Made by a program: the position numbers and the translations under genes. Below, one piece after another: positions 1 to 64,000 of a stretch of DNA of 64,000 bases. Every line of letters begins with the position of its first letter. Positions within the stretch are counted from its first letter, which is position 1. The DNA is from Zygaena filipendulae (taxonomy: Eukaryota > Arthropoda > Insecta > Lepidoptera > Zygaenidae): the NCBI GenBank assembly GCA_907165275.2, contig OU015659.1:8598501-8662500 (forward strand), given 5' to 3'. The notes under the pieces are model-generated. The model was not told where the DNA came from, ran no database searches, and saw nothing but the letters and a program-made list of their open reading frames with translations.

Positions 1-2516
1 GGTTCTGGAGGATATTTTCAGATAGATAAGAAATATTATCAGTATAACGATAGGCGGTTTTACGATAATGTAGTCATAACCGTATGTATTTTGTATTTTG
101 TTTGCATTATATAAATTAACATTCTATTTGAGTGTATGGTTATGTATTAACTTGAAATATTGTATCTACTGTAATTCTGATATTACATTGGATTTGTGTA
201 TCAAACTCGACTAACATATTTTCGTATAAACTATAGTTTTTTCTTATAGAAACCAAACTAATAAAGCTCTTTCAGTCATGTGTACTGTAAATGACCAAAA
301 TATACCAAAATAGCTGTTTTTACGAATTTAATGTTTTATAATCTACTGAAAAGTGATAATCTCCTGAACGATGGCGTTGCCCTTGCTTGTAGGTATATGC
401 TTTTTTCCATTTTCGCATTATACCTACCCACCTAATCAATGTATCACCTAATCAACTGTAATCTTGAGTTGGCCACTAACAAAATTAATATAATTTTTGT
501 TTCATAAATTTATTAGCAGTCCAAGATCAATTTTAGAAGAACTAACGTACCTATTTAAATATGGAATATTTATCGTTGTTTGACAACGTAGTCATAAAAT
601 CGAATAGTATTAAAATGCAGCGCGTGCGCCGCGTCGCGCCGCGGTCGTCGGGCGCCACGGGGCTGCACGCTGCACCGCACCACCACCACCCACAGCCTAA
701 TACATCAGTTATTAAAGAACAGACACATAAAATGCATTATTCATGATATCCCGTTGTTCTTAAATTTTGACAACACGACACAATAGACAGAATATCTCCA
801 CTTCTTTTTCTCATTTTACGCTTTTGACTTAGTGCCGATAGAATCTTTGTGAATCTATCTATATAATAACGACTTAGTATTGAACTCCGAAAGCTCAACA
901 CTATTATATTGCAACTGATCATACTAAAACCACTGAGACGATTGCATTGTACGATGTTATCGTAAGTCGACTCTATACAATATTCACACGTGCGTACTTA
1001 ACGCGTTACTATTTTTAAAGATATTAATTGCTTTCGAAATTGTATAATGATTTAACGTTCGCCGAATCGGTATCGCTTGCTTTACAATTATCGGTATCGT
1101 AATTAAGTTAGCCGCAAGAGGCCGCTCGCGCTGTTCCCGATCCGAGCACGAATTGGAAAAATAAACAGCCAACGACACACAATGAATAATGAAAGCCTTC
1201 ATCTGACCCGCCGACACAATACCGACCTACAATTCGCTGTTAATTAACATAACGAAACACTAGTCTATTCTTAGAAGAACTTGATCGTTGTTCGTCCCAC
1301 CGGGGAATTACCATATGGGTGGTAGTAGTAGGTATTGGTGGTGGTATAGGTGGTGGTAGTAGGTATTTTTGTACCAATCTTTGTTAGATACTTTATAAAA
1401 TTACATATAACACAATGTTCATTATTTTCCAAGGACTTCTGAACGTCTAGAACTAAGTGACTGTTTCACACGTTTTACAAATTTTTAACTGCGCAACTTT
1501 ATTATACATATAATATGACAAGAGTTTATTGAATACCTATACCTACTTTAAGTGGTCACATGGCACTGGAGTTGAATTATCTCTCTAGTGACGTACCTAC
1601 AAGCCAGCGACCACACCAAGCTTATAACGCTGTGATTGGAGCTCGAAAGCTTAAAACTAATATAGAATAGAGCTAATAAAAAATAAAAATTATACCATTA
1701 AAAATATGACAGTACAGGCGCCTAAAAGTTTATCTATGAAAAAACGCTGCTGGTTTTCAAGTGCTCATATGCATACTTAATATGATTCATCAATTTAGTA
1801 TAGTTAAATTGTGTTTAATGTGTAGTTGTACTAGATTCACACAGATACAACCTCAATCAAGACAATGTGATGGATTCAACGAGCTCAATAGACAAGTATA
1901 AGGCGAGCGCCTGGAACGGAACACGTGTCGTTGATTGCCCCCAATTGGCGAACGAATAAAAACAATCGTCGCGTAAAAATAACCGTGATTTCATCTGGCA
2001 ACATGTGACTCTTGTTTTCTCTGTGTGGAACGGCCCGTGATGTTCCCACCGTCCAGCCCATGTGAAAAGTCCTGTAGCGGCGGTCACATGCCCTGCCGAA
2101 TAGCTTCTACTCCGAATCGTTAATGAGTAACGACATTAACGAACGTAAGTACCTACGTCTTTGGAATATTTTACGAGAGTATAACAGCTCTTCCTGGAAT
2201 GATGGAAGCCAAATCTCGAAACATTACGCAGTGTAATGCCCTGAGCCCCGCGACTACGAGGTCATAGGTTTTATTTATCGCAACCAGCACACAGTACCTA
2301 TCGAGATAGTGACATCCGCACGTTGCGGCCACACTTACTGAAATTGAGGTCTTTTTCAGGAAACAAAACCGCAAGCATCATTGATAATAATATTATATTA
2401 GACAATATTGAAAAACATAGTAGTTAAGTATATACTTATAAGAACATACCTATAATACTAATATAATATTCGATTGCCTTATTGTAGGTAATCATCCTTT
2501 AAAACTATCTACATAA
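1..2516. other. AT-rich stretch without a recognisable gene
   Basis: No convincing exon is seen here. Two local oddities stand out. A GC-rich patch at about 616-703, inside AT-rich DNA, is preceded by an AG and could be a short exon on either strand, but no family is recognisable. A run of imperfect GGT/GGTAGT repeats lies at about 1311-1365. The short open frames at 1857-2374 on the minus strand show no conserved motif. Confidence 0.4.
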
Positions 2517-3607
2517 CATAATATGTGGGCGTCCAAGCTTAAAGATACTATATAGTTCTCGGCATTTAGTTTCAGAGATATAGTTACGAGCCGTTTTGTA
2601 AGGTTGGGTGAAAAAATTGCGTTCGTGATTTTAATTGATTATTAATAAATGCTCAATTTTCTAAATAATATATAAAAATATAGATATATATCTTAATCCA
2701 CAATAATATATAAAAATCTATGTAACAAGCAAGTAAAAGTGTGTTTTTTTTTTCACTCAAAGTCACTATAAGTACCTAATGCTTTTTCACAAATCAAGCT
2801 TTTTCAGCGTTTCTACTTCAAATATCTGATAAAAACAACTGTGCTAGTTTTTGAATATTTTTACAATCCTTATACTATCAATTGACTATTCTAGATACCG
2901 AATCTAGTCTTAAATCAATACCCCACTACTGGTACCTTTTTACGTGATATGTGAGCGTCCTTCGTTAAGATATACATATTATAACATTGTAGAAAATTGA
3001 GCATTTATTAATAAACCCGCGGTAATTTTGGAGTTCCCGGGGGAATTCCGGGATAAAAAGTACCCTATGTCCTTCTCTGTACCCCTGACAACGTGCATGC
3101 CAAATTTAATCCAAATACGTTCAGCCGTTTTGCGTGATTGAGTAAACGTATGCAAGAATAAGAGCTCGAAAGCGCATTTTCATCAGACTTGCTTCAAATT
3201 TATCATCACTGCTCAGCTCCTATGTGTCTTAGCGTTATGTCATATGGCCTATAACCTGCCCAGGAGTATGGACTACAACAGTACCAAGTTTGGTTAAAAT
3301 CCCTTCAATAGTTTTTGACCCATGCGTGCACATACAGACAGACAGACAGACAGACGGACAGACAAAAAGTTGCTGATTGCATTTTTGGCACCAGTATCGA
3401 TCACCATTTATCCTCCAATATTAATTTTGAATATATATTCAATGTACAGAATTGACCTCTCTACAGTTTTATTATAAGTATAGATAATAATTATAAACAA
3501 TTAAAATCGCGGACGCAATTTTTCACCCAACTTTACAAAACCTCGTATATCTCGGAAACTAAATGCCGAAAATTGGTATCTTTTAGCTTGGACGCCCACA
3601 TATTATG
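2517..3607. mobile_element. DNA element with ~120-150 bp terminal inverted repeats, interrupted by a non-LTR repeat
   Basis: The left end (from 2517, CATAATATGTGGGCGTCC) returns as its reverse complement at the right end (to 3607). The match continues for more than 100 bases, including a TTTAGTTTC word and a GTTGGGTGAAAAA word. The inner part of the repeat (about 2640-2668) pairs with about 2985-3010. The right arm is therefore split by the retrotransposon tail at 3013-3482. No coding capacity; a non-autonomous DNA element is inferred. Confidence 0.6.
3013..3482 (+). mobile_element. Moth-type non-LTR retrotransposon/SINE tail (RTE-like), long form
   Basis: Carries the block found many times in this window: CCGCGGTAATTTTGGAGTT, GGGATAAAAAGTACCCTATG, CTGACAACGTGCATGCCAAA, CAGCCGTTTTGCGTGATTGAG. 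A long-form extension follows, containing CAGACAGACAGACAGAC and ending near TACAGTTTTATTATAAGTAT. No coding sequence is seen. The RTE-like label is from general familiarity and has not been tested. Confidence 0.6.
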
Positions 3608-4365
3608 AATATTTCGTAACGTCTTCATAATATTAATTTATGTAAGCACAGTTTATTAGAAGGGGGTAAGTTTTTTATTCTTTTTTAGCTAAGTTGATAA
3701 TATATCGCGCACATCCGTCGACGTTTTTATTCCGGCACAACGTACTCGTAGTGCGTGGGGCAATACACAGAGGTTTGACGTCATTGATGCAATAAATAAA
3801 CGTTATTTAGATGTAGGTAAGTGCACACTTGGTAGACGACGATTCCGTATTTTATATTAACACAATACTAAGTTTTTTTAAGGTGACGTTGTTTCCTCAT
3901 AGAGTTTTTTATGCATTTGGAAAACCCCCAAGAAGATAGGTATAGTCAGTAGTAACCCAAGGCTACTAAGACATTCAATCATAAAGAGAAAATAAGCTCG
4001 ATTGTCTCTGACCTTAGAGAAATAAAGTGTTGAATATTCTCATAGTGGTGTGAGTGATGCTGACAGAGCAATGAGAGGGTAATCTGTCCCAATCTTGTAT
4101 CACCGCGAGGACTGGGAGGAGTGTATCGTGCGAACGCGTTATAATCGGAGGATATTATAATAAACAGATCCCGGCCCCTCGCTCGCCGCCCTCCCTAATA
4201 AATATTAATGTATGAACTTGAATGGCACACAATGCCCTCCGAGTGATGCTGGTACATTGATACTCAATACGCTTTTTTCCTGCCATTTTACAGCCGATCC
4301 AACGATGCATCCTTCGCGCCTTATTTTTGTCTCCAGTATAATTTTCATTGGTGTTCTTTATGACA
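3608..4365. other. No gene seen
   Basis: AT-rich DNA with a somewhat GC-richer patch at about 4100-4260. No exon, RNA gene or repeat could be supported. Confidence 0.4.
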
Positions 4366-4697
4366 ATAGGCTATTTGACTAATTTTTTTTTTCTTAGTCC
4401 GTCTTGTAGATTAATAAAAAATATTGGACACGTATTTTTTCTTTTTTTACGTATTCAAAAAATAACAGAGATACATTGAGTTGAAATTTCGCGTGACGTC
4501 ACTAACTAGTGCAGTTTGTATGGCGGCTTGTAGCGGTAAGTGACGTCACGAGCCCCCACCCTAAACTTTAATGCGCTTTATCTCTGTGTATTTTCATTTA
4601 TTTGAAAAATAAAAAAATACGTGTCTAATGATTTTTAATTTTCTAAAAGACGGACTAATTGAAATTTTGATTTTCAAAAGTTGTCAACATCCCTATT
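4366..4697 (+). mobile_element. MITE of the GTCCGTCTTGTAGATTAA family, copy 1
   Basis: One of five copies in the window (others at 16898, 21395, 30152, 43917; a scrap at 26606). The ends are imperfect inverted repeats: ATAGGCTATTTGACTAA on the left, and the reverse complement of ATAGGGATGTTGACAAC on the right. Further in, both sides carry TTAGTCCGTCTT and GACACGTATTTTTT. The centre holds two TGACGTCAC words around TGCAGTTTGTATGGCGGC. Non-coding. Confidence 0.7.
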
Positions 4698-5189
4698 GTT
4701 ATAGAGAAAACATTCTTCGAGATTATGATGACACGTGATCCGCCAATGTATAACTTTATATATAACATATATAGGTTTATCTACAGAATAGCTTATAGTA
4801 GATTAGCGTGTACAGACACGCGGTCCGCGGATTCTAGTGTTTTATTATATAGTATCTTAGATTAACACAAATATCAAATTCTTTTGATTGATTACAATTA
4901 GATTCGAATCGAGTATTATTTAACACTAAATAGAGCCATAGATCTAGTAAGCACTTTTACAACGCCATTACGAGTTATCTCGTTTGTTTTAGTAGGTTTA
5001 GCGCTTGGTGCGAACGACTTGCATTGCGCAAGAGTGGTCGCCGCAAACATTAACGCCGGTAATATTGCCATATATTGTGCGTTGTTTCTCAATCAGACCC
5101 AATTTTACTAAATATTTTCCAATATAACAAACATTAAGTTAATGATGATGTCAAAATTAAACAAAAAAAAATACAGTCAAATAGGTACA

Positions 5190-5310
5190 TAAAGTGAGAG
5201 AGAACATGGAAGTTTTTTTTTTAAATACAGCGATTTCCGGGTTTTTTGCTCCTCCCGTATAGTTTATTCCGCTGCAATTATGTAGGTACTTTGTTTTTCC
5301 GTAGGGCAGC
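5190..5310 (-). mobile_element. Fragment of the CCGTAGAGCAGCC-ended element
   Basis: The words AGCGATTTCCGG and TTTTTCCGTAGGGCAGCC match, in reverse orientation, the element at 8835-9096. Only one end is present. Confidence 0.4.
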
Positions 5311-5340
5311 CGCAGTACCTAGTCCAATATATTATTTACT

Positions 5341-5822
5341 AGTTGTGCCCCGCGGTTTCACCCGCAGTAATTTCGGAGTTCCCGCGGGAATTCCGGGATA
5401 AAAAGTACCCTATGTCCTTCTCTGTACCCCTGAAAACGTGCATGCCAAATGTCATCCAAATCGGTTTAGCCGTTTTTGCGTGATTGAGTAAACGTATGCG
5501 AGTATAAGAGCTCGAAAGCGCATTTTCATCCGACTTGCTTCAAATTTATCGTCACTGCTCAGCTCCTATGTGTCTTAGTGTTATGTTATATAGCCTATAA
5601 CCTGCCCAGGAGTATGGACTACAATCGTACCAAGTTTGGTTAAAATCCTTTCAGTAGTTTCTGACCCATGCGTGCACATACAGACAGACAGACAGACAAA
5701 AAATTTACTAATTGCATTTTTGGCATCAGTATCGACCACCATTCATCCTCCAATATTAATTTTGAATATAGTATATTCAATGTACAGAATTGACCTCTCT
5801 ACAGTTTTATTATAACTATAGA
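5341..5822 (+). mobile_element. Moth-type non-LTR retrotransposon/SINE tail, long form
   Basis: Begins with TGCCCCGCGGTTTCACCCGC, then GGGATAAAAAGTACCCTATG, GTGCATGCCAAATGTCATCC, a CAGACAGACAGACAGAC tract and TACAGTTTTATTATAACTAT at the end. This is the best long-form copy in the left part of the window. Non-coding. Confidence 0.6.
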
Positions 5823-6039
5823 TAATACCTAATAATAAGTTTATTGGTACCAAAATCATACATCAAGAAAACAGTTTTGAATGTTTTGATTTACATTCCA
5901 ACAAGTCCAAGGCAATTACTTGTTACTATGTATAGTCATTGTATGGATTCAGCCTTTTTCAATTTGCCACTAAATAATACCGTGACAATTAACCATTGAT
6001 TGTAACTCTTTTTAAACTTTTGTCGACGACGCAACGTCA

Positions 6040-6330
6040 AGGGTGGTGTGTATTATGTAAGCGCACCCCTTCGGCTATCGGGCGGGCGGGTCACGTGTCC
6101 GTCACCCTCGGGGTTGGCGAGAACACCTCCCTCGTCCGATTCCCACGATCCCACGCCACCCTGTACCGCCAGCCCCAACAGACCACTGGGAAACCCACTT
6201 GTTGATTTTGTTCCGTATAATCGACCCCACTTTGATGCCATTTCCGGACTGATTGCTTCACCATCTATTAGGATAATGAGTGTTTTTATGCTGTGGCTTA
6301 ATGACATCCAAAAACATTAATTAACACCCC
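6040..6330. other. GC-rich island with overlapping open frames, unidentified
   Basis: About 170 bases here are GC-rich in an AT-rich neighbourhood. Open frames run on both strands (84 codons on the minus strand, 69 and 90 codons on the plus strand). None shows cysteine patterning, a signal peptide or a motif I recognise. It could be a degraded transposon coding piece or a host exon; no splice structure could be fixed. Confidence 0.25.
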
Positions 6331-6644
6331 GGAGTTTTGTTACTTCTTGTACATAAGAAAATACATACCTATTATATTATTGTTAAATAAACGCACACCT
6401 ATCATAAATTAGTATCTATAACTAGCTAACAGAAGAAACAAAATGCTTATAAGAAACAGAATACGAAATCTAATAAAAACCAACTACCATTAAGATACCT
6501 ATGTATGTATAACTCTGTCTATACTTGGACATATAATATGTATGTACCTACGTAAAATATACCTACATAATATACTGTAGAACTCAATTAAGCGAAAAGT
6601 TTCAATTACAGATAATTAATTAAAAATAAATCGGACAAAAACAA

Positions 6645-6817
6645 AAATGAATGTTTGTATGTTTGTCCTCTATAAGATCCTAAACCATTGATCCGATATC
6701 ATGATAAATCCTTGGCGGATTGTTCTGCCTGCGTCCGCATAGGTTCCTGAATTCCTGGTAATAATAAAGAGTTCCTGCGGGAATTCCGAATCTCACGCGC
6801 GGGCACCAACTAGTAGC
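6645..6817 (-). mobile_element. Fragment of the moth-type non-LTR tail
   Basis: Contains GAGTTCCTGCGGGAATTCCG and a following CACGCGCGGG, the reverse of the block seen in better copies. Degenerate and short. Confidence 0.4.
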
Positions 6818-7221
6818 TGTATCTACCTAATCAATCTAAGGATCGACCCATAACATAACTAGTAGGAGTAGTAGGTAAGACGTAGGTACCTACATAATTA
6901 TGTAATCATAATTTAAAAATTCATAGAGTTTATCGTATTAGAAAAATAAATTTGATTTCTTAGTAATAGTTTTTAAATTTGATCACGCAAAGCCATAAGC
7001 TATTAGAGATCAATAAAAAAAGAGGTTAATTTTTAGCAAATTGCACACGGGTCAGACTCGCGCGGAATGGAATGAAGTCGACCGCCTGCAGGCTAAGTGG
7101 AATCGAGATGAAATTCGCAAAAAATTATATTCGCAAGAAAATAAATGGAGGTCGTTAAAAAAATAAAATATATAGTGTTTTAAATTGACCGACATTTTTC
7201 GTTATAAATTACAACTGTGAC

Positions 7222-7385
7222 TTGACTTGTGAAGATTTTTAAAAGAAAATTGCCGCAATCAGAGGCCTCCATTAAATTAATGTTAATTGGCATTTAACTG
7301 ATTGCCAATTAACATTAATTTAATGAACGTCTCTGATTGCGGCAATTTTTTTAAATCTACTTAAAATTAAGTAGGTACCTTATCA
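7222..7385. mobile_element. Foldback MITE (TTGCCGCAATCAGAG family), copy 1
   Basis: Near-perfect palindrome. The left side reads AAATTGCCGCAATCAGAG then ATTAAATTAATGTTAATTGG. After a loop of about 15 bases the same words return in reverse complement. A longer copy of this family is at 27764-27996. Non-coding. Confidence 0.7.
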
Positions 7386-7693
7386 TTAATGAGAGCGGCC
7401 ATCAGAGACATTAACCGCCCCGCCTAACCAACCCTACGGAGTATGGGTCGATTTTCGCCGGGTGACTACTGCGACTAGTCGCTGCCAAATCGCCTCACCA
7501 AGCCGCCTAGGCAAAACTCAGCCGAATTGCCTAGTCACCCGTGTAAACCCTACTTTTACTCATGTATTTAGTCAAACCTACCTAAGTATGTACCTACTAA
7601 CTTACACGTTAAATGCTCGCAGTGATGCAAATCGATGGACAAACTAAGTAGGTAGGCACCTAGGTAACAAGTAAATTAATAAATAGATGGATT

Positions 7694-7975
7694 GACGACC
7701 CGATTGGCGTAGTAGGTCACCATGCCTGCCCGCTAATCAAGGGGTTCCGGGTTCGATTCCCGGTGGGGGTGCACTTTGTGTGATGAACACAGGGTTCCAC
7801 TTTCCAGTCTGGGTGTGATTATATAACTATAGTATAATATATATGTAAGTCTATGTAGTAAGTATAAACACGTTTGCTTGGTTTTCACGACACAAGCTAA
7901 TAACAGCTTACTGTGGGATCAAGTAGATCTGTGTGTTGTGATGTGGATGTGGATGTAGAAGTAAACTTACGGCCA
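7694..7975 (+). mobile_element. tRNA-derived SINE
   Basis: The head carries RNA polymerase III promoter boxes: an A box TGGCGTAGTAGG (7705-7716) and a B box GGTTCGATTCC (7750-7760). The arms do not close into a complete tRNA cloverleaf and no proper 3' acceptor strand is present. The sequence continues about 200 bases into a non-tRNA body (ATGAACACAGGGTTCCACTT and beyond), as in a SINE. Confidence 0.65.
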
Positions 7976-8153
7976 CACTGAGTGCACCCGTTAGTTTACT
8001 ATTCATGTTTTTTAAAAGTTTTAAAATAGCATTCAAAATAGGTATTTATAAATTAATCAATGCCTTTGAGCTTCTTATGAGGGTTTATTTTCTGAGAGAA
8101 AGTTCTTAACCAATTATGTATTACATTATATAAATAAAAAATGTCATAGGTAC

Positions 8154-8251
8154 CTGCCGTTCCAGTCGCACTGATCTCCTATCAACCCCGCCTCCGCAAT
8201 GCAGATCAAGCCAAAAACAAGTGTCCAAAACAAAAGCTCCATCACATGCAT
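8154..8251 (-). CDS. First coding exon of a putative small secreted protein (partial)
   Basis: On the minus strand an ATG at 8251 (a second in-frame ATG at 8242) opens 32 codons. They start MHVMELLFWTLVFGLICIAE, a good signal peptide with a hydrophobic core at about residues 5-19 and likely cleavage near IAEA/GLIG. The exon then reads QCDWNG and stops at a consensus donor (CAG/GTACC), phase 2. An ATTTAAAA box lies about 40 bases upstream. The tail resembles the end of exon 1 in the ten-cysteine gene at 12265 (CLWHNGS), so a relative on the opposite strand is possible. No second exon could be identified between here and position 1. The signal peptide and donor are seen; the gene itself is an inference. 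Confidence 0.4.
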
Positions 8252-8834
8252 ATCGAATAAAGTGTCCGATCACCTTTAAAAGTTTTAAATAGCACAATAA
8301 ATGCAGTCAATATTAATTAAGTATTCACATCACTACATAATATTATATTAGTTTGCAGTCAGTTTAAAATGAACGTAGACTAACATAAAGCGAACGCGTC
8401 AGTACAAAACACGTCAACAACGCACAAACATTCGTACTTTACTAAAACAGTAAAACTGGATTTGATAGAGAAAAGAAATATGTGCCACTGAGATAGCTTG
8501 ATCGATAACACGTAGGTAGAAAAGAGATGGAGATAATAATATAATATTCACTAGGTAGAGAATGCAGTGACTTATATTGCTATCTCTTTTTGACTGAAGT
8601 GATGTTGTTTTAATTTAATGTGCACTTTGGCAGCAAAAGAATAAAGCTCATTATTCTCTTTTTTAAATCTTTAAGCTTGAATTATGCTTTTCGAATTGGC
8701 GGGAAAGGACTAGGACTTAGGAGTCAATATTTTAAACTCTAAAAATGTACACTAAAAATGTAAATAAAACTCTAAAAATGTACATATTTAGATAGCTGTT
8801 ATATAACAATTAATTAAACTGACTTATGTGTTTC
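8252..8834. other. No gene seen
   Basis: AT-rich DNA upstream of the putative secreted-protein exon. It includes three irregular repeats of CTCTAAAAATGTACA-like words at about 8735-8785 and nothing else that can be supported. Confidence 0.35.
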
Positions 8835-9096
8835 GGCTGCTCTACGGCGCAGATAATATAATACTATAACAAAGTAATTGTAGCTGAATAAATTTTACTG
8901 GAGGGGTAACAAAAACCGGAAATCGCTTTATTTAAAAAAAATTCCATGGTTTGACGATTTTTAATTTTAATTTAAGACTAAAGCCTTTTTGATGGTTGTA
9001 TGTAGCAACGTCCGCTAAGCGTGAAAAGTAGAAAAACTGCAAAAAAACTCATTTAAAAAAAAAATTACAGTAGCTTTGTTTTTCCGTAGAGCAGCC
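8835..9096. mobile_element. Short DNA element with GGCTGCTCTACGG terminal inverted repeats
   Basis: Starts GGCTGCTCTACGG and ends CCGTAGAGCAGCC, a perfect 13-base inverted repeat 262 bases apart. The interior is AT-rich and non-coding. A reversed partial copy lies at 5190-5310, which supports a mobile family. Confidence 0.5.
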
Positions 9097-11100
9097 ATTT
9101 TTGCGTGATTTACTAAATATACTAGTTATTAGGTAATTTAATAATAAAGTTATTATACTACTATATATTATAACTAGTTTATTACAAATGGCGAACTTAA
9201 TGCCTTGCGGTATTCTCTACCAGTTAACCATTGGGTAGACAGAGAGATATAGACTAGTATTAGTTATTAGGTAGGAGTAAAATTTCATGATGATCGATTG
9301 AATACCTACCTAGATGAGACATGAAAAGGTACCTACCTAACAAACTGACAGACAGAGTTTGTCACATTCATAATGCCTAAGTACAAGTAGGTAGGTACTA
9401 GTATGATATTAAAAAGACTGATAATAAAATAATAACAATGACATTTCCACTAATGTTATTGTTCTTTAATCTTTATTAATCAATTAGGTTTATCGATAAC
9501 AAAAATGCAGGTAATTATCATACCTACGTATTTTTTATTCTCAAATGCACGACCCTTTTTTTGTACCTACCATCCCTAATTTAATGCGATGCGTTTCATG
9601 GCCATCGCTTTTCGCTAAACGGTTAATATTATTTGCGGTTCCAGAAAGTTAAGAGTTAATATCCGTAATTAAGTATAACGTGAGTTATGACTCCGCTGAC
9701 TTATCTAAGTTTATTGCAAATCACGATAATTCAGAAGACTATTAATTATTATTATGGAACCGAAACTTACCTAAAATAATGACTAGTTACAATATATATA
9801 AAATAAAAAACAGCATTTTATGGTTTGTGCACTATCTACTTAGGTACCTCCATTCGAACTTTAAAGCGGATTTGAATCTGAACTGAAATGTAAATAATAT
9901 TATTATAGCTGATAGTCTGTGTCAGCATAAATCCTTAGGATATGGGTCATATTTCCATTGATATACCACTGGTAGTAAATCAATGCATATTTCCTATTTC
10001 TTGTTAAATAATTTATTTGTAATCCCTACTAATATTACAAATCCGAAAGCTACTCTATCTGTCTGTCTGTTACGCTTTCGCGCCTTAACGGTGTCATGTC
10101 AGGGCATAGAGTACTTTCCGGAATTTCAGCGGGAACTCTCAACTTATCGTGGGTGAAACCGAGGGGAACAGCTAGTATTATTATAATAAAGTTTTATAAG
10201 TCTAATGAAGGATCTTTGTGGAACTCCACTATGTACCCACTCGTAAGGATGTGGGTCAGACAGTAGTCAGTAGGTACTTCTATTCGCTCTCTCTTGTCAA
10301 TAATTAATTTACTAATATGTAATTTGACAAACTTCACGCAACCTTTAAAAATAAAGCACCCAAACCACACGTCTGTACCTACGTATTTCATATATTGTTC
10401 ATGATATTATGTTAGCAAGCGTGCGTCTTTGTTTGCAGGCTGCGGACAGATAAACTGAATCAATAGCTAGTGTTTACTTGCCTGATAGATAGCCGCTTTG
10501 TCGCCATTCATTCTTGCTTGTTTAGGCCGATAATTCGACCCTCTTTGAATTCGACCCTCTTATCTCACTTCAACGCAAATAAAGCCCATACCAGAGACAA
10601 TAGTCTATGCCCATACCTACCTACCAAACGTACACCTAGACACCACTCAAAGAATTTGTTTATGTTTCCTGATCGAGACCTAGGTCAACAGTATAAGCTA
10701 AATCACTTTCTTTTGCCTAAAATTTTTTTAACTGCTTTCAAAAAGGAGGAGGCACTTCTCTCTGGGAGGAGGTTCTATGTTTGACTGTACCTATGTATGT
10801 ATTTTTTATTTCTGTAAAAGTTTAATTCAAGCAATAAACGTTATTATAATTAGGCATAAAAATTTGGCTGTATTCTCCGGGCGCGATGCGGAAACAGAGT
10901 CAAATTATTTGAATGTAACGATTTATTATGACTTATACGTATTTTGACGAAAAGCGGTTTCATTTCTATTAGATGGAGATAAGATAGTACACAAATTATT
11001 ATTTTGCAATACTTTAACCAACTTTAACGACTCAAGAGCTCTAGCAACTTATTATAATTATACGTGTAGTAACTACATTGCAGTTAACTCAATCAATAAT
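9097..11100. other. Gene-free AT-rich stretch with LINE scraps
   Basis: At about 9180-9245 there is a short scrap with GCGAACTTAATGCCTTGCGG, the type of word found in LINE 3' tails. A reversed non-LTR tail is listed separately at 10026-10177. Near 10735-10780 the AAAAAGGAGGAGG word common in moths appears. The 104-codon frame at 10470-10784 has no recognisable domain. Confidence 0.35.
10026..10177 (-). mobile_element. Fragment of the moth-type non-LTR tail
   Basis: Reverse-orientation copy with CTGTCTGTCTGTTACGCTTT, TTCAGCGGGAACTC and GGGTGAAACCGAGGGGAACA. About 150 bases, non-coding. Confidence 0.5.
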
Positions 11101-11101
11101 A

Positions 11102-11719
11102 GGGTACTTGCATGAAATTTATAATAAGAAATTGTGTCAATATTTCAAAAATAGATCCTTAGAAAAGCGTTCTCGTGAAAGACTTATTTTTATTTTACTA
11201 AAAAATTTTCAATAGTTTCCAAAATATTTTGTGAAACGTAACATTGCAACGAAACACCAATCACAGCCAAGCTTGACACATGACGTCACTTTATTTTTTT
11301 AGGAAACATTTACCTCATTCAGAGAAGGCAAAAGAAACTAAGTGCATACAGTCAACGCATATTTTCCATTTTTTGAAGTTTTTTACTTTAAAATGCATCG
11401 GTAAGATGCATTTCGATTCTTTACTGGAACTTTTGGAAGTAACTCGACACAGTTCATCCTTAATTTCACTTTTGGATATTGAAGTTATCTGTCTGTCAGT
11501 TTCACATGACCCTGTCAATACGACAGTGACATTTCTATCACAGATTAATAAGGTGTAATTTTGAACTAGTGACGTCATTCCGCGTTTCGGCGGTAAAGTC
11601 TAAAGTAGGAACTTTGAAACGCTCTATTTAATTAATTTATGCTTATATATTTTTTCTTTTTCTTGCTTTGCTTAAGTAGGCCATAAAATTGACTGAAAAA
11701 AAAATTCATGCAAGTACCC
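11102..11719 (+). mobile_element. MITE of the GGGTACTTGCATGAA family, intact copy 1
   Basis: The ends GGGTACTTGCATGAA and TTCATGCAAGTACCC are inverted repeats directly flanked by TA, which suggests a TA target duplication of the Tc1/mariner kind. The 618-bp body contains TGACGTCAC-type words and AT-rich spacers. Its open frames (92 and 87 codons) have no protein motif and recur only because the element recurs. Second copy at 41715-42338; third, split copy at 45892-58054. Confidence 0.75.
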
Positions 11720-12190
11720 TATTGTGCAAAAGAATGTATACCTAACTATGTATAATATTTCAGGTTTAAAAAATAAACATTCCGCTTCGTTTAGCAAAGT
11801 AGAAAGTATCGGGAGCGCCATCAAGATAATTTCAAAAAGATAAGTGCAACTTCGAGTAAGTACTTACCTACCTACTAAAATAATTTACGCCAGGGCAGTT
11901 TTATTTTAACAGTTAATCTATACTCATAAAGGCTAGGTATGTAAAAAATGGTTGGTACGTAGGTATACAATTGAACTCAAAATGTTGGATTGCCTTGTCT
12001 CACGATTTGAGAAAACTCACTATACTTATTGTTTAATTTTTTAAAACAAAGGTTCTATAGATTTCACTCCCTATTCTATGAGCTACGTTAACTATCAACA
12101 TCCTATTTTAGATCCCAAACAATGGTAACCTGTATAGTGTTAGTGTATACTGTATACCTAACTACAACTATCGCAAGTAGCACAGGACTA

Positions 12191-12198
12191 TATATAAA
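12191..12198 (+). promoter_or_regulatory. TATA box of the ten-cysteine secreted-protein gene
   Basis: TATATAAA lies about 70 bases before the start codon at 12265. Initiator-like GCAGA/GCAGT words follow at about 12216-12228, 25-35 bases downstream of the TATA box, which is normal spacing. Confidence 0.5.
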
Positions 12199-12264
12199 AC
12201 TGAAGATGATGGGTTGCAGACTTGCAGTATATTTCATTGTAATAGAATAAACATAACTCGCATT

Positions 12265-13050
12265 ATGGTAATGCATAGAATTCTTAAACGATCATGGCTG
12301 GTTATTATTTTGCTGTATGAAATTGGAACTCTATATTCAGAGACTCAGAACGCCTCAGTGAAATGCCTTTGGCACAATGGTTCTTGTAAGCATAAAATGC
12401 GTTTTTCGTCCATTTTAACTTTTAAGTATTACTTATAACTTTATTACTTATAATAGCCTAAGAAATTATTATCTCATTCTTAACGGTGAAGGAATTGGCA
12501 ATAGCCTAGCACTATTATTTATTTTGTGTAGTAAACGGTAGTATCTCTAAGTAGGTAGTTTGTGATAATAACATTAGACATAATGCACTTCAAAATTAAA
12601 ATTTTACCTACCACACATCACAAAATTAGTGCTATTACATATTACTTAATCACCACACTTATTGCCAGAAATATTTATGATTAGGTACAACGTAAATAAT
12701 TATATTGTACATACCTACATTTTCAAATTTAACAAACGGAAATCTCCAAATGATCCCGCTAAACTTATCATCTCCGCTAGATAGAATTTACCTTGTTAAA
12801 AGAATAAGCCTTTTAAATATTTATTCTTATTTCAGGTGTAGACAGTTGCCCAGATTGGCTAGTGCCCACGATAATTAAATGTAACGAAACCTATTGGAGC
12901 GCTCAGCGCACCTGCAAGCATCCAGAGCAAAGGCTCGTCGGTACCATCTGCGGTTTCGCTAGGTGTGACTGTCCTAACTCGATGGTACTCGACACAGACA
13001 CTGGATACTGTTACGATGTTGATAATTGTCCCACAAAGCATTCTATATAG
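12265..13050 (+). CDS. Secreted ten-cysteine protein, TIL-type protease inhibitor-like
   Basis: Two exons, 12265-12385 and 12836-13050, joined at a phase-1 GT-AG intron (T/GTAAGC ... TTCAG/GT), give 111 residues. Residues 1-25 form a signal peptide (core WLVIILLYEIGTLYS). The rest holds ten cysteines, including CNETYW, a C-x-C pair in ARCDCPN, and a final C-x5-C, which resembles the five-disulfide TIL (trypsin-inhibitor-like) fold. Such proteins are secreted inhibitors of serine proteases in insect haemolymph; that function is inferred. The N-terminal cysteine group (CLWHNGSC) is not a textbook TIL start. An in-frame ATG two codons later is an alternative start. A poly(A) signal lies at 13124. 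The class assignment is moderate; the exon structure is strong. Confidence 0.7.
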
Positions 13051-13123
13051 GTTAATGTCTTGGTTGGTTTCTTATTTTTATTCATTTGAAGAAATCAAGT
13101 CATAGGCCACAAAACAAGATAAA

Positions 13124-13129
13124 AATAAA
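13124..13129 (+). terminator. Poly(A) signal for the ten-cysteine gene
   Basis: AATAAA, 74 bases after the stop codon at 13048-13050. Confidence 0.5.
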
Positions 13130-13375
13130 AGTTAGGGGGCTCCAAAGGACCAAAATCCAGAGTGCTAAACCGTGAAGGGGGACTTTTGGTGGGATTTTTT
13201 GTAAAAAATGCACGTCAGTTTTACGATTGTATATTTTATATATATAAGATATAATATTATCGAAATTCATCTCAACAATGCATTTCGATGTAAATATAAC
13301 TTCAGAAGAAGAAATGACATATAAGTTGGCTGTATAGACTACATATCCTTTGCGTTCCCCGAAAGGGGTAAAAAA
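13130..13375 (+). mobile_element. Internally deleted copy of the AACGTAGTGATTACC repeat family
   Basis: The left part (GGACTTTTGGTGGGATTTTT, ACGTCAGTTTTA) and right part (AATGCATTTCGATG, AAGAAGAAAT, GGCTGTATAGACTA, CCCCGAAAGGGGTAAA) match the two ends of the fuller copies at 13400 and 59098. The middle is missing. Confidence 0.45.
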
Positions 13376-13399
13376 ATAACTTTTAACTCATCGGGGACA

Positions 13400-13868
13400 G
13401 GCGCTTTGGCGGGATTTTAGCCATGACGGACGTCAGTTTTATTTCTTTGTTCTGCAAATTAGTTTATCGTGATCAATATTGTGTAAATGTGGTGGATTTT
13501 GCATAATAGTGATCCATTAGTGATGAACAGTGTGTGGAAACAGTGAAATATATCGTGATCAATATTGTGTAAATGTGGTGGATTTTGCATAATAGTGATC
13601 CATTAGTGATGAACAGTGTGTGGAAACAGTGAAATAAGATGAAATGGGGCGTTCATCGGGAGGGGTTCGTTTTACAAAGCAACTTCCCACAGAACGTCCT
13701 ATTAAGGTTCTACTGTGAAGAGTTGCTGTCAAAAGTTCCGGTAAAGCATCGAAATGCATCTCACAAATGCACTGATGTAAATAACTTCAAAAGAAGAAAA
13801 TACCACTGAATTGGCTGTATGGACTTAGCTTCCTTTGCCTTCCCCATCAGGGTAAATTTAACAAAAAA
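13400..13868 (+). mobile_element. Copy of the AACGTAGTGATTACC repeat family with an internal 86-bp duplication
   Basis: Follows the same order of words as the full copy at 59098-59604: ACGTCAGTTTTATTTCTTTG, GATCCATTAGTGATGAACAG, GGGCGTTCATCGGGAGG, AGTTCCGGTAAAGCATCGAA and AGGGTAAATTTAAC. It contains the tandem duplication at 13465-13636. Non-coding. Confidence 0.55.
13465..13636 (+). repeat. Perfect tandem duplication, 86-bp unit x 2
   Basis: 13465-13550 is repeated base for base at 13551-13636 (unit begins TATCGTGATCAATATTGTGT). The related copy at 59098 has a single unit, so the duplication arose here and recently. Confidence 0.9.
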
Positions 13869-14024
13869 AAATGTCTTTGAGTCTTTGACTTATTTTTCTG
13901 AGCTTTGACTGTTGACATTTGACAATCGCAACTTCAAAAGTGTAAAAAAATTAAATCGTGAAAACAGATAGGTATTTCCAGTTTCTTGCGATACGGATTA
14001 TGATAAAATAAACTCTGAATTAAA

Positions 14025-14805
14025 ATGTTACGTCTCTGTTTCAATAGCACTATTCAGTGCAAAAAATTGCTTATCCAGCCTCATTTAAGCATAAGAATCA
14101 CGTCGAGTCTCGAAAGTGCACCCAGCTGTAGTCAATTATTTTTAAGACATTTCGCTAGTCAAACAAATGAGAATAATAAGTTAGAACGCATATATTATGG
14201 CCCCTTGACTCCACAAATCAGAGCAGTAAAAATATTCTCGCTTACTTCGAGCATAGCAGGTTTATTGGCACAGCCCATAATCATTAAAGAAGCTGCAACG
14301 ATCGGCAGCACGTCGCTCGTTGTGGCGTTGTGTTCAGTGGTCGGTTTCTTCACATTTGTAACGCCGATATTACTCCATTTAATTACTAAGAAATATGTTA
14401 CAGAAATTCATTATGATCCTACAACTTCAACATTTAAAGCAACTACCATAAATTTTTTTCTTATAAAAAAACAGGTAAAGTGAAAGTATGATATTCAATT
14501 TGTTCTTCATTTATGTACAAAGCGATGTTAAACCACTGATATTTTTTATAGTATTTTGTGCCTGCTTCCTCTATATGCATTTTTTTAATCAATAAAATGT
14601 TTTTTTATAGTTGGATTTCAAATCAGATGATGTTATTGTTCCTGACATACCTGGAATGTTCACTACAATGAATGCTAAAGGAAAACCTCTCTTTATAGAG
14701 GCAAGACATTTCAATGATCCCCTACACTATGCTAAAATAATGGGCTATGACAAACCAATGGATTTCAAACTTGGCAATACACAGGAAACAAATGAAAATA
14801 AGTAG
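14025..14805 (+). CDS. TMEM70: TMEM70 homologue, mitochondrial
   Basis: Two exons, 14025-14474 and 14611-14805, with a phase-0 intron (CAG/GTAAAG ... TTTATAG/TTG), give 214 residues. Residues 1-45 are basic and serine-rich without acidic clusters until residue 30, fitting a mitochondrial targeting sequence. Then come the family motifs YYGPLTPQIRAVKIFSLTSS (about 57-76), two membrane segments (about 68-88 and 97-120) and HLITKKYVTEIHYD. The acidic C-terminal part contains PDIPGMFTT and a final matrix tail. TMEM70 sits in the mitochondrial inner membrane and helps assemble ATP synthase and complex I. The length is normal for insect members. It converges with the MFSD11 gene. Confidence 0.88.
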
Positions 14806-16379
14806 TATTTGTTAGTTTTTTCAAATTTATTAAATAGTGGTTATTTATAAAGTTTTTTATTTTCTGTTATAAAATTTCCTAATAAACTTATGCTTAAGCT
14901 TAATACTTAAAATCTACTTAATATGTAGTTATATTATAGTTTTGAATTTTATCATAGAGATAAAGCTTTGTAATCATAGAGACAGATTTTTTAGAAAATT
15001 ATACAATAAGTAGGCACTAACAGTAATATGAAACAATTGAATTTTTCTGCTAAATGATTAGTTTACAGTTATACAGGGAACAAAAATATATAAAATAAGT
15101 TATTAAGAGACTAGACCAATAAGTATTGCTTTAGTCAAACTCAAAATCAAATGGAATAATTATCTGTTCACCAATTATTTATCTAAAACCTAACGAACAA
15201 TAAAACAATATAGGTAATAAATTATTTTGAGCGATTTATCTATGTACATAACTTTAAATGTTTTAAATTACAATAGAGAACAGAAAATTAGTATTTTTTC
15301 AGTAGCAAAAATATTTAAAATATCAACAATGTCATTCATAATAATAATTAATTTTAACCATTTCATTGTGACTAGATATACAAAAATATGTTTTTTTCAA
15401 GCACCTAAGGATTGTTTGAGGTGTAAGCTCAAAATTGAAAGACACTGATTTGTTAACAAGTTGGAATAAAAAGATGTCTCTTTTTATAAGTACATCATAT
15501 TATTTGTCTTCTGTATCACTATGTTTTTTTCTACAAATTAGTAGATTATCTACTTCATTGATAAAAAATTATGTTAATTTTTTTTTCCACTTTTTTTATC
15601 ATTACAAATTTAATAATACAGGAAAGTCACTTGACCACAATTTATGATACAGAAATACTTGCCTTGCTGCATGATCATTTCCTGTTTCCAATTTATTCAA
15701 GGCCAAAAAGGCCGTGTTCCTGTCCTCTAGATTAACCTAGATAGGTAATTTGATAAAATAAAAAGGTATTGGTAAATTTTATGAAAGTAAAGTCAGTAAG
15801 TAATAGAAAGGAATAGCCATAAAAATCTATACAATAATAAAAGAGTCAAACCAGCGATTCTGTAGATTGAATATTTTTACCAAAAATTGAGAGATAAATG
15901 ATGTAACCAACCACAAGAAAGTTCTTAAAATTCTGTTTTTGTATTCTTTCCTCTCTTTTGTTACATATTGTGTTTTAATTTTAAAATAGCGAACTTTAAA
16001 TCAATTTATTATGACTGCTGCTACCTGATAACTATGTGCACCTTGATAACTATTACATATAGTCCAGGCCGGGAACGGTACACTCGTGTCTATTACACTG
16101 CTGTCGGTCACAAAAAATTTAATAAAATAGTAACTACCAACCAGTTCTTTTTTTTTGAGAATGTTAACTTGCACTTGGGTCACTTTTTAACCGACTTCCA
16201 AAAAGGAGGAGGTTATTTACCTACATTTTCCTATCTCAGGAAGCAGATATTTTGGTAACCTGTTCGGATCGTCAGCACGTTCGGACTGCGACGTTATGAA
16301 TTGATTATACGATAAATAACCGTGCGGAATGTGTGTTATGTAGGTACTATAGTGTCGCTCGGATGCGCTCGCAGCGGGC
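14806..16379. other. Intergenic stretch between convergent genes, no gene seen
   Basis: Very AT-rich. The open frames here (73, 70 and 96 codons) are low-complexity and lack motifs. Near 16186-16215 the moth word AACCGACTTCCAAAAAGGAG occurs. Confidence 0.4.
14881..14886 (+). terminator. Poly(A) signal of the TMEM70 homologue
   Basis: AATAAA, 76 bases downstream of the TAG stop. Confidence 0.55.
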
Positions 16380-16436
16380 TCAGTCGTAGTGGAGGTCTGC
16401 AGCGTCGTCGGCGAGCGCGTGCGTGGCGTTCGCGGC
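16380..16436 (-). CDS. Possible alternative last exon of the MFSD11 gene
   Basis: A GC-rich minus-strand segment inside AT-rich DNA reads AANATHALADDAADLHYD and then TGA. It is preceded by an AG (AACAAG/GCC) in phase 0. The last firm MFSD11 exon has a usable phase-0 donor at GACAAG/GTATTG (17342/17341), so splicing here would replace its 11-residue tail by 18 residues. The acceptor has a poor pyrimidine tract. This is a candidate only. Confidence 0.3.
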   Translation of the reverse strand, partial: AANATHALADDAADLHYD

Positions 16437-16599
16437 CTTGTTCAAGCGATGCAATATTAGTATTTAGCATGATCATTTTAAAATTTTTAATCTACTGAGC
16501 AAAATTTTAATTTTATACTAGCTGTTCTCTGCAGCTTTGCCGGGAATTCCTCGGATTTTCTCGTGGATTACGAAACAAAAGACATATTTGCAATACTAA

Positions 16600-16690
16600 T
16601 TCAAGATATATATAGATCTCTTATATAGATATATAAGAGACATTTGTACACACTGTGCAATAAAGAATAAATAAATAAATAAATAAAATA
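16600..16690 (+). repeat. LINE-type 3' tail with (TAAA)n
   Basis: TGTACACACTGTGCAATAAA is followed by four to five TAAA units, a common insect LINE 3' end. A small inverted ATATATAGATCT motif flanks it. Confidence 0.4.
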
Positions 16691-16897
16691 TATATAGATC
16701 TTCTTCAAATTCCGTCCAACCGTTTCGGCATGGAGTAACAAACATACACAAACTTTCGCATTTGTAAGTGTGATTAGCTGTAAGTACATTTATAAATCCT
16801 ATTTTTGACCGAATTCAAAAAAGGAAGGTTTTGCGTTCCATAGTGTGTTATATTTCTCAGAAACTACACGATCGATTTTTTTGCTGATCGGTAACTA

Positions 16898-17225
16898 ATA
16901 GGCTATTTGACTAATTTTTTTTTAGTGCGTCTTGTAGATTAATAAAAAATATTGGACACGTATTTTTTCTTTTTTTACGTAATCAGAAAATAACGGCGAT
17001 ACATTGAGTTGAAATTTCGCGTAACGTCATTAACTAGTGCAGTTTGTATGGCGGCTTGTAGCGGTAAGTGACGTCACGAGCCGCCACCTTTAACTTTAAT
17101 GCGCTTTATCTCTGTGTATTTTCATTTATTTGAAAAATAAAAAAATAAGTGTCTAATGATTTATAATTTTCTAAATGATGGACTAATTCGAATTTTGATT
17201 TTCAAAAGTTGTCAACATCCCTATT
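16898..17225 (+). mobile_element. MITE of the GTCCGTCTTGTAGATTAA family, copy 2
   Basis: Same layout as the copy at 4366, including the central TGACGTCAC words. It ends 80 bases downstream of the MFSD11 stop codon, so it lies in or next to that gene's 3' untranslated region. Confidence 0.7.
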
Positions 17226-17304
17226 ACTCTATGGGACATGGGAACGGTTAACTATTCACAATATCGAGTTACGTAAGCCGGTTTCATTTAGAAAACAAAA
17301 GATA

Positions 17305-20300
17305 TTATGTATTTTTTTCATTATTCCTCATCAACAATACCTTGTCGTTAAGATCCCGCAGCGCGTCGGCGGCGGCCTGCGCGGCGCGCTCGCGGCGCCC
17401 CGCCCACTCCACGCGGCAGAAGCTGGCCGTGCCCAGCGACGCGAGCACCGCCAGTATCGCCAGCTGCACCGTCAGCGTCGCGCGGGACGAGTAGAAGAAG
17501 CACACCGCCGTCGCTAGCGACTGCACACACACACACACACGCAAACACGTACATTCATGTTCATGGACAAATGAATTTTCCGATTTTAAATATTCCGATT
17601 GTTACCTGTTTTGTGAGCCCAATAAATAAATAAATAAAAAAATAGTACGGGTGGCAACCCTAGTGTCAAAATACCTGTGAGAGGTCGTTAAATAAATAAA
17701 AAAAAAACATACCTGGGTGAATTTGAACAAGGCGAAGGCGGAGGAGCTCTTGTCGGCGTATTTCCCGCCCAGCATGGAGTATATCTGCGTGTTGAAGCAC
17801 GCGTCCGCGAAGCCCAGCAGGAAGCTGCACAGCATGGCGAGCTGCGGCGACGGCGCGATGTAGGCGGCGGTGGCGGTGTCGCCGAACGGCGCGTCGTTGG
17901 GCAGGTTGATGAAGATGAGGAAGAAGCTCAGCAGGTGGATCACGTAGCCCGCGATCACGATCGGGTCGCGGCCCCAGCGGGTCGTCTTCGCGCCGAGGAT
18001 GCCGAACAGGGCGCCACCTATGAACACGAGTTACACACGGTGTTCGTACTTATATCTTAACTAGCTGTTCCCCGCTGTTTCACCCGCGTTAGTTTCGGAG
18101 CTCCCTCGGGTATTTCGAGATAAAAGTACTTACTATCTACTCTATATTTATTTCTGAACCCACCCTGACAACGTGTAGGTAGTATGCAAAATTAAATGTA
18201 GTTTCTTCCGCGTTAATTTCGGAGTTCTCGTGGGGATTCCGGGATAAAAAGTAGCCACGCGTATGGAAAATTTCGTGGTGATTGGTTGAACTGTTATGCC
18301 TTGCTGAAAGCGTAACAAACAAATAAACAAACTCACTTTCGCATTTATAATATTAGTAAGGATATCGTACACAAAGAGAAAAAAATAGCAAACAATATAC
18401 ATAGAAGCCTCGCCATCTTCGTGATTCCCCCCCGCCCGCTGTAACGTAGCGGCACAGATAATATAATACTATACTAGGTAGCGGTAAGCCGAGCATATTC
18501 TCTATTAATTTTCTTACCAAACTATAGCTGTTCCCCGCGGTAATTTCGGACTTTCCCCGGGAGATCCGGGTTACAATATAGCCTATGTTATTCAGGGATA
18601 ATGTAGCATTCTAATGGTGAAAGAATCGTAATAAACAAATAAAAAATCAAATCTTTCCTCTTTATAATATTAGTGTAGACAAGACTGAAATGTTATTATT
18701 GGGGGGTCTCATAAACAGTCTTATTTCAACCTAACATCGTATCCATTGTGTTTTGAACTTTACAACCGACATCCCAAAACTCACCGAGCACCTCGCCCAT
18801 GCCGATGAACACGCCGGACAGCCCGACCAGCTGCTTGGCGTTCTCGCCCATCTGCAGCGTGAACCCGATGCTCGGGCTGTACACGCCGCTGAAGAAAGAC
18901 AGCTCCACTCCTGCCAACGACCACATCAACAATCAAACACAAGCCTTCCGACCGGCGCAAGGCCTCCCTAGATGTGCCGCGAAACCTCCCTAGATGTGCC
19001 GCGAAGCCTGCCAGATGTGCCGCGAGATTTTATCAGCATTATGTACAATAAATTTGAAACCCCTGACAACTGCTTCCACAATACAATTTGATCATGTCGT
19101 AATATCAAGGCCTGGCGCCTACTGCACCCAGAATTGTAAAATTCTCATTTCTTTTCAGAGGTTAGGAGTTTGATCCTAGTCATCAATGGGCCTTTTTTAA
19201 ATATGTACTAATCAATAATTATCGCCCAAACACACCCACTAGGTAAAATGTGTATATAATGTCCCATTATAGACACTCTTTTATGATAATATGCTGCCAA
19301 CACTCACCAGTGTAAATAAAAGTAACACTCAACAGAAGCATGTCCTTAGTGCAAAATAGTCTAACCGCGCCTTTGAACGCCTCCATTGGACCTTCAGCTG
19401 TGGTCACTTCCATCTGCCAAGAAAAAATATGTTTATGGAACATTTTTATACAAAAGGACTCCCTGTATATGACAATCGAATACTAAATAGGTGGCCAATT
19501 TAATCAGTTCTTCATTAAACCTAACAATCTGTATATGAGAATCGAATACTCAATTCAAATATTCCTTCCTTCCTAATATTCCAGCGCCCCCGCTGTACCG
19601 GTACCTTGGCGTCGTCGAGGGTGGGCGCGCGGCGCGCCGGCCGCAGCAGCAGCAGGAACACGACGCCGAGCGCGCACACCGCCGCCAGCACGCCGAACAC
19701 CACGTTGCGCGTCTCCAAGTCGATGTGCGCCTTGCCTTGGAACTTGATGAACACGAACAGGTTGCCGAAGAACATACTGCAACACAAATCAAATTAAATA
19801 TTCTTTATTGTCACCAGCAACAGAAAATAAAACATATAGTGGGGAATACAGGCAACAAAGGGCGGCCTTAATGCTTAAAAGAAATTTCTTCCAGGCAACA
19901 AAAGGCAAAAAGTTACTATAGAAAATAAAAATAAAACAATTTAGTTAACATTATTTCCCATACCATCTATACTGTCTATACGTCTACATCTATGTATAGT
20001 CATAGATAGAGATAAAATTGAGTGTCTGCTTTTTCAGCCCGGTGACATTCCATACAAATGAACTGATTCAAGTACCTACTTTCCCACGAGTAAAGACGGC
20101 CGGCTTGTACGTACACGTGTTGTGCGTGTATGTGTGTGTGTGTGTATCGTAAAGCTGACAGTAACCGTTATCAGTTGTCAGTGAATAGTTACCACGTCAT
20201 GTAGATTCTACTTGTGCATAGGCGTTATAGAGTGGGTCGGGCCCACCCCAGGATGGTCTAGTGTCACCCCAGGATGTTGAGCTACTTATTCGAAAATCTA

Positions 20301-23300
20301 TAATACTGATAACTAACTTCAGACGACTCTTCAAATTTGCAGACTTAATTTTTTTTAAAGATTGCATCCGCAACTCCCAGTCCCGCGAGTATAAATATGA
20401 CATCTCAGGGGCACGGCCCCTCCTGAAAAATAACCCTAGATACGCCAATGTACCTGTGTCAAACTTTCCTAGAATTTTCCGAGAAACTTTCGCGGGGTAT
20501 GAGGAGGAATGATAATGGTGGGAGCCGGAGAGTGTTGCTTCTTCATATAACCTCTATTCTTTGGCTTTTTACTGAGTGCATGTGTAAGTACGAGTATTTA
20601 AAACGGTAGTCGGTACTTACCTATAATAAATTTTCATTCTTAAGAGCCATTTCACAAAAATATTGCGCGCGAGTTTAGGTACAAACTGCGTTATTGTTTA
20701 TGTGTGCGTAGTTACTCACACGTACACAACGTAAGCAGCGTAAAGCGCGCGTCGAGACTCGAGGTGGACAACGCAATCTTGAGCCGTGGGCAATCGTAGG
20801 TATTCTCAGATAAAGCAGGTAGGTATACGACCCTAGCCACGCAGCAATTTATACGAGACAGATGTTGTTTAAGGTTTTACTGGCTTTGTAAAATGAAAAA
20901 CTGGGTTTCTTTTTTAACTAATATATTAGTTACACTGACCGATAGAATAATATTTTTTTACTTGTATTACAGCTTCAGTGGTGTAGGTACTTATACATAT
21001 TATGACGATTACAACTCATCCAATATTTTGAATCGTTTATCTCAGAAACGGTGGTTCTCAGGAAAAAAGTATTCAGATGTTTTTTTTATAGATAAATAGC
21101 TGTGCCCCGCGGTTTCACCCGCGGTAATTTCGGAGTTTCCGCGAGAATTCCGGGATAAAAAGTACCCTATGTTCTTCTCTGTACCCCTGACAATGTGCAT
21201 GCCAAATTTCATCCAAATCCGTTCAGCCGTTTTTGCGTGATTGAGTAACAAACATCCAAACATCTAAACATTCAAACATCCAAACTTTCGCATTTATAAT
21301 ATTAGTAGGATAAATTCCATATCAAGAAAAAATCCAGTCTTTTTTAAAGATATATGGTCTACTTAAGCATTTTATGAATAAAATTTTTACCTGAACTAAT
21401 TTTATCAAATAAATGAAAATATACAAAGATAAAGCGTATTAAACTTTAGGGTGGGGGCTCGTGACGTCACTAACCGCTATAAGCCGCCATACAAACTGCA
21501 CCGGTTAGTGACGTCACGCGAAATTTCAACTCAATGTATCGCCGTTATTTTTGGATTACGTAAAAAAAGAAAAAATACGTGTCCAATATTTTTTATTAAT
21601 CTACAAGACAGATAAAAAAATTTAGGTAACATGCCCATTCCGATAAAAATATGCCATGTTACAGGTACATTATAATCCATTTTTCAAATGAAGTACTCGT
21701 CAAGACCAAGCTAACGAGCACTAACTCAAGGGGATTGTATCTTTTTTTACGGAGTTCCTATGGCCCCCTTCCAGCTCCATCAGCAGATCAGCTCCATGTC
21801 ATCATGATATTCCATTGTCAGGCGATATACTTCAGCTAAATCGAAAAAAATTGTAGGTAATTGTATTTACTTTACCTCTGTTGCCTTTTTTAAGGCTGCA
21901 AAATTATCACGGTTCCTTTTTTTAAAACAACGGTATACACTATCCTTGCGAGTACCCATAGCTAAAAAATAAAAAAATATAGTATTATTATTAGTAATTT
22001 ATTAACATATATCTTTATTATTGTTATCATACAAACAACTAAAATAATTCATACCTATGTCGGCGAGAGGGTAGTTTCGTTATCAATAACGTTTCCCGCC
22101 GACTAATAGCGGTTGTAGTACGTTCGTTCCCCCGCTCCACTCCATTGCCCGACTCGTCTTTGTTAGAACTTGATATAAAACGCGGGTATGCGTAAGCCAC
22201 GGTTCATTGTTACTTTGTGTTCGGTTCAGTGCAGTTATAGTGTCGTATCAATCTAATAGTGATTACGTGTGCTGTGTCATCTAGTTGTTTCCAGAGGTTT
22301 GCTTAAGTCGGGAGCACGGGCAGTGGAGGTGAGCGTTCATGCATTGTAAAGGGGCCCCATTAAACCTACACCTGGGTCGCAAGTCCCAGGCACTGCTCCG
22401 TGTTCCCAACGGATATCTGGTATGCTGTATTATCTATAACTATGTTGGTGCAATTGCCTATGATAGTTTCATGTTCCTATTCCTATCATAATTTCCTACA
22501 TCAGAATTGGGATATTACTTGCGTCCACATTTCTGCCAATAAGGTTCCTACGTTCGGTTTTACTCGGTCAAATTTTATGTTTCACATTAATCCTGACAAC
22601 GACGTTGCGAGTTAGATAATAGGCTTGTAGGAGCATTGTCATTACGTCTTTAAGTGAGAAATGTGATTTTGTGATTTCATTTCAAAGGTTTCGATACCAT
22701 TGTCCATGAATTGTTGTCATATACCTACCGAACTGTTTCGCGATGTGATGTGTACAGTGTTCTTTAAGTGGTATTCCTCAATTTAAAATGCCGTGATCAT
22801 TACTTACTACTGGTTTTCCAACCACGGAGTTAAAATCTTGCGAGTTTAAACTTTGATCCTTTGTCTAAGGGAGATACTTGTAATCTACCCACAGTAGTTA
22901 ATTATAGAAATTATAATTTCGATGCGTGTGAAATCTAAAATTTCAAGTTGTTCTAGTAATGATTTGATAACTACCCAGTACCCACGTACCCAGCAGTCGT
23001 TATTCAGGTTTTGTCTGAGCGTGAATTCTAGATAATTAAGATGGTTTTAGAATGAATCGTTTTTCTAATCGCAAGGTAGATCATAAACGTCGCTGAGTAG
23101 GTATACGGTATTCTGATAAGGTAGTTTAGGGATTCTGTCAAGTTACGTTTTTTTATTAAATTGCGAGTATGACTATTCCCGAAATCAGCGGTTGCTATGT
23201 TCTGGTATTGTTAAGGTCAGTTTGTGATAGCGAGGATGGCGTGTCGGCGAGATATGATGAAAGTTGAAAGTTACTCAGTAGTTAGAGAACTCAGAAAGAC

Positions 23301-26300
23301 AAACAAAAAAAAGAAAGAAAAAAAAAATTGGTGATTGAATTTTGTGCTGAAAAAATGTGTGGTGGCTACAGGGACAAAAAAATGCGTTCGGTCTAGCATA
23401 GCCCGGAAAAAAGAATGTGTCTGCAGCTACTACTTCGGACTAGCACGATTCAATCCAGTTTTACTTAGATATCATTTTCTAATAGTTAAATTGTGCTAGT
23501 GTTTTTGAGTGTTTCGAATAACTAGTTGCGTGGAGTTTTTGAGTGTTTCGAAAGCTAGCTTGTACGAGTGTTTTTGAGTGATGTTGAGAGTGAGATATTA
23601 TGTCAGGATGAACGAGCGTTCGTATTAGTTTTCTATCTTGGATTTCTTCCTGTGATTTTAGCGCCCGAGGACGTGCGCATGTCAGTATGGCCGTGTCGGC
23701 GAGAGGGTAGTTTCGTTATCAATAACGTTTCCCGCCGACTAATAGCGGTTGTAGTACGTTCGTTCCCCCGCTCCACTCCATTGCCCGACTCGTCTTTGTT
23801 AGAACTTGATATAAAACGCGGGTATGCGTAAGCCACGGTTCATTGTTACTTTGTGTTCGGTTCAGTGCAGTTATAGTGTCGTATCAATCTAATAGTGATT
23901 ACGTGTGCTGTGTCATCTAGTTGTTTCCAGAGGTTTGCTTAAGTCGGGAGCACGGGCAGTGGAGGTGAGCGTTCATGCATTGTAAAGGGGCCCCATTAAA
24001 CCTACACCTGGGTCGCAAGTCCCAGGCACTGCTCCGTGTTCCCAACGGATATCTGGTATGCTGTATTATCTATAACTATGTTGGTGCAATTGCCTATTAT
24101 AGTTCAATATTCCTATGCTCTAATTTCCTACACCTACATATTTCATAATAAACAAAACTTACCTCGCGAAACAAAACTCGAAGCGGATCAAAAATATTTG
24201 GTCGCAGTATAATCACCACTTTACCAATTTTACAATACGAGCGCACGAAAGTCGGGACGCGGAACAAAATGGCACAGGTCCTGCCTCGACGGGCGCTCGC
24301 GCCATTCTAATCGGTATCCGGTTGTGTATTGTAATTTATACTGATGTTTAGATCAATATATTGACAAATTATTTGCTAATATTTGCAAAATAACTGTAGA
24401 AATCAATTCTCCAAAGAACATTGTTTATTTTGGGATAATTTTATTTTAGTTATTACTGTGTATTTAACCAAAAATCACGATAAAATTGACACTTTAATCT
24501 TAAAAATTTACCAAATTATTTCTTTTTTTTATTCAATAATGGTAATGAAATTCAAAAATCTATTACATTAAATGACGACAAAAATATATGTCCGATGATT
24601 ACTATATTTTTTGAAACTTATTATATCAGCATTATTAATAGATATAGGACTTTGAAATTGAGTCTGCGGCCATTTTTCACTAAAATGGTTGTGGGAGAAG
24701 AGGCACTAAAAATTTACCAAATTAGTTTTAGTAAATGTGTTACATTAAATGTCAACACCAAAGATAGACCTATTTTTTGCAGTTATTAAATAATTTTTGG
24801 GTGTTACTTAACATAGTAATTTAGGAGTCCAAAATCTTAGAAATTCGCGCGAAAATGTAAGATGGCTCTTAAAATTTTCGTCTCACTGTCTGTCTGTCTG
24901 TTTCGACTAATCTTTAAAACGTTTGGAGCGATTTTGCAGAGACTTACCTGGTGGATAGCTAATCTTTTAAAAAGTAACTAAGGCTACTTTTAATCTTTAC
25001 GTGAAATCCGAAACGTACGCGGATGAAACCGCGGGGCACAGCTATATTATAAAGCGGTAAATCTGTCTCGGAACTATTGAACCGATTCTAAAAAGCCACC
25101 ACCAAGTCGGGATCTGATGATGGGATCTTGGAGAAATCGAGGGAACTCTTCAAAAATTATAGGCACACCCATAGCGATTTGGGTATTTTTATAGTAAATC
25201 GTTCATTTGCTTTTGGAAAGCTAAATTTGAAGAAGTGGGATTGATGATGAAGACCACAGATGGTCATCGGAACTACTCAAAAATAATACGTATTTCACGG
25301 GTTCCGATTGGAGCGATTTCAAAATTTTTTTTTTGTTTGAAAGGGGATACTCCAAAATTGATTCCATTGTCACCAAGTCGAGATCTGATGATAGGATCTT
25401 AGAGTAAACGAGGGAACTCTTAAAAAATTATAGGTACACCTGTAGCGATTTTTGTATTTTTTATAGTAAAACGTTTATTTAACAAAATTTTAACAAAAAA
25501 ATTAAAACCGACTTCCAAAAACACAAAACTAAAAATAAAAAGTTGAAAATAACAAAATACCGATTAATTCCAAAAGACAAAAACACACGTAATATTATTA
25601 TTGGTTTGTGCTACCACTCATCGGTTTGAAGTCGGTGACAAGCCAAATATGGAGGCCGGAGGGGGTAGATGGGCTAAGTCGACTCCCGCCACCAGCTCTT
25701 CGTGAGCAGAACAACCCAAGTGGGCAGATACCAGCGGGCTTGTCACCGAATTCAAACCGATGAGTGGTAGCACAAACCAATAATAATATTACGTGTGTTT
25801 TTGTCTTTTGGAATTAATCGGTATTTTGTTATTTTCAGCTTTTTATTTTTAGTTTTTTTAGTTTTGTGTTTTTGGAAGTCGGTTTTCTCGAAACGAAGAG
25901 GTCCAGCGGAATCAAAATAAATTCGGGTAAAACTTCGGAGGAAACAGCTATTTGGTAAAGTTACGAATAATTTAAGTGTAGAAATAGAGAGACAGTGTAC
26001 TTTATTAATATGAAGCGGGTGAAACCGTAGGAGGATCAACTAATTGTTTATTTATTAATAGGCAACCGTTCCCCGTGGCTTTGCAAATCCCTACTAATAT
26101 TATAAATGCGAAAGTAACTCTGTCTGTCTGTTACGCTTTCACGCCTTAACGGCTCAAATGATCATCATGAAATAACGTGGATGACGTTGTCAGAGCTAAA
26201 GAAAAGGATATTCTGGGATAAACTACTCGTTTTATACCAGAATTTCCGCGGGGACTCCAAAGTTGACGCGGGCAAAACCGTGGAGAACAGCAAGTTCAAA

Positions 26301-29300
26301 ATAAAATCTACTTTTTCATGTCAGAAAGAGAAAAGTGAGGGAATGATTCGTTTAAGTTTAGGTCTACCTGCACTGTAGCATGGCCCAGAAGACGCCGGAG
26401 TTCCTGGATATGGTGTCAGAGTCGCTGTTAAGCGTGAGGTAGTTGCCCTGGCCGGTCCATATAAGGGCGGCACCCGCGCCTATCACCACGCTGGCCACGT
26501 ACAGCAGCCACGTGCGCGGGAACAGGAACGTTATTATGAAGAACCTGCAATAAAATCATTCACGTAAGACATGAATAATCGTGAATCGTGATCGATGATA
26601 ATGGGCTAGTTGACTAATTTTTCTTTTTTAATCCGTCTGTGGCGACCCGTATGCCTCAAATCACGAACTACACAAAGCGACGAGTACTGGCTATTAAGGA
26701 AGTCCAGAATCGCGCTAACGAAGGTTTTCACGCCGCGCTGCATATATACGACCTCCGACGATCTACAGTCGGAGCCGCGGTTCCCCGGGCATATCTACCA
26801 CCTCGCCCGGCGGGAAGCTTCCCGTTTGCCGGCGATCGAGCCATATCATCCATTCCGTTCCCAGGGAAGTCCCGAAGACAGGGTCCTTATTTACTATGAC
26901 CAAAACATGTTGCGTTAAAATAACGCGCTATAAAAATTATCTTACCCTAGTGCTCAAAGAAATTTCACTCCAAAAAAACACATTTATCTACACACATTTA
27001 CAACGCGTCCTTAATGGCATACAAATAAATACTTCGTAATATTTCGGCATCCGAAACATTTGGGGATGCGCTTTATGGGCAAGGAATGTTGTTGGTCATA
27101 GTGCATAAGGGAATCATACTCGTATACTTAAAAATAAGTATATTCAACACCGGTTGTATTTGTTTTATCGCCAATGCGCCGACAAATCACAATATGAAAC
27201 CAGAATTTTTTGTCAATGGTTTTTCTGTGATTTATATGTATACGTGTTTTTTCTTTATTTATACTTTTATCAGCTACATGAAAGCACGAATTATCGAGGA
27301 TCTGGATATGACATATTCGACAACGAAGATCGCCCCTCACCTCCTCACCGTTCTAATCCTTCATTTGTCGACGTGTAATGTCTGACGTGTGACTCGCTGC
27401 TGTACACTTCATACGCCAATCCGATCGTCAAATGGCGAATTAGAACGGTTTTTGCACCTTGAAGGTCACCGGTCACCGATCACCGCTGTCTGCATTACAA
27501 CATCCTCTAATATTCAATTAATAAATTATTATTTGGCCCTAAATACTAACAGCAAATATGTCTGTTGCGTCTAGGGTGGTACAAATATTAATGTAAATTT
27601 TAAGTTTATATCAAAGGTACAAAAGGTTAATTTGAAACCAGCGTCATTATCAGTCAATTAACCTTCGGACAGTATAGACTATAATTATATAGAATGGGTT
27701 TACTCCGGGGCGGGGTGATATAACTTCCAAATAAAGCACCATTAGGCATCTTAGCGACTAACGGCCGCACTCAGAGTCGACTTTAATGATTACTTAGTCA
27801 AGTATAGATTTGTAAAACAAAACTGCCGCAATCAGAGACGTTCAGTAAATTAATGTTAACTGGCATTTAATGAGATGTAACTTAATTGGTTAAATGCCAA
27901 TTAACATTAATTTATTAAACTTGTCTGATTGCGGCAGTTTTGTTTTAAAAATCTATACTTAACTAAGTAATCATTAAAGTCGACTCTGAGTGCGGCGGTA
28001 AGCTCTTTAAATAAAGACAAAAAAATAAACTGGACCCTCTATTGCTATTACGAATGCAGAAGGTTAAACAACAGGTTTCCAATGTTACCTCAATACTTTA
28101 GTTACTATAAGTACATAATTTTATTTAATTAACCTAATAGTACGGGAGATACCGATGCTAATTCGGGAGCGACTCGAGCGTCGTTGGGACCTATTGGGTT
28201 TTGAAGATTAGGAGATATAAACAAAATAAGGTCATATGATATTTTTTCATTCACCGGTGGGTTTAGCTTCTACAGGCTTTCAAAAATGTAAAAAAAAATA
28301 TTAAAATGGAAATACTCGAGCGCGTCAGATATTGTAGTTTAGATACTCCAAGGTGTCTCTGATATCGAAAATATATTCATCTGCCGATTTGCGTGGTGGG
28401 GGTGGCCATCCGGAAGTGGAGAAAATGAAAAAAAAAAACATTTACTCGAGCGCGTCAGATATTCAAAGGGGATGTTAAGTGAGCCCTAAAAATGCACCCC
28501 TTCGAAAATCTGCCAATTTGGAGGTGACGCAAGGTAGTAGCGAATTTTTGAAAATGCAAAAAAAAATCTCAATTTTGAAATACTCGAGCGTGTCAGATTA
28601 TTTTACAGAAGGTTCAGCTTGCACTCCAAGTTATGTTGGCTTAAAATCTGACAATAATTTTGAGGGGTATTATTAATCTGACTGCTAGAAACAAAAATTA
28701 TGATTTATTTTTAAGATTTTTTTTTCTTTCTGACGTGTAAGTTTAATAACTTTATGAGCTATTTCTTGTTCACAAAAAACACACTTTATATTTCTATGAA
28801 ATATGTAAAAGCGCACAAAATATTATTCACAAAACTAACTTTAAAGCACAAACAAGCCAGAGCGTTTTACATATAATAACATGAACGCGTTGTTTTGTGA
28901 TGAGCTTTATTATAAAATATATATAATTACATTAAAGTGAAAGGTTATAGGTGAACCTATAGTTTGATGTAATTCTTACCTTAACTTATTTTAATATGTA
29001 TTTTAACCGACCAAAAAAAGTTATAATTTGACACGTTTAGCGCCGTGATATACTGTGATAATATTATGGCGACGGAAAGTAGTGTGAGGACGGTGCGAGA
29101 GAGTGAGAGATAGAGAAAAAGTAAAAGAGAAAGAAAGACAGAGATATGAATAGGTACATGTTTCACTGCAGCTGCTCGTTCGATTCGAAGACGATTTTTG
29201 TTTCTTCGGCTTATGAAAATCGGCAGATTATATTTTTCCCGCTATCCTTGAGTTATTTACTTTAAAATAAAAAATAAATCAACTGCGCTCGAGAATGTCG

Positions 29301-32300
29301 AAGTTGCGTTTTTTTTTTGCAAGTTTGTGATCCTCTAACTCCCTTACGTCACGTTCAAATGGTCAGATTATTCATATACATACTTCTCACTATGTAATTA
29401 ACCCACCATATCTTAATCTGACGCGCTCGAGTATTTCGAGTTATCAATTTTTTTTTACTAATCTGATCGGTTATTCTAGACGCACCCACCAGTGTAGAGG
29501 GCCTATATTTGGTGGAGGTACTCAACATGGTGCAAGGTACCCCCCTTATGTTCATCTGACGCGCTTTAGCTAATCCACAAATCCCCTCTTGGCGGTCCGT
29601 ACTATAATAAAGGTTACGCTTTATTAACATCGCGTCAATAATACGAAATAGCTAGTCGGCTACAAAAATGTAATATTATGTATCAGTACATTCTGATACA
29701 TATTATACCCGTATTGACATTCCTTGCACGCTGGGAGTCTTCGAGTTTTTCCACTAGGGCCTGATAGCTTTGTCGATATTTATTTATTTAGAACCATTTG
29801 CTGGTTGAGATAACATCACCTACATAATATTAGTACAATCATTCTCATTTATCAGCCATATTTCTTCTCATTGTAAACAACTGTCGGCAACAAATATGAG
29901 ATTATATCATAATATCTACGTGACAATCGTACCAACCTTGTAGTCACGTGACTCCTTCAAAATTAATAAATTGGAATTTGTTGAATATGTTTTCATTATT
30001 TATTTGTACTCAAGTTTTGAAATACTTACAGTATTACAAAATCGATAAATGTTACGACAGGAAGTCTACAGCCACATTTAAAAGTACACCGTACAACCAA
30101 TCATCACAGAGAAGATATTTTACATCCTAACTTAGCTCAACTAACAACAAAAGGGATGTTTACGACTTTTGAAAATCAAAATTCTAATTAGTCCGGTTTG
30201 TAGATTAATAAAAAATATTGGACACGTATTTTTTGCTTTTTCAAATTAATGAAAATATACATAGATATAGCGCATTAAAATTTAGGGTGGGGGCTCATGA
30301 CGTCATTAACCGTTATAAGCCCCCATGCAAACTGCACTGGCTAGTGACGTCACGCGAAATTTCAACTCAATGTATCGCCGTTATTGTTTGATTACGTAAA
30401 AAAATAAAAAATACGTGTCCAATACTTTTTATTAATCTACAAACCGGAATAAAAAAAAATATCAAATAGCCCATTAGACTAATATAGTCGCATAGTTTCT
30501 ACTGTACAAAGCCTGAAAAAATTGTTAACTAGATATAGGTAATACGATGTTACGAAAACCAGCGATGGGTTAGACTAGGTTGTTGACCTGTCTAGTGGAG
30601 ACTGTCACACCTACACCATTGTGCTGAGACTAGACGGTGGACGTTATGTATATTATGTAGATATGTATGTATATTAATAAATAAATTAATATTTAATGAT
30701 TTTAATTGACACTGCATTGTCATTATAATAACGCTTCTCAAGTCAACACACAGATCACATCCCACACTACATGAATTTTTTAAATTTGTTTCGTAGAAAT
30801 CAAGCCAACGTATACCTAGTAGATTGGAAAGTGGAACCCTGTATGATGTATCACATATCACTCATCACGTCATGTACCAATATTACAAAGAAAACAAGTT
30901 AAACAACCGTATAATAGTGTGAAGACCCGAACGATATTTTTGCGATAATATCACGATTAATCGCATTTCGTTGAGCCAAAGTTGCCCTCTCGCAGTAATC
31001 AGTTACAGACGTTACTAGACCCTGAATATTTAGTGAACGAATAAAAACGTCATCTAGGTATTAAAATAAAATCTTCACTAATTTTTCAATCTTATTACAT
31101 GGAGAAAGTATTCAATTAACTGCTCACTCCGCGGTTTCACCCGAGTATGGTCCTTTTTCATTGTGGGGGTTGAACCACCTACAACCCTGCAATACTTACG
31201 TATTCTATAAAGAATAGTCCAAATACCGATTTCCATGACTGCATCAATAGGTACTAATAACTTTCATACAATCTTTTAATCCTTCACTTGTTTTTTTTTT
31301 TTAGGATTTTTTTTTAACGCTGCCCAAAAAAATTAATTAATCCATATCCATACTTATATTATAAATTCGGAAGTAAACTCTGTCTGTCTGTTACCTTTTC
31401 GCACCTTAACTACTCAATCGATCATCCTGACATCTTGTGTATCTACACATTGTCAAGGGTAGGTACAGAAAATAACAGGGCAAGTACTTTTACCCGAAAT
31501 TAACGCGGATGAAACCGCGGGAACATCTAGTAGATATATTCATTCATTCGGCTCGCGCCACATCATACCTACCAGAGATGATATTCACGAAGATTGAACA
31601 AGTGAAAGTTTTTCCGCGTCGCTTGCGTCTCTAACTAGGTATGTACAATAAAAAGTCATTGTGTTATGTCTACAAAGTACAAATAATAATACCGTTAACT
31701 ATTATAAATGATAGTTATGTATAAACTCTCCATTTTGCTATCATACATTAACTAGGTAATTTGAAGATTCAAAAGTACCTATCTAAAAAATTAAGGAATA
31801 TAATATCAAGCTGTATGTGAGCGAGGATTTAAAATGAATAGGTACTTACACCTATACCTACGGAATGTTGTTCACTCCACGAAAATTGTTATGCCAGTAA
31901 CGTGTTTTTTTAAGTTGGACCGTAAAATACAAACTGAGGTAAGAATATTGGTTATTGTTGTAGATACCTATATGTATTTATTGTAATTAATAAAGTATTA
32001 AGTATACTTATTCCATAAACATTCAAAATTTTTTTTAGAAACTGGCAAATATTGAGAAACTAGTTACCAATCTACAAGGTGCCTAATTCAGAAATACTAC
32101 TTCCGTAGTACGTACTATTTATATCTATACTTATAATACAGAAGAGGTCAATTCTGTACATTGAAGATATATTCAAAATTAATATTGGACGATGAATGGT
32201 GATCGATACTGATGCCAAAAATGCAATCAGTAAATTTTTTGTTTGTCTGTCTGTCTGTATGTGCACGCATGGGTCAAAAACTACTGAAGGGATTTTAACC

Positions 32301-35300
32301 AAACTTGGTACGATTGTAGTCCATACTCCTGAGCAGGTTATAGGCTATGTAACATAACGCTAAGACACATAGGAGCTGACAAGTGATAAATTTGAAGTAA
32401 GTCGGATGAAAATGCGCTTTCGAGCTTTTATCCTCGCATACGTTTACTCAATCACGCAAAAACGGCTGAATGGTTTTGGATGAAATTTGGCATGCACGTT
32501 GTCAGGGTACAGAGAAGGATATAGGGTACTTTTTATCCCGAAATTCCCGCGGGAACTCCGAAATTACCGCGGGTGAAACCGGGCGGCACAGCTATCACTA
32601 CATAGTATAAAACAAAGTCGCTTTCTCTGTCCCTATATCCCTATGTATGCTTAAATCTTTAAAACTACGCAACGGATTTTGATGCGGTTTTCACCAATAA
32701 GTACCTAGAGTGATTCATAAGGAAGGTTAATAACTATATTTTATCCTGGAATTCCCGCGGGAACTCCGAAATAACCGCGGGTGAAACCGCACGGGTCAGC
32801 TAGTTATACATAAATGCGAAAGTGAGTTTATTTGTTTGTTTGCTACGCTTTCACGCCTCAGCGGCTCAACCGATCATCATGAAATTTTGCATACACGTTG
32901 TACAGGATACAGGGAAGGACATAGGGTACTTTTTATCCCGGAATTTCCGCGGGAACTCCGAAATAAGCGCGGGTGAAACCGCGGGAATCATCTAGTATTT
33001 AAATAAATTCGAGATCATTAGTACTCACAAATAAGTGAAAGCGCCTATAACCATAGCGCCTCTTGGACCAGTCAACGAGATCATGGAGGGTGCCAACCAG
33101 TTGCATAGAGCGAGGGACGCGTAAATGATGGCCAGGGAAGTGTAGCCATCGCCAGTGAAACTAGCGTCATCCTTCGATATGCTCTCCAGCACGGTTTTCT
33201 GCAAATCAAAACTTTATTTACACACATATTCAGTGGAGATTGGATCGCAGTTCAAGGAATCCCGTTAACAGCACTGTCGGTGTAAGCAGGCGCCTGCCCA
33301 GCTCTTAATTGGAGGGGGGCAATAAATTATTACTGAGGCTTTGGAAAATAAAAACTAAATACATTGTATTCTTTCATGATACTTTTTACAAACTAAACTC
33401 TACGTTAATTTCCACGTTAATTTCAAAAAGGGGACAAAAAGTACCCTATAGCCCCCTATACAACGTGTTAATGAATTAACTGAAAACAAGAAAGTAGTTT
33501 GCTCAAAATCAACTAGCGAATCGATCGCACTTTGTTTTAATATAGGTTGTATTTCTTCATTTTTACTAGCCCATGTCTAAATTATTTATAATACAATATT
33601 TGGCGCGTACGCCGTCCGCAGCAAAAAATTTCGAACCGGTAGGCGCGGGCGTAGCGCTTGGAATTTTGTAGATAGGTCACCTCCAAGCTAATTTTGAATA
33701 ACTTTTAAAGTATAAATTTTTTCGACATAAAATATATTTTAATCATATTATTGTTTATTTTTTTAAATGGGGTGTATTAGGTTTTCAGTTAATTCATTAA
33801 CATGTTGTATAGCCAACCTTCTTGGTACCCCTGACAATGTGTGTGCAATTTTTTTTGATGATCGGTTGAGCCGTTAAGGCGTAAAAGCGAAACAAACAAA
33901 CAAATAAACAAACTCCCTTTCGCATTTATAATAGTAGGTAAGAATCGACCTGCATCAGAAAAATAAATAAACAACTTCTCGTCTTATTTTATTGGACTGA
34001 CTCAATATACTTAAACGAGTTAATTAACAATAAGTAATGTGTTTTATTGAGAACACAAGTAAATAGTTACGCAAGTAACGTACATAAGTACTTATTGGTC
34101 GTCGATTGGTTACACAAGAGATAAAGATTTAAAAGTAGGTACTACAGATATTGTGAAAGTGATTATCCTAATTAATGCGAGTGTAAGTCTGTTTGTTACG
34201 CTTCCACGCTTTAACAACTCAACCAATCATCATGGAATTTCGCATACACGTCGTATAGGGGGTACAGAAAAGGACATAAGTAAGGTACCTTTCATCCAGA
34301 AAAATTTAAAATACTACCTCTACCTATTACCTACTGTTTCCGAGGAATATAAAATCGGTTGATTAAATCTACAGTAAAGCGAGCGAAGCCGGGGGCAAAA
34401 TTTAGGGCTAATTAATTTAATATCTGAGTGTTTCGAGCTTTGATATTAGGCATGGCTAAAATAAAGTTTTACAAAATTTTATATTTTGTTATTATTATTA
34501 TAAGTACTTTATTGTAACAAATATTTAGGTATGAAAAAAAAGTTGGGTATTTATCCCGCAGGGGGATTCCAGTTAGGGTTGCCACCTTTTAAAAAAATTA
34601 TGTATTTTTCCTAAAAACTCCATGCAAAAATATAGTAACCTACTTTTGGGAAATGCAGAGGAAAAAACACACAGATGTTTCAACACTCATTATGTTTCGG
34701 GCAGCATTCATTGAAAAATTATTGCCAGTGCCAAACTGGCAATAATTGCAGTTGATGTTTTGTTGCCGAGAATACGGTGCGGTCAGACCAGTCTCAGTTA
34801 ATTTAACAAGCTTTGTTGACAGTTGAATTAGGGATAAATATGTAGTATTTTTCGTACTATATAATACTATATAATATATAATACATTTGACTGAAATATA
34901 GTACGATACTAATACTATATAATATTATAGTACGGGTGGCAACCCTAATTCCAGTCAACTTTTGCGTGATCGATAAGTATTTGCAGTAAACATCGATCGG
35001 CGAGAAAAGAGATAGATTTGAAAAGAAAGTAAAGATGGTATCTATACCTAGCTATAACACGCCAGATGATCCCTGACTTTTTTATACTTTTACTAATGTC
35101 TAAAATAAAATTGCACATAAACATAATGAGTTAAAATAAATCGTGCTTCAGAGCTGGCGTAAACCTGTTTTACCGTTGTTTGAACATAAACTAACCTAGC
35201 ATATCCCAGTGCTCGAAAGTCGGAACTAAAAACTAGTTTTTCCCGCAATTCTACTCTCGTAAATTCCAGAACCCTCCGAACTCTTCGTTCCAGGACCTAT

Positions 35301-35531
35301 GTATCTAAATTCCTGAGTTAGGGATACTGATTGCTGTAGCTTTCTATCAGTGAAAATAATTTAAGAATCGGTCCATTCATTTCAATGATTACCTATTACC
35401 TAAACTAAAGTACCCAATAAACAAAATTTTCCTCTTTATAATATTCTTAATAAATCTGAAACAAAACTGAACCTTCATTATTTTTAATAATAATAAAAAT
35501 CTACATAACAACACACAGACTAACCAGTGAC

Positions 35532-35572
<41 letters not shown>

Positions 35573-38500
35573 CATTTATTCCGGGATTAAAAAGTCCCAT
35601 ATCACTATTAATTTTACCAACAAAATATAAAATATAAAATGGCATGGCAATGTGAAATGGAACCGTCGGAAAAAGAGTGCGAAAACAACGTATTTTAGCT
35701 GATTTTATAAACAGCCCGTTAATGCAAAATAAATTTGCAAGGCAGTGTTTGTTTATGCAACAAACAAGTATGCGAGAGAGAGTGTTAACCAGTTTTGACC
35801 AATGTTTTTGAAAAATCACGTGTTATATATATAAACTTACATTACGTAGCATCTAAAGCAGCGGTCATCACACTTTTTTGGCAAGAACCACTTAAGGCAA
35901 TGTGGGTTCCTGTTATAGGTAGGTATTATATTCGGTTATGTTATACATATATCCCTACATTACCTTTATGTGACTGTTTGAATCAAGGAGGATTTAGCTT
36001 TGAATAGAAATATAAACTAAAAAAGTACACATTTTAATTATTTATTGAAATAAATGTATGAAAATTGTTCCAATAAAAAATATTTGTAATTTAAGAATTA
36101 TGATGTTGGACTTTTTTAATGATATTATTATTATTGGCATCTTTTGGATTGTATGCAATCATCAAATTGCATCTTCTAAATGTGTGGAAAGACGATTGCG
36201 GTAGGTGCTTGTTTTTCAAAAAGATCATTTTTTTAAATGAAGCTTCACAGAGATAATATCTGGAAGGAAATACAGTTAAAATAAATTGTGAACAGTCTCT
36301 CAACCATTTATAATTGCTAGGCAAATAAAAAAAATAAAAAACAATTTGTCCTTAAAATCTGTTTCGCTAGTTATTTGACTATTTAAATTATATTATAGCT
36401 ACTAGCTGTGCCCCGCGGTTTCACCCGCGGTAATTTCGGAATTCCCGCAGGAATTCAGGGATAAAAAGTACCCTATATCCTTTTCTGTACCGCTGACAAC
36501 GTGCACGCCAAATTTCATCTAAATCCGTTCAGCCGTTTTTGCGTGATTGAGTAACAAACATCTACACTTACACATTTATTAGTACGATGACCAGCATTTT
36601 TTTTTTATATCTCGAGTTCCAGATGGAATTTCGAAAAAATCGAAACATAAGTATCTAAGTTAGACCCTTAGCAATACAACAAAAAACCTGCATTCAGTTC
36701 GGTGCAGCAGTTTTTGCGTAGCACGAATGCAAACATACAGACGGACAGACAGACAGACAAAAATTCTAAAAACGGTATTTTTGGCTTCTATATAACTCAT
36801 AGAGTCGCCTAAATTTATTTTTTCTTATTTATCTCCCATGTACAGACATCGGTCTGTTAGAATTTTATTATATGTATAAATGCTGCGGCGGGCCGCACAT
36901 TATACCGACTGCGGGCCGCATTTAACGACCGCGGATCTAATCATCCAAAATAGTGACCATCCTGATTGTGATGAAACAGTGTCGAAATACTTATTCCAAT
37001 ATGGTTTTAGTTTCGAAAGTTAATTCGACTTTATAAGTTTTGGATTTTTGGTTACATAATCTGCATTTACGTATAGATCATATTATTACTAAACAATTTA
37101 GTAGAAATGAAAAAAAAGAGAAAAGAAAAAACATAAAATATCGGGGGAAGAATAAGATGCATATTTTCAACCTTATGCACCGAATCCGGTAGTAAGCGGA
37201 ACCGGAAGCAAGAAGAGAGAAAACATGAATATTTTTTTTGCAAGAGAAATTGTTCTTTGATGTGATTATATTCTATTTGCATCTACCTATAATTGTTTCT
37301 TTCTTTCTTTCTTTGTGTCTATACATATAAAATGCTTTGTCCTGAATGACTGACTGACAATGAACGCACAGCCTAAACCGCTTATTGTAGAGACCTGAAA
37401 CTTGGAGGATGTGTTCTTTCTATGTCGTAGGCTAAGAAAGGATTTTCCGAAATTCAACCCCCAAGGGGGTGAAACGGGGATGAAAAGTTTGTATGGAACA
37501 ACTGAAACTGCTGGGTCTAGACCAGTCTAGACCGATGAAATTTTGCACAAATATTGCTTAACTAATGTAGGTGTGCACTAGGAAAGTATTTTTGAAAATT
37601 CAACCCCTAAGGGGATGAAAAGGGATTGCAAAGTTTGTATGCAACAACGTGTTTTCTTGGAAGAAATTATCTGAAACAATTGAACCGATTTTGACGGGAC
37701 TTGAACTTCTAATTAGCCGATGTTATAACGGGTAAATTAGGCTACTTTGGGAGTTTCTGCGGGAATTCCGAAACTCACGCGGCTGAATCTGCGAAACTGT
37801 TGGACCAATTTTGAGGAAAGTTTCATTGCTAATTCGCTGATGTTGTAAGGAATTAAGGTAAGGTTTGGAGATCCTGCAGGAATTCCGAAACTCACGCGAG
37901 TGAAACCGCGGGGCTCAGCTAATCTATATCTATATCAAACTTATAATAAAACTGTAGAGAGGTCAATTCTGTACATTGAATATATATTCAAAATTAATAT
38001 TGGAGGATGAATGGTGATCGATACTGATGCCAAAAATGCAATCAGTAAATTTTTTGTGTCTGTCTGTATGTGCACGCATGGGTCAAAAACTACTGAAGGG
38101 ATTTTAACCAAACTTGGTACGATTGTAGTCCATACTCCTGGGCAGGTTATAGGCTATGTAACATTACGCTAAGACACATAGGAGCTGAGCTGAAGCAAGT
38201 CGGATGAAAATGCACTTTCGAGCTCTTATCCTCGCATACGTTTACTCAATCACGCAAAAACGGCTGAACGGATTTGGATGAAATTTGGCATGCACGTTGT
38301 AAAGGGTACAGAGAAGGACATAGGGTAGGTACTTTTTATCCCGGAATTCCCGCGGGAACTTATGATTGATATTTATTTATTGAAACGTTTATCTAAACGT
38401 CAAGGGAAAATTTATATTGCTCTAATTAGCTATTCTGAAAAAGTACCTGCGTGATTACATGACGGCAGTATCGGTCGTAGGTATTCGATTATTTTATCTT

Positions 38501-41500
38501 TTCTTTATTTTATTAATTGATAAACTGAACTGAATTTGGTTAGGCTTGATTTAGGTCAAGCGCTATGAGTGTAATTGCTTGATTGTGATTTTTTATTTAT
38601 CAAGTAGTTAGGTGTATACAGTATACCTACACAAAGTGCGCACTTATAAAATATGTAACTATAGTTCCTCGCGGTTTCATCTGGCCCTGTCGGGGTCTAC
38701 AAGACCTACATTAGGCCCCGACTCACTTACGCTGCTCCGGCATGGTACGCACTGCCATGTGCGTCCCTGCGCGCGAGCTTGGATTCGCAGCAAGCCATGG
38801 CACTGCGTGCCGCTGCCGGAGCTCCGCGCAGTCGAGCCGCTGGGCTCTCCTCCCGGATGTTCGAGCGGGTGGATGCGTCGGACCACGAACACATCCGTGG
38901 TCTGGCCCCCCTCCACGCCCGTCCACCCGAGGGGAAGCGATACCCGCGCGAGCTTATCACTCGCGATGACCAGCCAACGCTGCCCACCTGGCGTGGCTGA
39001 CGGAGCCTAGACGCCGCCCTGACGGGCGGCGCCGGCTCCGTCCCGACGATCCACGCGGTCTCTGACCGCTTCCCCAGTTCCTGTCCGTGGTGGCCGATAG
39101 CGCAGGATTACCCACTGCAGGGGGCTCTGCCCCGACGCAGATACCTCTGCTGCCTCCCCGAAGGGGGCAAGAGAAGGCCTACGTTCGTTCATCTGGCCCT
39201 GGGTACATTACGCGATTACATCTTCACTTCATTTTTCTGGGGTAAAAACTTTAAAGGTCCCTATAGAGTAAAATAGAACTTTAAACTTAGTAACTTTAGA
39301 TAGGTATCTTTAATGAAAACCCATTCCATAAATTAAAATTTACTAAAGAGGAATAATATTTTTACAATATGTATAATAAAAATAAATTGCAGTCATAAAA
39401 TCTGGCCCGAAGACCATTTATGTGAAATGATGAAATATATTTTGTCTTTGACAGTACATAACATAAAAGTATAGTAGATATCTGTGTTTGTCTCCATTTG
39501 TGCGGAATAATATTTTGCAATCATACGCCCGCATAAAACCAAATCAAACTTGTGCAAGAATTCCGTTTGTTATCTGCCTTACTATTGAAACAGTTATCAC
39601 GTAACGAGAGGGGGGGGGGGGGGGGGGTTGGCACTAAACTATACTACGAATACGTTACGAATGTACGATGCCTTTATTTACTGTACAGGTTCGACGAAAC
39701 AGTAGTCCTAATTGCTATCACGTTCGATCTGTCACTCCAGAACTCAGCGGTTTCACCCGCGGTAATTTCGGAGTTCCCGCGGGAATTCCGGGATAAAGTA
39801 CTCTATGTCCTTCTCTGTACCCCTGACAACGTGCATGCTAAATTTCATCCAAATCCGTTCAGCCGTTTTTGCGTGATTGAGTAAACATATGCGAGGATAA
39901 GAGCTCAAAACATTGATATATTAAAAAAATATATAAATGACTCGAAAGCGCATTTTCATCCGACTTGCTTCAAATTTATCGTCACTGCTCAGCTCCTATG
40001 TGTCTTAGCGATATTTTATATAGTCTATAACGTGCCCAGGGGTATGGACTACAATCGTACCAAGTTTGGTTAAAAACCCTTCAGTAGTCTTTGACCCATA
40101 CCGTGCACATAGATAGAAAGACAGACAGACAGACAAAAAATTTACTGATTGCATTTTTGGCATCAGTATCGATCACCATTCAACCTCCAATATTAATTTT
40201 GAATGTACCGAATTGACCTCTCTACAGTTTTATTATAAGTATATACTTCTATATATAAGATATACTAGATATAGGTGATTTGGCAAAATGTGAAGTGCCT
40301 ACTTAACTAGTATCATTCTACAGACCGGTAACTAGTTACTTAACATTTAACTCTTTATCGTATTGCTAACATTTTACAATCGTTTAAGTAATTAAGTACA
40401 TTAAATTTTAGTTATCGCCAACTTATTTACATAGAAAATTGTTTGCAATTTTAAGGGAATTAACATTCTCATTCTCTAATTACTAAATTAAAAAAAAAAC
40501 GCGATTTGCTTTCACAATTACATTTCCGAAATTGTAACCCGGTTGCAAACGCTCTGGCTTGCACTTGATCATATTTTGTCCAAATTTTTTTTTTTAAACA
40601 ATCCATCATTCTAGAAAGTTAGAAGTAAAAATATGCGATGCGAATGCGATTTACAAATCTTAAATTTCAATTTGAAAGTAGCTCTCGAGGTAAATTAATA
40701 ACCAAATAAAACTGTTTTCATCTTTAACTTAATCTATAAAGTCGATAATGAACGTGAATAAATTGTTTGTAAGAATGCCGACAGGTCGTAAACATCAGTA
40801 AATAATGCACTGTCTTATCGACGACATGGCATAAGGCTTAGGCAAGCATAGGTATGTAGTTTCACGACAGCGAAAATTGGGGAGGAAATTTTATGTAGTT
40901 TTAATTTAATGTCATAGAAATTGGTATTTGAACTTTTCGAATACGTACAGTTTCAGGGCATTCGGTCATTCAACCCCATGTTCAACCCTCTTCAGGGTGA
41001 AACGAGTGACACGGGGATGAAAGTCCGGGAGGAAACAAGTTAGAGAACCTATACACAACCAACTCTTAAAAGCGATTGCCGATTACCAAACTGCTAATCA
41101 GTATTCAGTAATGATTATAATAAACCATTAATCTCATCGTCTCTAGGTTTTGTAGAAAGTTTCCGTTATATTTTTTTTACGACACCAAAATAAAATATTA
41201 TAAATTTGTTTCTTGAGATTTTGTAGAAATGTGAAATTCTACTTGGCTCTCGCACGATCCTTTATAAGGTCATCGACATAAGTAAAACTGCCGCCCACCT
41301 TAGTGTTTTTTTAAGCTATTGGATATTGTGTGCTTTTATTTAAGCGCTTATTACACCTTGCAATTTCAAGACACCAATTTAGTGCTCTAAATCGGATACA
41401 ATTTAGGGTCGGTGAGTGACAGAGAGAGAGCGAGTAATTTATTTTTATTTATTTAAACTTTATGCACATCATAGTACAAAAGGCGGACTTAATGCCACAG

Positions 41501-44500
41501 TGGAATTCTCTGCTAATCACACTACACTAAATTGTACTCTAAATCGACTGCTGTAGGGTACATTTTAATGTATTGTGATCACTCGCTCTCTCTTTCACTC
41601 ACTTCAGAGGTTCAGCTTTCCGCGCATCTGATTTGAGTTGAATGCCTATCTACACCCAACCGGAATGCAGACCCTTTTATCTGTTACTTACGTTATGTGG
41701 CAATACTGACAATAGGGTACTTGCATGAAATTTATAATAAGAAATTATGTCAATATTTCAAAAATAGAGCCTTAGAAAAGCGTTATCGTGAAAGATTTAC
41801 TAAAAAAAATTCAATAGTTTCCAAAATATTCAACTTTTAATTTTGTGAAACCGAACGTTGCAACGAAACACCAATCACAGCCAAGCTTGACACATGACGT
41901 CACTTTAATTTTTTTAGGAAACATTTACCTCTTTCAGAGAAGGCAAAAGAAACTAAGTGCATACAGTCAACGCATATTTTCCATTTTCTGTAGTTTTTTA
42001 ATTTAAAATGCATCAGTAACATGCATTTCGATTCTTTACTGGAATTTTTGGAAGTAAATCGACACAGTTAACCTTAATTTCGCTTTAGGATATTGAAGTT
42101 ATCTGTCTGTCAGTGTCACATGACCCTGTCAATACGACAGTGACATTTCTATCACAGATTAATAAGGCGTAATTTTGAACTAGTGACGTCATTCCGCGTT
42201 TCGGCGGTAAGGTCTAAAGTAGGAACTTTGAAACGCTCTATTTCATTAATTTATGCATATATTTTTTTCTTTTTCTTGCTTTGTTTAAGTAGGCCATATA
42301 TCTTTAAAATAGACTGAAAAAAATTCATGCAAGTACCCTATTGACTGTATAATATACTATATGAGAACAGTTTTTTTATTTTGTTCCTTTGTATAAATAC
42401 AATTTCGCTCCATGTTATTTCGTCTGAATTATAACATGTAGATTGTAGGTAGTTAATACAATAATATTATGTACCTACCTACTAATGAAAAACAATATTT
42501 TCAAGGCAATCAATTTACGGTAATTTATACAAGGTTTAGATTAGACGTAGGTATTTATTTAGGTACGTAAGTACTGCATATTCTTAACAATTTCTTGAAC
42601 TTATCAAGCAGTGTTACTGCTACTTTTATGATTTTTCTGCCAATGGAGTATCTGGACTATTCTAAGTAATCCTAACTAATAAACAATATAAATACGAAAG
42701 TGAGTTTGTTTGTTTGTTACGCTTTTAACGGCTCAACCTATCATCAAGAAATTTTGCATGCACGTTGTCGGAGGTACAGAGAAGGACATAGGTTACTTTT
42801 TATCTCAGATCTTATTAGCTAGCTATCTCTCTTATTAGCTAGATCTCGAAGCTAGTTATTATTATAAATGCGAAAAATTTTTTATGCTTTCACGCCTTAA
42901 CGGCTCAACCGATCATTACGAAATTTTGGATACACGTTGTCAGGGGTACAGGAAAGAACACAGAGTACTTATCATCCCGGAAACTCCGAAATTGCCGCGG
43001 GTGAAAATGCAATAAATTTTGAATAGTGCAGTGTGCACTATTATATCTATCCTTCTGCTGTACCCCTGACAGTGTGTCAGGGGTACAGCAGAAGGATAGA
43101 TATAGCCTATAGGGCACTTTTATCCCGGAACTCCCGCGAGATTTCCGAAATTAAAAAGGCTGAAACTGCAGGGAACTGCAAGTATTGTAAATAAATACTA
43201 ATGTTAGGTTATTTGTTTGTTTCGTTATCATGTTTTAACTACTCAACTGATCATCATGAAGTTTTGCATACACATTGTCAGGGGTGCAAAGAAGGACATA
43301 GGGAACTTTTCGTGTCGGAAATCCCACGGGAACTGTACCGAACTGTATGTAATTGATTGGTGTAGATGTGTAAGGTGACTGACAGTATGCACTAAACACT
43401 ACACTATTATTTATTTTATTGCACATGTTTGGGAGCTCCGTTTTATATGTCACAAGTATTCATATGGAATTAACAAGATAAACAATAGTAAAGTTTGAAA
43501 CTATTAATATTACCGTAATTTACGGCACCAATTTACCTCTAGAGCAAGAGTGTGCACAGATTTGAGAGAGTATACCATAAATAGCAGACGGGAAAAAGAT
43601 TGGGTAACTAGGATAAGTATACACTTAACTAGGATAAGTGTATACTTATCCTAGTTACCCAATCTTTTTCCCGTCTGAGTGAAATCACTAAATTAATTCA
43701 ATCGGAATCAGATTGTTATCTTCTCTAACCAAGGACAGCCTGGGGCCGTATTTTCGAATCACTCAAATTACTGAAAAAAGTATGAGCACTTGTATGTAAA
43801 TTTGCGATTCCGTGTGTGAAATTAATTTGAGCAATTCAAAAATAACAGCCATAACAGTGAAAAGGGCACTCACTGTTGCTCAATTTTTATTGGTTCCCAT
43901 AGAAGTCACACTTTTTGAAGGCTATTTGACAAATTTTGTTTTTAGTCTGTCTTGTAAAGTAATACATAAGATATTGGACACATATTTTTTTTCTTTTTTA
44001 CGTAATAAAAAAATAAGGGCGATACATTTCGCGTGATGTCACTAACCAGTGCAGTTTGTATGGCAGCTTGTACGCGGTAAGTGACGTCACGCGAGCCCCC
44101 ACCCTAAACTTTAATGCGCTTTCTCTCTGTGTATTTTCATTTATTTGAAAAATAAAAAAATACGTGTCTAATGATTTTTAATTTTCTAACTGCCGGACTA
44201 ATTAGAATTTTGATTTTCAAAAGTTGTCAATATCCCTATTTTACAATAAAGTTCATTAAATCCTTACAATTATTATAAATGTGAAAATTACTTTATTTGT
44301 TTGTTTGGAAGTACCACTCCTACCCCTCACCAGTAACTCAGACTCCCAAAACAATTAATAATGATGGTATGGCAAACTGATTATAGAGAACTGCAGAGTT
44401 ATTATGGCTCCATATTTCAACCCTTTTCCTGTGGCAGTATTTTAGACTATTAGTTTATAAGAATAACCTTGACAGAACTGATAATTATTGTATATAACTA

Positions 44501-45312
44501 AACAAACAACATACTGTATTTCATAATATAACTTTTGCTGATTTATTGTAACTGAAAATATAATTTATTTATTTATCATTATATTAAAATTAAAATAATT
44601 ATGTTAAAATTAAAATAATTATGAACTTTTTGAGGGCTACTATGAAAACAAATTAAAATTATTGGAAATTTAATGAAATAACTATCAAGTTAAATTGTAT
44701 ACAGTAATTTCGAAAAATGTGTTGGTTATCAGCAATATTTTATCTCTTGTTTCAAATTTTAAGAAAACCTCAACACTTGTTGTCTATACAATATTAAAAT
44801 TAAATAAATTATTTTTAACATTTATGTAAATTAGAGTTGCATTTAATAAATAAGTAAAATAAAACAAATTATTTAATAATACAAATTTTTGTATACATAC
44901 ATGCGGAAGACACCACCTCCCAAAATAGAGGTTTTCCTAGTTTGGGAGATGGGCTTACCTACTTTTGTTCATATTGTTGGTTCAATAAAGTTTATTATTA
45001 TTATCGTGTCATTTAAAATAACAAAATATAGGTATGTGTGCTACTTCACCAGTTGATATTTCCACAAAACATTATCATAAAGTATTACAGGTAACAGGTA
45101 TGTAGTAAAAATAGGTACTTTGTAGTAATAGCACTTCACTATGAAGTTTCTAAAAATTTAATACTTTCAACCTAGCATTGCTATTTGAGTTCCACAAATA
45201 GGTAGGTACATAGTAGGTTACTTACTTCAATGTTTCCCATTGTTTGAAAAGCAGTGAAAACAAACATAAATCCAAATCCAAGTAAAATAACATTTACAAA
45301 TTTACGCTCCAT
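17305..45312 (-). CDS. MFSD11: UNC93-like protein MFSD11, complete eight-exon gene
   Basis: Coding exons in order of transcription: 45312-45226, 33198-33029, 26544-26368, 19776-19605, 19413-19308, 18910-18785, 18017-17713, 17520-17305. All junctions are GT-AG, and phases agree throughout. The product is 452 residues, close to vertebrate MFSD11 (about 450). It is a multi-pass membrane protein of the UNC93 branch of the major facilitator superfamily; its substrate is unknown. Family motifs: GFGFMFVFTAFQTMGN (residues 12-27), WTGQGNYLTLNS, MFFGNLFVF, FFSGVYSPSIGF, GLSGVFIGMGEVLG, CSFLLGFADACFNTQIYSML, and VEW near the end. The coding exons from the third onward are GC-rich against AT-rich introns. 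Intron 1 is 11.8 kb and intron 2 is 6.5 kb, both full of repeats. The C-terminus could differ if the exon at 16380 is used. Confidence 0.93.
17640..17663 (+). mobile_element. End fragment of the TAGGGTTGCCACC hAT MITE
   Basis: TAGTACGGGTGGCAACCCTA, in MFSD11 intron 7, matches the right end of the element at 34574-34947. Confidence 0.45.
18061..18361 (+). mobile_element. Two moth-type non-LTR tails in tandem (MFSD11 intron 6)
   Basis: A partial unit (CCCCGCTGTTTCACCCGCGT) runs into a second (TAATTTCGGAGTTCTCGTGG, GGGATAAAAAGTAGCC) that ends with TTTCGCATTTATAATATTAG. A further scrap lies at about 18525-18675. Confidence 0.5.
18963..19027 (+). repeat. 22-bp tandem repeat, three units
   Basis: Units start at 18963, 18985 and 19007, each containing AGATGTGCCGCGA. 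Units 1 and 2 differ by one base; unit 3 is more diverged. It lies in MFSD11 intron 5, about 50 bases upstream of exon 6. Confidence 0.8.
19797..19900 (-). repeat. LINE 3' tail scrap
   Basis: TATTCTTTATTGTCACCAGC and AAGGGCGGCCTTAATGCTTA are words typical of LINE 3' ends in moths, here reversed. MFSD11 intron 3. Confidence 0.35.
21102..21311 (+). mobile_element. Moth-type non-LTR tail, short form, well preserved
   Basis: Clean short-form copy: TGCCCCGCGGTTTCACCCGC, GGGATAAAAAGTACCCTATG, GCATGCCAAATTTCATCC, CAGCCGTTTTTGCGTGATTG, ending TTTCGCATTTATAATATTAG. It serves as a reference for the other copies. Confidence 0.65.
21395..21630 (-). mobile_element. MITE of the GTCCGTCTTGTAGATTAA family, copy 3 (truncated)
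   Basis: Reverse orientation. The central TGACGTCAC words and the AAATACGTGTCCAATA word are present; both termini are degraded. Confidence 0.6.
22058..22500 (+). repeat. 5' LTR of a non-autonomous LTR retrotransposon
   Basis: 443-bp direct repeat of 23694-24132, starting TGTCGGCGAGAGGGTAG and ending TTTCCTACA. A TATAAAA box lies at 22174-22180 with a TTCAGT initiator-like word about 50 bases on. Nearly identical to the other LTR except for the last 40 bases. Confidence 0.75.
23694..24132 (+). repeat. 3' LTR of the non-autonomous LTR retrotransposon
   Basis: 439-bp copy of 22058-22500. The open frames called across it (87 and 67 codons) are accidental. Confidence 0.75.
24870..25470 (-). mobile_element. 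Moth-type repeat cluster, non-LTR tail plus duplicated block
   Basis: 24870-25047 is a reversed non-LTR tail (CTGTCTGTCTGTCTGTTTCG to GGATGAAACCGCGGGGCACA). Next to it, CACCAAGTCGGGATCTGATG at about 25101 recurs diverged at about 25372, each followed by GAGGGAACTCTT. This shows a degenerate duplicated block of about 270 bases. Non-coding. Confidence 0.45.
25504..25886. mobile_element. Foldback MITE with ~140-bp arms
   Basis: 25504-25644 (starting AAAACCGACTTCCAAAAACA) returns as its reverse complement at 25737-25886, with small indels. The central spacer of about 92 bases is GC-richer. It could fold into a long hairpin in the MFSD11 pre-mRNA. Non-coding. Confidence 0.75.
26075..26292 (-). 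mobile_element. Moth-type non-LTR tail, reversed
   Basis: CTAATATTATAAATGCGAAA at the start, GTTACGCTTTCACGCCTTAA, then CCGCGGGGACTCC and a degraded GGGCAAAACCGTGGAGAACA. It ends about 75 bases from MFSD11 exon 3. Confidence 0.5.
26636..26915 (+). other. GC-richer open-frame island, unidentified
   Basis: Starts right after a scrap (26606-26637) of the GTCCGTCTTGTAGATTAA MITE. Two overlapping plus-strand frames (102 and 86 codons) are open, with GC-rich composition, inside MFSD11 intron 2. No motif is recognised. It may be a degraded transposon coding piece. Confidence 0.25.
27764..27996. mobile_element. Foldback MITE (TTGCCGCAATCAGAG family), full copy 2
   Basis: Complete palindromic copy: GCCGCACTCAGAGTCGAC at the left end pairs with the right end. 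The arms run about 100 bases through ACTGCCGCAATCAGA and TTAATGTTAACTGGCATTTA to a short loop. The copy at 7222 keeps the inner part. Confidence 0.75.
28138..29607. mobile_element. Probable non-autonomous DNA element with repeated CTCGAGCGCGTCAGAT motifs
   Basis: The motif ACTCGAGCGCGTCAGAT or a close variant occurs at about 28314, 28444 and 28583 on the plus strand, spaced about 130-140 bases. It occurs reversed at about 29417, with degraded reversed forms near 29287 and 29556. A related GACTCGAGCGTCG lies at 28171. The ends read TAGTACGG and CCGTACTA, a possible short inverted repeat. No coding motif. The ends are provisional. Confidence 0.5.
30152..30474 (-). mobile_element. MITE of the GTCCGTCTTGTAGATTAA family, copy 4
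   Basis: Reversed full-length copy from GGGATGTTTACGAC to ATCAAATAGCCCAT, in MFSD11 intron 2. Central TGACGTCA words are present. Confidence 0.7.
31351..31533 (-). mobile_element. Moth-type non-LTR tail, reversed
   Basis: CTGTCTGTCTGTTACCTTTT through TTAACGCGGATGAAACCGCG. Short form, diverged. Confidence 0.5.
32114..32602 (-). mobile_element. Moth-type non-LTR tail, long form, reversed
   Basis: Reverse of the long form at 5341. It starts near ATACTTATAATACAGAAGAG, contains TTTGTCTGTCTGTCTGTATG, CATGCACGTTGTCAGGGTAC and CCGCGGGAACTCCG, and ends GGTGAAACCGGGCGGCACAG. Confidence 0.6.
32603..32995 (-). mobile_element. Two further reversed non-LTR tails in tandem
   Basis: One unit runs to about 32800 (GGTGAAACCGCACGGGTCAG) and a second from about 32815 to 32995 (GGGTGAAACCGCGGGAATCA). 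The array ends about 34 bases from MFSD11 exon 2. Confidence 0.5.
34574..34947. mobile_element. hAT-type MITE with 8-bp target duplication
   Basis: The ends TAGGGTTGCCACC and GGTGGCAACCCTA are inverted repeats, flanked on both sides by ATTCCAGT (34566-34573 and 34948-34955). An 8-bp duplication with TAGGG-type ends is the hAT signature. 374 bp, non-coding; the interior has repeated TAATACTATATAAT words. Confidence 0.8.
35529..35572 (+). repeat. (AAT)n microsatellite
   Basis: About fourteen uninterrupted AAT/ATA units. Confidence 0.9.
36091..36324 (-). pseudogene. hAT transposase C-terminal fragment
   Basis: A 77-codon remnant. It matches the hAT dimerisation pattern of a leucine-rich segment, FPS-x-YLCE, F-x-KM and a lysine run (KKMIFLKNKH), then an arginine-rich helix and NPKD. 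The catalytic core and DNA-binding parts are missing upstream, where non-LTR repeats have inserted. Not functional. Confidence 0.6.
36403..36586 (+). mobile_element. Moth-type non-LTR tail, short form, inside the hAT relic
   Basis: TGCCCCGCGGTTTCACCCGC to CAGCCGTTTTTGCGTGATTG. A different repeat with CAGACGGACAGACAGACAG follows to about 36860. Confidence 0.55.
37318..37923 (-). mobile_element. Non-LTR-type repeat with duplicated AATTCAACCCC block
   Basis: Contains AATTCAACCCCCAAGGGGGT at about 37452 and a diverged second block at about 37598, each followed by GATGAAA...AAAGTTTGTATG. It ends GTGAAACCGCGGGGCTCAGC. Non-coding. Confidence 0.5.
37940..38361 (-). mobile_element. Moth-type non-LTR tail, long form, reversed, truncated
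   Basis: TAATAAAACTGTAGAGAGGT to TTCCCGCGGGAACT. It lacks the final CCGCGGGTGAAACC block. Confidence 0.55.
38690..39187 (+). mobile_element. 5'-truncated Jockey-like LINE with 14-bp target duplication
   Basis: The coding part (38693-39000) is one open frame, VYKTYIRPRLTYAAPAWYAL onward, the conserved region after the reverse transcriptase in Jockey/R1-type LINEs. It ends in a normal TGA at 38998-39000. A GC-rich 3' untranslated part of about 190 bases follows. TTCATCTGGCCCTG flanks the piece on both sides (38676-38689 and 39188-39201). No poly(A) tail is seen before the right copy. Confidence 0.7.
39610..39627 (+). repeat. Homopolymer G tract
   Basis: About 18 consecutive G residues; length may be uncertain in the assembly. 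Confidence 0.9.
39745..40245 (+). mobile_element. Moth-type non-LTR tail, long form
   Basis: Begins CGGTTTCACCCGCGGTAATT and runs through the CAGACAGACAGACAAAA tract to TACAGTTTTATTATAAGTAT. A small AT-rich insertion of about 35 bases at about 39908-39942 splits the AGAGCTC/TCGAAAGCGC junction. Confidence 0.6.
41715..42338 (+). mobile_element. MITE of the GGGTACTTGCATGAA family, intact copy 2
   Basis: TA-flanked, 624 bp, collinear with the copy at 11102. It shows what the split third copy looked like before insertion: around 42219 it has TCTAAAGTAGG and around 42299 ATATCTTTAAAATAGAC, the two sites hit in the 45892 copy. Confidence 0.8.
42670..43345 (-). mobile_element. Cluster of four partial non-LTR tails
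   Basis: Reversed pieces at about 42675-42800, 42855-43010, 43076-43175 and 43205-43335. Each has a CACGTTGTC or TGTCAGGGGTACAG word followed by GGTACTTTT-like sequence. A perfect hairpin marks one junction (43044-43102). Confidence 0.45.
43044..43102. repeat. Perfect inverted repeat, 28-bp arms, 3-base loop
   Basis: 43044-43071 pairs exactly with 43075-43102 (arm ends CTGTACCCCTGACA). It consists of non-LTR tail sequence joined head to head. Confidence 0.85.
43585..43677. repeat. Perfect hairpin, 43-bp arms, 7-base loop
   Basis: 43585-43627 and 43635-43677 are exact reverse complements, with a loop of ACTAGGA. The arms contain GGGAAAAAGATTGGGTAACT and GGATAAGTATACACTTA. No similar sequence is seen elsewhere in the window. 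Located in MFSD11 intron 1. Confidence 0.9.
43917..44240 (+). mobile_element. MITE of the GTCCGTCTTGTAGATTAA family, copy 5
   Basis: GGCTATTTGACAAATTTTG to GTTGTCAATATCCCTATT, with the central TGACGTCAC words. MFSD11 intron 1. Confidence 0.65.
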
Positions 45313-45891
45313 TGTTATTTTATTATTTATCACCTCTCTCAAAATCTATGCGTTTACGGCGCTAGCTTATTCTTTGCATTAAATGCGACCGATCACCACT
45401 CGATACCTAAACACTATGCCATGCATGGCCGATGAAATGTTTTCTCTGTCCGAAGCTCGAAGGCGTCCACGCAATCATGCGTTCTCCAATTCCAATCTTC
45501 AACCTTCCTTCCCCCACAACACAAGTCACAACTAATCACAATGCGTAAATTAATGTAGTAAATAACTTAGTTTATTTATTTATGATTTTATTCAGACACG
45601 AAACTTATAAACACAATATAAAGTATATATCACAGAGTACTTTTTGTATATATCGTCCAATCGCGTCCAATGAATAACTTATTTACGAAGTAGGTAATCA
45701 TGAGTTGGTATCAGAGAGAAGGTAATCACTACGTGTTGGTATAAAGTTATTTTAATTGTGGATTTTATTGTTTGTAAACATCACAAATTAACTAGACATA
45801 TATCGTAGACATCTTTTTTTTCTTCTTCTTCTTTAATAATGGCGTCTATAATATAGAGTCTCAGAAGAATAACTAAATAGCGTAGACGGTA
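45313..45891. other. Upstream region of MFSD11, no gene seen
   Basis: Presumed promoter and 5' untranslated region of MFSD11. No TATA box is placed. A loose end word GAGAGAAGGTAATCACTACG at about 45715 matches the terminal repeat of the family at 59098. Confidence 0.35.
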
Positions 45892-46460
45892 GGGTACTTG
45901 CATGAATTTTTTTTTTCAGTCTATTTTAAAGCGTCATTTACACTCGCGTACGAGCAACGAGGCGAACCACGCGGCGAGCCCCGAGCGACTGTTTACATTC
46001 GCGCTTCGTCGCTCGCCGCGTGGTTCGCCTCGCCGCTCGTGCCGCTCGCGTCCCCCGGAGCGGCTTTTTTGTCACGAGTCAAAGGGACGAAAAAGGAGCA
46101 AGGGGCGCGGGGCGAGGGACGAGGCGCGAGTGTGAACAGGCGCTAGGGGCTCGCCGCGTGGTTCGCCTCGTCACTCGCACCGCTCGCTTCCGGAGCGGTT
46201 TTTTGGTCACGAGTCAAAGGACCTCGCGTCAAAGCGAGCGTGGTGTTTACACTCGCGTTCTCGCTTCAGTCGGGTTTCAACTTTGGGCCGCGATGGTTGT
46301 GTGCTTTTAAACTGCATAATTGGATTGGTTGTAACTTGCAACAAGAAACGTTTTGGTTTCTAGAATTATTTTAAAAGAAACCGATTTGGGATCCCAAACA
46401 TAGATTCCACAAAAATAACCAAAAAGTAAACGTTATATGGACTAGATTTTATTAAGAAAC

Positions 46461-47110
46461 TAGCTGTGCTCCGCGGTTTCACCCGCGTGAAAAGTTTTTA
46501 TGTAACAACTTTTTTTTCTTGACATCCGATTTGAATGAAACAAAGCCTATAATTATGTAGATCCAGGCTAAGCTTAATCTACCTGCGAAAACCGCATGAC
46601 AATCCGTTCAGTAGATTCAGAGATTATCGCAAACTGAGAGACAGACAGACAGAAAAGATTTTTTAAAACCCCTTTTTTTATAGTTGGTTACTCTTCGTTT
46701 ATCGTCCCCTGTCAATTTTTGTTAAAAATATTCAATGTACAGAATCGCGGATTCTACTCTTTTATTATATTAGTACTAGCTGTGCCCGCGGTTTCACCCG
46801 CGCGAAAAGTTTCTATACAACAACTTTTTTTTATACAACAACTTCTTTTCCCGACATCCGATTTCAATTAAACAAAGCCTATGTAACTCCAGGTTAAGCT
46901 TAATCCTAAACCGCATGACAATCCGTTCAGTAGATTCGGAGATTATCGTGAACAGACAGAAAGACAGAAAACATTTTTAAAAACCCTTTTTTTGTGCTTG
47001 GTTACTCTTCCCCCCCCGTCCGTCCGCTCCGTTCCGTCCCCTGTCAGTTTTTGTTAAAAATATTCAATGTACAGAATCGCGGATTCTTTCTATCTTTTAT
47101 AGATAGATAG
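46461..47110 (+). mobile_element. Two non-LTR tails inside the left 2.3-kb copy
   Basis: Two related units, each with CGCGGTTTCACCCGCG near its start and AATATTCAATGTACAGAATC near its end (46461-46770 and 46785-47100). Their mirror images are at 56385-57020. A (TAGA)n tract follows at about 47100-47116. Confidence 0.55.
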
Positions 47111-47702
47111 ATAGATATGTAGACCTCCAACCGTACTAAACAATAAACCTTTCGACAGCATCTCCTGCGCAAAAAACAGTCGATGACACCCGGCGCAGAA
47201 GAAGATGATATTGACAATTTTATTTATTTTATTTTTTTAAATTATTTATTTAAAGTTAAATTATTTATTTAATTTATTTATTTTACTAGCTATTATATTC
47301 TAGCGTTTCCCCGCGGTGTCATCCGCGTTAATTTCAAAGATCCTGCGGGAATTCCGGGATAAAAAGTACCCTATCTGTTATTCTGAATTGCTTCTACTTG
47401 AATCAAGATCAAAATATTAGCCTATACATGCATTTAATTTTCGACGTTTACAAAATAATGGTTAACGACATCTCTTGATTATTTCAGGAATAAATGAAAT
47501 TTTAACCGTCGAGAACCTGTATCACGCACATACAGGCACAGGACAGTTCAAATTTCAAAAAACTTTTGTTACCAATACATAGATGGCGCAATATTAATAC
47601 AATAATTATTAGCCAAGCTTGGTAAAAAATCCTATAGAGCAGATAGCAGAGTATTATATTATCTGTGGTAGATATATAATATGATAATAGGAATCTATAG
47701 CT

Positions 47703-47708
<6 letters not shown>

Positions 47709-47736
<28 letters not shown>

Positions 47737-48450
47737 AATTAATGCACACAAGGACAACATAAAAAGAAAGAAAGTATAAAAGTAAACATGTACAAGGGTC
47801 ATGCTTATTCCATACAATTGGAATTTCTTCCAGCAGACCCGCAACAGGAGAACCGGTTAGAATTGGCAGATCTGGTGTGCCTCAATTTGATAGAATATAT
47901 AAAACACTATACAGAAATACTTAAAAAAAAAAAAAGAAGAATATGAATATTACCTAACAACACACATATTATTTAATAAGATGATATAAATAATAACTTT
48001 ATATACAATAAATAAATACATAATTACAAATAAATACAAAAATAAATAAATAAATACAATAACTACACAGGCAGAGACAGATAGTGTTCCTTGACTCGCT
48101 TTTTAAATAAGGAGATAGGTAGTCCTACAGTCGCGGATTTCATGAGGCAGAGAGTTCCACAAGGCAACTGCGCGGAAAGAGAAAGAAGAGGAAAAGAATT
48201 TGGTTCTGTTGGTATTGCCAGGTACAGATAGACGTGTTTTAAGGTGTGATCTACAGATAGAATCTGGTGGTCGGAAAAAGGAAAAACGTTCACGCAGGTA
48301 GGGAGGGGAGGTTGGGCTATGCAAGATATTAAATAGTAGAAAAAGGATCCGAGTTTCCCTACGGTGGCGGATAGGAAGCCATTTGAGTTCCTTGCGAAAC
48401 TGAGAGACATGATCGAATTTTCTTAAGAAACTAGCTTAATTATTATTATT
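47709..48450 (-). mobile_element. 5'-truncated LINE 3' end inserted in the left copy only
   Basis: On the minus strand the end of a LINE ORF2 is readable in two frames: ALWNSLPHEIRDCRT in one, then FKKRVKEHYLSLPV in the next. The C-terminal pattern LWNSLP...FK-x-R-x-K is typical of CR1/Jockey-type LINEs. A single frameshift separates the two parts. A 3' part of about 270 bases follows, rich in AAATAAATAAAT and ending in (TAAA)n at 47709. The right copy has an empty site here. Confidence 0.7.
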
Positions 48451-48772
48451 TTTTGATATTTTTATAGCTGTTTTATTGTAAAGTTTCAAATATTGTTTCA
48501 AATATTGTAAAGTTGAAATCCATTCAGTAGTTTTTGCGTGAAAACGTAACAAACATCCATACAATCCATACAAACTTTATAATATAAAGATTTTTAGAAT
48601 AATAAGTAAGGATTTCATTTATTAAAATTAATCGAGTAGTAGTAAAAGCTCAGTAAGCAAAGTCGTCTTGTTGCCGCTAACACTTCGACATCCTCCCTTG
48701 TTGCTAGCTCAAAGACAACTGAATTGAACGCACTGCAGGCCGCAGCTCTTTTGTCTCTTTTCCATCGATCGT

Positions 48773-48972
48773 GCGGTCGCGGTCGCACGCACGAGCGACG
48801 GGACGAGGTAGCGTTTACACTCGCACCTCGTACCCCACCACGAAACGAAGCACAAGACGAGGAACGAGGTGCGAGTGTAAACGCCGATAAAACAGCGTTT
48901 ACACTCGCGCCTCGTACCTGGCCACAAGACGAACCACGAGGCGAGGAACGAGGCGCGAGTGTAAATCCCGTA
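48773..48972. repeat. GC-rich array of ~75-bp palindromes at the inner end of the left copy
   Basis: Two successive units each start TTTACACTCGC(A/G)CCTCGT and close with the reverse complement ACGAGG(T/C)GCGAGTGTAAA. They lie at about 48817-48882 and 48897-48965. The mirror pair is at 49073-49225. Each unit by itself can form a hairpin. Confidence 0.7.
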
Positions 48973-50067
48973 TAAGGATATATGGCCTACTTAGACATAG
49001 CAAGAAAAAGAAAAATAATATATGCATAAATTAATGAAATAGAGCGTTTCAAAGTTCCTACTTTATACGGGATTTACACTCGCGCCTCGTTCCTCGCCTC
49101 GTGGTTCGTCTTGTGGCCAGGTACGAGGCGCGAGTGTAAACGCTGTTTTATCGGCGTTTACACTCGCACCTCGTTCCTCGTCTTGTGCTTCGTTTCGTGG
49201 TGGGGTACGAGGTGCGAGTGTAAACGCTGCCTCGTCCCGTCGCTCGTGCGTGCGACCGCGACCGCACGATCGATGGAAAAGAGACAAAAGAGCTGCGGCC
49301 TGCAGTGCGTTCAGTTCAGTTGTCTTTGAGCTAGCAACAAGGGAGGATGTCGAAGTGTTAGCGGCAACAAGACGACTTTGCTTTCTGAGCTTTTACTACT
49401 ACTCGATTAATTTTAATAAATGAAATCCTTACTTATTATTCTAAAAATCTTTATATTATAAAGTTTGTATGGATTGTATGGATGTTTGTTACGTTTTCAC
49501 GCAAAAACTACTGAATGGATTTCAACTTTACAATATTTGAAACAATATTTGAAACTTTACAATAAAACAGCTATAAAAATATCAAAAAATAATAGCTATA
49601 GATTCCTATTATCATATTATATATCTACTGTCTGCTATCTGCTCTATAGGATTTTTTACCAAGCTTGGCTAATAATTATTGTATTAATATTGCGCCATCT
49701 ATGTATTGCTAACAAAAGTTTTTTGAAACGTGAACTGTCCTGTGCCTGTATGTGCGTGATACAGGTTCTCGACGGTTAAAATTTCATTTATTCCTGAAAT
49801 AATCAAGAGATGTCGTTAACCATTATTTTGTAAACGTCGAAAATTAAATGCATGTATAGGCTAATATTTTGATCTTGCTTCAAGTAGAAGCAATTCAGAA
49901 TAACAGATAGGGTACTTTTTATCCCGGAATTCCCACAGGATCTTTGAAATTAACGCGGATGACACCGCGGGGAAACGCTAGAATATAATAGCTAGTAAAA
50001 TAAATAAATAATTAAACTTTAAATAAATAATTAAAAAAAATAAAATAAATAGAATTGTCAATATCAT

Positions 50068-50227
50068 TGTTATGTTTCAGTCAATTTATATCAAGTTTAT
50101 GGCAACACTCCCTCCTCACACTTGTAAAATACTTAAGATAGAATAATGGCGTGATTGTGATTTTGCATGTTCTTAAAATAAAGATTTAATTAATAAATAT
50201 AATGTAGTTATAATTTAATACATAACA
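50068..50227 (+). repeat. 5' LTR of the Gypsy element
   Basis: 160 bp, short for a Gypsy LTR, TG...CA ends. Contains AATAAA-type words near its 3' end. Confidence 0.9.
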
Positions 50228-50336
50228 AATACGAGGATGGGATTCTGGTAAAAGTGATGCTGTAAAAGAAAGAACTATTTGAAGATAATAAGGTAAAAGG
50301 ATTTTCAATTAATAAATAGATTTGTACTGAAAGCAA

Positions 50337-52730
50337 ATGGCGTACTTAGGCATAACCTCCATTGAATACAATGAAGATGAAAAATTCTCAACATATTTGG
50401 AACGGTTTAATAACTTTGTTGAAAGTAACGCAATAGAAGAAAAAAGAAGAAAGTCCGTTTTTCTAACAGTAATAGGAGCAAAAAGTTACGCCTTGTTGAA
50501 AAATTTATGTATTCCGGAATCTCCCACCGACAAAACTCTTAACGAAATTAAAGATATTTTACTTGCTCATTTTGAACCTAAAGGATCTGTAGTAGCTGAC
50601 AGATATAAGTTTAATCAAAGAATCCAAAATCAAAGCGAATCAATTAGAGAATATATTACGGAACTAAAAAGACTGTCTGTTAACTGCAAATATGGAGAAA
50701 ATTTAAATGAGATGATCAGAGATAGGTTCATATCAGGTATTAGGGAGCAAAAAATAAAATTGAGAATATTAAATGAACAAGAGGAAGGTATGACATTAAA
50801 CAAGGCAGTTGAAATGGCCTTGTCAATGGAAAAAAGTGATAAAAATATAAAGGAGATGACAACTGGCTTTGAAGATAGCAGGATACACAAATTGGAAAAT
50901 AGATCAGGACATGTATTAAATAAACAAAACTTTAGTAAAGAAAATTTTCAGAGAAAAAATATTAAAGAATTTTCAGGTAGTTCTAAATTTCAGAAAAGGT
51001 ACTTTGGACATACAAATAGGCAACGAGGAGAGCAGCTAAGAGAAGACAACGATTTTAGGAGAGATGCCAATCCTTCACAGACAAGACACGGTGATCAATA
51101 TCGCAGACCTCAGATGAACGGACAGTGTAAGTGTTGTGGTAAGATCGGTCATAATAAAGAAAAGTGTTGGTTTAAGGACCGAAAGTGTCGAGAGTGTGGA
51201 CGAGTAGGACATTTACAGTATATGTGTCAAAAAGGAAAAAGTCTACATTATTTTAACGGTCAAAATAATATGTTCGTACTAGCTGATTCAAACTCACCTT
51301 ATAGTAAAGTATTAAATGTTAATAATGTTAATTTATCTATGGAAATTGATACAGGTAGTGCTGTTAGTGCAATTAACTTAAATACATATAAACAATATTT
51401 CAGTAATATACCAATAATGACAAGTAATTTAAAATTAAGATCATATGATTTGACACCAATAAATCCTATAGGTTACATAGATACCTTAGTGATATATGAT
51501 GGAAAACATCATAAATTACCTTTGTATATTTTTGATAAGGGGGGACCTCCATTAATTGGTAGAAATTGGTTAAAGCACATTTGTTTGCTTAACTTGAATA
51601 CATTACAAGAAAATCCTATTGAAGTTAAGGAAAAGTTAAAGTCTATGTTTTCAAAAGTTTTTACTACTTCATTGGGTACATATACAGGTCAACAAATTGA
51701 GTTGAAACTTAAAGAAAATACAAGTCCTAAATATTTTAAAGCCAGGCCTTTGCCCTATACAATGAAAGAATTAGTGGAAGCAGAAATAAATAGGTTAGTT
51801 AAAGAAAATATATTATCTCCGGTGCAGTCAGCTGATTGGGCAAGTCCTATAGTTCCAGTATTAAAAGATAATGGTAAGTTGCGAATTTGTGGCGATTTTA
51901 AAGTAACTATAAATCAATATTTAGAGGATAATAAACACCCTATCCCAAGGATAGAGGATATATTTGTTAATTTACAGAAAGGACAGAAGTTTTCAAAAAT
52001 AGATTTAGCACATGCTTATCAACAATGTATACTTTCTGATGAATCTAAAAAGTTAGTTGTTATCAATACACATATGGGTTTGTTTGCATACAACAGGTTA
52101 CCTTTTGGCATTAAGACAGCACCAAATATATTTCAGAACATTATGGATCAATTGTTTAAAGGTTTAGAAGGAAAAGGTATAGCCACTTTCCAAGATGATA
52201 TTGTTATCACTGGAAAAGATGATAATGAGCATTTAAATAACCTAAAATTAGTTTTAACAAAACTCCAAGATGTGGGCTTAACTGTCAGTATAGACAAATG
52301 TATAATCATGGCACCTAGTATCCGTTATCTAGGTTATGTGTTGTCTTCAGAGGGACTTTTGCCTGATGAAAAGAATGTTACAGCTATTTCACAAGCACCA
52401 GAACCTAAAAATATGTCAGAGCTAAAATCTTTTCTTGGCATGATTAATTATTATGTTAAGTTTATTCCCAATGCAGCTACATTGCTATCACCTTTGTATA
52501 ATCTTACAAAAAAGAATATTACTTTTTATTTTAATAGAGATTGTAAAAATGCTTTCCGTAAGGTAAAGGAAATATTAGTTTCTCCTGTAGTCTTGGCACA
52601 TTATGATCCTCAGGCTGAGTTGTATTTGGCTTGTGATGCTAGTGCATACGGTTTGGGAGCTGTACTGTCCCAAAAGAAAAATGGTGTTGAGAGGCCCATA
52701 GCTTATGCCTCACGTACAGTCGCGGAATGA
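50337..52730 (+). pseudogene. Gypsy gag-pol, N-terminal part (gag, protease, RT, start of RNase H)
   Basis: 797 codons from the ATG at 50337. Order of parts: gag-like N-terminus; two zinc knuckles at about residues 263-296 (CKCCGKIGHNKEKC and CRECGRVGHLQYMC); aspartic protease with DTGSA at about 337; and reverse transcriptase from about 460 to 660, with ATFQDDIVITG holding the active-site aspartates (FQDD instead of YVDD). The tether and first RNase H motif YLACDASAYG lie near 762. The reading ends in a TGA that belongs to the terminal repeat of the inserted mariner-type element, so the stop is not original. Gag and pol are fused in one frame with no frameshift. Confidence 0.88.
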
Positions 52731-54308
52731 AAAGGTTCGTCACCTTAGAGTCGATATTCGTTTGCACTAGTACTGCAAGAGACCACTAATGCCAACATTC
52801 CAGTGCAAGAAACAGTGCTGCTAACATTTAAATAAACATGACGTTTGCTGTCAAATTAGGTTTTGCTTGTTTTTTCTATCTCGTCAATGCAATGTTACAA
52901 AATGTAATAAAACCTCATTAAAACAACAACAAAATGACAACTAGATATGAATAACAAGCAAAAGTTAATGAAAACTACGAATAAGTTTAATGACATTTAT
53001 TTTTAATAACTGGTATAACCACCATTAGCATCAATCACACTTTGTAACCTATTTCTCATGGAACCCACTAGACGAGAACATAGATCCGTGCCTCTAGTGT
53101 CTTCCCAAATAATGCAGTGGTTTTCTAAATCCTCCTTGGTCCTTTCATTTCTATTTTCCCATCGCTGTACCATTAAACCCCATAAGTTTTCTATCGGGTT
53201 CAAATCTGCAGATCTTGCCGGCCAGGGTATCACCACTATATCGCTATGCCTGTTGAACCATTCATTCACAATACGCGCAGTGTGCGTACGAGCATTGTCC
53301 TGGACATATCTGACCTCAGGAACCTCATCAAGTGGATACACGGTACGGACACTTGGTAGCATACTGTCTTCTAAAACAGACAGATAGTGTGTCGCGTTTG
53401 CCCTTGAAGGAAGAAGAACGAGCTCGCCTACTCCATCCGCTGAGATGCGTCCAGAACTGAAATTGGGCACTACGTGGTCTTCCGTATATCTCGTACTATT
53501 ATATCTCCATAAATTAAGCCTCCCATGTTGGCTCGACTTAAAACATTTTTCGTCGGTGAATATAGTGGTACTCCAATCGAAGTTCAAATAAGTCTGTGCA
53601 AATCTTAACCGTGCTTCCTTATGACCTGTTGTCAGAGCAACTTTTTTTACGTGTCGTCTATAATGTAATCCCATTGAATGCAATGCGTTTCTTATCACTC
53701 TTGGACAAACATCATATAATTGGGCGAAATGATTCGTTGACACAAAGCCGTTTTCTTCATATTGTCTTCTCATGTCTGATTTTTGTGCGGCGTTAAGAAT
53801 AGGACGGCGACCAGAATTATTGTGACGATGATCGACTAGTGCACCTTCTTCGCCATGTCTTCTTATCCAAAATCTCACACTATCTCTGGTCACATTTAGA
53901 CGACGTGATATCTCTGAGATGTTGTAGCCAGCTTCATGTTCGGCAATAATTGCTGCTCTTTCTTCAACACTTAAAGGTCTTGGCATTATAAAATTAGGAG
54001 AAATTATGATATTTTGCAATTATGACATTAACCGATTGACAATAGTATTAACAGAAATAATAATGTCAGGTTGAACTAACAAGAAAAGGTTATAGTTTAT
54101 GAGCAGTTTATCCATAATAATCTTGTTGACAAAATAAATAGTCAAACTACCTTGATCTGAACAATTTTGAACTTTACTAACGAACAGTTAAACTTTATTT
54201 TCTCTAACTCGAGCCTATTCTGTAACATAGTTTCAAAAAGTAATATGTGCTCGTGATACGTTGAACGAATCAATTTGAAAATTGACGAACCTTTTCATTC
54301 CGCGACTG
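52717..54308 (-). mobile_element. Tc1/mariner-type transposon inside the Gypsy pol gene
   Basis: 1592 bp. Perfect 26-bp terminal inverted repeats (52717-52742 and 54283-54308) begin CAGTCGCGGAATGAAAAGG. TA lies on each side (52715-52716 and 54309-54310), the family's target duplication. It carries one intact transposase frame on the minus strand. It was the last element to arrive in this nest. Confidence 0.92.
53003..54019 (-). CDS. Tc1/mariner-superfamily transposase, open frame
   Basis: 338 codons from the ATG at 54019; a likelier start is the ATG at 53986 (MPRPLSVEERAAI), giving 327 residues. It cuts and pastes the surrounding element. The N-terminal paired-type helix-turn-helix region (NISEISRRLNVTRDSVRFWI) binds the terminal repeats. 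A GRRP AT-hook-like motif follows at about residue 70. The catalytic acidic residues are in IFTDEKCF, VQDNARTHTA and SADLNPIENLW. I count 35 residues between the second D and the E, so DD35E rather than the Tc1 DD34E. The length is normal and there is no stop or frameshift, so it may be active. Confidence 0.9.
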   Translation of the reverse strand: MQNIIISPNFIMPRPLSVEERAAIIAEHEAGYNISEISRRLNVTRDSVRFWIRRHGEEGALVDHRHNNSGRRPILNAAQKSDMRRQYEENGFVSTNHFAQLYDVCPRVIRNALHSMGLHYRRHVKKVALTTGHKEARLRFAQTYLNFDWSTTIFTDEKCFKSSQHGRLNLWRYNSTRYTEDHVVPNFSSGRISADGVGELVLLPSRANATHYLSVLEDSMLPSVRTVYPLDEVPEVRYVQDNARTHTARIVNEWFNRHSDIVVIPWPARSADLNPIENLWGLMVQRWENRNERTKEDLENHCIIWEDTRGTDLCSRLVGSMRNRLQSVIDANGGYTSY

Positions 54309-54310
54309 TA

Positions 54311-56097
54311 CATTAAACAATGCTGAGAGAAACTATAGTCAAGTAGATAAAGAAGCTTTAGCTTTAGTATTTGGTGTTACAAAATTTAATCAATATTTGT
54401 GGGGTAAACAGTTCACTTTAATTACTGATTCAAAGCCTCTTCTAAGTATTTTTGGACCAAAGAAGGGTATACCAGTTCTAGCAGCTGGAAGATTACAGAG
54501 ATATGCTTGGTTGTTGTCTGGATATAATTATAATATAGTTTATGTAAAATCAGAAAACAATAATGCGGATTGTTTGTCTAGATTACCCTTGGAAAGATGT
54601 GAAATCCCTGAAATATCGGATTATACATACCTTAATTTCATTCAGGATAACAGTTATTTGCCTTTAGATTGTAAAAAATTACAAAAAGAAACTTCTGTAG
54701 ATCCTGTACTCAAAACTATTTTAAATTACATTTATTACGGATGGCCAAACCATGTAAATAATTGCTTGCAACCTTATTTTAGTAGGAAGGAAAATTTAAC
54801 AGTGGAACAGGGAATAATTATGTATGGTCATAGAATAGTTATACCTAGTAAATTGATTGGGGATATTTTAAGAGAGTTACACTCTACCCACTTGGGAATT
54901 GTTAAAATGAAGTCTTTGGCTAGATCATATTTTTGGTGGATTTCCATCGATAAGGATATTGAATTATTGGCAAACAGTTGTAGTACTTGTGTAGCACAGA
55001 GAATCAATCCTGAGAGGACAATGTTGCACTCATGGGAATATCCTAAGGCAGTATGGACACGATTACATTTAGATTATTTAGGTCCTTGCTTTGGTAAAAT
55101 GTATTTGGTATTACAGTGTGCATATTCCAAATGGATAGAAGTTCCTGAAGTGAGTTCAACATCTGCTTTTCAGGCTATCAATGTTTTAAAAAGAATTTTT
55201 ACAACTTTTGGTTTCCCGGAGTTGATTTGTAGTGATAATGGCCCTCCTTTCAGGTCGGCTGAATTTCAAAATTATATAAAGAGTTGTGGTATTAGACAGG
55301 TCTTTTCTCCTCCATACCATCCACAAAGCAATGGATGTGCTGAAAGTGCTGTTAAAATTGTAAAAAATTGTATTAAGAAAGCGGTATATGATAAAAAAAA
55401 TGTAAATGATAGTATAAATAATTTTTTAATGTTCTATAGAAATTCTCAGCATTCAGCAACAAATGAAACACCTTCACAATTAATGTTTAAAAGAAATTTA
55501 AGGATTAAGTTTGATTTATTGAAACCTAATTTACATGCTAATGTTCAAAGAAATCAGGAAAGACAGAGATTTTATGCAAGGGGAGGAGAAGTGAAACAAT
55601 TTAACATAGGACAACATGTAGTTGTTAGATCTTATAGGGAAAATAAATGGTTAGAAGGTAAAATAATAAAACAGTTGGGACCAGTTACATATTTAATTAG
55701 ATTGGTTGATACTGGTATAGTTTGGAAAAGACATTGTGATCAGATGAGATTATTTGAGAATTTAAATAATGATGATGATTGTTCAATTGAAAATGTACCT
55801 GTAAAAAGAAATAATGTGATTAGAAATGATATAAATGAAAATGTAATAAATAATGATATAAATGAAAATGTAATAAATAATGATATAATAATTAATGATA
55901 AGGCTACATCTAACATAGGATTAGATCTTAGTAGTCCTAATAATAGTGCAAAAAAAATTATTGCTCATAAAGATAGTGAACAGGTAGATGAAAATACAGT
56001 AAGTAATAATGTTAGTTTAAGGAATGAAAATTTAAGTACTAGTGGTTTAAGGCGGTCCACTAGAAACATTAAAAGGCCGAATAGACTTGATTTATAA
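54311..56097 (+). pseudogene. Gypsy gag-pol, C-terminal part (rest of RNase H, integrase)
   Basis: Open from the mariner junction to TAA at 56095-56097, in the frame expected of the first half. RNase H continues with SQVDKEALALVFG, LITDSKPLL and NNNADCLSRLP. Integrase follows: zinc-binding HSTH and CSTC, then the catalytic core with LDYLGP, CSDNGPPF and AESAVK; the last D and E are 35 residues apart. The C-terminal tail carries a GPVTYLIRL motif of the GPY/F type and low-complexity asparagine-rich repeats (about 55830-55890) that form imperfect direct repeats. It lacks its own start because of the mariner insertion. Confidence 0.88.
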
Positions 56098-56108
56098 GGG
56101 GGAGAGAG

Positions 56109-56268
56109 TGTTATGTTTCAGTCAATTTATATCAAGTTTATGGCAACACTCCCTCCTCACACTTGTAAAATACTTAAGATAGAATAATGGCGTGATTGTG
56201 ATTTTGCATGTTCTTAAAATAAAGATTTAATTAATAAATATAATGTAGTTATAATTTAATACATAACA
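56109..56268 (+). repeat. 3' LTR of the Gypsy element
   Basis: Identical, as read, to the 5' LTR. Preceded by the polypurine tract ending at 56108. Confidence 0.9.
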
Positions 56269-58054
56269 ATCATCTTCTTCTGCGCCGGGTGTCATCGACT
56301 GTTTTTTGCGCAGGAGATGCTGTCGAAAGGTTTATTGTTTAGTGCGGTTGGAGGTCTACATATCTATCTATCTATCTATAAAAGATAGAAAGAATCCGCG
56401 ATTCTGTACATTGAATATTTTTAACAAAAACTGACAGGGGACGGAACGGAGCGGACGGATGGGGGGGGAAGAGTAACCAAGCACAAAAAAAGGGTTTTTA
56501 AAAATCTTTTCTGTCTTTCTGTCTGTTCACGATAATCTCCGAATCTACTGAACGGATTGTCATGCGGTTTAGGATTAAGCTTAACCTGGAGTTACATAGG
56601 CTTTGTTTCATTGAAATCGGATGTCGGGAAAAGAAGTTGTTGTATAAAAAGAAGTTGTTGTATAGAAACTTTTCGCGCGGGTGAAACCGCGGGGCACAGC
56701 TAGTACTAATATAATAAAAGAGTAGAATCCGCGATTCTGTACATTGAATATTTTTAACAAAAATTGACAGGGGACGATAAACGAAGAGTAACCAACTATA
56801 AAAAAAGGGGTTTTAAAAAATCTTTTCTGTCAGTCTGTCTCTCAGTTCGCGATAATCTCTGAATCTACTGAACGGATTGTCATGCGGTTTTCGCAGGTAG
56901 ATTAAGCTTAGCCTGGATCTACATATAGGCTTTGTTTCATTCAAATCGGATGTCAAGAAAAAAAAAGTTGTTACATAAAAACTTTTCACGCGGGTGAAAC
57001 CGCGGGGCACAGCTAGTTTCTTAATAAAATCTAGTCCATATAACGTTTACTTTTTGGTTATTTTTGTGGAATCTATGTTTGGGATCCCAAATTATCGGTT
57101 TCTTTTAAAATAATTCTAGAAACCAAAACGTTTCTTGTTGCAAGTTACAACCAATCCAATTATGCAGTTTAAAAGCACACAACCATCGCGGCCCAAAGTT
57201 GAAACCCGACTGAAGCGAGAACGCGAGTGTAAACACCACGCTCGCTTTGACGCGAGGTCCTTTGACTCGTGACCAAAAAACCGCTCCGGAAGCGAGCGGT
57301 GCGAGTGACGAGGCGAACCACGCGGCGAGCCCCTAGCGCCTGTTCACACTCGCGCCTCGTCCCTCGCCCCGCGCCTCTTACTCCTTTTTCGTCCCTTTGA
57401 CTCGTGACAAAAAAGCCGCTCCGGGGGACGCGAGCGGCACGAGCGACGAGGCGAACCACGCGGCGAACGACGAAGCGCGAATGTAAACAGTCGCTCGGGG
57501 CTCGCCGCGTGGTTCGCCTCGTTGCTCGTACGCGAGTGTAAATGACGCTTTAGATTTTACCACCGAAACGCGGAATGACGTCACTTGTTCAAAATTACGC
57601 CTTATTAATCTGTGATAGAAATGTCACTGTCGCATTGACAGTGTCATGCGACACTGACAGACAGATAACTTCAATGTCCAAAAGCGAAATTAAGGTTGAA
57701 CTGTGTCGAGTTACTTCCAAAAATTCCAGTAAAGAATCGAAATGCATCTTACTGGTGCATTTTAAAGTAAAAAACTTCAGAAAATGGAAAATATGCGTTG
57801 ACTGTATGCACTTAGTTTCTTTTGCCTTCTCTGAAAGAGGTAAATCTTTCCTAAAAAAAATAAAAGTGACGTCATGTGTTAAGCGTGGCTGTGATTGGTG
57901 TTTCGTTGCAACGTTCCGTTTCACAAAATTAAAAGTTGAATATTTCGGAAACTATTGATTTTTTTTTAGCAAATCTTTCACGATAACGCTTATCTAAGGC
58001 TCTATTTTTGAAATATTGACACAATTTCTTATTATAAATTTCATGCAAGTACCC

Positions 58055-58485
58055 TATTATAATTTGCCAATGACAATGTTTCAATAATAAAAATCTCTTC
58101 ATCTACTTCTTAAATTTTGGCGAAACGCCAGTGACAATGTTAGATTGTTCCCCAAGTTAAAACATGGCTCTCTTGAAATCAAGTTTCCTGCTCAGGATCC
58201 AAAATAGATGCTGAAAAGTGACTGAAATAACGAAGACAAACGTGACACGCGTGTTTTCGATACGGCTTTCACTCACATATGTCTAGTTAATTTGTGTTTC
58301 ACTATCTCTAGTTTGTGTGCTCCACTAGCGTGGTAACGCGTAAATTAGTGCGCTAATTTAGATGTGGCCAACATTTTAACGCGTTAACTTACTAACATTA
58401 CCACGTTAGACATTAACATCAACGTTAACGTTAACGCAGGTGGAGCAGTAGCATAATGTTTTTTATTTCATTGCTTCTGTAAAAC
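58055..58485. other. No gene seen
   Basis: Between the split MITE and the P-type MITE. AACGTTAACGTTAACG and AACGCGTTA words cluster at about 58375-58437. No exon could be supported. Confidence 0.35.
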
Positions 58486-58659
58486 CATCGACCACACAGC
58501 CCATAGACGCCTAATAACAGGCGAATGGCTCCTGACAACACATCTGACTTATAGTTCCGATATAAATGTCCGCGCGGAAATACTCAATCAGTGTCGACCA
58601 CTACTGTGACCTGTCAACACGATCGGAGTGCATAAAGGAAGTGCTAAAAAAAACTCAAA

Positions 58660-58739
58660 ATGCCTCAGTATAGCATTAAATGGTGCGGTAAAAAAAGCAA
58701 CACATCTAATATGGAGAAAGATGGGATAACATTTCACTT
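58660..58739 (+). pseudogene. Residual THAP-type first exon of a P-like transposase
   Basis: 26 codons plus two bases, starting MPQYSIKWCGKKSN and ending GITFH at a consensus donor (CACTT/GTAAGT). This matches the start of THAP zinc fingers (M-P-x-C...C...F-H-x-F-P). The position of the first zinc cysteine is occupied by Y/S, so zinc binding is doubtful. The next exon, which would begin with FP, is absent. Confidence 0.65.
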
Positions 58740-58918
58740 GTAAGTAACTATTATCTTTATTTGTTTATGAGAAACAAGGAAATCAACAAATTTTTTCGCA
58801 AGTACGGAGTTCACGGTTCACTGGTCGTGATTTTAAAACAAAGTACTCAACCTATCGTGCCGTCTCATTCTTTCCCGTTGCGTAAATTAATCTATTTCTT
58901 TCCAACGTTTCGTGGCGC

Positions 58919-59000
58919 GTGTAACTAGCGCGTGTGGCCTTGAATTAGCCAATCACGGCGTGTAACTAGCGCGTGTGGCCTTGAATTAGCCAATCACGGC
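58919..59000 (+). repeat. 41-bp tandem duplication inside the P-type MITE
   Basis: 58919-58959 is repeated exactly at 58960-59000 (unit contains TAACTAGCGCGTGTGGCC and AGCCAATCACGG). Confidence 0.9.
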
Positions 59001-59097
59001 GTTGCAACCCCGCTTCATCTTACCTCAGCTAGTTGCCAGAATGCATTCAATACGCAAAATCAAATATTAGGCGTCTATGGGCTGTGTGGTCGATGTG

Positions 59098-59604
59098 TAA
59101 AACGTAGTGATTACCTTCTCTCTGGCTTCGGGACTTTTAGCGGGATTTTTAGTAGAAAGGACTTCAGTTTTATTTCTTTGTTTTGCAAATTAGTTTATCG
59201 CGATTAATATTCTGTGAATGAGGTGGATTTCACATAATAGTGATCCATTAGTGATTAACAGTGTGCGGAAACAGTGAAATAAGATGAAATAGGGCGTTCA
59301 TCGGGAGGTTGTCGTTTTACTTTACAACTTCCCACGGAGCGTCCTATTATAGTTCAACTGCAAAGATTTGCTGCCAAAAGTTCCGGTAAAGCATCGAAAA
59401 GCATCTCACCAATGTATTTCGATGGAATTAACTCCAGAAGAAGAAATTTACCACTGAATTGGCTATATGGACTAAGTTTCCTTCTGCCTTCCCCGAAAGG
59501 GGTAAACTTAACCAAAAAAAAAAATCTCTCTGGCTTCTGTTAAAACTAAAACCGTGAATTTCTGTTTGTTCTCTCTGTCAGAGAGAAGGTAATCACTACG
59601 TTTT
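59098..59604 (+). mobile_element. Full copy of the AACGTAGTGATTACC repeat family
   Basis: AAACGTAGTGATTACCTTCT at the left end is inverted at the right end (to 59604), giving terminal repeats of about 25 bases. The interior is collinear with 13400-13868. Its left terminus overlaps the 8-bp duplication of the P-type MITE, so the P-type MITE inserted at the very edge of this element. Confidence 0.65.
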
Positions 59605-60094
59605 AAGAGACGGGACTTCCTTACTTGGTTTTGGAATCCATTTAGCAGACCCAGCAATACCAACACAGCGAAAATTTAAATGTCAAAATACTTCATAACT
59701 CATGGGTACCAACATTAACGAGAACAATAGGGATGGCCACATGTAGTTCCTGATTAAATCGATATCGATAAATTATCATTAGAGCATCGTGGGCTTCATA
59801 CCAGGTGAATTAAATCTACAACGGGGGAAAACATTTGTCGTAAAATTGAAACAATAAATTATTATTTTTATTTATTTATTATTATTCCAATATTTTAGTT
59901 AGTCATGATGATGATGTTATTACATAGATAGATATTTATTTTCTCTTTAAAAATTACATTTACATTTTATGTCAAAATTAAATAACCTATTTGGGAAAGT
60001 AAATGATTTACTTCGCAGTGCTTCCTTGTTGAGCCTTGTTTAAATTATCGATAGAAATATCTATCGGTAGAAGTATCCGACATTCGTTCCTTAC

Positions 60095-60612
60095 ATCTCC
60101 ACAGACATATTTTATATCGTGAAGTTTTTCGATTGTAATGTAAGCTAAGTCATCATTTCCAATATTTTTTACCCATTGTCGACATCTGAAATTAAAATAT
60201 CTATCAATCATGCAAGTACACTTAAAACAAGATAGAGTATAATATAGTTCTTTATACAGAAGACGAGGTTCACTTTATTACAATACGATCATAATACTTA
60301 ATGAAAACTGCAGTAAGTAATGAAAAAAGTATATGCAGCAGCAGCTATACAAAAATATTCCAAAATATTCACTATAACAGCATCATTCATTAAAGTTTAT
60401 CGACTCACTTTATCGATAGTGAAGATTTACATCACTATGGTTTACAAACATGCAAATATTTTTTCTCATTTCAAAAAGATAGTGTATTATTTTAGTCTTG
60501 CTGATAGCTGAAGAGAACAAAATACTTTATTACTTTACTCAAGCTGTACTTACCGGTCTTCATCTATAGGAAATTTCGTGATAAATTTCCTTTTATTTAA
60601 ATTTTGTCGACT
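60095..60612 (-). CDS. THAP zinc-finger protein, two internal exons (partial)
   Basis: Exon 60612-60554 reads NLNKRKFITKFPIDEDR to a donor CCG/GTAAGT. The next exon, 60185-60095, continues CRQWVKNIGNDDLAYITIEK ... KYVCGD to a donor GAT/GTAAGG. The acceptor TTTCAG/A fits phase 2, so the join keeps frame. The order F-x-KFP-x-D, R-x-x-W, Y-x-VC-x-D is the second half of a THAP C2CH zinc finger; the following exon should start HF. THAP domains bind DNA in chromatin regulators and in P-type transposases. The first exon with the two zinc cysteines and the downstream exons were not found, so whether this is a host gene or an old transposase is open. Confidence 0.6.
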
Positions 60613-61278
60613 CTATCTTTTTCTACAAATTACATACGTACTAAACGGTCTAATCGGTGCTATTTCAATACCCAATCACAAGAAAATAGTTTTTAATAGT
60701 CACACTGCACTTTTCAAAGCGTAAATCACACAAAATTTTTAAAAATCACACAATTATTTTCCCAAATAACAACATGCGTCGCCATGACAAACAGATGACA
60801 GATTGTAAGAAAGATTCAGAGACAAAAGACTGAAATGGCATGTGAGGCCATCTTTGATGCCATGGAAAAAAAAAAATTAAAAAAAAAAAATGAGTGCTAA
60901 ACACGAACAAAATTTAATTTGTTCCTAGTTGCGTTAGACTGCTCTCTGTGTTTGATCTGTGCGGTGGTAGTGTGGTAGATGTGTTTTTCTTTTTTTTTTG
61001 TGGAAATTTCAATTTTGTAAATAATAATTACGGTAGTTGTAAATTTCATTTAAAATTAATTAAACCAAATAACGATATGTAGTGCCTTACTGTGTTCTTT
61101 GAAAAACATTTGCATTGTGGAAGGAAATCTTAATTTTTTCGTTGAGGATGATCTCATTGACGTACTGACGTTACCTACGTTCTTTTTAGGCTTATATTTT
61201 ATTCGTTTTGGCTTTATTTAAGCTAGGTTCTACGACCTTGTAGCTTTTAATTTTAATAGTCATAGTAACTAAGTTAAC
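60613..61278. promoter_or_regulatory. Probable divergent upstream region between the THAP exons and the RhoGAP gene
   Basis: The two genes face away from each other here. The stretch should hold the RhoGAP 5' untranslated region and possibly the missing THAP first exon. No TATA box is placed with confidence; long A and T runs lie at 60868-60890 and about 60995. Confidence 0.35.
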
Positions 61279-63270
61279 ATGAAGAAACAGTTTTATAAGG
61301 TGAAGCAGCTGGCTGATCAGACATTTTCAAGGTACCCCTGTTATTCATTTTTATCATCTAGATTTATCTGATAAGATTTCTCTGTTTCTTCATTATGAAG
61401 ATTAAGTTGATTTTTATGCCTATATATCTATTTTTAAATCACGAAATCCTTAGTTTACTGGTTTAGTATTAACAAAATTGTTATTGAATGTATATCATAA
61501 AATTATATTCAGATCGGGAAAGGGTGAAGCCTTAACTGACGAGTTGCAATCAGCAGACAAAAAGGTGGAACATCTCCGAAATGCTCTCCAGGTGATAAGC
61601 AAGCGATTATCCACATGTGCTGGAAATACCCAAGGACAAGATCCCGCAGCTCGTGAGAAAAGGCTTAAAAAACTTCCAGAGTACTTGTTGGGTCTTTCTA
61701 TGTGTGAAGCCAGCAACTTTGATGATGAAGACAGTATATTGAAATTCATATTATTTGAATGTGGTAAGTTTTATTTACCATCCTACTAATATTATATACC
61801 CGAAAGTTTGTAAGTATGTATGGATGGATGGATGGATGTTTGTTACTCTTTCACGCAAAAATTATTGAATGGATTTAAATGAAACTTTACAATAATATAG
61901 CTTATACATCAGATTAACACATAGGGTACTTTTTATCCTGGAATTCCCACGGGAACTCTGAAATTAATGTGGGTGAAACCGCAGGGCACAACTACTATAT
62001 TATAACAATATTATAACATTAAAGATACTAGCTGTTCCCTATGGTTTCACCTGCATTAATTTTGGAGATCCCATAGGGATTTTGGGGTAAAACGTACCCT
62101 ATGTCCTTCTCTGACAATATGTATGTAGTAAGGATTAGCTTATACATATTTTATAGAATTTATTATTTTATTATAATTTGTATCCTTTAACTTTACTTTT
62201 ATTTTTATATAATCACATAAAACCTAGAGATAAGTAGGTTCAGTTATGTTAGTTTAGTCTTATCATATTTTACAAATTGAATCTATGTAAGTATATAAAA
62301 ATGAATCCCTATTTCACTTGGTCATGTCATCACATTGTAGGGAAAAAAGTTTGGAGTTTGTATGGGAATTCCGAAACTCATGCGCATGGAACCACGGGGG
62401 ACACAGCTAGTTAATTATAAATATTACTACCCTAACCAAGAGTCTACTTGTCTAACTCCAACCTACAGTAAGGTCTAGTCAAAGGTCAGAGGACTCTCCA
62501 TTACCTTACTATGACTAACTTCATATCACCTTATTTTTTTGTACTTGATATCTTGTTCCTTAAGTCACTTAAGGTTTCATTGAGATCTAGATCTTTTGGA
62601 GTGCAAAATTTAACTTAAGTATTTTTGGGATAGGTAAACAGGAAAAAATTCTTGCTAATGAAATAGCAGAGCATGAGCTAAAAGTGGAGCAGCTGGTGTG
62701 TAGCCCTTTGTCGACCATTATCGACCAGGACCTACCTGCCATCATGAAAGCAAAGAAATACCTCAGCCGACTGATAAGTGAAAAAGAATCTGCTGCCAAC
62801 AAGTGTAGTGTGAGCATTTTATAGAGTTCCTTTATTTACTTGGATAATTTGCCTTGCTAGATTATACATAGAGTTTTATGTCTACCTAAACTAATTAATT
62901 TTAATGTATCCAAAAATAATTGTGTTGTAAATAGAAAAAGCATGAGTTTAATACAGATCGGTTGGTTGTGGTTATGATATATGAATTTCCTATAGATTTT
63001 TACAGAGATTTTTTTCATATTCCTAGTATTTAGAACGGCAAAAAGAGGAAAATCCGACGAAATTAAGTGCAGCGCGTGAGGAATTGGAAGAGGCCGGGTC
63101 GCGCGTGGAGGCGGCGCGGGACGCCCTCGCCGCCGACATGTTCGCTCTGGTCGCCAAGGAGGCACAGCTGGCCCACACTCTGTTGCAATACGTCAAACTG
63201 CAGAGGGCCTACCATGAGTCTGCGCTGCATTCATTGCAGGACACCGTGCCAGAGCTGGAGAGGTTCATAA
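61279..63270 (+). CDS. RhoGAP92B: RhoGAP92B / ARHGAP17-44 type protein, N-terminal BAR part (runs off the window)
   Basis: Four exons: 61279-61331, 61513-61763, 62634-62809 and 63027-63270, with consistent phases (2, 1, 0, 1). The 241 residues start MKKQFYKVKQLADQTFS, nearly the start of vertebrate ARHGAP17 (Nadrin/RICH1). They continue through KKLPEYLLGLSMCEAS, LANEIAEHELKVEQLVCSPL and REELEEAGSRVEAARDALAA to YHESALHSLQDTVPELERF. This is a BAR domain: long amphipathic helices that dimerise and sense curved membrane. The RhoGAP domain, which inactivates Rac/Cdc42, should lie on exons beyond 64000. In flies the protein acts at synapses and epithelia. Introns 2-4 carry moth-type repeats. Confidence 0.85.
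61790..62000 (-). mobile_element. Moth-type non-LTR tail in RhoGAP intron 2
   Basis: Reversed: TGTTTGTTACTCTTTCACGC through GGTGAAACCGCAGGGCACAA. Further scraps follow at about 62028-62120 (plus orientation) and 62340-62410 (reversed). Confidence 0.5.
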
Positions 63271-63289
63271 GTATGTTGTTTTTTTTATT

Positions 63290-63620
63290 GTCATAGGGGG
63301 CAAACGGGCAAGTGGTATACCTGATGGTAAGTGATTACCGCCGCACATAGACATCTGCAACACCAGATGGCTTGCAGGTGCGTTGCCGACCTGGAATAGG
63401 GATGGGATTTATAAAGTGATCGTAGGTGGAACGGCAACGCCGCGATTCAACGTCTCGATAGTCTCGAACGCGCGCGCGGTTATTGGAGTCGAGCTTCTTG
63501 AATGCCACGTGCAGTAAAATGAACTCAGCTAGATCGGAAATGTTCAGTTGTCTGAGATTAGACACGGCCGAGCCGAACCTTTCTAGAAAGAGGTCGGCTA
63601 ACCTTTCTAGAGAGGCTATG
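63290..63620 (+). mobile_element. Moth dispersed repeat with CACCGCCGC-type core in RhoGAP intron 4
   Basis: ACCTGATGGTAAGTGATTAC, CCGCCGCACATAGACATCTG and GGTGCGTTGCCGACC form a block widely seen in lepidopteran DNA. A second block with TTTCTAGAAAGAGG and TTTCTAGAGAGGC follows. The 76-codon minus-strand frame here has no known domain. Confidence 0.45.
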
Positions 63621-63833
63621 CCGGCGCAGACAGCAAAGGTGCGACCGGATAGTTGTTAAATGTAGATGTTCATAAATATTAATTTTTCTCATAAAAATAG
63701 TTATCCTCTGGTTTTGGAATTGATTAAATTATACTCTACACTCAAATGCCTCATCCAACTGCAAGTCTTGGGGCAATATCCCCATTCACCAGGCCACGGT
63801 AAAAAATTGCTAGTGTGCCAAGTTTGCGTGGAT

Positions 63834-64000
63834 CAGCGACCACACAGCCCAATAGACGCCTCATACAAGGCGAACGCTTTCAGTCAACACATTAGACAAA
63901 TACGTCTTATTAAAAAAAAAACGAACGCGCGATCTTCACATGGATCAAGCAAAGCTTGACAAACTATTTTTTGGGTTTTATTTTAACTTTCTAAATCAGA
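63834..64000 (+). mobile_element. Left end of a second P-like element (runs off the window)
   Basis: The first ~55 bases (CAGCGACCACACAGCCCAAT onward) match the left end of the P-type MITE at 58486 with a few changes. They start after GCGTGGAT, the presumed target duplication. The right end lies beyond the window, so neither size nor coding content can be judged. Confidence 0.5.

Follow-up and report, generated by a model that had tools for sequence, protein, structure and literature searches.

Two independent insertions of a young transposon family form a giant inverted repeat in Zygaena filipendulae

Introduction

How does a genome come to carry two near-identical 2.3-kb sequences, in opposite orientation, inside one copy of a miniature inverted-repeat transposable element (MITE)? 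The locus lies at 45892-58054 of a 64,000-nucleotide stretch of contig OU015659.1 from Zygaena filipendulae (the window). Two further questions follow from the first, namely whether the arms of the repeat descend from one insertion or from two and what kind of element they represent.

Results

The giant inverted repeat is confirmed. Its arms, L and R, are copies of one non-coding element of ~2.3 kb that lie in opposite orientation, 93 bp apart, and split a single MITE, as the original prediction described. Across the whole window the MITE terminal repeat GGGTACTTGCATGAA is found forward at 11102, 41715 and 45892 and reversed at 11705, 42324 and 58040. The first piece of the interrupted MITE (45892-45929, minus strand) begins with this repeat and runs up to the first insertion, with the target duplication TAA at 45927-45929. 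Arm L (45930-48972, plus strand) extends from AGCGTCATTTACACTCGCG to CGCGAGTGTAAATCCCGTA over 3043 bp, including an insert of ~0.72 kb, and the second TAA follows at 48973-48975. The middle piece of the MITE (48973-49065, 93 bp, minus strand) separates both insertions. Arm R (49066-57549, minus strand) is the reversed copy, 8484 bp long with its Gypsy-type insert of ~6.2 kb, and is flanked at 49063-49065 and 57550-57552 by TTA, which is TAA when read along the arm. The last MITE piece (57550-58054, minus strand) ends in TTCATGCAAGTACCC. Both arms share exact termini where these had been predicted, with the left-end motif at 45931 and reversed at 57531, and the right-end motif at 48959 and reversed at 49066. 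Each arm thus has its own 3-bp target duplication at a separate site. TAAA or TTTA had been reported on both sides of both copies; this holds for three of the four flanks, the remaining one being TAAG. The intact MITE at 41715-42338 (plus strand) does display both empty sites, each single and intact when read on the minus strand.

Alignment of L with the reverse complement of R yields collinear blocks of 98.4% (1284 columns), 93.1% (519 columns) and 99.4% (529 columns) identity. Repeat analysis of the window recovers the inner arms (48444-48975 and 49063-49594; 532 nt, 99% identity) together with five more inverted pairs. These inner arms, which have 3 mismatches and are separated by 87 bp, make up the uninterrupted core of the inverted repeat (48444-49594). 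The ~720-bp insert of arm L (47724-48443), which we take to be LINE-like, as it was first labelled, is missing from arm R and contains a 119-aa frame without a Pfam match. The insert of arm R is a Gypsy-type LTR retrotransposon (50068-56269, plus strand) with gag, RT, RNase H and integrase domains, whose 161-bp repeats (50068-50228 and 56109-56269) are 100% identical and whose borders both carry TCAT or ATCAT. A Tc1/mariner-type transposase frame (338 aa, DDE_3) lies within it at 53003-54019 on the minus strand.

The element belongs to a family. When the 365.9-Mb assembly (56 contigs) was searched with the first 470 bp of arm L, all 40 scored candidates (of 216) were near-full-length at 99-100% identity. 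Exact ends number 85 (left) and 224 (right-type) genome-wide, so the termini are far from private to this locus. The prediction of a mobile family whose ends are fixed, whose insertion duplicates the target and which has many more copies is borne out. The 39 copies fetched were the best matches to those 470 bp, a choice that under-samples older forms; 32 of them measure 2246-2323 bp and the remaining seven have inserts or deletions. Mean pairwise divergence is 1.0% and mean divergence from the majority sequence 0.53% (2276 columns), low values that indicate recent activity. Seven frames of 104-126 aa from both arms, inserts excluded, have no Pfam match. Sequence related to the interior also has short matches elsewhere in the window, and the interior thus looks like non-coding repeat material. 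No description of the family was found in the excerpts of PMC4482050, PMC9710019, PMC9033116, PMC2836001 and PMC10288884 or by a literature search with the terminal letters, which is not proof of unpublished status; two papers that contain those letters have unrelated titles. Three patterns hit viral contigs in 0, 1 and 0 cases, and the lone stretch (L069) is without the TAC tip and is taken for chance; an exon compared with phages gave no match. We rate the element as a new, recently active non-autonomous family of an already known kind.

Kinship among the copies separates the two arms. L differs from copy L009 at 5 of 2272 positions and from R at 27 of 2256; R is only 28th of 40 among the relatives of L, and L is 31st of 40 among those of R. 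Midpoint rooting of a tree with 39 tips places L beside L009 (support 0.93) and R beside L044 (0.86); the smallest clade that contains both arms comprises 14 of those tips. The difference counts and the tree cover 39 of 41 copies, L023 and L045 being omitted as too gapped. Because L is nearer to L009 than to R, and because each arm has a separate target duplication, the arms are two independent insertions of different copies.

The target duplication had been read as the 4-bp TAAA. It is in fact 3 bp of the form TNA, and the earlier reading arose because both window targets are TAA and the first base of the element is A. With the element start set at this A (AGCGTC...), identical 3-bp duplications flank 36 of 42 copies, a set that includes both window arms and the short relative L064: TAA 17, TGA 8, TTA 7, TCA 3 and CCA 1. 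Six copies have no matching duplication, two of which (L032 and L036) would match as TAA had their first A been lost. TNA directly follows 209 of the 224 exact right-type ends (background 0.09). Its middle base is A in 32, C in 30, G in 20 and T in 18 of the 100 ends listed of these 209 (in contig order, some being left ends read on the other strand). The preferred target is the palindromic TC-TNA-GA. T occupies position -5 in 26 and C position -4 in 16 of 33 sites; G stands right after the duplication in 14 and a purine at the second base after it in 32. These 33 of 39 sites are those with matching duplications (L023, L045 and L064 were left out), and among the 36 matched copies C precedes the duplication in 18 and G follows it in 15, a preference and not a rule. 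L020 and L028, which share flanks and are possibly one event, are counted twice in both tallies.

The ends of the family are best seen in L064, a 298-bp relative with perfect, symmetric 19-bp terminal repeats (TACGGGATTTACACTCGCG) and a TGA duplication. L065, L066 and L067 share its start, and the genome holds 52 exact left ends of this kind. L064 aligns at about 91% with both extremities of a 2.3-kb copy, ~208 bases at the start and ~115 at the end. In the 2.3-kb form the terminal repeats match over about 13 bp and the left tip differs. Since these copies keep TACGGG at the right and mostly have AGCGTC at the left (39 of 41; TACGTC in L047, AGTGTC in L010), the left tip was altered in one subfamily that nonetheless went on spreading. 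TACGTC is also the left tip of L062. The ends are GC-rich over about 300 bp at the left and 200-300 bp at the right, and one copy contains the exact motif TTTACACTCGCG three times forward and once in reverse. Fixed ends, a target duplication of fixed length, terminal inverted repeats and empty sites are all present, as in terminal-inverted-repeat DNA transposons. It is to this class that the symmetric repeats of L064 assign the family, rather than to Foldback elements.

The original prediction offered strong targeting as one explanation of two such close insertions, and this is partly supported, by the palindromic target preference and by left ends that lie close together far more often than uniform placement predicts. 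The 137 exact left ends include 6 pairs, grouped in 4 clusters, whose members fall within 1 kb of each other, against 0.05 pairs expected under uniform placement, itself a weak null, as duplication, open chromatin or shared repeats could each yield clusters. One cluster (C9:3944 kb) contributes three of the six pairs and contains a mini-element of 174 bp that has a left tip at either end, so that clusters and not pairs are the fair count. Other close pairs involve right ends, namely the pair in the window, with starts separated by 112 bp, and a second at C3:1457611 (L068; 25 bp apart). Copies L027 and L067 are nested at the same internal place of another copy, near position 143, L067 by one flank only, and a 145-bp spacing at C9:5851341 suggests a third case of nesting. 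The MITE is common (1372 + 1363 exact ends in the genome), so landing in it is unremarkable; two hits in one MITE copy fit the clustering.

DDE_Tnp_4-type transposases (PF13359) exist in this genome, as 150 matches were scored of 421 candidates. None of these 150 lies within 11.8 kb of any of the 137 exact left ends, the nearest being about 11.9 kb away; right ends were covered for the first contigs. Longer copies were considered as autonomous partners and rejected: L023 (7.5 kb) carries a Copia-type frame by Pfam, and the longest frames of L045, L026, L033 and L015 are 145, 136, 143 and 120 aa. A 5.9-kb element on C6, in which an open frame of 868 aa includes a pogo-type frame, is taken for a nested insert because three further near-identical copies stand more than 2.5 Mb from any exact left end of their contigs (C10, C23) or on a contig that has none (C22), as judged by left ends for C22 and C23. 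Four other middle pieces have no frame above 143 aa, and the longest has no Pfam match.

Discussion

We propose that the element belongs to a non-autonomous cut-and-paste family with TNA targets, probably mobilised in trans by a PHIS transposase, and that two independent landings built the inverted repeat. We hold this joint reading with good confidence; cut-and-paste in trans is favoured by the termini, by the target duplications and by the absence of coding capacity. The family has 19-bp ends, GC-rich subterminal DNA and a non-coding interior, and generates a TNA duplication. Two different copies landed separately in the MITE, each at a TAA and facing opposite ways, and thereby gave the inverted repeat; a putative PHIS-type (Harbinger/NuwaII-like) transposase would have moved them. 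The LINE-like piece and the Gypsy-type element would have interrupted the arms afterwards.

The element resembles PHIS elements in how it works, and we word this as likeness rather than membership because of the 11.9 kb between an exact left end and the nearest DDE_Tnp_4 match. According to the part of PMC4482050 available, PIF/Harbinger targets TWA and NuwaII C-TNA-G. The 3-bp TNA duplication within TC-TNA-GA resembles the latter. In contrast, most NuwaII terminal repeats begin with GG (same excerpt of PMC4482050) whereas those of the element start with TACGGG or AGCGTC. Autonomous NuwaII elements encode a DDE transposase and a Myb/SANT protein; of the 150 DDE_Tnp_4 matches scored here (of 421 candidates), none was found within 11.8 kb of an exact left end. 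With PIF/Harbinger and Tourist-type MITEs the family shares a 3-bp duplication, non-autonomous derivatives and a preference extending beyond the duplication, which for PIF/Harbinger reaches 9 bp (excerpts of PMC4482050 and PMC2836001). The strict TWA given for that group differs from the target seen here, where C or G takes the middle position at 50 of the first 100 ends listed.

A more specific possibility, to which we give limited credence, is a lepidopteran NuwaII-like branch of PHIS whose transposase favours the subterminal DNA of its own family. Nesting at one internal site and the clusters of left ends would then have a common origin, and the inverted repeat would be a product of self-seeding.

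CACTA, Zator or another superfamily might instead mobilise the family, since PHIS is not alone in making 3-bp duplications. Yet the strict TNA inside a palindromic preference and ends that do not begin with CACT make this unlikely. A search with PF07592, which we take to represent Zator, gave no match, although its controls were silent too, so that absence is not demonstrated by it.

The inverted repeat could also have been retained for a function, as a source of double-stranded RNA that would act on the family, by silencing it, or on a neighbouring gene. The uninterrupted core (1151 nt) is predicted to fold as a near-perfect hairpin (-1027.5 kcal/mol), and double-stranded RNA from it would be physically plausible. 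A gene that we take to be MFSD11-like has its start codon at 45312 (minus strand), at a distance of 580 bp from this MITE; the original placement 0.6 kb upstream of MFSD11 fits this position. The arms are nonetheless interrupted by two insertions. We regard such a role as improbable and the hairpin as probably incidental. A BAR-domain frame is also present in the window (63027-63293, plus strand).

The other origin first considered, a single insertion followed by a local inverted duplication (for example by template switching) that produced the second arm, could account for arms that are adjacent, opposite and ~99% alike across most blocks. It is contradicted by the kinship ranks and by the separate duplications, each at a site of its own of which the empty MITE has one copy, and since family copies differ by ~1% on average the similarity of the arms is expected anyway; we consider it very unlikely. 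Equally unlikely is a Foldback-like element with long, internally repetitive inverted repeats, which had been suggested from the ends: their repetitive, GC-rich character does recall the Foldback, Galileo and Tetris type, but the matching terminal repeats are short, 19 bp in L064 and about 13 bp in copies of 2.3 kb, and the duplication is 3 bp whereas that of Foldback is 9 bp.

Two independent insertions thus account for the locus, which illustrates that a striking giant inverted repeat can result from two ordinary transposition events. A young DNA-transposon family that targets TNA, has a changed left tip and nests in itself offers a tractable case for how a transposase chooses its target. 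The available part of PMC4482050 names no insect as a host of NuwaII; if the transposase proves to be of NuwaII type, the family would place the NuwaII group in an insect, which that part does not report.

The MITE family that hosts the two opposed copies of the ~2.3-kb element is represented in the window at 11102-11719, 41715-42338 and 45892-58054. TA adjoins each end of its members on both sides, and 2735 exact ends lead to an estimate of more than 1300 copies. Insertions are nested within the third window copy: the reverse-strand arm of the element (49066-57549) lies inside the MITE, a Gypsy-type element with two identical 161-bp LTRs (50068-56269) lies inside that arm, and a Tc1/mariner-type transposase frame (53003-54019) lies inside the Gypsy-type element.

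Nearly one word, TTATGTC or ATATGTC, precedes the TAA or TGA target at several genomic insertions of the ~2.3-kb element and its relatives (L038, L039, L066 and L023), and this recurrence suggests a repeated favoured target. Two further copies on separate contigs, L020 and L028, share the same insertion point, with 531 bp of joined flank identical in both; window 60408-60941 is an element-free version of this flank (97% similar). The surrounding repeat may have carried one of the two copies along with it. At L023, a 174-bp mini-element (1022-1195), both ends of which are left-type tips, adjoins a longer element copy, with TAA separating the two.

Elsewhere in the genome, among the matches listed, Harbinger-type (DDE_Tnp_4) frames, many of them stop-free, are densely clustered on contigs C20 (1.79-2.19 Mb), C21 (2.80-2.89 Mb), C22 (2.4, 4.9-5.1 and 9.4-9.7 Mb) and C23 (2.9-3.4 Mb) of assembly G000. 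Pogo-type frames are also present in some of these regions. An 868-aa open frame with pogo-type domains (HTH_psq, DDE_1) occurs in four copies (C6:5906002, C10:2651421, C22:2424774 and C23:410023), with 99-100% identity across 366 aa, and probably belongs to a recently active element.
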